64,000 bases of DNA from positions 28,410,197 to 28,474,196 of the forward strand of contig CM057149.1 in the NCBI GenBank assembly GCA_029964075.1. Direction: 5' to 3'. Origin of the DNA: Patiria pectinifera (taxonomy: Eukaryota; Echinodermata; Asteroidea; Valvatida; Asterinidae). The notes under the pieces were generated by a model that was not told the origin of the DNA, ran no database searches, and worked only from the letters and a program-made list of their open reading frames with translations. Positions 1 through 64,000 of this stretch are shown piece by piece. The first letter of the stretch is position 1. Every line of letters starts with the position of its first letter. A program made the position numbers and the translations under genes.

Positions 1-61
1 CCTTAATAGGGTTTTCTCTGTATTTAGGTAACTAATGTAGCATTTGCATTTGTTATTACAG

Positions 62-120
62 AACCTCGCTGAGAAGGTGCCATCAAGCTTGTGAATTTGC
101 CAAGAACTTAGGAAGTCAAG
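62..120 (+). CDS. MOV10L1: MOV10L1 exon (upstream of helicase core)
   Basis: Open segment between an acag acceptor and an aag/gtgcga donor. It starts and ends in phase 1 and reads [16 protein letters not shown], joining in frame to the exon at 1072. I do not recognise the peptide; assignment rests on phase and splice sites. Confidence 0.5.
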
Positions 121-3100
121 GTGCGAGTCCATTCTATAATTATATTTTACAACTTAAGTGAGTATCGGATATCAATAAAAAAAGACAATGCTTTGGCCGT
201 ACGAATCAACTGGCTGCGGCTGGGAGTATTACGCACACATCTATGAGAAGTGACTTTAGCCACAAGAGCCAGGAATGCAGCGTACATGATGCCATTGTGA
301 ACGGACTCTAGCCCATTACCGCAACAAATCCTGGCTTTCAAGTTAGCCTGATCGCTACTGCTGGCCCAATTGCAGCCAGCACGCCGGCGGTCCAATCACT
401 GGCTCTTTGCAGTAGCCATTTTACTGCATTGGAAATGCAGGTCTGGCCTTCGAGTGAACCAGATCGCAACCGCTGGCCTAGCTGCACATTGCATGATAGC
501 GCGCCCTCTATCAATTACATAGTACTGGTCATGTAACCGAACATCAGAAAACCCCGAGCGTGGTGCAATCGCGATGCATTGTGCGATTGCTAGACTAGAC
601 ATTGACAAACGACACGAAAATACAGATTTGCTATGCGAAATACACAATTTGAGAGGTTTATTGTTATATTTATCCATAGAGCAGACACTTTTAGGTAAGA
701 AAAAATATATCTGAGTAAATTGATGATTTGTGCTTCAAAAAATACATCATTAAAAATCAATAACAAGAAGGAAAGTGAGCCAAATAACGTGTCCATGTCA
801 TAGCCAGGCATTGCAAGTTACGGTGAAAGCATACGTAATCGTAGAAAAATTGGGAACTTTGCTTACCTGAAACTTCTGATATCTCAAATTTGTTTTATCC
901 ATTCTCTATCCAGATTTCACTGTAACTCAGAAACTAAACATGGGCCAGTTTTGTTTTTCAGTTGATCTCTCTATTTGACTTTTCTATTGATACAAAAAAA
1001 AGCAGTTTAGAAAAGGAATCTATTTTTCCAGATGATATTTGAAAATAATGATTCCCTTTTTTCTTGTGCAGTTCTGTTCCCGACCAAAGTCGAGGCCAAG
1101 CCACCCCAAGAGAGTGTCTCCTTCAGGCATCATGCCACCTCGTCTGTCCAGAAACCAATACACGGCAAACCACGATTCATTGTCAAGTTACCAACTCCTC
1201 AAAAGATGACATCATCAACCAAGCCGCAGAGACCGAACAGGAGGGCTGATGAAACGCCACCTAGATTCGCCAAGCAAAAAGGTAAGAGACGATGCCACTA
1301 GTTTGTGTACACTATGAACGATGGTCAAAAATGTACTTCAACAAAACATGTGCCTGAACCAGCCACACATTACAGGATTCCCACAGTCATGGAAAAAAAC
1401 CTGGAAAATCCTGGAATTTAAAGCCGTCACGGTAAATCTGTGAGTCATGAAAAGTTGTTATTCAAAGAAAAAGGTAATGAAAAAAGTCATGGAATCCTGC
1501 ACAACCCATACACGATGATGCGGAATATGAGACGGAACTGGGCACAGGCCGTAGTGGAGAAATATAAAAAAAACTTTAAAAACTGGGGAATATATGAATG
1601 ATTTGGAGATTTATTGATATTTATGATTTTTGATATGTCTACTACACATATTTTTAAAGAAATAAACATGTTTTTAAGGAAAAACAATTGGCATCTTTCA
1701 TTTTCACAACTATAAAACTTGAAAATTTAAAGGCTGTTTTCTCAGTGTTTAAACTTTAAACGGCCATAACTTGTCAACAGAATGTCTGATTGAGGTGCAA
1801 CAAACAGAATTGTAAGAAGAGTTTTATTCTCAATTTCCTAACACCCATGCACCCTCATTTCTTCCCATTTCTGTCTCATTTTGCCAGAACGCCTCACTAA
1901 TGGCTTTGATAGTCTTTCGGTTTGCATTCTAGTTTACTAGACTTCCTCTATTCATGTATGCTCTATATACTTGTTGCATGTTCAGTGCACCATTGTGATG
2001 CTTTTGTGGTGCTCAGTGGTCTTGTGTCAAACTGGAAAACTGAAAGGGAGTGGCGTCCCTTGCCTTAGTGTGATGACTGGCCACGGTATTATAAATGGGC
2101 TTCTATGATGACAAAACAGCATAGGAATTTGTCATAGAGAGCTCTACTTTTGACCTGGAAAGGCATGTAAAAGTCCTGGAATTTCATTTTACGATTTCTA
2201 TGTGAAGCTGACACAAGTAGTGTTTCCTTTCGTTCCTGTAATATAACACTCTACTATAGACTAAGCACACATATGTGTTAGAGGCCCATTTTCATCTAAA
2301 GATCTCCCTTCTAGGACAATATGAGGCTGTTCTTCTTTCTTTGTCTTGCTGTCCTCAGAATGTATGTAGCGACACTTGTAAATAGACCACACAGCATTAT
2401 CTACTGTTCCCACGTGAAGCTCAGAATTCCGGGCACAAGCCTGTGGTCTGAGAACCTACAATGTGCATGTATCCGTAACATGCCAAATTTCTGTTTCTAT
2501 TTCGCTAGCCTCCAAGAGCTGTTCAGAATCCGACAGCAGCGCCAGATTTGTGACACCGAAAATACAAGACATGAAGGTGTCCCACGTCGCCGGAGACGGC
2601 CAGAAGATGGCGGAGTTTATCAACCCTCGTCTGAACGCTCGTCAGCGCTCAGCCGTTATGAGGGTCCTTCAAGGGGAAGGCAGACCAACACCCTATATCA
2701 TCTTTGGACCACCTGGTAAGTCTGTTCTCAGATGGCTCATCAGACCGCATTTATCCCAGTTTCCATAGCATGTTCCTTCTGGGTGGGATGCCAGTCCATC
2801 ACGGCATTCTCCTTATCTAATGCCGTTACCCATTTGTTCTCCTGGGTGGAGAGAGGCAAGTGAGGGTGAAGTGGTTTGCAAATTTCATCGTATCAACAAC
2901 TGCAGTTTCATTGTGATGTTTGCTATTAGAATCTATAGTCTTGTTCACTGTAAAATTTGTGTAAAGTGTAGTTCAGCTTTAACACGTCTTTTGTAGAATG
3001 CCATGGTCCAGTGGTTACAGTGTTTAGACTCACATACGATGGTGCATAGGTTCGAACCCTGCCAGGAACATGGTGTTCGTGCCCTTGGGCAAGACACTTA

Positions 3101-6100
3101 ACTACAATTGCCTCTCTCCACCCAGGAGTATGAATAGGTACCTGTGAGGGTAGAGGACTGAATGTGCGCTGATGAAACATGGGAATAATTGTAAAGCACT
3201 TTGAGATTGTTGATATGATGGAAAGTGCTATATGAGCATTACAGTTTAAGTTTATATTGGGTTTTGCCCTTTGCTTATGTATTGAGGTGTCCATGTAAGT
3301 TGTGAGAAAAACTTCACAAGCTTACTCGGGTGGGAGTCAAACCCACAACCTCCTGCTTACTAGTGCAGACTTCATACCATTCGACCACCGAGCTACCTGT
3401 AACAGGATCGGTTTGCTGGTTCAAGTCTAAAGTAGCAGCGGGTATCGCAACCAAACTTTTTGTAAGATGGAATTTCATGTATATTTTATATTGACTTTTG
3501 GCCTTCACTGACATATTTTATAAACACTGTATACTCAGTGCTGTCCGAGGGCTTGCCAAAAAAATACACCATCCTACTCGGGTGGGACTCGAACCCACGA
3601 CCACCTTTTGTAATTTGAATGCAGCACTTCTTTGTCATTCCTTTTGTGGTAACAGGACTTGACACAGTGGCTTTGCATCATTTTGTGTGTGTTTAATTCA
3701 GGGACAGGAAAGACAGTGACGGTAGTCGAGGCGATACTGCAAGTTCATATTCACTTGCCTGCCAGCCGTATCCTAGCCTGTACTCCCTCTAACAGTGCTG
3801 CTGATCTATTGGTGAGTCTCAACCAAAGGCTTGTAATGGAAGTGCAATATTTAGCTGGAGATGGAGCTACATGTATTTAGTTGGAAAAAAATTGTTTTAC
3901 GTTTATGCTCCCATCATTTTAGTACCTTATCTTATACAGTTAACCCATTAGCACCTGTATTACATTGTTATTATTCAGCTGGTTCGGGTGCTTCAGTGAG
4001 TAAAAGAGAGGGCAGTTTCGGGCGCTACAGGTGTGCTCGCCTAGTCGAGTTCGACCCAAAAAATTTAGTTATGAACAATTATGAGTCAATCATGCAGTCA
4101 GTGACTCAGTCAGTCAGTCAGGTCCAGCAAGAATAGGTTAATTAATTACGTTGAAATATTAAAGTGTATTTGTTTTGATCAGTGATGTTATGGATTCCAT
4201 GCACAAGTTCCCCCTGCATGGCTACAAATACGACTGAGGCTTGGTGATTTTACTGATGTGTGCCCAGCTATTGCAAATTCTGTGTGTGCACATTTAGATG
4301 AAAATTTGTTGTGTAGATAATTTGCACCATACATGCATAAACAAGTACATGTACACAGAGTCATGTTTTACCATTAATCTTGAGGACAAGGCTTTGTGTT
4401 TCTCTTTCTTTCTATAATATAAAACTCTCCCATAGACTGAGCAGACAGACTTATCTTCGAGGACTGTTTCCAACAAAAGATGAATCCCACGCGGCCGCTG
4501 TCGTCATGCCATGTCATCTACCACTTTTGTGTAGAGTCCACTAATCAAGCAATGATTTGCCTTGGTTTTAAAAAACATGAATTTGATGAACAGGTTGTTT
4601 TAAAAAAATTTCCTTCTTGTAAAAAAATATCTTCTTTCATTTTGTGTCCGATATAGACTGAGCGACTTCATGAAAGCGGCAAAGTGAATCCTACTGATAT
4701 GGTCAGACTCAACGCTTTCCATCGATCTGAAGAGGTAGGACTAAAACTCATTGTGAGATATGGATGTTGGGTGCCATCTAGGGGCGGGGTATTCTGCTAA
4801 GGGAAGGATAGGATGTTTTGGGTGAGGTAAGCAAACGTTGCACTCAACAATCCTTGTCAGACACTTTTGACGCAGTGTCGATGTTATGGAACCAACCAAT
4901 CAGCAATGAAGTCATCAGTTTGTGTGTTCGTATGACATCCTTGCAACTCGCCATCCGCTAGGCGTGTTCACGGCACGGATTACATAGTGAATTGTAAATT
5001 GTCACCCTCTTTTCTGTTAAGTAACTTAATCATGTATATTTTGATTAAAATAGGATGAATTACCGAACATATGCCTTTTGTCTGTGTTTCAAAGCAGGAT
5101 TAGTCCACAGATACGAGGCTTTTCATTAGAGGCTGCCATGTTGGATTTCTACTTTTATTTGTAACAGTTCCGATAATTAAGCATATGCATATGCACACCG
5201 TTAGTAACGGTTCTGATAACTGAGCATATGCATACCAAAAGTGAAACAACGAAATGGACGATAATACTTACGGATAGCCAAACGTTTGTGTACACATATC
5301 TGTTCGAATGCAAAACCTCTCTATTAGACACACTTTACTTTTGTCTTTTTGTTCCAACAGAATATTCCAGATTGCATCAAGCCCTACTCAAAGGACGGCG
5401 AGAACTTGACGGTCATCTCCCATCAATGTATCATCATCTGCACCTGCACCACGGCGGGGAGCTTGTACCAGCTGGGCCTGAAGGCCGGTCACTTCACTCA
5501 CGTGTTTGTGGATGAAGCAGGCCAGGCTACCGAACCAGAGTGTCTTATTCCAGTGGGATTGTCAGTTGGGCCCGATGGACAGGTGAATTTATCATGTCTC
5601 TATATCTGCTGAAATATTTCGCTTTGAAACCCACTTTACTCACCACAGCAAGAACTCTGCTCATGTAACCACTCGTGACCTGTTCAATGTGCAAGCATGC
5701 ACTGGTTGGCGCATGTATTGGTACAAAGTACATGTGTGCATGATAAATTTTATTCTAAATTTGCACAAACCTCTCTCTTAGTAATTTTTCAGAGGGGATA
5801 CTTGTGCACAGACTCCATACCCGATATCTGGCTCAAAACATTCCAATTCCAACATTTTATACAAATAATGAATGTTTGTGAGTGCAGTGGTAAGAATAAT
5901 TTCATGAGGTGACAGATGAATGCTGCCGAGTGGAATGGAATATTCCTCAATTACAAATTGTTTCCATTGCACGAATGTGAAACATTCATTATTTGTTGAT
6001 ATAACACCTGAATAAATAATCATCATCTAATCGGTTGACTTGTGAACTTATACTTACATCAATGTTCTACTTTTTCAGACGAACTGGGGGTCCCTTCCAA

Positions 6101-9100
6101 TATCCGATTTATTGAAAAATGTTTTGACAAGTACAGAACTAGCCAGCATACTAAATTTATCTCGGTCTAAAACTATTCCGCAACTAAGTTCAGAACTTTC
6201 ATATCCAATTTTAATATGTATTTTAAAAACTGTTCTCAGCAAGTTCAGAGCTACCATATTCAAATTTGTCTAATTATCTGGCATCAAATCTTATTTGCTT
6301 TATTGTATTAGCAGCGTCAGCATTTACATTGAGTTCCGATATTTCTTCAGATAACAAATGGAGATTCTCGCGTATCGTCCGCCAATTGACATTCTGTTAA
6401 TACGATTCGTAATACAGCGCCACCACCGGCAATAATGAAACCGTGCAATGGAAGTTCTATTCACCGTGCAATAGAACTTCTATTTTTGTGGTGCGGCCGT
6501 GCCATGTGTTGGGACGAATAATTCAATAACATGTGATCAACGATGCACCAATCAGATGACGGGGATTTATTCAGGTGTTGTATAAAGAGGACTGTCTCAT
6601 CCTAATGCAATTTAACGCAACACAACTGTTTTCCTCACTTCAGATAATCCTGGCAGGTGACCCAATGCAGCTTGGCCCAGTCTTGAGCAGTCACTTTGCC
6701 AAGCATTACGGACTCGGACAGTCCTACCTCGAGAGACTCATCTTGAGGACAGTGTACAGGAGGGACGCCGACAAGTACAGAGACCATGGCTGTTATGACC
6801 CGCTACTGGTAGGTGTTTGGGAGATGAGCGCTTACTTGATGGCATTGACAGTGTCAATATCAATGACAGTAGCAGTAACAGTTGTATGGCGAGGGACTGA
6901 TCCGACTGTTTTGCCCACTTCTGTTAGGTGATCGGGTGATGTGAACTAAATTGATGACTATCACAATGACATTCACTATAAGTGACGTTGTAAATGACAG
7001 AGACAATGTCAATGAAAATCATGTCAATGGGTGACAGACATACATGTAGTGCAAGACTGATCTGAAGGAAGGGTTCGAATATAGAGACCACCTCTGTTAT
7101 GATCCACTACTGGTGAGTGTTCGAGAGACGTGAGCGTAGTTGATTTCAATGAAAGTGACAATGGCAATGACAAAATCTGTGACAGTGACAGTCATTCAGT
7201 TTGCGCCATTGTCGGCTGCGGGGCCCCCAACCGCTCCATCATACTATTATCCCCTTATTAATGCCATTGCGTTTTTTATCTTAGGTCACCAAATTGGTAG
7301 AGAACTATCGTTCCCATCCTGCCCTACTTGGACTGTCATCCAAGCTATTCTATGATAATGAGTTACTGCCGAGAGCAGATCCTAAGCTGACTCACAGCCT
7401 AACATCATGGGAGAAACTACCGAATAGGAACGGTGACTGTCCACTGCTGTTCCACGGCGTTATGGTAAGGAACGATTGAAGATGAATTTGTAAGGCCACA
7501 TCCGAATTGCTATGGCTAGCAATAACACACGGGTACTTGCAACCAAGTTCAGTCAATATTCAAAGCAAAAGCTCTTTAAAACCCTGCAGGTCAGTTTCAG
7601 CTGAAGGAATATGAAGTGTTAAAGTAACTTGTCTCGCAAAGAAATGTGCAGCAACGTGAAGTGTTATCAATGCTCCACAGAAGATTATCTCAAAGGAATT
7701 AGATGTGTGGGTGCCAACTCTATGGGCAACAGTGGTTTTTGCAAAACTTGAAGGGTTGTGAAATGTTATATATAAGGTAAAGGACTTTACTAGCCTGCAG
7801 AAAAAAAATTGCACGCTGGCAAGTTAGCCAAACAGCCCTCTCAATGGTTTATGCAAGGACATGAGGGAGATACACTGTGACATCCTACACCAACTCCAAT
7901 CACTGCTGTTATCTTGCCTTCTGCCCAGGGTGATGATATGAGAGAGGGCAATAGCCCATCCTGGTTCAATCCTGTCGAAGTTGTTCAAGTCATCAGATAC
8001 GTCCAGACATTGCTGAACTCAACTTCGCCGGTCATCAGCCCCGAAGACGTCGGCATCATCACGCCATACAGAAAACAGGTTGGAGCAAAATGAGTACTTA
8101 CTTACATCTAATACATTTCACTTGCCAAGTAATCAATGTCTGTCTTAAGGTAAAATTCAACATTTTTATGATGTAATTTTCAGAAATGGATGGATTTATA
8201 GGGGTTAATAACATTGTTACACTGACCTGTTTATAATGTTGTGTTCATAAATGCGGGAAAACAAAGAAAATGCTGGTCTTGTAGTCTTGTAGAATTGTCA
8301 GGTCAGGGCACCAGACTAGCTGGCTTGCACCTGTTCACGGTTGTGTAACTGATTGCAAACAAAATGTGGACTGACTTAATTTGGTAAATTGGGGGCAGTA
8401 TTTGAAAAAAAGTTAGTTTGTTTCCAACAATGGTTGGCTGACCATCGTTGCAATTGACACAAAAAATTCCAATTTTCACGAAAATGACAGCACACCAGGT
8501 GCCATGATTTCACATGATGCTTGAGACTATTATTCACTTACAGTCAACTAAGGTATTTTATAATAATTTGGTAGGTTTTTCGTTTGCAAATGTTGTATGT
8601 TACATGTACCTTCAAACCAGTATTGTTCATCAGTTAAAATCTTGTCAAAGCTGCAGCTGAATTTGGGCAACGTGCATGATCATTCATGCATTATCAAGAT
8701 CAAGTTGGGTGGTAGGTTTTTTATGTTTGCAAATGTTGTATAGTTGGGTGGCACGGGTGGCTTGTGCGTAAAGCGTTCGCCTCTCACCAGGGTGACCATG
8801 GTTCGAATCCTGGCCGCGGATCGCATGTGAGTAGAGTTGTGCGTTGGTTCTCTCCTGTGCCACGAGGGTTTTTCTCTGGGCCCTCCGGTTTTCCTCCCTC
8901 CGGAAAAATCAAACACTTTCGATCTCAGGCTCTGCTCCGTGGTCATATATGGGTCGATGTGGCCGGCAGCCATAGGCGCCTTTACGAGCCAGCGGCCCGA
9001 CCACGGTGTAGCCGCGTCCTTCGCAATTCAGCATACCAGCTGCGAGTAAGGATGATTAGCCTCCCAAATTTTTACTATTATTATTATAAGTTGTTGTGTG

Positions 9101-12100
9101 CATTACCTCCTGCAGGTTGAGAAGATGAGGTTGTTACTTGTCTCTCTGAGCATCCACGGAATCAAGGTGGGATCTGTGGAGGAATTCCAAGGACAGGAGA
9201 GGGTTGCTATGATCATCTCCACGGTAACTACATGTACAAACAAATCACGCTCACTCCAACTGATCTTCCAAAATCTATCAAAATCCGTTGATGGGTTTAA
9301 GAATGTGAACCCCCATAGACCTTATTCACGAGGACGCCATTTCGGTCGTGTTCCCTGAATCTATTTTATAAATTGTAAATTGTTGAATGGGATGGTGCCA
9401 GACTATTTATGCGTTCCAATCCTCACTTTCAATTATTTTTTAAAATGTGGCTTTAAACATTAGGGTATGTTTAATCCCAAATCTTAATTTATTCATCAGA
9501 GCGGTCTGGTGTTCATTTGTAATTAACTTTATTTGTATTCGCAAGTTCAAATTTTTTTTTCGCCACTTTCAATTTAATATGGCTGACTCATGAATAAAGC
9601 ATATTGCACCACTACCATTACATTTACATGCATTACAAACCCTAACGCTGCCCTTCACTATAAATGTTCATTCCGTTTTATGTTCATTGCACATCTAATC
9701 CTATAGCTTAGAATGACCTTAAAATGCACATACGGAAATAAAATGGACTGAATACGTGCATGGGAAAGAGCAGCTTAAATTTGTTAGATGTATCATTTAC
9801 TATTGTCTCTGACACCACAGTACGATGCATCACATGTGTTGTCGATTGCAGTGTAAAAATACTCATGTGATTATTACGGCGTGTATTTACGGGTAGTACT
9901 GGAACCAGGTACCCCAAAATTCAAATCTTATGAGTTGCTGTTTAGATTGTTCATAAAGGTTCGCATGATGACACTACAACATCAGTGCATCAATACAGCA
10001 AGATACAAGTGTGTACAGTGAGCTTTATAGCTTTACGGCGTAAACTGCAACTTCCGCGAGCGTCATCAACATGAGATATGTTGCGTTTGTCCATGTGGCC
10101 TGGTTTCATTTTGAAAATTCCCCACAAATGACATTCAAAATTGTTTCATTGTCTGAGAAGTTACCTATTTGTAAGGTTGGTAGCGCGTACCTGATCCCAT
10201 AATCTAAAACTGGTTCCTGACATCAACTGTATGCACAGCCCTATAAACTGTGATCTGACACTTAATCCCACATTCTGTGGTATACAGTTTTACTCTGTTT
10301 GAAAAACCAAAAACAATGTTAAGAAGCGAGAAATGCATAATTGTTCGTCCCCAGGTTCGTTCCAGTGAGGATCTTCTGACCTTTGACCTGCGCCACCATC
10401 TTGGTTTCCTTAGCAACCCCAAGAGGTTCAACGTATCGATCACGCGAGCACAGGCGCTGATGATCATCGTTGGCAATCCTCATCTGCTGGCTAAGGTCAG
10501 TCACCGTAAAAGTTACAATGTTGAAAATCTCTTGGTTAGGAAAGCTCCTAGGAGAGTGTCGTGGAACCTAAGTGGCTTAACACTTGCAATGAAAACTCCA
10601 ATGCACAGGCAGTCAAAACATTCTAGAAATGTAATAATTATGGTCTCATATTAACAGTTTGACATGACCTGTTATATTTGTTGTCTTATTAATGAACCGA
10701 CTGGTTATTACGTTAACATCCCACTTTGAACAACAACATTCTGAGTTCTGAGTATTGATAAGTTCAATCGTCTTTTCTCTCATCTTTTGAAAATGGCACA
10801 TAGGTAAGACAACACATCAGTTTAAGACTGATATACCATCCCTTCGACTTGAATTTAAACTGAATAATGTTTGTTTCATGTTTTCTTCACAAAGTATGAA
10901 AATGGTTTCAATGAGCCATTTGCGAATAACCTATACCCTTTGCGAGTTATATTTGAATAACATCTGGTACACTGACTTGCTCATAATGCTTGGAAAGCTT
11001 TAACTTTGAATTCTCCAGACCAAAGACACTGTTGCTATGATTTAGCGCAAGCTCTTGCATAGTTACGTAAGAGACGCTCAGCATCAATACATTGCTCACA
11101 ATGGGTGAGAATGGCACAAAGACACCGGCCGATTCCTGAGCTGGGGGTTGCTAGCGTAAGGCTTGCTCCAAATCATGTGATATAGCAACAGTCTCTTTGG
11201 TCTGGAGAATTCAAAGTTAAAATGTGCCAAGCATTCGAGCAAGTCAGGGTACCAGATGTTACTCGAATTTAATTCGCAAATGGCTTACTGTAACCATGCT
11301 CTTCAACATATCTCATTTGTTTTCTCCTAACAAATTTCAATTTGTATGTTTAATTTAAATGGAAAAACTACCTTTTTTTGTCTATTTTGGATGCTTTTGA
11401 AAGGTTATTCTATAAGTAAAGATGGGCATATTTTTTTTGGCTAAATCTCTCCTTCAAAAGCCAGATACTTCTGGATTGCTAGAAAAATAGCAACTTAAAA
11501 GCGAAGTCTGTTTCTTGGGGCGAAACCAAACAATAGTACAGGGAACGCAACTTTAACAAAGTCTATTTCTCGGGGCGAAACTCGAATATGACACGGGGGA
11601 GCAACATATTTTTGTTTTCTGTTTTGTCTATAGGACAAGCACTGGCGTGCCCTGATTCGATACTGCATGGAGTGTGGTGCCTACACTGGTTGCCAACCAC
11701 CCACTCTCCCGCCTGAAGAGTATGATAATGAGGAGGAATTGCTGGATGGGAGTCAGGAACCAGACATGTCATCCCCACGGCAACAAGAATCAAAGATGGC
11801 TGCTGTTGCTGACACATCGAGTGAACTTGACCATGACCATGATTACCAGCTTAATGCGGTACCAGCGTCACAGTCAGACAATGGTTTTATTGAACAAGAA
11901 GCAGCAACCAAAGAGAATGGAAGCAGTGTGCTACAGAAGACCGCGCAACAAAATGAAGCACTAGAAATGTTGAATCGCGGAATCAACTCTGCCAGTCCAG
12001 ACAGGAAGACTTCTGTACAAAAGGATGAAGCTATTCTTGCCGATGTTGATGCCGACATGAACTCGGTACTACCCAGAGTTCAGATCGCGAATACCAACAA

Positions 12101-14480
12101 CTCAGTTCCTGAAGAGTCACATGGTGATCATTCTCAAGAGATAAGGAAACCAGATCACAATGACAATGGATTAACAAAAGTCACTTCCGCCCCGAACAAA
12201 CCAAACACATCAGAGTTGTTCTCAAGGGTTGATGAGCTCTCCAAAGGATTGCACCAAGCTGATTTATCCAGTGAACAACTTCAGTCATTAGCAAGTGAGA
12301 TTCCGCTAAACGGTCTTCAAAGCAAAGGTTCCAGCACAAGCCCGTCTGTCGAACCAAGATCAAACAATCAAAGGATTCTCCTTGACAAAGAGGAATCTAG
12401 GAACCCACAGTCTGAAATAATTAATGGTGTCACAAGAGCCAAACTCGGCAGGGAAGCTTTTGATAAGGAATCATCCGTGGAGAAGAAAATTCCTGTTATT
12501 TATTCTGGTGCTGGCATCTTGGATGCTGAGGATGCTTCTTCCAAGAGAGCATTGCCACATAGCTGCATGGATAAGAAACCAAGAGGACATTCATCTTTTT
12601 CATTCTCATCAAGCTCAGATTTTGATGATGCCGAAGACTTCTCAGAGTTTCTTGACGAAAATGACCTCAACAAGCTTCAATCAACAGCTGCTGTGACCCT
12701 GCAGTGTCAAACATCAAACACTCAACTACTACAAAGTCAGAATTTACCCAAGCAGGTTCCAGATTGTGGTGTCATGAGAACTCATCAGGACGAGCACTTT
12801 ACACCAAATCAAGAACCGAGCAAAGCAGGGGAAGCAAAGATATGTCAAGAAGACCGAGCTGAGGTGATGTTGTCACGTGGCAGACTCTTTGATCCTGATG
12901 AATCACACACTCAGTCTCATGCCAGCAAAGCATCCACTACGACACCGTTTTCCATCAGAGACCATGTGAGCTTTACTCAATCCGAGAACCAACCATCTCC
13001 ATCGAAAGCAGAGCCTGTGGATACTTCACACATACTTATTAAAAGTGGTGCTTGTCCCCAAGAAACTTTGAAATTGATTGAAACCACGACAAACTCTGAA
13101 GTTGACTCCATCCAAATATGTGATGAAGAGGAGGACCCAGAAATATGGGATGAGGAATATGACATCTCAAGAGTCCCTCCTCGACCTCTCCAAGAGGCAA
13201 GATATTCGCTAGACCGACCTTCTACAGGTTCTGAACAGCAGAGCGAGGAAACTGAAAAGTGGGATGACTACACTTGGGATGTCAAACCTAGAAGGGATCC
13301 ATCATTCCAACGTTTTCCATCCTTCCAAGAACCTTTACATACTCCTGAAACAGACGATGCTCTTCTGGAAGATGGGAGTTCCTTGCTTGGATCGCATGAG
13401 TTTAGTCAAGAAGGTACAGACAAGTCAAGGGTGTTTAACAATGCGACACATGTAAATCCACAAGCAAAAGAAACTGGACTTGTTGAACCAGACCACGAAA
13501 TGCCACCCCTTGAAGGCTGGTTTCAAGAGGGAATAGGCAACACAGAGAACGTACAAGAAGCTAGTCAAATCGCAACTATACAACCAGCGACAAATACTCA
13601 GGCACGCAATAGTTGTAAGTGTGAACAGGGAGAGATAAACTACCCAACAACTCCACTGACATCTCAGTCTAGTGAGCCAGCAAATGGGACCAGGGTTAAC
13701 AACGATGCAAAGTCTTCTAGACCTTTTCTTCCGGGATTGGGCAGAGGCAGGGGCATTCTCACTGAAAAACTCAGACAAGCTGGACAATCCAAGAAACTGG
13801 GAGGCAGAACCAGTCCGTTCAAGAACCCTTGGAAGATCGGCGCTCCGACATATTCCAACAGTCCAAAGACCACGACCTCCCAGCAACCTAGGCGACAGGT
13901 GCATCAGACTAATGAACCTAGATTGGACACCACTCGTGGAATGAAACACGACAATAATGAGATGATGTCTCCAAGAGCAAATGAAAACCTTGAGCTCAGG
14001 ACCCAAGGTTGTGAGCGGCAGGACGCAACGCAAACCACCACTACTACCCCTGCTCATCAAGCCCGTAACTCTGAAGTGAGCACTGACAAAGCAAGTCAGG
14101 ATAACTCTGAGCAGTCTGGCGGTGATGACGACTCAGATGACTGGAGCGGAGATCAGCATCCTCCCTTCTTGTACAAGAGGCCAGTCTCCAACCACCAGAA
14201 AGGCGGGAAATGGAAGTACACATTGCAGATGGGAAGTAACGTCTCCAGGTCTGAGACCAAGAGATACACAACGGATGAGGATTTCATGGGCGATGCTGCG
14301 CAGAGTGTCAATGCTAGGCAACATGATCGACACGGCGAGGGATGTACGAGGGCAGATCCTAAGTGGAAGGGGGCTTATCCCATCGCTGAGAGTCCGGAAA
14401 TGATGGACGATTATGACGTCATCATTGAAAGCAATGACGACAGTAGTGATTGTGCCAACACACCGCAACGTACAGTGTAG
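62..14480 (+). CDS. MOV10L1: MOV10L1-like RNA helicase, 3' part of gene (12 exons)
   Basis: UPF1-like superfamily 1 RNA helicase; in animals MOV10L1 feeds piRNA precursors to PIWI proteins in germ cells. Join 62-120, 1072-1281, 2509-2715, 3702-3811, 4657-4734, 5361-5582, 6644-6808, 7285-7464, 7929-8078, 9116-9223, 10355-10495, 11634-14480; phases agree at every junction and at least 1491 residues are visible. Motifs in order: GPPGTGKT (across the 2715/3702 junction), [42 protein letters not shown] and [10 protein letters not shown]. The run [20 protein letters not shown] fits MOV10L1 better than MOV10 from memory. The last exon keeps the family's usual end and then adds about 925 disordered residues, which vertebrate MOV10L1 lacks as I recall it. 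Upstream exons lie before base 1. MOV10 is the alternative assignment. Confidence 0.93.
121..1071. other. MOV10L1 intron, nothing recognised
   Basis: AT-rich. No SINE, MITE or open frame that I can support. Confidence 0.6.
1072..1281 (+). CDS. MOV10L1: MOV10L1 exon, basic linker before helicase core
   Basis: Acceptor gtgcag, donor AAAAAG/gtaaga. Encodes a basic, Pro/Ser/Thr-rich stretch ([13 protein letters not shown]) with no recognised domain; phase 1 at both ends. Confidence 0.75.
1365..2205. mobile_element. Old repeat with cctggaaaatcctggaattt motif
   Basis: caggattcccacagtcatgg and ctggaaaatcctggaattta at the left; gtaaaagtcctggaatttca at the right. The middle is unrecognised AT-rich DNA in a MOV10L1 intron. 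Confidence 0.4.
2509..2715 (+). CDS. MOV10L1: MOV10L1 exon, Q-motif region and start of Walker A
   Basis: Acceptor cgctag, donor CCACCTG/gtaagt. Encodes [14 protein letters not shown] and PYIIFGPPG, the conserved lead-in to motif I; the Walker A loop is completed by the next exon. Confidence 0.93.
2770..2880 (-). mobile_element. SINE fragment (ccagtccatcacagg family)
   Basis: gggtgggatgccagtccatc to gggtgaagtggtttgca; the tRNA head is missing. Confidence 0.65.
3000..3245 (+). mobile_element. tRNA-derived SINE in MOV10L1 intron
   Basis: A-box-like tggtccagtggtt and B box ggttcgaaccc, then the conserved gcccttgggcaagacactta / cacccaggagtatgaat core and a LINE-like tail aagtgctatatgagcatta. 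Confidence 0.8.
3316..3610 (-). mobile_element. tRNA-derived SINE, inverted, in MOV10L1 intron
   Basis: On the minus strand: gtcgaatggtatgaagtctg and gtgggtttgactcccacccg. A second gtgggttcgagtcccacccg head at 3568-3606 indicates two copies in tandem. Confidence 0.75.
3702..3811 (+). CDS. MOV10L1: MOV10L1 exon, Walker A end and motif Ia
   Basis: Acceptor attcag, donor CTATTG/gtgagt. Begins with [11 protein letters not shown] and contains [14 protein letters not shown] (motif Ia). Confidence 0.95.
3949..4142. mobile_element. TTAA element, ttaacccattagcacctgta family
   Basis: ttaacccattagcacctgta at the left and aggttaattaa at the right. The same end occurs inverted at 15107-15130 (tacaggtgctaatgtgttaa), where the rest of a copy runs back to about 14975. 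Confidence 0.55.
4378..4490. repeat. Dispersed repeat, aaggctttgtgtttc family
   Basis: gaggacaaggctttgtgttt, tataatataaaactctccca and gaggactgtttccaacaaaa. Also at 2222-2312 and 20860-20985. Confidence 0.6.
4657..4734 (+). CDS. MOV10L1: MOV10L1 exon
   Basis: 26 codons between atatag and GAGGAG/gtagga-type borders; TERLHESG and [11 protein letters not shown] match the family segment between motifs Ia and II. Confidence 0.9.
5361..5582 (+). CDS. MOV10L1: MOV10L1 exon, motif II (DEAG)
   Basis: 74 codons. Contains [20 protein letters not shown] with the Walker B DEAG box that coordinates Mg-ATP. Acceptor caacag, donor GGACAG/gtgaat. Confidence 0.96.
5862..5996. repeat. Foldback element in MOV10L1 intron
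   Basis: caaataatgaatgttt mirrored by aaacattcattatttg with centre gagtggaatggaatattcc. A facing relative of its outer part (ttattcaggtgttgtataaa) lies at 6400-6590, so the whole element may span 5862-6590. Confidence 0.7.
6644..6808 (+). CDS. MOV10L1: MOV10L1 exon, motif III
   Basis: 55 codons starting [14 protein letters not shown]. It ends [12 protein letters not shown] at donor ctg/gtaggt in phase 0. Its last 11 codons and donor are duplicated about 304 bp downstream (see 7066-7160). Confidence 0.95.
7066..7160 (+). repeat. Duplicate of exon 3' end plus donor in the next intron
   Basis: GGTTCGAATATAGAGACCAC onward reads [12 protein letters not shown]/gtgagt, nearly the same as [12 protein letters not shown]/gtaggt at 6773-6810, and the similarity continues into the intron (gtgttyg-gagaygtgagcg). 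Most codon changes are synonymous. No convincing acceptor precedes it, so it is either a pseudo-exon or an exon with a cryptic 5' border. Confidence 0.75.
7285..7464 (+). CDS. MOV10L1: MOV10L1 exon, motif IV region
   Basis: 60 codons starting [17 protein letters not shown] and including [19 protein letters not shown]. Acceptor tcttag, donor atg/gtaagg. Confidence 0.96.
7929..8078 (+). CDS. MOV10L1: MOV10L1 exon
   Basis: 50 codons: [19 protein letters not shown] and [11 protein letters not shown], the RecA2 segment before motif V. The donor is the weaker CAG/gttgga. Confidence 0.94.
8145..8612. mobile_element. TTAA MITE, family 1, worn copy in MOV10L1 intron
   Basis: Left end ttaaggtaaaattcaacatt is eroded; the right end gcaaatgttgtatgt is kept. 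A second right-end fragment follows at 8700-8745. Confidence 0.75.
8748..9085 (+). mobile_element. tRNA-derived SINE ending in ATT repeats
   Basis: gtgcgtaaagcgttcgcctc and ggttcgaatcctggcc head, ggttttcctccctccggaaa body, (tta)n tail. The same family is inverted at 35525-35870. Confidence 0.8.
9116..9223 (+). CDS. MOV10L1: MOV10L1 exon, motif V
   Basis: 36 codons; [20 protein letters not shown] is the conserved motif V. Acceptor ctgcag, donor ACG/gtaact. Confidence 0.96.
9224..10354. other. MOV10L1 intron, nothing recognised
   Basis: No coding or clear repeat signal seen in these 1.1 kb. Confidence 0.55.
10355..10495 (+). CDS. MOV10L1: MOV10L1 exon, motif VI
   Basis: 47 codons; [20 protein letters not shown] includes the arginine finger (VSITRA). 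Acceptor ccccag, donor AAG/gtcagt. Confidence 0.96.
10914..11285. mobile_element. MITE family 3, long inverted repeats (372 bp)
   Basis: Arms of about 115 bp: agccatttgcgaat to ccagaccaaagacactgttg, mirrored by acagtctctttggtctggag to attcgcaaatggct. Non-coding middle. Lies in the last intron of MOV10L1. Confidence 0.85.
11634..14480 (+). CDS. MOV10L1: MOV10L1 terminal exon with long disordered tail
   Basis: 948 codons and a TAG stop after acceptor tctatag. The first 20 residues ([20 protein letters not shown]) match the usual end of the helicase. The next 925 or so are rich in S, D, E, Q, N and T, with no recognised domain. Visible short motifs: a GRGRG box (13740-13754), acidic Trp motifs (WDEEYD near 13146, KWDDYTWD near 13258, DDWSGD near 14138) and an acidic end ([12 protein letters not shown]). 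The reading frame is open for 2.8 kb and uses balanced codons, so it is coding. Arg-Gly boxes and Trp in acidic context are features of Tudor- and Argonaute-binding proteins; that role here is inference. Confidence 0.92.
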   Translation, partial: DKHWRALIRYCMECGAYTGCQPPTLPPEEYDNEEELLDGSQEPDMSSPRQQESKMAAVADTSSELDHDHDYQLNAVPASQSDNGFIEQEAATKENGSSVLQKTAQQNEALEMLNRGINSASPDRKTSVQKDEAILADVDADMNSVLPRVQIANTNNSVPEESHGDHSQEIRKPDHNDNGLTKVTSAPNKPNTSELFSRVDELSKGLHQADLSSEQLQSLASEIPLNGLQSKGSSTSPSVEPRSNNQRILLDKEESRNPQSEIINGVTRAKLGREAFDKESSVEKKIPVIYSGAGILDAEDASSKRALPHSCMDKKPRGHSSFSFSSSSDFDDAEDFSEFLDENDLNKLQSTAAVTLQCQTSNTQLLQSQNLPKQVPDCGVMRTHQDEHFTPNQEPSKAGEAKICQEDRAEVMLSRGRLFDPDESHTQSHASKASTTTPFSIRDHVSFTQSENQPSPSKAEPVDTSHILIKSGACPQETLKLIETTTNSEVDSIQICDEEEDPEIWDEEYDISRVPPRPLQEARYSLDRPSTGSEQQSEETEKWDDYTWDVKPRRDPSFQRFPSFQEPLHTPETDDALLEDGSSLLGSHEFSQEGTDKSRVFNNATHVNPQAKETGLVEPDHEMPPLEGWFQEGIGNTENVQEASQIATIQPATNTQARNSCKCEQGEINYPTTPLTSQSSEPANGTRVNNDAKSSRPFLPGLGRGRGILTEKLRQAGQSKKLGGRTSPFKNPWKIGAPTYSNSPKTTTSQQPRRQVHQTNEPRLDTTRGMKHDNNEMMSPRANENLELRTQGCERQDATQTTTTTPAHQARNSEVSTDKASQDNSEQSGGDDDSDDWSGDQHPPFLYKRPVSNHQKGGKWKYTLQMGSNVSRSETKRYTTDEDFMGDAAQSVNARQHDRHGEGCTRADPKWKGAYPIAESPEMMDDYDVIIESNDDSSDCANTPQRTV

Positions 14481-14596
14481 GTTGTAACCAACACAGTCCA
14501 AAATACCACGTTAAGCACATGCACGTGAAAAAACAATGACGATGTGGACTTACACATGTTGTCACACATACATGTATTCGCAAACTTGCCAGGAAG

Positions 14597-14602
14597 ATTA
14601 AA
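14597..14602 (+). terminator. Possible MOV10L1 poly(A) signal (ATTAAA)
   Basis: ATTAAA lies 117 bp after the stop codon. It is the first recognised signal variant downstream, but no cleavage context can be proven. Confidence 0.25.
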
Positions 14603-14654
14603 GGAAAAAAAAGAGAAAAAACCACATCATTAAAACTTGTTCTCCTTTTTTCAG

Positions 14655-14975
14655 ACATAAACGTCGGTGAAGGGCAAAACCTAATTTGATTTATATCACT
14701 CCGACGCAAAATTCCATCTTATAATAGTTCATGTGGTACCCGCTGCTATGTACATCAGATTCGAACCAGCCAACCGATCCCGTTAGCTCGTTGGTCGAGT
14801 GGTAAGACATCTGCACTAGAAAGCAGGAGGTCGTGGGTTTGAGTCCCACCCGAGTGATTTTTTCCAACTTTCACTCGGGAGGTAACACACTGAGTATACA
14901 GAGTTTAAACGTCGGTGAAGGGCAAAACCTAATTTGATTTATATCACCCCGACGCAAAATTCCATCTTATGAGAC
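14655..14975 (+). mobile_element. Tandem tRNA-derived SINE near the MOV10L1 3' end
   Basis: Head ttggtcgagtggtaagacat and gtgggtttgagtcccacccg at 14787-14860. The tail sequence aacgtcggtgaagggcaaaa to attccatcttat occurs both before (14657-14722) and after (14908-14972) the head, so a partial copy precedes a full one. Confidence 0.75.
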
Positions 14976-15431
14976 ATAAATTTTGTAACCCTGTAGTCAC
15001 TGTAGCACCTGAAATCGCTCTGCCTACTACTCACTGTTATCGCCCAAAACTGCCTGAGCACTCTATGCTTTTGAATCTTCAGTGATTAAACACAATGTAA
15101 TACAATGTAGTACAGGTGCTAATGTGTTAACTAATACTGTAGTGGCCAAGTTTATAAACATGACAATGTAACCCCGACTCAGTGTAATTTTAAAATGTCC
15201 CCCAAGCATAATGCGTCACTGGCTGTAGTTGTGAACAAGATGTCCTGAATGTGGGTTTTTAGGGGGTAACTTCTCCAACAAGGTGCAAATCAGGTGTTTT
15301 ATTTTTTTTATTTTTCATTTTTTACTTTCAGCAGTAAAATATTTAGAGATTTTAAGTGCCTTACTCTAGTTTGCCACTGTTTCATGAATTGATTCGTAAG
15401 ATTTGAGGCTTTGCATGGTGGAGATACTAAA

Positions 15432-15593
15432 TAATGAAAGGTTTGCGGAAACACCATGTGCGAATAATTTCTCAACTAAGAGAATGGTTCTGAAAAAAAA
15501 CCAGAGGTATAAACTTTACCTCTGGTTCTTTTTAGAACCATTCTCTTAGTTGAGAAATTATTCGCACATGGTGTTTCCGCAAACCTTTCATTA
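15432..15593. repeat. Near-perfect palindrome, arms about 75 bp
   Basis: taatgaaaggtttgcggaaa on the left returns as tttccgcaaacctttcatta on the right, with almost no mismatch and a loop of fewer than 15 bp. It is related to 33359-33539, which shares ttgcatggtgga upstream and the tttgcgg arm. Confidence 0.9.
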
Positions 15594-16178
15594 TATGAAT
15601 TGATTTGTTCAGTTTCTAAAGTCAAAAGAGAAATTGTATATTAAAAAAAAAACACAGGTCTTTTTCTTCTTGTGAGAATTACTTTTTACATGTAGAATTA
15701 TTTTTAAATTTTTGTTTTTCAACTTGGTTGGTTGACCCATCCAGACGCATCCTTGTTTTCATTAATCCGAGTTGATAAAATCTGAATTGTTAAAACCCAT
15801 TGCAGTTTTTTAAGTGTTATATTAACTACCACTTATTGATTTTGCCAAAGAGTATTTAAATATATATTAATGTTTCAAGTTTCTGTGTTTGTTTTGCTCA
15901 TAAAGCTTTTAAAGTGTAAGAGATACTTGCTTAGTGCTACTCTTTGTTTTAATTTAAGAAAAGAATACACATGTACATTTAAGTTATCAACATTTCATCA
16001 CCAAATGGCCACTATCTTGCTGGGCTGAAAGAGTTGAACGGAAAGAAAGGAAAATTTTAAACAGTTTAAATAGAAATTATATTGTTGTTCTCTTATTATT
16101 GAAAATCTCAATAGTCTGGCCTTATAAAAACCCAACAAAACAAATATGGGGGAATCTAACATGTTTTGTGTGCCAAAT

Positions 16179-16702
16179 TTAAAGGGAATGTACAACATTT
16201 GCTTTTGCTGCAATTTTCAGAAATAAATGGATTTGGATGATTAGTATGTTATAGCAAATATTGTAACACTGACTTGTTTCACGTTTTGGGTTCGTAGAAG
16301 CTGGAAAAACCAAGAAAACCAATCATATTTTTGTAGTCTGGTTCCCTGATGCCACTTAAGATGAAACGGAGCAATTTATAGACTTTGGGGAATTGTAAGG
16401 TCTGAGAATCAGTCTAGCAGGCTTGTAGTCTTCACAGGTGTGTAATCAATTGCAAAGAAAATGCAGACAAACTAAATATGAAAAATTCGGAGCAATTTTT
16501 GAAAAAAAACAAGTTTTCTCCAACGCTGGTCGGCCGACCAGTGTTGGAAAAATGCAGTTTTTCTTGAATATGTCAGCACACCAGGAGCCCCAACTTTACA
16601 GGATGCTTTAGACTGTTATTCCCTAACAATCCAGTAAGATATTTTGTGATAATTTGATCATTTCGTTTTGTGAAGTTTGCGAATGTTGTATCTTCCCTTT
16701 AA
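16179..16702. mobile_element. TTAA MITE, family 1, near-complete copy
   Basis: TTAA, then AGGGAATGTACAACATTTGC; right end GCGAATGTTGTATCTTCCCT then TTAA. 524 bp including the TTAA target duplication, terminal inverted repeats about 20 bp. The centre holds a palindrome (ggtcggccgacc). No open frame. TTAA targets are typical of piggyBac-like transposases. Confidence 0.85.
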
Positions 16703-16747
16703 GTCCTATATCTTAAATGGTTCTGAACTTAAAGGGCAGAGTGGACC

Positions 16748-16961
16748 ATGGAAAGAACTTGATGTAGTATCCAGACGCCACTTCAGCGGTTGTGTACAAA
16801 GTCTAAGGAGAGTCAAGAAGTGTTTTCTAACAAAATTGGAAATGTTTCTCTGTCCCAGATTCATGTCTTTTCAACATTTTTGTAATGACTGACATTCATT
16901 GAGATGATATATAATTTAAAAAGTTAGGTCAGGATGCAACATTCTTTCTGGACCATAACAG
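16748..16961. mobile_element. MITE family 2, second copy
   Basis: Same interior (gtcccagattcatgtctttt) with a worn left end; starts 45 bp after the family 1 copy. Confidence 0.75.
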
Positions 16962-17019
16962 CTATCCAAAAAGCATCGGGCCAAATTGTTGATCAAAGGC
17001 GTACTTGGTTTTAAGATGG

Positions 17020-17410
17020 TACTGACACTAAACTCCCTGTGAGATTATTCCTTCTGGCATGCTGTCATTGTGAAGAAGACCATAAAAGAAGTTCATTTCC
17101 AAAGATGTGTCAAGTGACACATTTTTTTGGAAATTTCTGTTGGTAGTTGGTTTGTAACCATGAATGGGTCGACACATGAAAGCACACATGGTTGCTATTA
17201 TTGGTCGGTTCAGCGTGTGACATCACATAGCTACAATCGGCTGAATGAGAATCATGTCCCGAATGCTGATTTCGGAATGGTGACACGAGAGGGCTCAATT
17301 CAAAATAAGACTCGGGAACTTTTGAAATGAATGTGATTGAGAACTGTGTGTTTCCTCGAAATATACAGCATTTATTGAGCTAAAACTTCATTAGGTTAGT
17401 TAAGCAACCG
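17020..17410. repeat. Dispersed repeat, gagctgaaac family, copy 1
   Basis: Shares gagattattccttctggcat, a central self-complementary ttccaaagatgtgtcaagtg and attgagctaaaact with 51330-51560 and 60975-61205; an insertion or a diverged middle makes it longer. Confidence 0.55.
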
Positions 17411-17946
17411 TCTTTAGATTTTGAGCACTTTTGTTGCTTCAAATGAAAAAAAATGCACAAATGACAAATGGTCCATCCTACCTTTAATACAGGGGAAAAT
17501 TGCAGATCATTTAAAACAATATCTATGCCGTTACTTAAGATTGCATTTTATGGCATTTGAAAAATATCTGAGACAACGCTTTCAGTTTTGTTTTTTTAAA
17601 GTCTCTTTTATTTGTATATCTGAAACTGTTATTGAATAAATGAGTTAAAAACAAAAACAATTCGTTTCAAACACAATATCTCATTTTATGTTTCAAGAAA
17701 CTGAAAATTGTGACGAGACGTGCCATACTGTAACCAAAAAATAAAACCACTGTTGCACCAGGGGCTAAACAAGGCTTCAGAACTGACTCGAAAATAAACA
17801 TGTCATCAACTTCAGTAATGCATGAAATAACTAGGACTTAGCAAACAAGTAAACTCTGGACAATTTTCATGAACTAAACTAAAACAGAAACAAAGCATTC
17901 ATAGAAGACTCCCCGCTGGTTCACCTACAAAAGCCCACAGAATATA

Positions 17947-18056
17947 AGCCATTTGCGAATTAAATTCAAGTCACATCTGGTACCCTGACTTGCTCGACTG
18001 CTTGGCACATGTTAACTTTGAATTCTCCAGACCAAAGAGACTGTTGCTACATGTAG
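17947..18056. mobile_element. MITE family 3, single arm
   Basis: One arm only: agccatttgcgaattaaatt to ccagaccaaagagactgttg. Confidence 0.75.
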
Positions 18057-18059
18057 GCC

Positions 18060-18740
18060 GTGTCCGAAACGGGCTTCCAGAGCTACGGCTACGTCTATTG
18101 TCAGCGCATATGACGTCACACTATTGTTAAAAGTGTGGATTCGGATCTACGAATCTCTTACACTGGTCACAAAGTGTGGATTCGAAACGACGAATACACT
18201 TTGAACACGTCGGACAATTGTTCTCCATAATGAGCCTGAATAGGAACGTCTGCGTGAAAATTTGTTTTCTGAAAATTACCAATGCAGTTTCCCTGTCACA
18301 TTCGCCACCGTCACTGCAAAAACTACTTTTAGTCAGAAAGAAATCGTTGTCTGAACTATCCATTTTGTCGTAAGGAGCCTATACACACAAAATGACTTGG
18401 TTGTACGGGTATGGCGATACACATGCTAAACACGCCAGGAAAAAATGTTGCAACCTGACGCCACTTCCGCGCTTGTGTACGAAGTCTATGGAGAGTCATT
18501 TCAAGTATTTCCTAACAAAATTTGAAACATTTCTCAGTCCCAGATTCATGTCTTATCATCATTTTTGCAACAAATGACCTTCATTGAGATGATATATGAA
18601 GAAAAAAGTTGCGTCAGGTTGCAACATTCTTTCCAATACTTCTGTTGACGCAATGGTTTAAGTCGAAGAATACACTCGCAAGTGTGGATTCTTAATTTAC
18701 GAATTCACTCGGCGCAAATTACGAATCCACACTTTCTCGT
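18060..18740. mobile_element. DNA transposon remnant, possibly PIF/Harbinger-like
   Basis: Starts ggccgtgtccgaaacgg, an end type seen in Harbinger elements. It contains several forward and inverted gtgtggattcg / cgaatccacac motifs, an interrupting family 2 MITE (18436-18636) and a 78-codon frame on the minus strand (18363-18127, MDSSDNDFFLTKSSF, with CPTCSKC and CDQC pairs). No transposase DDE domain is visible. Confidence 0.45.
18436..18636. mobile_element. MITE family 2 (about 200 bp)
   Basis: Left gttgcaacctgacgcc and right ggcgtcaggttgcaacattc-type ends are inverted repeats; interior includes tttctcagtcccagattcat. Confidence 0.8.
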
Positions 18741-18991
18741 GTATTCTCCTTAACAGCACCTCAAAACCGCCTAATAAGCACTACATGTAGACCAATCTAG
18801 GCCCAATAACACTTCTATCGTGATGGCCCCCTTCAATGGCGAAAGCATTGCGCCAGCTATTGTTCAGATATCCATCACGGGCCAGTTGCTTTGTACAATA
18901 GCTTGCATAATGGTTTCTGAAGTAACGTGCTTGAATTCGTTTACATGGATTCATAAGTGAATATACACACTGCAGTACACTTGCTAATGTG

Positions 18992-18997
18992 TTTATT
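18992..18997 (-). terminator. Possible COG5 poly(A) signal (AATAAA on minus strand)
   Basis: AATAAA about 500 bp downstream of the COG5 stop codon; not supported by other evidence. Confidence 0.2.
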
Positions 18998-19254
18998 GGA
19001 ATTGACTACAAAAATCAGGCAAATGTTTTGAAAATTTAGCTAACCTTTTGGGTGGTGAAATAAAATATTTTGTAAACTCAACATTTTTCATGTTACCATG
19101 TATTTAAAAAATTTACATACATGTATATACACAATTTTTCCACATTGATGAATTCAATGAAATATATCTACACCTCCTATTTTTCACCCTAATTGATGAG
19201 AACCAAAAAGTGAAAAAAAGTCCCGGTGTGTGTGAAACTCATTCAAATATTGGT

Positions 19255-19490
19255 TCCACTGATGCTATAGATAACACTCACATACTTGTAATGTAGTCAC
19301 TCACTAGTCAAATCACAAGTCTGGTCAGAATCACAGACTGCCTTCATCATTGTTCATTTGAATAGCTTGTGATTGACTTATGATGACTTATGATGACTTG
19401 TGATTGACTTTTGCTGACTTGTGATTGACTTGTGATATGACCTGTGATGACATGACGGCTTATGATAGCTTGTGATGACTTGTAGTCCTC
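19255..19490. mobile_element. gagtccatcacaagtc family copy with short gacttgtgatt repeats
   Basis: Lies directly downstream of the COG5 stop codon. The right part repeats gacttatgatgacttgtgat-type units about ten times. Confidence 0.6.
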
Positions 19491-19499
19491 TCTGACCAC

Positions 19500-19632
19500 C
19501 TATACATGAGGCATCTCAGACCCAGTGGCTTGCGTTCCTCTCTGTAACAAGTCGATCATTATGGGATAGATTGGAGCAAACTCCTTGCCTTGTCTTGCTC
19601 GGACTGACTGCACGTAGGCCTCCAGGGTTCCC
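19500..19632 (-). CDS. COG5: COG5 exon 20 (stop codon)
   Basis: [20 protein letters not shown] and [10 protein letters not shown], ending MPHV then TAG; the C-terminus is slightly longer than in vertebrates. Confidence 0.95.
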
Positions 19633-22600
19633 CTGTGGGTTTGGAATCACATATTGAAAAACTCAGTTTTCTCCTTCATATTTGAAGAGAATGTTCCCTT
19701 TGCTTCCAATGCACTAGCCTCGGTCCAAGACTGGATTTAGAATTTGTTCCCCTTATGCAGACAAGCGTGGTCACGGACGTCGATTTTAATTGAGGTTTAG
19801 TGTTACCGCTTTCAATGAGAATCAGATTTTCACTTTTTGGATTTACAGTACCTTGTGCTAGAACCGTATGATTCAGTACACGAGCATGGTGTGTCCCCTC
19901 CATGGGGCTTTTGATAGTGGTTAAATAAGCGCCCTCTCTGTTCGCGCATGGAGCCCATAGCAGGTGTTGGTCAGGAGTAGGGGTGTGTATCAGGACCGGG
20001 TACCCGAGTACCCGACCGCTGATGTCAGTAAGTGGTTCCAGATTATAGGATCGAGTACCTGTACCCAATTTCACAAACTTAGCAACTTCTTAGACAGTGT
20101 AAACCAAAGGTTTTGAATGCCCTTTGTGGGGAATTTTCGACATGAAAGCCAGACGTGGAAAAACCACCAAACAGATTTCACTTTTATGTGCACTTCCAAA
20201 CATGACAGATGAGGCTCCTGAAAGTTGCAGTTGTAAACAGACAACTCCCGAGATTTGAATGTTGGGGTTTGGTTTCGTTTACAAGTACCCGGGTACCCAT
20301 ATTCAACTTCTATAGGGTACCGGGTTCTGTAAATGCACCCCACTAGTCAGGAGCCCTGGTTTCGAAAACCCACAAAGACTAGTCTATACAGGAAGATACG
20401 AGCCCTCCAAAAATCTCGGTACCCTGCCATCGTTTAATACATACTAACCTAATGAGTGCCAGCCTTTCCTTTTCCGATGTGTGTTCACTTAGCCACTGGG
20501 AATAACGTGTGGTCGACCAGCCAGCAATCTGGGGGAATTTACCAAATGTCAAAGGCATTTTCAACGTCAAAGAGAAAAAAACTGCTTTAATCCATTTGTG
20601 ACTATAGGATTACAATTCCGAGGATGTACTTGTTTTGACATAAGGTTCCCAGCACTTAATGGAAATTTTTTTCCTGCATTTACCCTGATTTTCCAGAGGA
20701 ATTTCAAAACATGTCATGAGAAAATGTTTCACTTGAACAAGGTTGCTGGGAAGTCAAGAGGTGGTGTAGCACAGCCAATTGTTATTGTCTGGAGACGTGT
20801 GTAATATTCACACTACATACACACTAAAAAGCCACACAGTCATGAATTTCCATACGCCCGAGGACAATGCTTTGTGTTTCCCTTATCCCTGTAATATAAC
20901 ACTATCCTATAGACTAAGCCCATAACCGTACGATCGAGGACCGTTTTCAACAAAAGACCCAACGCTCGAGGACTGAAAGGATCTTTTGTTCTCCCTTTGT
21001 GTGTCTGTCCTCTATCGTAAAGCCATACATGAACACCACAGCCAGTCAGTCAATGGACAAAACTTGGACACATGGCACAAGACGCACAAACGCCAAACTG
21101 GTGAAAACCTTTCCTTTCTGAGTCACTATCAAATTTCTTGAGTTTTGCCTAATTTTTTTAGTGTTTTTTCCCCAAATTCCCTGTGGTTTTCCCTGACTAG
21201 AAAAAATGGAAACTCGTTTTCAAGGTTTCCCTGATTTTCAGAGCGGCTGGGAACCCTCTCACATAAGAACTGAACCAACATCAGCTTTTATCCAAAGAGT
21301 GCATTTTCACAAGTTGATGTATGCGCTTAGAAACCAATTTGAATACGAGAAGGTTATTCTCATTGCAGAATATCTGTCAAAACCCTGTTATTCTTTGTTT
21401 TTACTCAACATATTTCCAGCATTTATTATCGCATGCGTCTGTTAATTGTATCACAACATTTGCCAAAAACTGAAAAACGAAAAAAATCAATCCACATTTT
21501 TTGGGGTCATGTCTCCACATCAAGCTGGCAAGAAGTGTCTAATTTTGACTAAAGTACGTCTCATTTTTTTGAAAAATAAGAATCTGTTAAATTTGAAAAA
21601 AAAACCAACAACATAATTCCCACCTCATGTGGTGACATAACCTCCTGTGGAGCTCTGGCAAACAGGAAGTGCAGTGCTGTGGAGTACGGTATGATCTCGC
21701 CTAGCGCAGCACTGTTGGAGATGTGTTCTGATGTTTGGAAGAGTAGAGGTCTGAACGCTCGCAGGAGCTTATAGGGACGGCCTAGGTCTGATACACGGCG
21801 ACACAACGGCACTACGGCTAGCTCCATCTAGTAAACAAGCATACCGAGCAAGTTCAATCAGAAACTAGTCAGCAAGTTTAGGCAAGGACCATTAATAATA
21901 CTATAACCGACTACGGGAGACATTCCCATAGACTTGTGCACAAAAATTGTCCAACTTTGATGACCCCTAACCCCAATTTTACCTTATCCTACCCCAACGG
22001 AGTTTGGTTTTTTAACTAATTGGACCACAACCAATCAATCTAGTCTCTAAATAAAAGTAGTGGCATTAGGCCTGAATTCCACATGTGTCCCAAAGGTATA
22101 TGTTTGCTGATGCTAAGGTGTCCCCCAAAGGGCACCACTTGCGAATATAATAACAGATTCTTATAAAGCGCTTTACATTATTATTACCCAGCTCATTGGG
22201 CCAAAGACACATTCAAAATATCATCTCAGCTCCCTGGGAGTATACAGCTCAATGCAGCGATTTCGGCGCAAGGCAGCTAGAATCAATCACAATAACCATC
22301 TCTTTCCTAACATGTACCCAATGTATTCCTGGGTGGAGAGAAACAATGAGTGATGAAGTGCATTGCCCAAGACAGGACTCGAACCCACAACCTGCAGGAT
22401 TACCCGCAGACCATGAGTTCAATGCTCCAGACCACAAAATTAGCTGAATGGTGGTTGACTCGCGATATTTTTCACACCTACGCACTAATAGTAATGTGCA
22501 AATGTCCCAAGTCAAACGACGGTCAAAGCGTCATCACGAAACTTCTTTATCCTGGCTCCCTAGTCCTGGTAACTAGTAATGCAACCACGCACCAGGCTCC

Positions 22601-25600
22601 GTAGTGCATGCGGTGGGAAAGACCTTCCTTTTGAGTTTGTTACGTTTTTATCAGTAACGAATCCGGTGCCGACCCGTTACAACAAGTACCCAATTTTAAA
22701 AATTACCTGAAAAACCACTACATGCTTGAGCAGTGCAGAAATTAACGGGTTAATGGACACAAACTCACCTGAGCAAAGTCAGCTGCTAGTCTCATTTTCC
22801 CTCCTTCTCCAAGGGGGCGGATCAAGCTGGCGTGCCGGACGAACAACTCGATGGCTTCACAGGCCATCGGATGCACGCTGTATAAAACCAAAAGGAGTTC
22901 ATCACTGAATGCTCACCAAATAAAGAACATGTAAATGCAACAAGCCTGAGGCCCATTTCATTTAGCTGCTACATGTAAAGTAAACATCTGACACGAGCCA
23001 AAGTGGTCCATGAGACAGGCTTTTATCTGCGGTTTCCTTGCTATGGTATGAAATGACTAATATTTCTATTCCCCCTCTATTCCCCCTGGATGGAATGCTA
23101 GTCCATCGCAGGTTACTCCCCAGCTATAATGCCGGTACCCATTTATACTCCTTGGTGGAGCGAGGCAAGTGGGGGTAAAGTGGCTTGCCCAAGGACACAA
23201 CATATGACCAGCAGCTGGATTTGAGCCCCTGACCCTCTGATCATCAGTCATAAACCCTAACCACTAGGCCACACCCATCCAGCCACATGATAGAGTTATT
23301 ATTACTATCCTAACCTGTCGATGACAAAGTCTGTGCATTTGAACGGTGCTAAATAGTCAATTTGCACACGTGCAATGAATCCTTGTAGTTCCCTCATATA
23401 CAGAGAGCATGGTGCATCAATAGCCTCCTTGCCTGGACCACCCAGCTGCCCTCTGGAGAAACAAAGAGACAAAATGTCGATATGAGACCAAAAAAGTTTC
23501 ATTCAGTTTGCTACAATTTGCTTGTGACCAATGTTTGCTAAATAAATCGTTTTGAAGCTTAGCAAATGTATGTGTTTAGCAGTAAATTGACTCCAGGTGA
23601 CTGCTTAGGAAACAGATTCTTTAAAGAGGTCCGAAACAAAATGCCTGCCCCATAATATTCAATTTTTTTTTCTAACAAAGTTTCAATTTATATGCTTTGT
23701 TTTAACGAAAATATGTTTTTGTGCATTTTTGTAGGCATCTGCAACCCTCTTGAAAAAGGTCTTCCATTTTGTGCACAAATGAACCTGCCCTGTGAAAGCC
23801 AAATTATTGTCGGGTCACAAAAAATCTGAATTCCGTAAAGAAATAGTTATCCAACTGAATGTCGGTGGATTTCTTTTTCCATCAATGTCTAATTCAAAAG
23901 TGAAGAACTTTTATACTGCAAGGAGAATAGCAGTTGAAAAAAAAACCCCGATCTATTCTTCGAGGTCAAAGTTCGAAACATCACGTGACACGATATTAAT
24001 GCTACATTTTCAAATGTTCTTCTCCAGAATAGATAACTATTATTTAGTGTAACATTGCTATTTTTTTTAAAACTTGTCCTGAAACGATGTATTCTTTAAA
24101 TTCACTTGTGGACCTTCAATGCATTGCACATTTTGTACCGTTCAATCATACTAATAAATAAGAAAACTATCTCCTGAGTAAGTATGGAGCTCACCCCTTG
24201 AAGTCTTCATTGTGCATGGTGAGAATGATAGCCTCGATGGAATCAAAGATGGAATTGAGTAGTGGCTTGAGAGCGTTACTCATCAGAGCGACTATATCCT
24301 GGAAATGACCGAAAACATATCAACTATTAGAACATAATGGCACATCAAAAACCTTACAATTATCAAGTTTATCCACTAATATGAAAAGCTTATTGTACAA
24401 CTTGCACAGCTTGGCCACCGAAATCACCCATACTATCCACAACCTTCCAACTATCAATATTATCCACTAGCTTTACAACCCGCATAGCTTTGCAAATGCT
24501 CATACTATCCACACCCTTTCAACCATCAGCATTATCCACTAACCTATAAAGCAAGTTGTACAAGTTGCCCAAATTGGCCAGGGAAATTGCTCACACTATC
24601 CACAACCTTTCAACTATCAACGTAATCCACTAACCTGTTGAGCCAGTTGTGCAACTTGCATAGCCTGGCCAAGGAAGATGCTCATACTATCCACAACCTA
24701 CCAACTACATGTACATGTATGAACATTATCCACTTACCTGTAGTGCTAGTTGTACAACTTGCACAGCTTGGCCAGGGAAATTGCTCATACTATCCACAAC
24801 ACTTCAACTATCAACATTATTCACTAAGCTGTACAGCCAGCTGTATAACTTGCTCAGTCTGGCCAGGGAAGTTTATCACACTATCCACAACCTTTCAACT
24901 ATCAACGTTATCCACTAACCTGTAGAGCTAGTTGTACAACTTGCACAGCTTGGCCGGGGAAATTGCTCATACTATCCACAACCTTGCAACTATCAACGTT
25001 ATCCACTAACTTGTAGAGCCAGCTGAACAACTTTCACAGCCTGGTCATGGAATTTGCTATAAATACTATCCACAACCCTTCAACTATCAACATTATCCAC
25101 TAACCTGTAGCGCTAGTTGTACAACTTGCACGGCTTGGCCGGGAAAGTTGCTCATACTATCCACAACCTTGCAGACGGCTTGGTGGAAATGAAAGAGTGA
25201 GTTGACGTCGGCTACGTTCCTCATTTGACCCGAGGTCGGCGAGGCAATGACCTGGGTCGCTTCACCATCGGTAGAAAGCTGGGGAAAACATAATGGACGC
25301 AAACAAACAGTTTTAATCAAGTCAATCACACAATCAAAAGTTAAATCACAAGTCTGCTCTCAAGTAATGGTGTGTGAACATTGACAACGCGTGCATCTGT
25401 AACAATGATAGGCTTGTGAATTGGCTATATGTGCAGATTTGACACAGTAAACTCTATTTTACTTTCTTATTAAATGTGTTCAATCATAGTATGTTTATAC
25501 TTACAAGTTGTTCACACTTGGCACAGTAAAGTTTGACAGTTTTTGCCACGTTGCGTGCAACCAACAAACTCAGTCCGGTATCCACACTAGCCACATTCAA

Positions 25601-28600
25601 CTCACTGCACAGAAAAAACAATCAACAACAATTAGAAATTTAAGTGCCATTTTTCACTTAATTTTATAGAGTGTAAGGCCGATTCCAAACAAAAATCCGA
25701 AAAAAAACTAGTATCAAAATGTTGGGTGTAGGTGATTCAACGACTGTTTTGTGTCTGAACAGATATTATACACAAACAGCAGTTGTAAATGTTATTATCC
25801 TGGTCCAATATGTTTAAATAATTTAAAACGTTGGCACAGCTATGCCAGGTTTCGTAAAATCGATCGTAAGTTCATTGCGAAGCAGTGCAACAAATTTGTT
25901 GCTTATATCCTACACAAGTTATACACTGTTCAGTGAAATTGGCTGCTGTCTGTTTTTGTTCACCTTGCGATTGATTTGGCAATACTCTCCACTTCATCGT
26001 CAGAGGGTGGGCTGGAGGCCCCACTGGGAAACACCAGATTGATGGGATCAAAGAGACGTGATAGCGACCTCGTCAGGTAGGCGTTCTCAAAGGTTGATAG
26101 AGACTCCTTCAAGGCCTTCTCAGAACTGAACAGCAAAATAGAGGGAAAAGAACCACGATAAAAGCTTCATTTTTCCATGAAGAAATATAACATATAACTA
26201 ATGAAATGTCAACAACAAAAAAATCATCAAAAAGCACTGTTGTAGTATCAAGTCCATCACAAGTCCATCTCAAGTCCTCACAAGTCCATCACAAGTCCAT
26301 CACAAGTCCATCACAAGTCCTCACAAGTCCATCACAAGTCATCACAAGTCCATCAAAAGTCCATCACAAGTCCATCACAAGTCCATCACAAGTCCTCACA
26401 AGTCCATCACAAGTCCTTACAAGTCCTCACAAGTCCATCACAAGTCCATCTCAAGTCCTCACCAGTCCATCACAAGTCCATCACAAGTCCTCACAAGTCC
26501 ATCACAAGTCCTCACAAGTCCATCACAAGTCCATCACAAGTCCATCACAAGTCCATCACAAGTCCATCACAAGTCCATCACAAGTCCTCACAAGTCCATC
26601 ACAAGTCCATCTCAAGTCCTCACAAGTCCATCACAAGTCCATCACAAGTCCTTACATGTCCTCACAAGTCCATCACAAGTCCATCTCAAGTCCATCACAA
26701 GTCCATCACAAGTCCATCACAAGTCCATCAAAAGTCCTCACAAGTCCCTCACAAGTCCATCACAAGTCCTTACAAGTCCTCACAAGTCCATCACAAGTCC
26801 ATCACAAGTCCATCTCAAGTCCTCACAAGTCCATCACAAGTCCTCACAAGTCCATCACAAGTCCATCACAAGTCCATCACAAGTCCATCAAAAGTCCTCA
26901 CAAGTCCCTCACAAGTCCATCACAAGTCCTTACAAGTCCTCACAAGTCCATCACAAGTCCATCTCAAGTCCTCACAAGTCCATCACAAGTCCATCACAAG
27001 TCCATCTCAAGTCCTCACAAGTCCATCACAAGTCCATCACAAGTCCTTACAAGTCCTGACAAGTCCATCACAAGTCCATCTCAAGTCCTCACAAGTCCAT
27101 CACTATTCCATCACAAGTCATCACAAGTCCTTACAAGTCCTGACAAGTCCATCACAAGTCCATCTCAAGTCCTCACAAGTCCATCACTATTCCATCACAA
27201 GTCCATCACAAGTCCTTACAAGTCCATCATAAGTCCTTCAGTCTCGAGTCAAGTCACAAGATATTCAAATGAACTGTGACAAAAGCATTACTTCATTGTT
27301 GCTCTTGCCATGTTACAAATTTTGGACTTGTGGTTTACTTTTGACGAAACATGTGATGATCTTGATACTTGATTAGATAACTGTTAAAAAGTACACTGGG
27401 TTTTTTTCCAAATGGCTAAAGGAAGTAATTAGGAGAAACAGGAACAGAAAACTCCCAACCTGGTTTCTACAATCGATATGTTTCACAGAGAGTTGAAACT
27501 CGGCTTTCTGCCTATTCTCATCCATAAACTTTTGCTATACCTAGATGTCGAACAAAAGGATATTCCAATCGCTTTTTTTTTCACGTCCTGCATCTATTTG
27601 GAATTCCTTGCTTGGTGCTTGTTTCCCTCCAACCTATGATCTGTCCTGTTTCAAGAGGAATGTTAATTCCTACCTTCAGTTTTCCTGAATGCCAACTCTT
27701 CTTCCTATTTCTCTTGTAGCCCTGAACCTTGAGTAGTTTCAGCCTTGTTCAGGGGGAAAAAAGAAAAGGAAAAAAGGCTCACCTGTATTCCCCTATCTCT
27801 TGCTCAGCGAATGTCTCTGCCTTGGGTGAAGCAAGATAGACGGAGTCACCGCCAGCTGTGGGCGTGGCTAGACTGAACTGCTGAAGGCGTTTCCACAGTT
27901 CATTGAAGAGTCGCAAGAGTTTGGGGTATTCCCCTTCAAATGCCTGCTTGACAAAGGTAGATGCTGCAACAATAACAACAATTTCCTCAAAGTGACAAAA
28001 AGATCACATTCAACATTTGATGAAAAAAAAAACAACTCCAGTTTTGCAGCAGTACTGCCAGGGATGTATTTGAGTCCATCACAAGTCCAGTCTCAAGTAA
28101 CAGTGGATGAACAATGACAAAGGAATGCCTTTGTCAAAGCTCACTTGAATAGCTTGTGAGTTGAATTGGGACTGGAGGACTTGTGATGGTTTTGTAGGGA
28201 CTTGTGGACTCGAGTACAAGATCCTTGGGTACTGCTGCTATATCAATTATGAACCAGCCAGCTGATATTGGCAAGCTCAGTGGTCCAGATGTTAGATGTC
28301 TGCACTAGTAAGCAAAAGGTTGTGGGTTCGATTCCCAGTGGGTAAGTTTGTGAATTTTTTTTCTGACAAGCTCCTGAAATGTGCTAAGCAAACACTGCTG
28401 GTAAAATTTGTTCATTAGGGGTAGAAAATATTTCGAATGGTTTACAAACGCAGCATTATGAAGGATTTTTCAAACACTAAACACAAGAACCCCTCAGTGG
28501 TAAAAATGAAAAACATAGCACTCATGTACAGCATGTCCCGTTGCAGTGTGCAGTGAATGATGAGCATTGTTAACACATTTTTTAATGACGTTGACATGAA

Positions 28601-31600
28601 ATAAATGTTGACATGAAATAAATGTATCTGAAATGAAATGAAATGAAATGTGTTTCAATATCAGCAAAGAAATATTCAACGTGCCAATTGCATGTGTTTA
28701 TTTTGAGCCCAACCACAGACCTTGTTACATATGTTTATACAATTGCATCTTGTGGTCACGTGACAAGAACCTGAACCCAAAACTAGCAATCAACTCCATT
28801 CTACACGCATGCTGTATATTAATAAAGCATGGTTTAAATACTGTACAAGTGCTGTGCAACATAAGGAAAACTAGAAATAGGATGCTTGAGTCATTGTTTT
28901 GCCTTTTGGCAATGAACAGACATGACATCACAAATGACAAGGTGTGCAGATGAACTAAGGGCATCAACTCAGCCACTCACCATTTGCTGTATCGGCAAAT
29001 TCTCCTTTCAGAGTTGAAGTCAGCGATTTCCAGAATGACTCCATAATGTTGGTCCGACCCTCCTAAAACATGTGAAAAAAGAAAGAAAAAACAAACAAAC
29101 AGGAAAAACAAACACCCAAATCAATTAAAATCTTCAGTAAAAATTAAACGATAGAATAAAAGTAAACTAAGTAAGATAAAAGATAGAATATAAGTATCCT
29201 ACATGTACTTTTGTCATTGTCGAATAAAACTGCACCAGTTCTTAACCCATTAGCCCCTGAACCACACTAAACCATCCTGCCCGTTACTCCCTGCACTGCT
29301 TAAAACTGGCCCAGCACGGTATGGTTTACTATCCATAGCCCCAGAAACTTTTTTCTTCTTCTGAGGCTATGGATAGTAAACAGCATTGCCTCAATGGGCA
29401 AATGCTGAAGCCACAGCCCCAAAATGCCCCATCCTGATCACTCTTCCAATGACCCCTGACCTTTTTGAGTTCCTCCATGAAGCAGACGTGGGTCACAGGA
29501 TCTCTCTTCTTGGATAAGACTTTCTGAAGATGTTGCACCTATTCGTCAAACAAGACACAACCAGATAGAAAGTTAATAAAGAGCACAGAAAAGCATAATA
29601 TACAAATGTTTTTGAGAGGTGCAAATGAATGATAAATGAAATAGTCATTTGTGTTCATGAAAACTTCTTGAGATAAAAGCCTGAAAATGGGGCAATGTCC
29701 TTACATGGCAATGTATTTCAGTGAAACTTTTACCCAGGGGTAGAAGGGTTGACAAAACATTCTACTACAAAAACACTTACAAAATAGTACACTTCATAGA
29801 GTATTATGTTGCAGTTTTGCTTTGTTGTAAAAATGAACCTACACCTGAGCCAACAAGTTCAAAATGTTGGCACTTTCTGTTGGTTCCTGTTGTTCTCAGC
29901 AGAGAACAAATTTATTTTTGCCGAAAAATTTCAAAATTTTCAAAAGGCAAAATTTCCCATCCAACTTCTGATATACAGCCAAACGCCACAAATACTGATT
30001 TGCAAGAGTGATTTCAACAGTATTTGTATGATATTTCTTGCCGAAACCTCATATGTTTTAATACTCCGGGGTGTGCACTGGAGCGTAAATTGCACAATAG
30101 GCCATGCACAATGGCCCAGACAACAGCCTGCAAACGGTCTGCCTCCACAGACTATTATGGACTTTGTGTGTGTGTACAAAAGGCACAAGGGATTAGCGTG
30201 TTTAGATGTCACCCGGAGTCTTAACCCGTCAGCTGTGTCTTTTCACAAAGCCAGCCAGTGCGTGTTATCACCACCTCCGGCGCGAACTGGTAAAGCTCTT
30301 GGATTCTATTGGATTCAGTATAGTCTCCACACTTCAAACGTTATTAATTCCATGGACTGCAGGGGGCACTGGTTAGGTTTTATCTCGATGTTAAAGTTGA
30401 GTCCATCACGAGTTCTCCAGTCTCAAGTCCAGTCCCAAGCTATTCAAATGAACTATGACAAAAGCATTCCTTTGTCATTGTTCATCCCCTTGTTACTTGT
30501 GACTGGACTTGTGATTGACTTGTTCCGGACTTGTAATGGACACGACTACGTTATATAACACTGGAAGTAATCTTGAATACCTGTCCACATGTAGCATATA
30601 TCTGGTCCATCAGCTTGGACAGGTTCGTCCAGAGTGTCGCTCTGAAGGTCGCTGTGTTACCCGTGGCAGGCATTGATGCCCGGCCTGGACCACCTATCGA
30701 GGGAACCATTGATATTCAGTCATTATTTCTATTCTGAACTCCAGAAATCTTTGATTCATCCATGTCCAAGTATTTTGTTGGATTCAGGACTGTTCAGGGG
30801 ATCAAGTTTTACAAGCAAGATCAAGTTTTACAAGCAAGATCAAGTTTTACAAGCACCAGCCTAAATGTTGAAGTGGGCCCGTCAGGAATCGTAAGTGCCG
30901 TTAAGAAACTGCATGCAGCACAGACTTGGAATTATATGGGCTGCAGATCAAGATTTCCGTGCTGCTAATGAAAATTGACAATGGAGTACCGAAGTGTGAC
31001 GTCATTTAGAACCAGAAAGTGTAGCGCAAACGAATGGCGTATGCGCGCGTGTTGGTTAACGGGCTGAATCACGCGCTAATGTCTTTCACACACATTTTGT
31101 GCGCGGGACGTATTCACTTCGGTACTCCATTAGGTGATCGGAAAAATGAACCACAGAAAGTGACTGTGGACAAAAATGCAGCATTTGACGAACAATACAA
31201 CCGTGCAACTAATACAATTTAAACAATTTCACAGATTTTTTTTTCTAGATCTACTCGAGACCGCTCACATTTTTTTAACACTCAAATCAGAAAAAAATGC
31301 TATTCAACTTCAAGAAACATTTATAGCAAAGCTTGCTAAAGTTGAAATGTGTTTAACATTTGCAAATTTGCAGCATGACTGCCTTAAGTAGGGCTGTCCC
31401 CAACATACCGAATACTCCAATATTCGATCAAGATCAAGCGAATATTTGAATACCTTTTTGCCAGTTTGAACATTCGAAAAACAACAAAACTATGCAGTTA
31501 CACACACAACTTTGATGTTCTTTTATCCTTAAGTTGCAGCACTTTATGGTCAAGTGCAGCTATTTTTGTATACGGTAATGCTTTTGCAGACGGCGGTTCA

Positions 31601-34600
31601 TTCGGTTCATTGTTCACATCCTTCAAGCAGGTTATAAAATACTTGCTGCAAAACACTCCAGCGCCCTAAATTGATTGCAGCATGCAATGTTAACTGGCAC
31701 ACTCTTTGTGCAAATTGTCACTGCTTCAGCAGGCAGTTGCAGCTGGCAGTTCCGAATATTGGTCAAAAGCAGTTTCGAGTAATCGAATATCAAGTTATTT
31801 GAAATAGTATACAGTTATTGACTGCTGTGAGTGGTGTAGTAAAACTAGCATGACTAGCCTCCCGAGGTGATCCATGAAGCATTCTATTTGTCCCGAGGCG
31901 AAGCAGAGGGAAAACAGAATGCTCCATGGATCACTGAGGGGGGATAGTTATACTACACCACGAGATAAAGCATTCAATATTTGTTTTCTAACACCTCTCC
32001 CACAGATTCTGCTTGATTTTAAGCGATAACTTATCGTAGCCTATGCATTTGCACACAATGCGTATAGTACTTTGGTTGCTACGGGTACACCGGTTGTACT
32101 TTTTGCCGTGCACAGCAAGATAGCAAAAATAGCAATGCCATGTGATTTGCTCTCAGCCGATCAAGACACAGAATCGGTTGGTGAGGTTTTATAAACATCC
32201 CTAGCCTTAAGACAAAAATTTGCCTACACACCCAATATGAACTAGAATCAATTTCAGTTAAAGAATAAACTGCTCACCTCTCCCAGGCTGGAATTGTGAC
32301 TGGCTCGGGGTCTGCACATTCAGCGCCTCTCGGATGTTCTTCTTCACGGCTTCTTGGCTCTCCTCAACGATGCGATCCACCGTCTCGTGGAGGCAGCCCA
32401 GATTGTGAAAGACTTGAAGAGAAGTGGCTACTTGAGACTGGTTCTGAGAGGAAATAAGGAACTCTTCAAGATGGTTGGCGCTAGGAATTGGCTGATGACT
32501 TATTTTATCTATTATATTCACTACTGTGAAGCTTTTAAGTGAAATTGTAAAAAAATGAACACTGTTAATTTGTAAGGTCCTAGGTTCTATACTCCTGAAT
32601 TCACTAAACAAAAAAACCCAAAATAGATGTAAATTTTGATAAAAACTGGATAGTGAGGCCTGGTTTTAGTTAAGTCCATCACAAGTCAAATCTGAAGTCA
32701 TATTTCTTATCAAATGAGTCAAATCACAATAACACGTGATGAACAATGCACAGACAAAGGAATACCCTTGTTACAGTTGAATATGTGACTAAAGATTGGA
32801 TGACTTTAGATTGACTAGTCGTTGACATGTTTACATTCAAATATTAAGCTCATTTAGAAAGCTTGATATTTCACATGAGACTAGATGACTGGTTAATTGA
32901 CTAGTGATTGACTTGTATTACGACTTGACTACGACACCATACTAAAGTCAATCAAATCTCTTGCTACCTGCGTCTCCATCCCTTGGTGAAGCATCTTCTG
33001 AGCTTGTCTCTCCACGTCCCGTCTCGCTTTCCTGATGAACAACGTGTCTTGCTCAATCACCTCAATTCCCTTCAGATCCACTCCGTGATACAGAAAGTCT
33101 GAAATGTGAAAAAGGATGGAATTTTTGCCTTCTTTGACAAAATATCAAGCAATTTTTATAAACAGTTCCAGGACAAATTATGTTAGCTTAGGGTAAACAT
33201 AACCTCAAAACAGGCTGCTTTGTTTACTCATAGAGTTAAAGAATTAATCAATCAATCAATCAAAATATTAAATTTTTACCAACACATACATGTAAATATA
33301 CAATTATTTAACATTCAAATTATGAGCTTTTGAAGTTTTGCATGGTGGAAAGATACAAAGACAAAATAAGTTTGCGGTAGCACCATGTGAATAAATCTCT
33401 TTTGTGAATAAATCACTTTCTCCTGACGACGGGCAGAGCATACTGTTCGAAACATTGAGTCCCTCCGGTTCTTTTCAGAACCACACATACTCACAAAAGA
33501 GATTTATTCACATGGTGCTACCGCAAACTTATCTTGTCTTAATTATGAGCTTGTCGAGTGGAGACCCCACTGTGTGAAGTTAACAAAGAACAATTACAAC
33601 GACAACTATACAGAAGTTAAATAACAAAAAAGTTGGTACAGAGCTAGTAAAACAAATTAAAACTGTGATTATTTGGTGTTACAGAAGGAGATTATTCTAC
33701 CAAATATTTGTTAATTAATTGGGTTTTATATTTGCGTTTCAATGAAGATACATTTGATACATTTTTAAGAGAATGATTAAGAATAAAGTGACATCTCTTG
33801 ACTAAAGCTATTGTCTCGGTCTTTGATGAGTACAATGCACAGGGTCACGTAGGCAATACACTTTTGCCGTAGATCTGGAGGCTCATTTCGGACATGGCTT
33901 AAAGAAGTAGCTCTTTTGGTATAAAAATGAAGGGAGGAAGGGAAGGGGGATTGTTTCGTATTCACTGACCTAATTCGTTCAAGCTCTGAGCCGCCTTGGT
34001 GATCTCTCGAGCTCCGCCTTGCAGCTGACTATGAAGCCGTTTACTCAGATACAGGATGCGGATGATCCTCCGCAGTAGGTCACATGCCTCCTGATTGGTA
34101 TGAAACCAGATAATCCAATCCGTGAGAGGCATTGCAATCAACACATAAAAGGACTGAAGATCTGAGGCATTGTATCATGACTTTCAATAGTGAGTGGTGA
34201 CATTACTCAGAAAACTAAAGGAAATTCTGGATTTATTTTTGTTGTGTGGAGAATTATCTTGGTTTATCTTGGTAAACTCTACACTCAAACTGTTGGACTC
34301 TGATTATGGTGGTATACGCCTGAAGCCCTGAACCCAAGTAGTGCATAATCAGTTTACTAGTGCAGTGCTCACTCCAACAGATTCAAACAAACCCTGGTGT
34401 TGGAGTTTGACTGGATAGGGAGGGTTAAAGGGAATATACATCATTTGCTTTTGCTGTAATTTTCAGAAATGGATGGATTTGGGGGGTTGGTACTATATAG
34501 CAAATATTGTTACACTGATTTTTTTGACGTTTTGGGTTTGTAAATGCTATAAAAAAACAATCATTTTCCTGTAGTCTGGTTCCCTGACTCCATTTAAAAT

Positions 34601-37600
34601 GAAACGGAGCAATTTACAGACGTTGGGAAATTGTAAGGTCAGGGAACTAGTCTAGCGGGCTTGTACCCGTTCATATTTGTGTAATCGATTGCAAACAAAT
34701 GAAGACTAACTAGATACATGTATGGTCAATTGGGGCCAGTATTTGAAATAAGCCGTTTTTTTTCCAACGTTGGTCGGCCGACCATTTTTGGAAATCAATA
34801 CGAAAATGCCACTTTTCTTGAAAATGACAGTATACCAGGTGCCATGATTTTATAGGATGCTTTAAACTGTTATTCGCTAACAGTCTAACAAAGTATTTCA
34901 AAATAATTTGGTAGTTCTATTTTTTGAGGTTTGCAAATGTTGTATGTTCCCTTTTATGGACTGTTTGTTAGACAAGGTTTAATTTACCTGAAGTCGTCGT
35001 AGCTGGGCCGTTCTGGCAACTATCTTGTTGTAAGGTTCTACAATTTTATTTCGAATCCTGAAAGAAAAAGCCAAGATTTCTTTAATAACTTTATGTCAAT
35101 TCATTCGATTTTAACTAACTCATTCAATTTTGTTTAAGAAGTTTCTCCCAATTTTCCCATGAACTTATGTGGGCCAACTTTGATCTCTCTCCCTCTGTCT
35201 CTGTTCTACTAAAAACTGATTTTTAAAATCAGTTTCAATATTAATGAATGAAATCATGATAAAATTAAATGTTGGACCAACCTTTCTACTGCAGACTGAA
35301 GTGACTCGATTCTTGTATTCATCATCTGCAGAACGCCTTCCAGAGTTTCGATGCCAGTGGCCTGTGAGAGCAAGTCCTCATGGTGAGCTGAAACCTGTGG
35401 ATAGATGAAGGTTTCCGTGTCGAAAATTAATACTTTAGCTGCCTTTTTTGACACAACAGTGTTGAAGTTGAGTACATCACAAGTCCGGTAACAAGAAAAT
35501 CACAAGTCCAGTCACGAGGAACTGTGGCGAGGGTTCAAACTGGTGACCCACAGACTGCCAATAAATAAATTAATAAATCAATAATTTGGGGGCTAATCGT
35601 CCTTATTCGTAGCAGAAGCTGAATTGTGATGGACGCAGCTACAACGTGGTCGAGCCCAAGGCACGTGAAGGGCAGCCACCATAGGACCAATGTCTTACCA
35701 TGGAGCATAGCCAGATCAAAAGTGTTGATGAAAATCAAAAAGCTGCCGTAAACCCTCGCGGTACAAGAGAGATTCAACATACACTCTACTCACATATGAC
35801 CCAAGCCGAAAATTGAACCCAGGTACATGTAACATCAATGAGAGGCGAACGCTTTACGCACTGCGCCAAGACTTTACAAAACTGGGCCTGCAGCGTTTGG
35901 TCCCACAGACTGAGTTTAGACTGTCCACAGTTAGTTTAGACAGTTGCTCTGTCAGATATACACAAGGCGCTGTGGCATACTAAGCCTACTTGGTATCAAG
36001 TGACAAGAGTTTGAACCTGTAACCCACAGACGACAGGAAAGGCTCTCCTACTTGTGCTTGCAGATCCTTGTCCAGTAGACTGATCCTCTCAACTAGTTTA
36101 GACAATTGCTCTTTGAGATATCCAGAGAGCTGTGGCATACTAGGCCTACACTGTAACAAGTGACAAGGGTTCGAACCTGTAACCCACAGATTGATGGTAA
36201 AGGCTCTCCTACCCGTGCATGCAGTTTCTTGTCCAGCAGACTGATACCCTCGGCTAGTTTAGACAGTTACTCTGTCACATATACACGGAGCTGTGGCATA
36301 CTAAGCCTACACTGCAACATGTGACAAGGGTTGGAACCCTTAACCCACAGACTGCAGGTAAAGCATCTCCTACCTGTGCATGCAGCTCTTTGTCCAATAC
36401 ACTGATACCCTTGGCTCCCTGCGACAGTTGCTCTGTGAGATATCCACAGAGCTGTGGCATACTGCTTTGGTATCAACCAAAGGGGTTTTCGAACCTGTAA
36501 ACAATAGACTGCAGGTAAAGGTTACATCCTACCTGTGCATGCAGCTCCTTGTCAAGTAGACTGATGCCCTCGGCTAGTTTTGACAGTTGCTCTGTGATGG
36601 CCATGCTTTGCATGACCTGGTTGGTATGCTCTTGGACATTGAAGTCATCTTGCAAGAACTCCTGTAGGGTCTCTGAAACGAGGACAATTTACAAATCGTG
36701 CTCAAATTTGAGACTCTTGCAGTAATGGTATTTTTTTGTTTTATTACTTCCAAGACAATGATTGGCAGAACTCATGAAAAGAGGCAACATAAAAATCAGG
36801 CTTGCTCAAATGATATTTTAGGGGGGGGGGGGGGCTTCAGAGCCAAGGTAAAAAAAATATTGGCCTAGCCTACTGACAGTCCACTTTCTGGGTAGGTCCT
36901 ATTGGCAGTTTATCCCCCATGCATTCAGGACCTAGGTTTACGAAAAATAGACATCTGAAAAAGGCAGCACTTTCTGATTAGCTAGTATGAGTATGAGGGT
37001 GAGTATGCTTCTAGTTCTAAAGCAAAAACAAACTACAAACTAAGCCTAAAAATGTGAAAATCAAAATTTGACAAAGTTCGACATGCTTTTGTACAAGGTG
37101 GAAGTGTGGCCCTTATTTACGGAGGTAGGCCTAGTCCAGTGGCGACATTTATGGGGCTATGCCCTATCAGTATCAAGCATGTCAAGTATCAGTCTGGGCT
37201 CTGGAGTGCTCTGAAAGGTGCAAAACTAAATCAGAACCACTTTACTCACAGTTTAGCCTGCAAGTTTCTCCAAAAATTCCACTGGGGCAAAGAAAATGTC
37301 CTCAGTATTTCACCAACCAAGTTTGCAGACTCAATTCAATTTGTAAAGGAGACTTTTCTTCAATATTTTGCACATGAGAGGGAAGTCAAGTGATTTCAAA
37401 ATGGGGCTAAACATGCTAAATACTAGACTTGTGGGGAAAAGTTCCATACTCGGATGTCAATTTATCTGCTGCCAAACATATTAATTGTCACCTCACCTTG
37501 TCATTTGAACCAAGAGAAATCCAGGAAGCTGTGTTAAGGTGGAAAAAAAATACTCAAAATGTGTTTTTAGAGCACATTTTGGATGCATACGTCGTGCAGA

Positions 37601-38533
37601 ACTAACTTCAAGCAGCCGGTCAAAACTGATTGTAGTGGCTGAAAGACAGCGGTACGTTATACACGTGACATCAACAACCATGACGTCGCATGAGCCTGCC
37701 AATGATAGTGCAATACGTCATTATGAATATTTATTTTCTCATGAATATTTAGTTTATTTCAATGGATACTTCAAATACGTCCAAAGATTGATTATTGCAA
37801 CAGCGAACGTGCGCGGCCTAGCGGTTAAGAGTCTCGTGTATCAAGCAAGTGTCAGAGGTTCGAATCCCGATGAAGTAACTGACTGATTAAAAAATAGAAA
37901 TTAAGGAAAGGAGAGGGTGAGAGTAGAGGAGGGAAAGTGGAGGAATAACCATAAAAGATGTAACTTTTGGCGCTAGAAAATTAATTGAAAAAAGTGACGT
38001 CTGAGTACGGAATTGTTTCCGACTTGTGCATGTCCAACCATGATCCAACTATTTAAAAAGACTGACCTCTTCATTCAGTGTCAATACTAGTCTGGTGGTT
38101 TGACTATGGAGAAATGTGTAATAAATTGAGACTAGTTCCCGCTTCATGCCACGTTTCTTAAATTCTTTTGGCATGGTTGATTGATGCAGTACTGAAGCAG
38201 TGTTGGAATGGTTGTTTTAGGTGCCAGTCTATTTTCTTGTTTTGCATGTTTTCAATACCTTAAGTTTTGGGACTCTCATACACAGTATTGAGAGTCCCAA
38301 ATTTTCGGACTAGTCAAGTATCATAGGGCGATGCAACATTACGTCAGCCATTCATAAATTCCTGGATGTATGCGCCAAACCATCATAACTAGAATTGCAT
38401 GGTCCTTTCCAGAAAATATAAACATCCTCTCCCCCCCCCCCGGTACCCATTGAGCTCCGTTCCAGCTCATTATCTTACCATCTTCTTGCAACCTTTTTTG
38501 TAATTCAGGGTCCATCTTTGCTCCAGATGACAT
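19500..38533 (-). CDS. COG5: COG5, conserved oligomeric Golgi complex subunit 5 (complete, 20 exons)
   Basis: COG5 is part of lobe B of the COG tethering complex, which holds retrograde vesicles at the cis-Golgi. Exons on the minus strand: 38533-38479, 36672-36533, 35394-35282, 35057-34988, 34090-33970, 33098-32968, 32443-32278, 30693-30581, 29538-29461, 29062-28981, 27963-27783, 26125-25964, 25604-25505, 25278-25105, 24298-24195, 23452-23315, 22877-22769, 21827-21624, 20528-20449, 19632-19500. The sum is 2454 nt (817 aa), close to the vertebrate length. All phases agree and all introns are GT-AG. Segments match vertebrate COG5 end to end, for example [37 protein letters not shown] and [17 protein letters not shown]. 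The start at 38533 is the first ATG of the conserved N-terminal coiled coil; a second Met six codons later is possible. Two introns carry arrays copied from exon ends. Confidence 0.97.
20449..20528 (-). CDS. COG5: COG5 exon 19
   Basis: [20 protein letters not shown] then ERLALI; donor ATTAG/gttagt. Confidence 0.96.
20860..20985. repeat. Dispersed repeat, aaggctttgtgtttc family
   Basis: gaggacaatgctttgtgttt, ctgtaatataacactatcct and gaggaccgttttcaacaaaa; COG5 intron 18. Confidence 0.6.
21624..21827 (-). CDS. COG5: COG5 exon 18
   Basis: 68 codons: [20 protein letters not shown] to [14 protein letters not shown]; phase 0 at both ends. Confidence 0.97.
22140..22445 (-). mobile_element. tRNA-derived SINE, inverted
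   Basis: gattcttataaagcgcttta tail, cctgggtggagagaaacaat core and cgaacccacaacctgcag head read on the minus strand. In COG5 intron 17. Confidence 0.7.
22769..22877 (-). CDS. COG5: COG5 exon 17
   Basis: [20 protein letters not shown] and [12 protein letters not shown]; donor CTCAG/gtgagt. Confidence 0.97.
23085..23275 (-). mobile_element. tRNA-derived SINE, inverted (ccagtccatcacagg family)
   Basis: ggatggaatgctagtccatc, gtggagcgaggcaagtgggg, cttgcccaaggacacaacat and gatttgagcccctgaccctc. Same family at 43480, 46055 and, as a fragment, 2770. Confidence 0.8.
23315..23452 (-). CDS. COG5: COG5 exon 16
   Basis: [20 protein letters not shown] then [13 protein letters not shown]; donor GACAG/gttagg. 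Confidence 0.96.
24195..24298 (-). CDS. COG5: COG5 exon 15
   Basis: [20 protein letters not shown] to LTMHNEDF; acceptor ttccag, donor AAGGG/gtgagc. Confidence 0.95.
24385..25076 (-). repeat. Exon-derived tandem array, period about 91 bp, downstream of COG5 exon 14
   Basis: Each unit repeats the last 21 codons of exon 14, its donor and about 28 bp of intron. Exon-like cores: 25076-25011, 24982-24920, 24891-24829, 24800-24738, 24697-24635 and 24606-24544, with decayed pieces to 24385. Core ends are spaced 94, 91, 91, 91, 103 and 91 bp. The 24982-24920 and 24800-24738 cores encode the same 21 residues as the true exon; three others stay open with changes and one ends in a stop. A donor GT is present in five of six. 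Alternate units resemble each other more, indicating a later doubling of about 182 bp. Confidence 0.9.
25105..25278 (-). CDS. COG5: COG5 exon 14
   Basis: 58 codons, [13 protein letters not shown] to VQLALQ, ending in phase 0 at TACAG/gttagt. The last 21 codons (25167-25105) are the source of the array at 24385-25076. Confidence 0.95.
25505..25604 (-). CDS. COG5: COG5 exon 13
   Basis: [20 protein letters not shown] to LYCAKCEQL; donor CTT/gtaagt. Confidence 0.95.
25964..26125 (-). CDS. COG5: COG5 exon 12
   Basis: [20 protein letters not shown] and [14 protein letters not shown]; donor GCAAG/gtgaac. Confidence 0.96.
26246..27240. repeat. Array of about 90 units of an 11-bp motif (tccatcacaag)
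   Basis: Interleaved variants tccatcacaag, tccatctcaag, tcctcacaag and tccttacaag fill 995 bp of the COG5 intron between exons 12 and 11. A 78-bp higher-order block near 27040-27200 is doubled almost exactly, a sign of recent growth. The right flank (27241-27340) continues with the unique part of a dispersed element of the same motif (see 28072, 30399, 32672, 48734), so the array looks like an expanded end of that element. Confidence 0.92.
27783..27963 (-). CDS. COG5: COG5 exon 11
   Basis: [20 protein letters not shown], then ELWKRLQQF and a variable Ala/Thr/Ser stretch; donor TACAG/gtgagc. Confidence 0.95.
28072..28216. mobile_element. Dispersed inverted-repeat element, gagtccatcacaagtc family
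   Basis: Starts gagtccatcacaagtcc and ends with the inverted form cttgtggactcgag; the middle carries gatgaacaatgacaaaggaat. The family is shared with the array at 26246-27240 and with 19255, 30399, 32672, 35464 and 48734. Confidence 0.75.
28255..28350 (+). mobile_element. tRNA-like SINE head
   Basis: gcaagctcagtggtccagat and gtgggttcgattcccagtgg, like the 14787 head; COG5 intron 10. Confidence 0.6.
28981..29062 (-). CDS. COG5: COG5 exon 10
   Basis: [20 protein letters not shown] to FADTAN; phase 0 to phase 1. Confidence 0.92.
29323..29381. repeat. Small perfect hairpin in COG5 intron 9
   Basis: gtttactatccatagcc mirrored by ggctatggatagtaaac with a 20-bp loop. Confidence 0.8.
29461..29538 (-). 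CDS. COG5: COG5 exon 9
   Basis: 26 codons: [20 protein letters not shown] through MEELKK; acceptor gaatag, donor AAG/gtcagg. Confidence 0.96.
30399..30547. mobile_element. gagtccatcacaagtc family copy
   Basis: gagtccatcacgagttctcc at the left, gacttgtaatggacacgact at the right, with attcaaatgaactatgacaa inside as in the flank of the 11-bp array. Confidence 0.7.
30581..30693 (-). CDS. COG5: COG5 exon 8
   Basis: [20 protein letters not shown] to [12 protein letters not shown]; donor GACAG/gtattc. Confidence 0.95.
30795..30858. repeat. Short tandem repeat, 19 bp, three units
   Basis: gatcaagttttacaagcaa repeated three times. Confidence 0.9.
31817..31990. repeat. Foldback element in COG5 intron 7
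   Basis: gtgtagtaaaactagc and gatccatgaagcattctatt are mirrored by gaatgctccatggatcac and tagttatactacacca. Followed by ctaacacctctcccacagat as in 40717-41205. Confidence 0.75.
32278..32443 (-). CDS. COG5: COG5 exon 7
   Basis: [20 protein letters not shown] to [12 protein letters not shown]; donor AGAG/gtgagc. Confidence 0.95.
32672..32940. mobile_element. gagtccatcacaagtc family copy, diverged
   Basis: aagtccatcacaagtcaaat at the left and repeated gactagtgattgacttg at the right, with aacaatgcacagacaaagga inside. Confidence 0.6.
32968..33098 (-). CDS. COG5: COG5 exon 6
   Basis: [20 protein letters not shown] to [11 protein letters not shown]; donor CGCAG/gtagca. Confidence 0.95.
33359..33539. 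repeat. Palindromic element related to 15432-15593
   Basis: agacaaaataagtttgcggt mirrored by accgcaaacttatcttgtct; loop contains gacgacgggcagagcatact. In the COG5 intron between exons 6 and 5. Confidence 0.85.
33970..34090 (-). CDS. COG5: COG5 exon 5
   Basis: [19 protein letters not shown] and [16 protein letters not shown], almost identical to vertebrates; donor TTAG/gtcagt. Confidence 0.97.
34425..34956. mobile_element. TTAA MITE, family 1, copy in COG5 intron 4
   Basis: TTAAAGGGAATATACATCAT at the left; TTTGCAAATGTTGTATGTTC at the right; central palindrome cggccg. The right TTAA is mutated. Confidence 0.85.
34988..35057 (-). CDS. COG5: COG5 exon 4
   Basis: [19 protein letters not shown], the conserved coiled-coil segment; donor TTCAG/gtaaat. 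Confidence 0.96.
35282..35394 (-). CDS. COG5: COG5 exon 3
   Basis: [20 protein letters not shown] to ESLQSAVE; acceptor ccacag, donor GAAAG/gttggt. Confidence 0.96.
35464..35527. mobile_element. gagtccatcacaagtc family fragment
   Basis: gttgagtacatcacaagtcc followed by further caagtc repeats; then runs into a SINE. Confidence 0.5.
35525..35870 (-). mobile_element. tRNA-derived SINE, inverted copy of the 8748 family
   Basis: Minus strand reads gcgtaaagcgttcgcctctc, ctgggttcaattttcggctt and gaataaggacgattagcccc, matching 8748-9085 in order. Confidence 0.75.
35905..36480 (-). repeat. Exon-derived tandem array, period about 160 bp, downstream of COG5 exon 2
   Basis: Exon-like ends at 36374, 36213 and 36052 repeat the 3' half of exon 2 (true end 36533), spaced 159, 161 and 161 bp. 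Readings on the minus strand: [38 protein letters not shown] and [20 protein letters not shown]. Each is followed by gtagga. The middle copy has a stop just upstream of its core. A remnant continues to about 35905. The rest of the unit includes ggttcgaacctgtaacccac, a tRNA-like B-box motif. Confidence 0.88.
36533..36672 (-). CDS. COG5: COG5 exon 2
   Basis: [19 protein letters not shown] to [15 protein letters not shown]. Ends in phase 0 at CACAG/gtagga. Its 3' half is the source of the array at 35905-36480. Confidence 0.95.
37812..37885 (+). mobile_element. tRNA-like SINE head
   Basis: cggcctagcggttaagagtc (A box) and ggttcgaatcccgatg (B box); no pairing acceptor stem. COG5 intron 1. Confidence 0.55.
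38479..38533 (-). CDS. COG5: COG5 exon 1 (start codon)
   Basis: [18 protein letters not shown], donor GATG/gtaaga, phase 1. Confidence 0.88.
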
Positions 38534-38671
38534 CGAAGTAAATTCCCATACAAATCAAAGTACTTGTTATGACTGCTTTTATGAAAAATAGGAGAAAAAT
38601 TTAAGATAAACTAAACTAAAAGTGAAAACTAGCGCACTCGATGTAAGTTGTAACGTGTCATGTTGTGATTC

Positions 38672-38754
38672 ATAGCGCCACCAAGCGTTCACAATCACAG
38701 AGTCAAAAAAAAAAAAGCTAGCGAGGTCATAAATATCGATTGGTGGCGCTATGT
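38672..38754. promoter_or_regulatory. Perfect 14-bp inverted repeat upstream of COG5
   Basis: catagcgccaccaa and ttggtggcgctatg are exact complements 54 bp apart, 140-220 bp upstream of the COG5 start codon. It could be a paired regulatory site or a small MITE; the sequence does not decide. Confidence 0.4.
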
Positions 38755-39185
38755 AAGTCTAACAGTCGACAGTAAAATGTAAATTTGCCGAAGCTGTAGG
38801 TCTTGCAGGTTAGTGTTTTAAAATTATTATTCACTCGAAAGTTGTTATTTTCTGACATTTTATAATGCGGATTTAATCTTAGAATTTATCGTATCTTTCC
38901 CCACACAGGACTATAGCAAATAGGCCGATTACAAAGTGTAATATTATCACAAAAAAATACTTGTGTCGCGACACCGGCTGTTTACATTACAAAAACGTTC
39001 GTTCGGCATTGTTCGGCCTTGCTCATCAAGTTGCTGTGTCAGTATGTTTCATCATTATCATCATCATTAGACTTTTGCTCTATATCAGTAATATCTGTAG
39101 GCCCTACTACCTTGTTTTAATTTTGCAACTTACTGAAGAATCAAAGGCACCAAGTAATTACATTAGGCCCAGTAAACGGTAAAAA

Positions 39186-39765
39186 AATGATGGTGGATAT
39201 ATTGCCGGCGGTAATCCTGACAAGCTAACGTTTATTAAAGGTTTGCCGGTGGCAATCCCTATCAACAGAGGGCGCTGTACCCTCTAAGATAGGGCTGAAT
39301 TAATCAATAACAATATATATTAAATTACCACCGACAGTTGTGAAGCATCGTGGTCTAGTGGATAAGCAATGGATCTCATGTCATGAGCGAGAAGACCCGG
39401 GTTCGATCCCCGCTAGCGACATTTCTAAGGTTTTTTTCCCATCCCCAAAGAATAAGAATATTCTTTTATTATTTTAACATGTCTCAAACATTTTATTGCC
39501 GAGTATTACATTTTTTTTTCAGATTTGTGGCTCTGGAGGATTTTTTTAAAGGGAAATAAAGTCCGAAATTGTAAAATGGTCTGATTCCCATCTTGTGAAT
39601 ACGAAGTTGCAACAATAATGTTGGCATGGAGCCAGACTAAAATTTGTCACTGGAAAATGTCTTTTAAGTACAAAAAAACAGTAACTGCGCATGTTCAGTG
39701 CATATCCAGCAAGCTAACGTTTACTAAAGGTTTGCCGTCTCCGGCAAAATATCCACTGCCTTAAA
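39186..39765. mobile_element. Inverted-repeat element between COG5 and BDP1, carrying a tRNA-like unit
   Basis: Ends ggtggatatattgccggc and gccggcaaaatatccac-type inverted repeats, with a direct repeat gctaacgttta-taaaggtttgccg inside each end (39224 and 39714). It encloses the tRNA-like SINE at 39345-39425. Confidence 0.6.
39345..39425 (+). mobile_element. tRNA-like SINE head with intact A and B boxes
   Basis: A box TGGTCTAGTGG (39351-39361) and B box GGTTCGATCCC (39400-39410). The would-be acceptor stem does not pair, so it is not a tRNA gene. It lies 700 bp upstream of BDP1. Confidence 0.65.
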
Positions 39766-40117
39766 ATAAAGAAAAAAAAAGTGGCCGAAAAGAGGTAGCG
39801 GTAGGGAACAAGAAACTGGTTTATTTTTTTACTCGGCCTCATGATATAGACTGTATACTCCTGCTAGTGATGGATGTGTATAGTGGCTGTAAAAAGACCT
39901 AACATACGAGGACAGTTTTCAAATTGTCTTTTGAACGTGTTGAAATGAGGGTAAAGTCCACCAACCATTCGATTGACATCTGACAGATGGGCCTCCATAA
40001 ATACAGCAATGGTTGAATTTATAAAACAAATTTGTCATGTTTTCCTTTCAGCTCTTAACACAACGCAAGTCTCCTTTGTTCTGAATATGTGAATAAGGCA
40101 CTTAACACCCAGCCGCC

Positions 40118-40294
40118 ATGAGACGAGCCAAGATTCGTCCGAGTATTAACCTCTCTGCTGCCTCTCGTCGGAGCGTCCCAACCCCGGCAGCTAAGGCCAA
40201 AGATCCCTCCCCTTCAACGCCCAAGGGGGCCGGACCCAAGCCAGGGCTCCGATCAGCGTCCAAACCGACAACACCTCAACCTTCCGAACCTCAG
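40118..40294 (+). CDS. BDP1: BDP1 exon 1 (start codon)
   Basis: MRRAKIRPSINLSAASRRSV, a basic N-terminus; context gccgccATGag is a good start. Donor CTCAG/gtagtt. Confidence 0.9.
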
Positions 40295-43200
40295 GTAGTT
40301 ACGCCAAGTAAAAAAAAAAGCCTTTCTTCTCCAGGCTTGTTTGAGGAGGAGGAGGCGGGCTTTTTTCCTCCAAGATGGCAGGTTTTCCAAGAGGCAAATG
40401 TTTTCTTTTATTTCTCGAGTATTTTGCTGATAAAGGAGTTCCACCCTGTCTACCAGGTTTTAACTTGCTAACATAGCCAAAATTCTGCTGGAAACAAAAA
40501 GACAAATATATAATTATGGGAAATGTATGATTAATACAAAAATGAACAGGAAAGAAAAGTAGAAGAATAAAAGAGGCAGGCAGGAAATAGGAAGCCAGTG
40601 GGACCAAAAATGGGTTTATTCTTTTTACTGGTCCCTACTAAACAAAAACAGCATGGTATGGAGGAAATAGTGCTACTTGGCCAAATTAAAACCATGTTGT
40701 ATTTGTTTTATTTCAGTTTATAACACCTCACCCACAGGTTCTGTATCTTGATTGGCCGAAAGCGAGTCATATGGTATTCGCTATTTTTGCTATCTTGCAA
40801 TGAACGGCTAAAAGTACTATACCGGTAGCAACCAAAGTACTATACCCGTAGCAACCACAGTACTATACGATCTAAACTGGTTTTGTGTGCAAGTGCATAC
40901 ACGGGTGTGCGCGTTGCGTGTATTGAGTCCCAAGCGCGCGCTAGCGCTACAGAGCTACAGAGCTGAAGTACATTTTAATTGTATTTGGATTAAAAATTAT
41001 TCAGTTATCAAGTAAAATCAAGCAGAATCTGTGGGAGAGGTGTTATAAAACAAATATTGACTGCTTTATCTCGTGGTGTAGTAAAACTAGCCTTCCTCGG
41101 TCATGTCGGTGATCCATGGAGCATTCTATTTTCCCGAAGCGAATGCTTCATGGATCACCTCGGGAGCCTAGTTTTACTACACCACACGAAGCAGTGATTA
41201 TTTGTAATATAATATACCACACATATTTAGGTCCATTATCAATATTTGACAAATTTCCATCCAAAATTCCTTTTATAATGTCTATTTCCTGCCTCAATGT
41301 CAGAGACAGTGTTGCATTCTACTTGTCTTTGTCTTGGTATTTTTAGCCTCTCATCAACAAAGATGTTCCCAAGGGTAGCCACGCCCAGCAACACCAAGAA
41401 AACCAGCAGAAGAAGCAGCAAGAGGAGAGTGATCAAGTTAAACAGGTGCAGTCAGAGAAAGAACAAGAGCTGCAGAAACGACATGATCAAGAAAAACAAC
41501 ACCAACAAGACGAGGAGCTTCCTCCAGATTCAACACCATCAGCGGATCTTCCACCAAGCACACCGATTCAACCCGTCCCGGTCCCCTCGGCCAAACCCCC
41601 GCCTGCGTCCCCATCCAAGCCCGCCCCGGAATCCCCAACCAAGACTTCATCCACGGTCCGTCGCAAGCGCATCACGGCAATCCCAAACCTGGGCCAGCCA
41701 CGCGTGCGCACCGGTCCGAGCCAGCCTGGCAAAGCCTTAGCCAGGGCTGCCAAGGCGACGACTCCGGAGAAAGAGGTTGAGGTGGAGAGGGGAGTGGCCA
41801 GAGGGAAAGTGGGCGGGGTAGACGGAGTCAGGCAGGAGGCTGGGGAGGGCGACATGGGACCGCCGTTGCATCCGCCACCAATTCAGAGAATTACCGCCGC
41901 ATCGGCTCCGAGCACTCAAAGTAAGCATCTTGAAATGATCTCAAGGGCACTTATCTCATATGGACAATTTCAGAGTTATGTTAGGTCTGTGACAGAGCTG
42001 TTAAGAGCTCAGTGAATAAACCTGAAAATGTGCTTTATATTTTATACATCCATCATCTAGTAATGGCCACGGAGATTACCAAGTTGGAGTTTTGGATCAA
42101 TGCTCTGAATCATAAGTTGGCTCTGTCACAGACATTACCCTCCCTTTCATGGAATTGTCCATATCTCTAGTTTGTGATTTTGCTCAAGCTCTTTGGAAAT
42201 TCATACACTATGTTATTTTCTTAATGTCTTTTAATATGGAAGCTTGAATTGCATTTAGGGTTTTGAAGCATTTTGATATACTCACTTTGTACTTGCTCAC
42301 TTCTTTTTAAAGGCTTTCGAAATTGATTAACCCTCCTATGCAAACGTGTATTCTGTGCCAAGTAGTCCTTTATGTCAAAATCAAACAAGTGACTGCTAAG
42401 GGGCAATTCCACGGTTACTAACATTTTTGAGTTTCCTTGGGCTGTAATTACCTTACTGAAAAGGTTTAATAACTGTTGTCCCCATGGTAGATAGAGTAGA
42501 CCTAGACCTACCTAAGCACCAAAGATGACATCCAGAAAAATGTTTTATGTACGAAAATGTAACGTGAGTAACCGTGGAATCGCCCTAAGAATTCCCAGCC
42601 TACATAGAGCAGGGACTGTTTAAGAAACTGGCAGAGTCATTTGGTTCAGTGATTGATTTTTCAGGATTTGGGAAAGTTCTCGGCAAAATATGCCAAAAAG
42701 AGTAAGAACACGATTCCCAACCACTAAGGCAATCAGGGAAAACCTTGAAAATGAGTTTCCATTTTTCCAGTCGGGGAAAACTTTTTGGGGAAAACACAAA
42801 ACATCAGGGAGAACTCAGGAAATTTGGCTGTGACCCAGAAGGGAAAGTTTTTCTCCAGTTTGGTACATTTAAGTCTCTGAAAGGATGACACCATGCCATT
42901 AAAGTGAACATTTTTCTCTCGGAAATTCTCATGGAGATTTCTCAGGGAAATATCAGGCAATTTTGTTTACATAAAATGCTGGGAATACCATACGTTGAAC
43001 AACGATAAACAAAAGTAACATATTTTCAAATCTACGTTTCAAATAACAAATTAGTCTTCACAAACTCTTCCTTAACAGCACCCAACAAGGAGCCCAGCAG
43101 AGCGACCCCAACTCACCACGACGCCCCTTCACAGCCCAAAACTGTCCCCTCCCAAACCAACAGCACCCCTACTGCCGTGACCACGCCCCGCAGACCCTCC

Positions 43201-46200
43201 CTGGCACGATCTGACAGCACCGTCGACAAGCATCCTCAAGGCTCCGAGAACGTCTACGAGAAGAAGCTTCGTGAGTTGAAGGACCGAATAGATTCAGAGG
43301 TAGGCAAACTCTTTGTATGCAAATAATATTAGTTATCCCACGAGCGCGAGTGGAATACGGAATAAAGTAGTGCGTCTTTGTCCCGTGGAACACAGACGCA
43401 CGATATTTTCCATGTTCCACGAGCGCGAGTGGAATAACAAATTTATCTGCAATTTCCTAGCATGCAACGACAAAATAGTTCTATTCCCTCTGGATGTGAT
43501 GCCAGTCCATCACAGGTTACTCCCTAGATAATGCAGGTACCCATTTATACTCCTGGGTGAGTGGAGGCAAGTGGGTTAAAGTGGCTTGCCCAAGGACACA
43601 ACGTATGACCAGCGGCTGGATTTGAACCGCTGATCTTCTGATCATGAGTCATGAACCCTAACCACTAGGCAACACTCCCCCCATGTTTCTGTAATAATTG
43701 TATTTCATTGTCTTCTCCTCAGACTCCATCCAGACGAAGACGCCACTATGTCAAGGAGAAGGTACAGCCCCCGGAGCGAAGCAAGATGACAATGAGTGAC
43801 CTCATCTACTACAACCCCAAGACGAGCCCCATGAAGTAAGTCCCTCTGAAATCCCTAGAATTCATTCCAAGTGCATCATATCACTTATCTGCGAGTAATT
43901 TGCGTCTGAAGCATTTTTGTCTAAAGCTACATCTGTTGTCTGCAGGGGGGTGTCGGGGGGGGGGGATGTTCATGTTATTCAAGGGGTCTCACAACCCCCA
44001 TCCATTATTTGTTTTTTTGTCAGAGAAATAATTTGCCTGTTGGTGAAATTGAGTGTCTGTTGGCATGATATGCCACAATAAACAGCACCACCTCTCGAAA
44101 ACATGTAGTCTCATTCACGTTCAAGAGAGCCGCCATTTTTCAGATGCTGTCCAGCCCAGCTTTCCCTCCCTCCCCCGTTGATTTGATTTTTCATTGGCCT
44201 GGTGACGAGGGGAAAATTCCCTGCTACCTCCCCACACAAAGATGAGTATTGGCAAGTAATATGAAAAAAAGGTAAAGGGGACGAACCTGTGTTCACATGA
44301 ACAGAGCGCCCATCTCTCTTTCGAAGCGATTGGGCCAGACTCGAGTCCATGAAATGCTGCTGTGTGTGGGGGGATCGCCAAACCTTCTCCACAGCGAGTC
44401 TGTTACCTTCCTAGCATTGAATAATGCCGGTACCCATTTAACACCCGTTTTGTCTGAATTTGCTTAGGAATACCGCAGTGAGCAAAGAGAAGAAGTTTCC
44501 TCGGACCATCATGACTGAGCATGTTGTCAGCGCTAATAAGTGAGTACAGAACTTTTTGCCAATTATAGGCAGTATGGGCTCCGTGCACAAGTACCCCTTC
44601 AACGGCCAGAAAAGGAGAGTTGGGGGAGACCTAGACTGGTTCCCAGTCCATCCACTGCGTATTTCGAATGATCCAAAGTTATTGGGGGCGGGGATTAGTC
44701 TGGGAGACCATCGCAAGTTAAATTTGAACGTAGTTGCATGCCAACAACGCCTGACGCTCACGCACGAAGACGCTATGGCTTAGCTTTGTGCACATTCAGG
44801 ATAAATAAGTCGTAGCTGTTCAACATTTCAAATAATCGAAACTGTTTTCGTCTTCGTGTGAGCATCAGGTATTGTCAGCAATGTTTGTTCAGCTGAATGG
44901 TCTAACAAGTGACGTTGTACTTTATTGCATTCAGACTTGTATAGTATTCCATTTCAACCTCTTTCCTTCCCGTGACACAGCTCCGTCAATAACAGCGCTC
45001 ATAACTCTGAGAATGAAGACGATGAGGAGGAGAAGGAGGATGACGTTGACCCCTTTGCACCCCAGGTCAAGATTGGTCCGGACGGATCCATCATACTGGA
45101 TAACACGAGGTGAGACCAAATTATTTGAGATATTTGAAAGGTGCGGCAGTGATTTTAACTGTCATTAGCCAGTGGCCACTGAGCAGATCAGTAGCCGGTG
45201 TTACTACATCTCATAAATATTCATGATCAAATTGGAGCACGTCATTGGCCGATTTCGCTGTGCGGGGAAGTAAAAATGATACGCACCCAGGTGAGGTCAT
45301 CCCGGTGAGTAGCCAGCTCGCTGCAGTGTGGTATTTTTTTCCTGGTAGCACCAAAAAAATCCCTTTGGAACCCGCCTCATAGACATGTAGTCTGTGGCAT
45401 AATCTTAACGGAACCAGTCTGTTGTTGTAGTCCTTGTAACTAGTGCAGGAAAGACACATTAAAAAGTGTTGGCACCAGACTATTACATTGACTGACGAAG
45501 AACTTGAATATCTTGTGCTGAATAAAGCAGAAAAATCTACGAAGGCCGTTATCGACAAGGCAGTGAGGCTACCAAAAGGCAGTGAGGCAACTAAATATTT
45601 ATGACGTGTAGTAAAACAAGTACAGCATGGTTTATTTCTGGAAAATAGTTGGAATTACTGGTCCCTCGGTGTAGGTCAGCTTGACTACCTCCCTCTGCTT
45701 CGCGTCAGGAGGTAGTCAAGCTGACCTACGCCGAGGGACCAGTAACGCCCACTACCTCCTCTCAAACCATGCTGTATTTGTATAATATCACATTATTATA
45801 AACGGACCGTTTTCACCAATTTTGTTTTACCTGTTTATCTCTTGCTAGTCTTGTGAAGGATGCCTCTCCAGCCAAGACCCTTCATTTATCAGACGATGAC
45901 GTCATCCAAGAGGATTCCTCGAACACGACCTATGCAAGCTTCCGAAATAGGACATACACTAGAGCTTGGAATGAAAAGGGTGAGTTGATTCCCCAGTCTG
46001 TACTAAGCTAATACGGCTCATCAGGCCCGCATGTATAATCCCATTTCCATGGCATGAAATGACAGAGAATCTTTCTAATCCACCCTGGATGGGATGCCAG
46101 TCCATCACAGATATGCCGGTACCCATCAATACTCCTGGATGGAGAGAGGCAAGTGGGGTGAAGTGGCTTGCCCAAGGACACATCATATGACAGTCAGCAG

Positions 46201-49200
46201 GATTTGAACCCCGACCTTGTGATCATGAGTCAAGAACCCAAACCACTAGCCTGCAACATCCTCCCTAGATCAACATCATCTTAATAGTCGCAGAGGGTGA
46301 AGTTCGGTGGAATATAGGACATTTTAACCACCATTATCCATAGTAGTGTAACCCCATGAAAATTGTTAAACAAAACATAGGCCTACATGTGGTAAGAATT
46401 TGGTCAAATTTTTGATGTTTTGAAGTTTTTGACCAAAAAGATATTATTGAATGGGATAAAATTTGTGGTGGAGCAGTTTAAAGGTCAGGTTTAACCCTAC
46501 CCCCAGGCCATTTTTGCTAGGAACCATCCTCAATCCTCCAAAATCCTCCAAAATTTTGCACTTATGTTCAAATGATGAATACCCACTGCCTCAATCCTTC
46601 AAAATCCTCCGACAGTCCTGCCTCTCAAAATGCACTCATCCTCAATCCTCCAAAATCCTCCTCCTCTTCAAACACCATTCATCCACAATCCTCAAAAATC
46701 AACCGGTACTGAATGTCCATGTGCCCTCAATCCTCCACAATGCTCCACAATTGTATCTTGCATTCATCGTCAATCCTCCACAACTGTCCGGAGCACTTTG
46801 GAGGATTGCAGAGTGTTAGGGTTAAAAAATGTATTTTTTAACAAGCTGCCTAGAAGCCTCTGTTTTTTACAGAACAAGTCACATATATGACTCAAAAATC
46901 TTGTACAAATTCTGTCTTTGTTTTTGTTTCCTTGCTTGTCCAGACACTGCCAAGTTTTACAGAGCTCTTAGCGCCGTCGGCACTGACTTCTCGATGATCA
47001 ATGCCATGTTCCCAAAGCGGACCAGACAACAGATCAAGAACAAGTTCAAGAGAGAGGAACGTCACAACCGTCACTTACTCGACAAAGCCATCAGTGAGTT
47101 AGACTCCTCATAGGAGAATAATCCTCTTGTTTCAATTGAGCAAAGAAAGTTGACTGACTTAAGATTCAAAACATGCAGATTGTCCAACCTCTGAAACAAA
47201 GTTATTGAAATATTTAGAGATTACAGACCTATGCTGGATAGTTGGTAGTGTACTGGAACTGCAGTTCAGACCTACCAGGTTCAAATCTCAGGTTCGAATA
47301 GGTCATGTGTGAATTATGCAACTCATCCAACCTCTGAAGAAACCCAATGAAAAATTGAGAGATTATGGACATATATGTGAGGCGTTCTGGCAATATGAGA
47401 CCCAACCAGGCAGAGGACGAAATGAGGGTTTGCGGGTATTAGGAAAGAGAATAAAATGCCCCTTACAATACTGTTTCTTGCATTTTAATCGGACATTCCG
47501 TTGACAAGTAATGGCTGTTTACCCTAACTCCCTAGGCATTTTTGCTTGGATGTAACCTGAATCCTGCAAAATCTTCCAATTGGCCTCAGGGAAAAATGGC
47601 ATATAGCCTCAATCCTGCGAAATCCTCCGTTATTTCTTGACTGTGGTTCTTGGAGGGATGACCACTGCTTTAATCCTGCAAAATACCTCCAGCTATGACT
47701 GTCAATATGTTGAGGCTTGGCCAGTGACATCCTGGAGCAGTACCCTAAAAGTTCCCTTCCCAACAACATGATTCCGTTTGTAAATTCATCCATGTAATTT
47801 TTGTTGGTACAGGAGAAAGACAACACTTCGACATGTCGCTGTTCAACAAGGAACCAAGTGACGACTCGGAACTGGAGAATCGGGTGAAAAAGAAGAAGAG
47901 CAAAGAGAAAGGAGCGAGTAAATCCACCACCAAGGGTAAACGCAAGGAAAGAGGCAAGCGCAAAGGAAAGGCTAAACGTAGCATGGATAAAGGTAGGAGA
48001 CCTTGTCAAGAACATGCCTTACCTCTGTAATTATTTGGATGAATCTGGGGCATTTCATTGTCTGTCAAATGATCTCTTAGACAGTTGCCATTTTTTAAGC
48101 TCTTGCAGGAGCTTCTACATGTTACTTGGTGGCCGGTCGGTCTGTCCGCAAAAATTTACCAAAATATGGTGTTCCATATGTGCCATCGCCATCACAGGTT
48201 TCGGCGTTGCATTTTTAAAGCTCTGGCAGGGATCATCATTTTGATTGATTTCATGCAAAACCTCTTGCAACATGGCCAGAGCTTATTGTGCACTCGCACT
48301 TGCGCTGTACAACATCTTCCTCGTACAAGGTGGACGCCATTTTGTGTAGTGGTTGGACCGTATCCAGAAGGAGGAAATGTCCCCAAAAGGTGGGCGGGGT
48401 GCAATTTTTAAGCTCTGGCAGGAGCTTCAACATGTCACTTGGTGGTCAGTCGGTCGGTCGGTCGGATGGTCTGTCTGTCTGTCTATCCCCAAAAATTGAC
48501 CAGTTTGGTGTTCCATATGTGCCATAGGCGTCACATTTTTCACCAGGGCTTATTGTGCACTCGCACTTACTTGTTGCTTACAAAATTCCATGATATGACT
48601 CCTAAAGGCTACAGGAACTAATCGTTTTTATACCAGAAGCTAATATGCACAGCAAAGTGCTTAATATTGGCTGTAACAGCTTTTGCTTTACCTAAAATAA
48701 ATTCTTGACAGCCCGTTGCATACTGGTGTTGCAGTCGAGTCCATTAAAAATCTGGTCACCGGTAAATAACAAGTCCACTAACAGCCCGGTCACCAGTAAC
48801 ACGGGATGAACTTTAATTATGTAATGCTGTAGTCACAGTTCATTAGAATAACTTGCGACATGACCAACATTGGACGATGTGTGATGGGACATTTGAGGAC
48901 TTGTGATGGACTTGACTACATTTCTTTTGCTCACCAAAAAATTAATACAAAGTCACTAATGTGTTTTCTCACCCGTAGATGACAACACCGACAAGGACTC
49001 TGACGTGGAATCCATTGATGCCGAGGTTGGCGCCAAAGATGCCGGGGAAGATGGTTTGAAAGATGCTGCTGCTGAAGAAGCAGAAGGAGGAACAGCCGAA
49101 GACGGAGCAGCCAGGCAGAGCGGCGGGAGCGAGGATGAGATCGACATGGAGACGATACTCAGCCAACCCACGCGGTCCGGCCGACAACCGAAAATGAAGG

Positions 49201-50627
49201 TGAACTTCTCGGCCAAAGAGCCCGAGAAGCGACGCCGGGGCGGTTACCGCAAGAGCTCAACCGAAGACCAGGACTATGCCTCCAGGCGGATGGAGAGATT
49301 GAACCGCGAGCGGGAAATAGTCCTCGCCAGGAAAGAAGCTGCCAGGAGAAACTTCCCACCTTACACACCAGGAGGGCTCTTACCATCATCATCCTCATAC
49401 CCCTGGAATCCCTCCAACAGGGATGCATCACCAGCAGGAGTGAGACAAGTGAACAGCTCACCTTATCATAACGCAGGAGGCAGCAGAGCTAGTCCGTCAC
49501 CAGGGAGTAGGGGTATCAGTACCATTACCACACCCATGGGACGGTTTATCGTCTCCGTCCCCCAGCAACCGCCGTCTCCTAGACCTGTCGGTTCCCCGTC
49601 TCCAGAGGTGGCACCTTCACCTGGTGGGACGGCCAAGAAAGCACAGCGGACCCATATCTTCGTCATCTCCTCCCCGGATGGTACCCAGAGTGTCATCCAT
49701 GTGCCCATCAAACCTGACCCTGCCTCACAAGACGCCAGTCAACCTCAGAGTCCGACGCCTACCCAGAATCCCCAAACATCCGGTCCAACGTTCCGCAATC
49801 CCATGACCACCCCTCAGATCGTAGTCAGAACCTTGAGGCAGAATCCGCAGCAGACTCCTACGGTGATGCGGCAAGTGGTTTTGCCATCAGCTCAGGAACA
49901 TGCCACCCAATCGCCCACAAACCAAAGCGGAAACCAGACGCCGAACGCTGCCGTGTTGGGCAGCCCTCTGGGTTATGTAACCGCACAAAATCAGCGAGTG
50001 ATGTTTGAAAGGTCTCCCCAGCAACATTATCATATTGGAAAACGTGGGAGTACTGAACCACTGACTCTGCAGTCACCTGGGACCAACAAAGTGATTGTTG
50101 TAGCTCCTCATGCAAACCTGCAAAGTACAAGCTCTGCGACTCCTAATATACTTACCTCTTATTCTGAAAACCTGGGAAATTCGGAATCACATGAACCCTG
50201 TATTAGCCCCAGAGTCGTCGCTCAACATCAACACCACTCCACTGAAGAAACAGTGTATCACCATGAGCACAATCTAACCCCGGAATCCAACCAGAAAGTC
50301 AGTCACACGACCAGCGACATGGACACGGATTGGCTGTTGCGCGACGAAACAGTCGGCCACGAAGTGGACATCCCGACGAGCGACCACTATGTGGAGGAAG
50401 AGGCTTTCATCCCGCCCTCCGCCAATGTTGGCCACTCACCCCTCATGAGAAATGGAGGAGACCAAGAGGTCATGGGTCACGTCACTGATGAGCATCTGAC
50501 TGCACAGGACATCTTTGACCAGATGACTTATGAGGCGGGGGAGGACGGGGATGTGGGAGCCAACATGGAGGTTGCTTTAAAGGAGGAGATTATCACGCAA
50601 ATTGCATCTGAAATGGAAGTTGAATGA
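40118..50627 (+). CDS. BDP1: BDP1, TFIIIB B'' subunit (complete, 10 exons)
   Basis: BDP1 joins BRF and TBP in TFIIIB and positions RNA polymerase III on tRNA, 5S and U6 genes. Join 40118-40294, 41347-41920, 43079-43299, 43723-43835, 44468-44539, 44981-45109, 45849-45979, 46944-47093, 47813-47992, 48979-50627 (3396 nt, 1131 aa). All phases agree. Landmarks: MRRAKIRPSINL start; RSKMTMSDLIYYNP; acidic stretch then VKIGPDGSIILDN; SANT core (TYASFRNRTYTRAW to AVGTDFSMINAMFP and IKNKFKREER) across exons 7 and 8; Lys-rich exon 9; low-complexity Pro/Ser/Gln C-terminal exon ending with acidic motifs (DHYVEEEAFIPPS). It is far shorter than human BDP1 (about 2600 aa from memory), which carries a vertebrate repeat region missing here. 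Confidence 0.95.
40717..41205. repeat. Foldback element in BDP1 intron 1
   Basis: Outer arms ttataacacctcacccacag and ctgtgggagaggtgttataa enclose a middle with threefold agtactata repeats. A second hairpin (41056-41200) uses gtagtaaaactag and ctagttttactac. Confidence 0.8.
41347..41920 (+). CDS. BDP1: BDP1 exon 2
   Basis: Gln/Glu/Lys-rich coiled-coil-like start, then a Pro-rich stretch and RRKRITAIPNLGQPRVR; donor CAAA/gtaagc. Confidence 0.92.
43079..43299 (+). CDS. BDP1: BDP1 exon 3
   Basis: Thr/Pro-rich, then ENVYEKKLRELKDRIDSE, matching the family's coiled segment; donor GAG/gtaggc. Confidence 0.92.
43332..43437. repeat. Small foldback with two cacgagcgcgagtggaat units
   Basis: gttatcccacgagcgcgagt at the left, cgagtggaataac at the right; inside gtgcgtctttgtc mirrored by gacgcac. 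In BDP1 intron 3. Confidence 0.65.
43480..43675 (-). mobile_element. tRNA-derived SINE, inverted (ccagtccatcacagg family)
   Basis: gatgccagtccatcacaggt to gatttgaaccgctgatcttc; BDP1 intron 3. Confidence 0.8.
43723..43835 (+). CDS. BDP1: BDP1 exon 4
   Basis: ERSKMTMSDLIYYNP is the most conserved pre-SANT motif; donor ATGAA/gtaagt. Confidence 0.96.
44468..44539 (+). CDS. BDP1: BDP1 exon 5
   Basis: NTAVSKEKKFPRTIMTEHVV; borders gcttag and AATAA/gtgagt. Confidence 0.88.
44981..45109 (+). CDS. BDP1: BDP1 exon 6
   Basis: Acidic run EDDEEEKEDDVD followed by VKIGPDGSIILDN; borders acacag and ACGAG/gtgaga. Confidence 0.95.
45620..45777. repeat. Foldback element in BDP1 intron 6
   Basis: Mirrored arms: tacagcatggttt / aaaccatgctgta and ggtccctcggtgtaggtcag / ctgacctacgccgagggacc. 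Confidence 0.85.
45849..45979 (+). CDS. BDP1: BDP1 exon 7, SANT start
   Basis: TTYASFRNRTYTRAWNEK begins the SANT helix region; donor AAGG/gtgagt. Confidence 0.95.
46055..46255 (-). mobile_element. tRNA-derived SINE, inverted (ccagtccatcacagg family)
   Basis: gatgggatgccagtccatca to gatttgaaccccgaccttgt; BDP1 intron 7. Confidence 0.8.
46493..46827. mobile_element. piggyBac-type MITE with internal caatcctccaaaatcctcc repeats
   Basis: TTTAACCCTAC at the left and TTAGGGTTAAA at the right give TTAA targets and CCCTA ends. Inside are about six degenerate units of roughly 48 bp built on cctcaatcctccaaaatcc. In BDP1 intron 7. Confidence 0.7.
46944..47093 (+). CDS. BDP1: BDP1 exon 8, SANT core
   Basis: FYRALSAVGTDFSMINAMFP and IKNKFKREERHNRHLLDKAI; donor CATCA/gtgagt, which reads through to a stop if unspliced. 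Confidence 0.96.
47515..47750. mobile_element. Relative of the 46493 MITE in BDP1 intron 8
   Basis: gtttaccctaactccctagg at the left, then caatcctgcaaaatc units at about 40-60 bp spacing, and a worn right end (taccctaaaa). Confidence 0.5.
47813..47992 (+). CDS. BDP1: BDP1 exon 9, Lys-rich
   Basis: RQHFDMSLFNKEPSDDSELE then a Lys/Arg-rich tract; donor TAAAG/gtagga. Confidence 0.9.
48090..48570. repeat. Direct repeat, two units, BDP1 intron 9
   Basis: aagctcttgcaggagcttct, ggtgttccatatgtgccat and gcttattgtgcactcgcact appear in order at 48098-48300 and again at 48408-48570, with a ggtcggtcggtcgg and gtctgtctgtct stretch in the second. Confidence 0.75.
48734..48921. mobile_element. gagtccatcacaagtc family copy in BDP1 intron 9
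   Basis: gtcgagtccattaaaaatct at the left and cttgtgatggacttgactac at the right. Confidence 0.65.
48979..50627 (+). CDS. BDP1: BDP1 exon 10 (stop codon)
   Basis: 549 codons after acceptor ccgtag. Acidic start, then RSGRQPKMKVNFSAKEPEKR, a long Pro/Ser/Gln-rich stretch and an acidic end with VEEEAFIPPS. Stop TGA. Confidence 0.94.
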
Positions 50628-51329
50628 ATATGGATTGGGATCCAGTTCCATCCAGCTGCTAAGCAGGAGAACAAAAAACAAACAACTTGCTTTGAAAGAA
50701 TCTAAGGGACAAGATCAAAAACGTTTTTCCCGTTCTAACGCATCCGAATGGGAATGAACGCCCCTATTGTTTATAATCTACCGCGTGCGCAAGGGCCCAA
50801 TTCTGCACGCATTCCTGTTTTGCAACAATACAATAGCGCGGTCATGGTGCATAAGCACGTTTGATGATGTACACAGGAGCTCCCGTGAACAACGGGGCCC
50901 ATCACTTAACATAACAAAAGCACAGTACATTGGAGCTTTCCTGCCTGGCCGACAGGCCATTTTTTTTTTGCCCCGTTCTACCGCGTGAGAACGGTCCTAT
51001 TAGTTTTATTGCCTCCCATGCCAAATGAGAAGGATGCATTTCCACGCTTGGGAACGGGAGACATGTTTTTGGTCCTGTCCCTAATGTTTCCATGTGAAGG
51101 AGCTATTAAGTTTTGAACACAAACACAGTTTTGAAATTTTGCCCACGGATCACATTTTGAGGTATGTGAAATGAGACCATGTCGTATCATGAAAACGATA
51201 TCAGAATAATCCCATATGTCTCCTACATCTTGAACGCACTACATGCAGAACTGCTTTTGAAAATAGGGGCCGCCATTTGAGGTTTTTTTTCTCATCCTGT
51301 ATAGACGGTCACGGTGCAGTGAATGACAC

Positions 51330-51560
51330 CACTAAACACCCCATGAAATTATTCCATCTGGCTTGCAATGATTGAGAAGAAATCAAGAAATGTAGGTGAT
51401 TTCCAATGGTCAGTCAATTGACCTATTTTTGGAATAAAGAGTGATCTTGATGAAACTGTGTTTCGTGATCTAACGGTTGTGCATGGTTTTTCATTTTTTT
51501 TTTTTTAAAGTGTAATATCCACTGAGCTGAAACACGTTAGGTTTTGGACATTCCTTATGC
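51330..51560. repeat. Dispersed repeat, gagctgaaac family, copy 2
   Basis: catgaaattattccatctgg, ccaatggtcagtcaattgac, gttgtgcatggtttttcatt and tccactgagctgaaac, all in the same order at 60975-61205. Confidence 0.7.
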
Positions 51561-51734
51561 ACCAATTTCCATAAAAGGAGATTTTTAGCACTACGCGCGC
51601 GAGGCACATACCATAGATAGGCCAGAGGTAAACATGAAGTAAATTGTTGAACGAAATTGTCGTTGGAAATTTGTGAATTTTTGACCGAAAGGTATTTATG
51701 AATGATAATAAATATGTGTTTGGCTGGTGTTTGA

Positions 51735-51832
51735 ACAAGTACGTTTTAAAACCAGCTAGGGGCCTGTGGACGATATTCAGCTTGCGCCCTTATCCGCGAC
51801 CTGGCCCCCTAGCTGGTTTTAAACGTACTTGT
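51735..51832. repeat. Foldback, arms about 35 bp
   Basis: acaagtacgttttaaaacca mirrored by tggttttaaacgtacttgt, then ctagggggcc-type inner stem. 1.1 kb past the BDP1 stop. Confidence 0.8.
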
Positions 51833-52280
51833 TTGTAACTGGCCAAGCACGTATTTATTCCCTTAATTTAGATTGCGCAGGGTAGACTGGATCCTGCCCT
51901 CTATCTGCATCAATAGTGTAGGGACCAGGAACCAGTCTACTGGCAGGGCCGATCTGTTTGTGCACAAAAGCAACCACCCAAAATAGAAGGGAAAACATAT
52001 AAGTTGAATATTATGTTATAAGAACAGATTCAAATTATTTGAAGTGCTCAGACGATGTAAAAACCAGACTCTACTACACACAGTTAATCCCAACTTTCCA
52101 ATTTATTTTTTTTATATATCAATTTTGTACGTGTACCGAAGTGAAGATTGATTTAAGATTTGAAGTTGGAATTTATTGTGGGTAAATAAACAAAACAGTT
52201 CAGAACTACCTGATAAATAAAGGTGTGAAAAATATCCATAAAGACCAGCCACAGTCCCTTTAGTACGGTAGATAGGTGAC

Positions 52281-53064
52281 AGGATTGTGCCTTTGATGAT
52301 ACAGGCATGGCATTTGGCACACAGTCAGAGTATGTCATGAGAGTGATATTTGGCTAAAGTGCCATCGCAGATTTGTCCTTTGAAAACATATAGGTAGAAT
52401 AACAAGCAATGACAGCCATTTTGAAAATTTAGAAAATTGCTTGTTATTCTACCTATACAGGGTGGATTAAAAACAAATGAAACCGAGATATTATTGCTAA
52501 TTGGAACAGAAGCAGGGCACATGTGAATCAAAGGGAAATATCCTCTGTTAGGGTTGAATCTCCTCTTTAAAATGACACCCTGATCATGTCCTTACATTCA
52601 CGGTTGACTGAGCAGTGACCAGTTTTATGAAAGGGTCTATTTAGAGAATTGGGCCACTTTTCAATTGTGGCTTTTGTGGTGTCATTTGTCACAGAGTGAA
52701 AGGCTATGGTTGCCAATCAAGGCAGTTTGGGGAAAAAAGAGATTTCACCATGAAAAGTGGCCCAAGTCTCTAAATAGACCCTTTCATAAAATTGGTCACT
52801 GCTCAGCCAACCGTGAATGTAAGGACATGATCAGGGTGTCATTTTAAAGAGGACATTCAACCCTAACAGAGGATATGTCCCTTTGATTCACATGTGCCCT
52901 ACTTCTGTTCCAATTAGCAATAATGTCTTGGTTCTTTTTTTTAATCCACCCTGTATATTTATTTAAAAGGACAAATCTGGGATGTCCCTATGGCCAAATA
53001 TCTTTCTTAAGACATACTTTGACTGTGTCAAATGCCATGCTTGCATCAACAAAGGCACAATCCC
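52281..53064. repeat. Large palindrome (about 780 bp) with Tc1/mariner-like inner ends
   Basis: Outer arms aggattgtgcctttgatgat and tcaacaaaggcacaatcc; inner arms of about 200 bp from tacagggtggattaaaa to gcctttcataaa-type sequence and back to tttaatccaccctgta. A separate short hairpin (52390-52457, taggtagaataacaagcaat) breaks the left outer arm. The inner unit flanked by TA suggests a Tc1/mariner-type foldback; no transposase is visible. Confidence 0.85.
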
Positions 53065-53563
53065 CCCCCCCCAACTTTTTCCCTATCTGCCGCACTACTT
53101 TCATTTTTTTTATCAACTTATTTGCATTGTAAATATAATTTATTATGCTGGGATGTATGTCCTGCAATTGCCTGTTTTCAGGTGTTTTTTTCCCTTCAAA
53201 TTGTAAATAACATGTCGGCAACATGTCGGCACCATGCTTGTGTGTATATGTATTCCTGTATACCTCAGATGTCGGAGAAAAATGTCAGTGTCCACTTCCA
53301 TCCCTGTATCTAGTTCCTTTCAAACATACCAACTGGGGCGAAAAAAAAATGTAATGAAATGATGATGAGTTGTTAGAAATTAGGATGGTCTGATGTTTCC
53401 ATTCTTGCAGAAATTTCTTATTGGCTGAAGAGAGAGATTCTAGATGCTAGAAGTAAAATTTCAGGCCCCCCTTCTTTCTTTATTTCTTGTAATTAATGAG
53501 CAAAGTCATGTCATTATTATATGTTGCAAAACTCAACCAATGGAAATCTGCAAGTATAATACT

Positions 53564-54177
53564 ACGTGTCCCAAAAAAGTCCTACATGTACATTTGATCC
53601 TAAATAACTCTGTTGTTTACCAATGGAATTAAACCAAAATTTCAGATCATGTACGTGTAAACACGGCATCACAAATGTTATTGGACAAGTTTCATCAGCT
53701 TTGTGCAGGAGGTGAGATTTAAACGCCATTCGAAAACAATAAGCACTTTCAGAATGCAGATACAGCGCTGGTGACAATGGGGGAAGGCGCGTGCTCCGGC
53801 CAAGTGCTTCTTAATGAATGCAGGATCATCCCTGATGTCATTGCACACCACCTCGATTGTGTGTTGCGCCAAAGGATGGAGGTGTGCAATGACATCAGGG
53901 GTGATCCTGCATTCCTTTAGAAGCTTTCGGCCGCAGCACACGCCATCCGCCACCATCTCCAGCGCTGTATCGACATTTGAGGACGCCAAGTTGAAAGTGG
54001 CAGATTCTGAAAGTGAGTATTTTTTTTCCGTATGGTGTTTAAATCTCACCCCCTTGCACAAAGCTTATGAAACTTGCTCCATATAATTTGTCATGCCTTG
54101 TTTGCAAGATCTGGAATTTTTTGTTTAATTCCATTGGCAAACAGCGTTATTTAGGATCAAAAGTAGGACATGTTTTC
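53564..54177. repeat. Palindromic transposon remnant (about 610 bp)
   Basis: cgtgtcccaaaaaagtccta at the left and tttaggatcaaaagtaggac at the right. Both arms contain tgcaatgacatcaggg and gatcctgcattc, so the arms are copies of one sequence that looks formerly coding. A stretch of open frame occurs on both strands, but I cannot name the family. Confidence 0.75.
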
Positions 54178-54630
54178 TTTGTTCACATGTAATACAAGAC
54201 TTAGTTCATGGCACTGTTAGGCACACAATGTTCTGCTAACAAACCTTCATTTGTTTATACAGAGGCAGTACGCAAACCGCAAAGCAACAGATCTATTGCT
54301 ATACTGCTTACTGCTTACGGACATGCACGCTAACCTCGGAGGCACATTGGTTTATACCAGAAACGTATGCACCAATTTAATGAAAACAAAATCCCTAACT
54401 CCCTAGGGGCTTTGAACAGTCATATTAAAACTTACAGGAACCAGGACTGTTTGGGGTAAAGTGAAGAAAATGCTGGTCACAATCAAGTATCTTGCGAGAT
54501 TATTTCGCCTAAGTATAGAATTATTCGTCCCAACCCGCAGCCCAACTGCACCGCAAAAACAGAAGTTCCTTTGCAAGGTCACACTTTTGACCAATCAGAT
54601 GACGAGGCTTTATTCGGGTGTTGTATAAAA

Positions 54631-54792
54631 CAAATAGTGAATGTTTCACATTCGTGCAATGGCAAGAATCATTTCATTCGGTGAAAGATGGAATGTTCCA
54701 TTCCACTCGGCGATGCCTCATGGAATGGAACAGTCCATCTGTCACCTCATGAAATTATTTGTACCATTGCACTAATAAACATTCATTATTTG
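54631..54792. repeat. Foldback element, same family as 5862
   Basis: caaatagtgaatgtttcaca mirrored by aaacattcattatttg, preceded by the shared cgggtgttgtataaaa. The related outer part starts near 54395. Confidence 0.7.
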
Positions 54793-55272
54793 TACATGTA
54801 TATTAAACTTTGGAAGTAAATATTTATATTTTATGTGCTCAAATATCAACTTTGTAATTTCAAAAGTAAAGTTGTGTTCCAGGGGATAGGATTGTGTATA
54901 CAAATACGAAATATTTGCTTGTATTTAATACAACAGTGATGTTGCATGTTATGTTTATTGTAAGCACACTACAGTAGAAACAAATTTAAATACTTATGTT
55001 TGAATATATTGGAGAAAATAGAATAAAAACTATTGGGAATTTTTTTTTCAAATGTTTGCAGAATTTTGTTTATTTTCAAAAGTCAATTTGTTTTCCTGAT
55101 TTTTTTAGCCCAAGGCATTTACTGTACATCAATTTACTAATTAAAAAAATATACCGCAACAACAACTTTCTGGTGTAAAATATATAAATACAATTTATTT
55201 CATTTCAAAGTAAATACTTTTGTTATACAATTAGATTAAAATCAAAGTGTAAGGAGGCAAAATATTGAAACT

Positions 55273-55636
55273 TTGGAAAGAATGTAGTATATATGCAGAC
55301 AACACTTCTTCGGTTGTGTACAACATCTATGGAGAGTTCAGGCATGCAACTGGGAATTTAGAAAAAAATGAGGAAACTCCAAATCACACAGGACTTTGTA
55401 CACTATTTTTCAATTTGTAATGGCATTCATGAGAAGTAAAAAATGAGGAAATCAGCGGATCCGAGGAAAAGTTGCATGCCTGAGAGTTGAGTGCATTTTC
55501 AAAGTATTTCCTAACAAAATTGGAAATGTTTCTCAGTCCCAGATTCATGTCTTTTCAACATTTTTGCAATGACTGACCTTCATTAAGATAATACATGATT
55601 AAAACAAATGGCGTCAGGTTGCAACATTCTTTCCAA
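55273..55636. mobile_element. MITE family 2, third copy, interrupted by another element
   Basis: Starts TTGGAAAGAATG and ends CATTCTTTCCAA. The interior is split by the insertion at 55339-55482. Confidence 0.8.
55339..55482. mobile_element. Nested hAT-like MITE (144 bp)
   Basis: Ends CAGGCATGCAACT and AGTTGCATGCCTG are inverted repeats, flanked by a direct repeat agagtt that is single in the uninterrupted copies. CAG-type ends suggest hAT, although the clear duplication is only 6 bp. Confidence 0.75.
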
Positions 55637-56241
55637 AACTTTAATCATACATGAATCAAAAGAACTTTGATTAAAGATTTAAAACAAAACAAAACAAGAT
55701 TTCCAGTAAAATAGAAATATGCGCGATAACCCTCAAAGTACAACTTGGAAGTTGAACTAGCAGACATTGGCATTAATCAAAACAAAGCAAAAAGTGAAGA
55801 AAAAAAATTGAATAGTTTGTGTGACAAATTAAAGATGGAACCTTTAAAAGGAAAGACAATATCTTCACATTTCCTTGGAGTTCCTCAAAATTACATTAAA
55901 AAAATTGAACCTGTTGTCTCTCCCCTGATAATCACATTCTGACTTAAAAAGGAATACGGCCGACATGTTAGCACAAAAGGCCATACATTTGCAATCGAAA
56001 TCTTGATAATCTTCGTGAATAAACTTTTGTCACACTTTACCGATTTGAATTCCTAAATCAACATGTCGAAAATGTTTGCCCATTGATAAATTCCTTTGAC
56101 CACATGCTCTTGCCTCAAGGCTTGGGCGAATTTGAATGATGTTCGCTGATATTTTCAGTTTGAAAGAGGGTACTTTTCAATTAGCTTGCCATATGTTCTT
56201 GATCGGGTGCTCGAAAAATTCAATTGAATGTTCTTTTATAG

Positions 56242-56247
56242 TTTATT
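56242..56247 (-). terminator. Possible EEFSEC poly(A) signal (AATAAA on minus strand)
   Basis: AATAAA about 670 bp past the EEFSEC stop codon in otherwise plain AT-rich DNA. Confidence 0.2.
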
Positions 56248-56919
56248 GAACGATGATCTTAAACTGCATTCAAATTTGAGCTAAAATGAATGAATCTGAA
56301 GCTTATTTGAGTAATAATTAGCAGGTTTTCAAGCAGACCCAGCCGGAAAAGAAGAACAGTAGGGTAATTGTTTTTCCCCCAAAAAACAGGACAAAAGTAG
56401 GATTTTGGAGGACAAAGTCAGGATAAACCTAGGACTTTTGCAGGCTTTCAGGAGTAGTTTTTGTTGATACTCGCCCATGTCCACAGCATCATAATATTTA
56501 GCATGTTCTGTACTCACAACACTTGTGCTCCATCCTCAACTAAGCTCTTGGAAGTACAGTAGCAGGACTCCTGCGCCCAAGCCCTTCATTGTGTGATTTT
56601 CATATGAAAGTGTGTAACGCGGTTATGAAAAATATTCAATGAGATTTCATTTTTCAGAGTTCTGGGACAAAAAAAGTAGGAAAAAGTAAGAATTTCAAGA
56701 AAAAAGTAGGAAAAGTAGGAATGCTTGAAAGCCTGCAGTAGGTTCGTTTTTCGTTTTTCACAAAACTCTGCCATGTTCATAAAGAACATAATTTGGGACG
56801 AGGGGAAGTCACGTAAGTGAGTCGATTTCAAACACCAGTTGGTCAGTGATTGTGGCTCATAAGAATTTGCAATGAAGTTAGAATTGAAGACTTGAATTGA
56901 GACTACACTACAACCAACG

Positions 56920-57050
56920 TCACGCTTGGATCATCCTTTTCTTGGTATCATACACATAGCGTTTGAATCGTAGGCTGATTTTAATTGGTGGATGCTTGGA
57001 TGAGGCTCCGCCCCCGTCATCAGCCGGTGTGGCTGCCTCCCTGGTGTCAT
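56920..57050 (-). CDS. EEFSEC: EEFSEC terminal exon
   Basis: DDTREAATPADDGGGASSKH then ISLRFKRYVYDTKKRMIQ and TGA; acceptor acatag. Confidence 0.96.
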
Positions 57051-60000
57051 CTATGTACAAAAGAAAAGAAAAATTATACAAAGATGTGAAGGGGAAGAAC
57101 AAAATACATGTACAGCAAAAGAAGAATTTTTGAAAGTTCTTAATAATATAATAATCCTTATCAAATACTCCTCGAAGGTAAAATCTCAGGCGGTGTACAA
57201 ATCACATGGCTGGGGGATCCTTCTTCCCATGGGGGACGCTGTTCAAAACCGACATCATGGTCATTATCAGACAATAGGTGTCGCTATTTGCTTTCCACAA
57301 GACGTTAAAATAAACAGCCACTCGCGCTCCAGTTTGGTCAATTTTCTTTCCCTTCCATGATAGCTGTGTGTGCCCCAATATTCTTTAAATGCCAGATTCT
57401 TAAAGCCACCGGCATTCCATTCCAACCACTTACCCGCTTTGCCAGCCTTTTTCCCTTTCTTTTTTCCGGAGGATGAGAGTTGTTGCACTGTCTCAGGTTT
57501 CAAACCATCTAGGATCAATGAAGTGAAAAGAATACCGTTTAAAACCGGCCACGTGACGGGTTCTACTCGACCAATAGGAATGGGTAAACTGTCTTAGATA
57601 TTTATAAATGGTCTTTTGTAATTGGATCAGGTGTTCTTGTTACACTCACTCGGAATCCTGATTTTATATTTCCCGCTCTGACCAAACCCTCCTTCAATCA
57701 CTCCCTCCTCCCCGGTGGAAAGCTCAACCTTGAGCCCAACGAACACCTGCAGGTTGGTCTCTTTCTTGAAGAGAGATCGTCCGATGACGCTGTACTCATC
57801 CGTCATCTGTGGATAGACAGAATAATTAGAATGGAAGTACAGACCAACTGTTCATGAAGAGGGTCAGTCATGATTGTTGAATTTCACTGGGAACTTTAAT
57901 ATTTCATTCTCTATAGCTACCATATTTTGGAGAAAAAAATACGAAATTGAGATTCTGAAAAAAATAAAGCAATTCAGTACTCAAAACTGTGTCTTTATGT
58001 AGTAAAAGAGAAAAGAGACTTTGAAGAAAATAAAATCAGTTACTCCCATCAGCTGAGGAAATTAAGGGAGTAATATGACATCTTGACTCATAATACAATA
58101 TAAAATCAGGGCTCTTTGTCTTAATAATATCTGAAATTATATTTGCAAAAAACATTTGTCATTTTTAAGCACTTTCATTATGAAAAGCTTATCTTCCATA
58201 ACAAATGCATCAGATGCAGCAATTCAAATTTTCTAGATCAATTATTTCTAGACTGAAATTAAAACACTGTTTGAAATATGTTTTTCAAATCCCTCCCCCC
58301 CCCAAAAAAAACATACCATATTGGACAGTATGTCATGCACCTTTGATAACATTTACACAAAATGATAAAAGGCTCATATGGAAATACAGCCAAAAGTGGA
58401 ATTAAAAACAATTTCCAACAAGTTTTCAAAAAGAAAACCTTTTTGCAGTTTTATCTTCAAGCCATTTTGGCCATTTCCTTATGAACTCAATGCAGAACAC
58501 AGGAGGGGGCTATACTGCTCAGCAACAAGGCATTTCGCATACAAACTACACTACATGTGTTTGAAAAGCACAGGTTTACCCTTACAGCACAAGCAAATGG
58601 ATTTTTGATAATGATTCATCCATTGTATCTATATTCTCATCTTTAAAAGGGAGGGGAGGGGGGTAGTTAGGAACTCTTAACTCATGCTAATATCACTAAA
58701 AATCACTGCAGACCACGAAAATTGTCCAGTATTAATGGTGATTTTTCGCTTTCACACCACTGGGGGTACATGTGTACTCCTAGAACTATGATGCTCCGCC
58801 GAGCGACAGCCCCCCCATGAAACCTTGTCGCCCCCCCACTTAGATTTTGGGTTTCTAAAAATATTATCATTGATCTACATGACGCCCCGCCATGAAATGT
58901 TCCAGCCCCCCCAGTGCCCCCCCACTGAAAAATTCCTGGATACGCCACTGTGGCTACGCCACTGGTCGGAGCGCGCCGCGGGGGGTACGTGCTTGCACTT
59001 GTACACATGCGCATACTATCATTCATTCCGCTCTTACCGTACCCCCCGCAGCGCCGAACGAACCAAAAATCATTGATCGATCATAATGCGTGCACGTTTC
59101 AAGTGTCAGGTTGGCTCAGTGTGGAAAGGGCATATTTTTCATCATTTTGGCCTAAAAATCAACAGAGTCCACCAATGTTTGTTGGGTGCAATTAACGTGA
59201 GTATGTCAAGAGGTATAGTACGGAGTTTAGGGGCAAACTGTGCAGCGGTTCTGTGGGAATATACAACATTTGCAAACATCGAAAAATAAAACTACCAAGT
59301 TTTTATGAAATACCTTACTAGGATGTTGGTAAATGACAGTCTTGGTTGTGATGGACGTTTTTGTACTTAGTTGGTGTTTTGTAGAAGCAAACAATTTTGC
59401 GGGGTAAGCTGTCTATGAGGCTCCGCTCCGCAGAGCATCATAGTTCTAGGAGTAGTACATGTGCACATAGTCAATGTAGCTAGTTGGCATTTAATATCAA
59501 TCTGCTTAAATCTATATATAAAAAAAATTCGCTCAGAACAAGTGTCAGACATTGATCCCGGGAGATCTCATGATTGGGAAAAAGGGGGCGAGTCGGGTCG
59601 TACATTTTGCCGAAGGTAGCAAGCAAATGAGCTTCCCATCGGAAACCATAATTGAGAATTTGTCCCAGGGCTACAAATATTCTGTACCTTCGCTTCTGAT
59701 GGGAAACCACTTAAGACTACAGCCAAGGATTCTTCTTTTCTTAGTAATTGAAATGATGAGTCAATGGCCTTAAAGAGTTTTGAAAGTCCTTTTTTTTCTT
59801 GTTCTTTCTTTTTTTAGAAAATCAAGCGCTGGAACTATTCTAGCTTCCATTCACAATTGTCTCTAATGCAAGCCATGTGGGAATAGGCTGGCTTGTAAGG
59901 CCCGAATGACGCATCCGATTAACTGGAAAGCAAGTCTTTGATTTCTGCTTTTGTGTCCCGATAATTCAGTCCCGGGGTATGGGATGAGTAGGGGCATTAG

Positions 60001-62051
60001 AGGGGGTAATAAGTTGCTATGACACTGGAAAGGGTTTATATATTAATTTATCGTCATCCCGTGGGTGCGTAGTAGAGATGTTGACGTGGAAGATCCAGTG
60101 GCTGCAGTGAATACAAAACAAGTCAATTTGAACTGCGCGGTTAATTACGAATAGACGTGCACTGCCTCTGTACTTTCGTTTGGTCCGCGGAGACCACAAC
60201 TTTGGGGCCTTAAAGGGAGTGTATAACATCATTGGCTTTTGCTGTAATTTTCAGAAATGAACTATTTGAGGGGTTACTATAAAAGATCAAATATTGTTAC
60301 ACTGACATGTTTGAAGTTTTGTGTTCAGAAGTGCTGGAAAAACCAAGAAAAACAAGAATGTTCAAGTAGTCTGGTTCCCTGACTCCACTAAAGATAAAAT
60401 GGATCAATTTATAGTTGCCAGAAAATTGTAAGGTAAGGGAACCAGTCTAGCTGGCCTGCACCCGTTCATGAACATGTAACCAATAGCAAACAAAATTTGG
60501 ACTGAAAAAGGGTAAATTTGGAGCAGTAGTTAAAGAATAGTTAGGTTGTTCCAACGGTGGTTGGCTGACCACTGTTGGAAATGTATACAAAAATACAATT
60601 TACTTGAAAATGACTTCACACAGGTGCCATAATTTTACAAGATGCTTATAGACTGTCATTCACCAACATCCTAGTAAGGTATTTCGTAAAAACTTGGTAG
60701 TTTTATTTTTCGATGTTTGCAAATGTTGTATATTCTCTTTAATTCTATTTTTACTTGCCAAAACTTATAAAATAACAGATCAAGAGTATAAGCATTCTAA
60801 CAAATCCGAAGAATCCAAAGTGTGCATTCTAAAACCGGCAACATAGCCAGAGATTTTTTAAGTCTGTGGATTTTCCGTTGGTTGCACCACTGGCTAACAA
60901 AAGCTTTGTTGATCATTGAAGGCACATGTAGGACACTTTGCATAACATCCCACAGCAACCTACCAAATTCTGATCAACATCCCGTGAAATCATTCTGTCT
61001 AGCTTGCTGTCATTTAGACGGCAAGAAATGAAGGTGATTTTCCAACGATCTGTCAATTGACTGATCGTTGGAAATAATCTATTAACAAATCTGTGTTTCG
61101 TGATCAAAAGGTTGTGCATGGTTTTTCATCCTATTTCTCGAAGAGTGTAATATCCGCACTGTATGAGCTGAAACTTTTACAAGATAGGTTTTGAATATTC
61201 TTCCTCGGAATTTGAGGTGATGTTATAATTGGAAATGAAAAAAAAACAAGGTTTGAAAAGCATTATGATCCTATATGCCTTTAAAGGGAATATGTACACA
61301 TTTGCTTTTGCTGCAATTTTCAGAAATAAATGAATTTGGAGGATCAGGATGTTATAGCAGATATTGTTAAAATGACTTGTTTCACGTTTTGGGCTTGTAG
61401 ATGCTGGAAAAACCAAGAAAACCATTCATGTTCTTGTAGTCTGGTTCCATGACCCCACTTAAGATGAAACAGAGCAATTTTTAGACTTTGGGGTATTGTA
61501 AGGTCAAAGAATCAGTCTCCTGTACCCCATTCAGGAGTGTAATCAAATTGCAAAGAAAATGTGGAATAACTAATTAGGAAAGATTAGGAGCAGTTTTTGA
61601 AAAAAGGGAAGTTTTTACCAATGCTGGTAGGCCAACCAGCATTGGAAAAATACCATTTTTTTTTTTTAATTTCAGCTCACCGGGAGCCACGATTTTACAG
61701 GATGCTTGAGACTGTCATTCCCTAACAATCCAGTAAGATTTTTCGTGATAATTTGATCATTTCATTTTGTGATGTTTGCAAATGTTGTTTCTTCCCTTTA
61801 AGTACACCAGGGATGAAGAAGTTTCATGACGCATTTAACCAACATTAACTAGAGATGTTTGAACTTCAAGATTATTAGCGCACGTGTTGCAGTCACCACA
61901 AATCAAGAACTAGTCAACTAATTAATGATCCTTGATCAAAACTGTCCCTAGTGGACAGTGATTTATTATTATCACTTACCCTGTCAACGACTCCCTCTCT
62001 CGACTTATTCTTGTAGATTTTCAGCTGCGGAAGAACAGTTTCAGCATAGTT
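56920..62051 (-). CDS. EEFSEC: EEFSEC, selenocysteine-specific elongation factor, last four exons
   Basis: EEFSEC is the EF-Tu-like GTPase that brings Sec-tRNA to UGA codons together with SECIS-binding protein. Only the C-terminal domain (domain IV) is here: 62051-61980, 57806-57650, 57508-57434, 57050-56920, phases consistent. NYAETVLPQLKIYKNKSREG; then EYSVIGRSLFKKETNLQVFV and GFGQSGKYKIRIP; a Lys-rich linker; and ISLRFKRYVYDTKKRMIQ before TGA, which matches the family's very end. The GTPase domain must lie beyond 64000. The 61979-57807 intron is 4.2 kb and holds several MITEs. Confidence 0.95.
57434..57508 (-). CDS. EEFSEC: EEFSEC exon (second from end)
   Basis: GLKPETVQQLSSSGKKKGKK then AGKA, a basic linker of low conservation; donor GCGG/gtaagt. 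Confidence 0.9.
57650..57806 (-). CDS. EEFSEC: EEFSEC exon (third from end)
   Basis: EYSVIGRSLFKKETNLQVFV, GLKVELSTGEEGVIE and FGQSGKYKIRIP; donor CCGA/gtgagt. Confidence 0.97.
58758..59465. mobile_element. Element with inverted ends, nested insertions
   Basis: tactcctagaactatgatgc at the left and gcatcatagttctaggagta at the right. The interior holds a C-rich stretch with repeated cccccca blocks (58805-58925), ttcctggatacgccact, and a family 1 MITE end. Confidence 0.65.
59254..59345. mobile_element. TTAA MITE, family 1, one-end fragment
   Basis: gggaatatacaacatttgca then the interior of the family's opposite end in inverted orientation; nested in the element at 58758-59465. Confidence 0.7.
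60210..60742. mobile_element. TTAA MITE, family 1, copy in EEFSEC intron
   Basis: TTAAAGGGAGTGTATAACAT at the left and GTTGTATATTCTCTTTAA at the right, with the same ordered interior (tagtctggttccctgac). Confidence 0.85.
60975..61205. repeat. Dispersed repeat, gagctgaaac family, copy 3
   Basis: gtgaaatcattctgtctagc, a central hairpin ccaacgatctgtcaattgac / gatcgttgg, and gttgtgcatggtttttcatc. Lies between two family 1 MITEs. Confidence 0.7.
61281..61801. mobile_element. TTAA MITE, family 1, second copy in EEFSEC intron
   Basis: TTAAAGGGAATATGTACACA at the left and GTTGTTTCTTCCCTTTAA at the right; same orientation as the 60210 copy and 200 bp upstream of the 61980 exon. Confidence 0.85.
61980..62051 (-). 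CDS. EEFSEC: EEFSEC exon (fourth from end)
   Basis: 24 codons, NYAETVLPQLKIYKNKSREG then VVDR; acceptor tttttag, donor AGG/gtaagt. Confidence 0.93.
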
Positions 62052-64000
62052 CTAAAAAAAAAGAAGAAAAAAGGGAAGGGGGATAAAATAATCATTCAAA
62101 AAGATTGACAGAAAAAGAACATCTATTAAATAGGTGGAATGCTAGCAGGGGAGGATTTATTGGCTATCCCCTCCGCCCCGTCCTTGTCATAAACAAATCC
62201 ATCAATCTTTCAAAACTTTTGAGCAACCGAAACTGAGAGAGTTTGTGCTGATTTAATTTCCAACCAAACTGACACCGGCATTGTCCAAATCAATTTTATT
62301 GTTGCTGTTGTTGTTGTTGTGGGGTTTTTTGGGGGAGTCGGGGGGGTGCTGGTGGGTTCGGGTGGTGGTTGGGTTGGGTTGGGAGGTGGTGGTGGAGTTG
62401 GGGGGTGGTGGTGGAGTTGGGAGGATGTGGTGGGGTTGGGAGGTTGTGGTGGGGTTGAGGTTGGGGTCGGTGGTGGGGCTAGGAGGGGGGTGGGGTTGGG
62501 AGTTGGTGGTGGGGTTGGGGTGGGGTGGGTTTGGGAGGGTGGTGGGGTTCGGTGGGGTTGGGGAGGTGGTGGTGGAGTTGGGGTGGTGGTGGTGGTGGGG
62601 TTGGGTTGGGGTGGGGTTGGGTTGGGGTGGGGTGGGGTTGGGTTGGGGTGGTGGGGTTGGGTTGGGGGGGTGGGGGGGTTGGTTTGGTTGGGGTGGGGTT
62701 GGGGGTGGGGTGGGGTTGGGGGTGGTGGTGGGGATGGGAGGGGGGCTGGACCACATTTCATTCTAGAGGGTTCTCTTTTCTTTTGCCTGGTTCTATTTTA
62801 TGAACTAGAGGAGGTAAATTAAGGGAATAGACTACAGCATCAATTTAAATCTTTTTCACTCAACTGGTTTTGATTAAATCAAACATGTTTTTTTTTGGGG
62901 GGGGGGCGGGCGGAGGGAGGGATGGGGCTTAGCAGAGAGGGGACACGGCCCCATTTGGCCCCACCCGGATCCACCAAAGAACTCTGATAACAAAAAAACA
63001 TTACCTTATCTGTTATATGGTGGCAAAGTTGGCCATGGAATGCCAGCCGACAGGTATTAGAATGTGGTTAATGGTTAAGGAAAAATGCCCATCTTACAAT
63101 TTGTTGCAGATATTTATAGCAAAAAAACCATGAATTTGTGTACATCCGAATGTACCAGTATTACATCATTCAGACACTGTTCCAGTTAAATTTGAATCAC
63201 ACCGAGCCTAAGCTTTGAGTATTTCTCACTGAACACAATTATTAAATACCAGCAAAAAAGTTCCCATTACTGAAATCAATAAGCAACTTCAAGAAGACAT
63301 GTGGCGCACTCTTCAAGTTTGCACTTTCGAGGCAGTCATTCATAAACAACCTTCCCATTTACGTGTTTCTGACGTGGTTCAACTCCCAAAAGCATCAACA
63401 TTAATTACTTCAATCACACCAATAAAAAAAAAGCAAAGCATCTTTAGCCTACCAATTAGAGAAAATTAACGCTCTTCAGTCAAATGATATCCCGAAATAG
63501 AAAAAATAAATTGATTAAATACGTACGTCGGAACCGTCATAAGCCGTCAAGAAAAAAAATGACGTAAACCACCCCCGAAGATGGGAATACCATCACACAG
63601 CTTCTCACAAATTGAAAGTTGGGAGAATTTATAGAAGACTCTACGCAACCGAGGCAGCGTATTTGTATTCAAGTCGAGGGAAACGTCGGCGACAATGCCT
63701 TCAGTGATAGAATTTAATTATCTGTGACGCGGGTCTGAGACAGATGGCGAATCCTCAGAGAGGGGAGACGGTACATCCTCGCTAAATTACCTCGATAACA
63801 AAATAATCTTGAGTATTACCTTTTGTCCTACATAACCGTTACACTGGGGGGCCCCGGGCTGAATGCAGATCAAACATTAAAGTGGCACCGAGGTTTACAA
63901 TAATATCTGAGATTTTAAAAGGTACTCAAAAAAACCTTGTGGCCGTTGGACAATATTGAGATTTTGCCGTGGGCCTTTTTTTCTTCTGGTATTTTTTTAG
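62052..64000. other. EEFSEC intron running out of the window
   Basis: Apart from the G-rich tract, no exon of the upstream EEFSEC domains was found; 62830-64000 shows nothing recognisable. Confidence 0.6.
62290..62755. repeat. G-rich tract, (G2-4T)n on plus strand
   Basis: About 460 bp built from ggggtt, ggtggt and gggttggg blocks with almost no A or C. Long enough for many G-quadruplexes on the plus strand; in the minus-strand EEFSEC transcript it reads as a CCCCAA-type tract. Confidence 0.92.

Follow-up and report, generated by a model that had tools for sequence, protein, structure and literature searches.

Exon-end copies in intron 14 of Patiria pectinifera COG5 are best explained as a boundary-spanning minisatellite

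The question raised by this locus is why an exon is followed, within the intron downstream of it, by a tandem series of copies of its own 3' end, two of which differ from the exon at silent positions only. Such copies could be alternative exons that lengthen the protein, or they could be repeats that leave with the intron. The stretch analysed (the window) comprises 64,000 nucleotides of P. pectinifera contig CM057149.1, and the gene lies on its minus strand, to which the feature coordinates below refer unless a plus strand is given. The gene was assigned as COG5 from 17 joined exon pieces, which matched the Pfam families COG5_C (4.9e-53) and COG5_N (4.8e-16). PDB searches with the exon 14 and joined COG5 peptides as queries returned no match.

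Exon 14 occupies 25105..25278, and its 3' end at 25105 reads CAG/GTTAGT. The repeated unit of 91 nt consists of the final 63 exonic nt (the core, 25167-25105, which is the exonic part of the exon's own unit, u0) together with the donor, from 25104, in 28 nt of intron (GTTAGT and the remaining intronic part of u0, 25077..25104). Past the exon, eight more units of about 91 bp were found, each starting at the higher coordinate of its range. Unit u1 (24983..25076) is 94 nt long and open, u2 (24892..24982) is 91 nt long with a silent-only core, and u3 (24801..24891) is 91 nt long and open with replacements, its donor being lost (CTTAGT). Unit u4 (24698..24800) extends to 103 nt owing to a 12-nt insert in the intron part, and has a silent-only core and the donor CAG/GTAAGT. 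Units u5 (24607..24697, open) and u6 (24516..24606, final codon TAG) are both 91 nt long, u7 (24444..24515) is shortened to 72 nt, and u8 (24353..24443, 91 nt) contains an in-frame stop and the donor ATTAGT. The intron ends with a nonrepeated segment that carries the true acceptor, TCATTTCCAG (24299..24352), and exon 15 starts at 24298. Intron 14 therefore measures 806 nt, of which 752 nt (about 93%) are made up of the eight units and the first 28-nt intron part.

The array scored 798 in TRF, and self-BLAST gave E values as low as 2.6e-163, far above chance. Both natural boundaries, the exon 14 donor and the exon 15 acceptor, are intact, and all copies lie between the two. Only the 3' end of exon 14 was duplicated, and the acceptor half is absent from the copies. 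Reading through the exon 14 donor would meet a TAA three codons on. The initial annotation had described six copies after the exon; the array that it described is real, but the count is eight, as u7 and u8 are also present and carry the array to 24353. We reproduced its observation of 4 differences from the exon in the core at 24982-24920 (u2) and 5 in that at 24800-24738 (u4), every one synonymous, and likewise its description of the other four as three open copies with amino acid changes (u1, u3, and u5) and one with a stop (u6).

That the intron 14 array is an artefact of assembly is hardly credible. The locus gave a single match in the assembly (613.5 Mb, 1020 contigs), and there is thus no second haplotype with which the array could be compared. 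However, as many as 19 of the 63 core bases differ between units and single units have indels of their own, unlike what falsely repeated reads would show, and other genes carry similar arrays (see below).

Seven copies could be aligned (u7 was left out), and changes were scored against their consensus. The first, second, and third codon positions and the intron part showed 16, 12, 21, and 20 changes per 147, 147, 147, and 196 site-copies, respectively (p=0.45). When each distinct change was counted once, the corresponding values were 14, 12, 15, and 18 (p=0.95). Among the distinct core changes of u1, u3, u5, u6, and u8, the silent share was 11/39, against 26% expected (p=0.45). The pooled copies therefore change equally at all three codon positions and in the intron part, and selection, which the initial annotation had thought to see in them, was not confirmed. 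Equal divergence of the cores and the intron parts is also one of the two observations that this annotation had named as refuting its reading as exons, the other being a lack of spliced reads.

The silent-only difference between the exon and its best copies was traced largely to the exon. A consensus drawn from these seven copies encodes the exon 14 peptide, with u2 and u4 each one base away from it, and exon 14 differs from this consensus at five sites, all of them silent. Three of the exon's silent bases, in the codons TTT, GCC, and GCG, are private to it and occur in 0/7 alignable copies, while for the remaining two differences (AAC and CCC) the exon's base is present in some copies. Since no alignable copy has an exon-private base, in the simplest history three or more of the changes took place in the exon. 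The silent-only pattern is thus deduced to result largely from silent changes of the exon itself, where selection removes replacements. Neutral decay of the copies, combined with silent-only change of the exon, leads to an exon and well-preserved copies that differ at silent sites only. It follows that silent changes in an exon can mimic purifying selection on its copies, and in-frame intronic repeats may give a false appearance of selection.

The copies have not changed to the same extent. For u1, u2, u3, u4, u5, u6, and u8, the core changes against the consensus numbered 10, 1, 11, 1, 8, 8, and 10, respectively (dispersion p=0.017), and the two slowest copies, u2 and u4, are exactly the silent-only ones, with 2 core changes in total, both silent (p=0.07), a number too small to be decisive. 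The comparison of u2 with u4 gives 2 differences over the 63 bases of the core but 5 over the 28 of the intron part (p=0.027); in u4 the intron part has drifted and the core has not. The low change of these two copies fits local conversion or different ages, and it also fits constraint on both cores.

Gene conversion, either from the exon or between copies, would keep the cores alike and is regarded as possible but clearly the lesser likelihood as a separate explanation; its between-copies form would be a detail of the minisatellite reading preferred below. That u2 and u4 are nearly identical over the core and less alike over the intron part is what a short conversion tract would give, and homogenisation within a cluster is reported for the amphioxus globin mirages (PMC3087553). 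On the other hand, recent conversion from the present exon, which the initial annotation had offered as a way of keeping the array similar, is contradicted by the lack of the three exon-private bases in all seven alignable copies, and the other five copies, which lie 8 to 11 changes from the consensus, speak against homogenisation across the whole array. A neutral duplication of two-unit dimers was also considered, as exon-like and diverged cores alternate and TRF gave a period of 194. This was rejected because one event should give like distances, whereas the pair distances are unequal (14/63 for u1 and u3, 4 for u0 and u2, and 2 for u2 and u4). The tree of the units was poorly supported, with bootstrap values of 38 to 65.

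A second, independent array was found in the same gene. The start of exon 2 (36533..36672) was read from the acceptor CGTTTCAG. The end of this exon (36595-36533) supplies the exonic portion of the array, which spans 35932..36597 with a period of about 161 nt, was first indicated by TRF and the list of open reading frames, and comprises the exon unit and four copies. The copies start at 36438, 36277, 36116, and 35954, the last being degraded, and the unit joins the exon 2 end to the donor GTAGG and roughly 100 nt of intronic sequence. Against the consensus of the first three copies (v1 to v3; the degraded fourth was excluded and one column was ambiguous), 3/3 changes of exon 2 are silent. None of v1 to v3 has an AG directly 5' of the 63-nt core, and v2 contains a stop. 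Judged from its sequence, the second array serves as an internal control, in that the silent-only signature appears to arise where in-frame splicing of a whole core is unlikely.

The capacity of the intron 14 copies to be spliced was assessed from their acceptors, donors, and frames. The initial annotation was correct that an AG precedes most cores: it stands directly 5' of 6/8 and is absent at u1, where the preceding bases are AAGG, and at u4, where GT precedes the core (AAGT). The pyrimidine fraction at positions −20 to −5 was 0.44 to 0.50 for all eight copies, corresponding to the 25th to 42nd percentile of sense-strand AGs in the gene region. For comparison, four COG5 acceptors placed by frame had fractions of 0.62 to 0.75, and the best nearby AG at 13 more exons gave 0.56 to 0.88, a set that is biased upward. 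A single AG within the array, with a fraction of 0.69, falls inside the range of the real acceptors. The donor GTTAGT is retained in u1, u2, u5, and u6, u4 has GTAAGT, and the donors of u3, u7, and u8 are lost; an open frame and a donor are both kept in u1, u2, u4, and u5. Units u1 to u6 were scanned for in-frame open exons of 9 to 160 nt ending at the donor position, which gave three options for u2 (63, 90, and 111 nt) and two each for u1 and u5, while neither u4 nor u6 has an AG that yields such an exon.

These data bear directly on the proposal of the initial annotation that the cores are alternative exons lengthening COG5. That one or more copies act as cassette exons, each adding 21 residues, is considered highly improbable. 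The strongest candidate is u2, which has an AG directly 5', keeps its donor and an open frame over 63 nt, and encodes the same peptide as the exon, so that an in-frame exon of any of its three scanned lengths would be possible; the donor CAG/GTAAGT of u4 and the little-changed cores of u2 and u4 point the same way. Even for u2, however, the pyrimidine fraction is 0.44, at the 25th percentile of the sense-strand AGs, and u4 and u6 have no AG for an in-frame exon in the scanned range, while u3 has no donor. The pooled copies change at neutral rates, the acceptor half of exon 14 does not belong to the duplicated part, and the exon 2 array is equally silent-only even though v1 to v3 have no AG directly at the core. 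For the array as a whole, with u2 set aside, alternative exons were rejected on the rates of change, the strength of the acceptors, and the frame.

It is similarly most unlikely that the extra donors function as decoys or U1-binding sites that tune the splicing of exon 14. Their retention as GTTAGT in four copies and as GTAAGT in u4 would be in keeping with such a role, but three copies have lost the donor, and the intron parts drift as fast as the cores.

The intron 14 array is very likely a boundary-spanning minisatellite of the kind termed a mirage, the copies of which would be spliced out as part of the intron and decay neutrally. The minisatellite reading was among those offered by the initial annotation and is the one upheld here: the array is tandem, crosses the exon-intron boundary, and is one of several in the genome. 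In the proposed history, a tandem duplication would have captured the 3'-terminal 63 nt of exon 14 along with the donor and 28 intronic nt, and slippage or unequal exchange would have expanded it to nine units, until the array filled almost all of intron 14. The gene would have stayed intact, with the unit nearest the body of the exon still forming its genuine end and the genuine acceptor lying past the final copy. The first donor presumably joins exon 15, and all copies would leave with the intron. The copies would then have decayed neutrally while the exon held its protein and gained silent changes, and u2 and u4 may be younger or may have been homogenised with each other. There is a slight chance that u2 (24982-24920), the one silent-only core to combine an AG, a donor, and an open frame of 63 nt, occasionally enters the mRNA as an exon and that u2 and u4 have diverged little owing to constraint. 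If true, this would represent a mirage unit caught becoming an exon.

Similar arrays were sought at other exons of the genome, in which the family matches lay mostly on contigs C1 to C22. The sample comprised the best 30 of 75 myosin, the best 30 of 130 kinesin, and the best 30 of 69 dynein matches, from which 13/90 loci were removed as near-duplicates to leave 77 nonredundant exon loci; exon ends were taken as the limits of the family match, and arrays beginning past them may be missed. Boundary arrays were present at 6/77 loci. Five of these (L008, L009, L065, L077, and L086, the last weak) have copies of the 3' end and donor downstream, and at L032, alone among the 77, the acceptor and the start of the exon are copied upstream. 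The most striking of the sample is L077, where the end of a dynein exon is repeated over 1632-3023 with 74 to 97% identity and a period of about 166 to 170 bp. Three other arrays, at L012, L018, and L023, adjoin the donor; they begin in the intron or at its edge and not within the exon itself, and were left out of the count.

A mechanism by which arrays seek out exon ends was also considered. Of the 46 self-BLAST clusters at the 77 loci, 6 lay over an exon end, while random placement would give 7.3 (P=0.78), with 5 at 3' ends (3.7 expected, P=0.31) and 1 at 5' ends (3.7 expected, P=0.10). The version based on TRF arrays, which is less sensitive, gave 1/43 at the 3' end, where random placement predicts 1.7, and none at the 5' end, where it predicts 1.6. 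As the overlap does not exceed the random level, no exon-seeking mechanism is needed. We infer that minisatellites arise anywhere and that a gene tolerates those spanning a boundary since the boundary survives in one of the units.

Some pairs of sampled exon loci, such as L063/L064 and L033/L034, were 95 to 100% identical at separate places on C19, C20, C17, and C21; they probably reflect recent duplication or haplotypes that the assembly retained. Other repeats and features were also noted in and around COG5. An 11-bp minisatellite, CAAGTCCATCA, is present in about 93 copies in a COG5 intron at window positions 26249-27240 (and 19366-19483), and related repeats of the ACAAGTC type adjoin the donors at L012 and L018, so that the family may be genome-wide. 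Inside a COG5 intron, Rfam matched a histone 3' UTR stem-loop at 33462-33507 on the plus strand (40.5 bits, E 1.8e-08), which is perhaps part of a repeat; no histone ORF was recognised beside it when the ORF list was inspected by eye. A 948-codon ORF lies at 11634-14480 on the plus strand, about 5 kb past the 3' end of COG5, and modest Rfam tRNA matches at 14785-14857 (plus strand, 38.4 bits) and 3322-3394 (minus strand, 35.9 bits) are possibly tRNA-derived repeats.

Tandemly duplicated, mutually exclusive exons are a known class of exon, and the COG5 array resembles them in having exon-like tandem units, several of which keep the frame. It is unlike them in that its copies consist of the 3' end of the exon only, with neither an acceptor nor a pyrimidine tract. 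The Rogers model of intron gain by AG/GT tandem duplication, as cited in PMC3087553, likewise involves the duplication of splice signals beside an exon. In COG5, unlike in that model, neither a new intron nor a new exon is evident, and the copies lie inside an existing intron.

The closest likeness is to the mirages of amphioxus, which are described as repeats spanning exon-intron boundaries in Adh3 (units of 10 to 72 bp), BflGb6 (150 to 160), and BflGb9 (157) (PMC3087553). According to the same paper, RT-PCR suggests that splicing is undisturbed and BflGb6 haplotypes vary in the number of units, and its authors propose that mirage units may turn into exons and thereby create introns (PMC3087553). 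Lancelet PGBD5 is reported to have arrays of 60 and 108 bp at splice sites; on a reading comparable to that of alternative exons here, one annotation had counted two of the repeats as an exon, which the authors omitted (PMC3902484). The mirages of Adh3, BflGb6, BflGb9, PGBD5, and troponin C share with the present arrays the boundary-spanning tandem repeats that carry copies of splice signals, the involvement of both 3' and 5' exon ends, and units of tens of bases to about 160 (PMC3087553, PMC3902484). Among the open-licence papers listed by the searches there was no report of mirage minisatellites in echinoderms, an absence that carries little weight, and the COG5 array is probably of the known mirage type in a lineage for which none had come to notice. 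It differs from the amphioxus cases in belonging to an echinoderm genome, in having a companion array in the same gene, and in being known here from the DNA sequence. Of four tektin exons retrieved from the genome, two were compared with PDB entries, and both matched chains of 8snb, the sea urchin doublet, best, by 35 and 74 bits over the next entry; the other animal tektins that could be named among the matches were mammalian, so that on this comparison a lancelet is the less likely source. The GFP family gave no match in the genome, a weak negative given that control genomes gave none either, and COX1 was not found. The occurrence of boundary arrays at 6 of the 77 sampled exons suggests that minisatellites spanning a boundary occur outside the lancelets as well, and these exons form a natural set for asking whether the copies become exons or introns.
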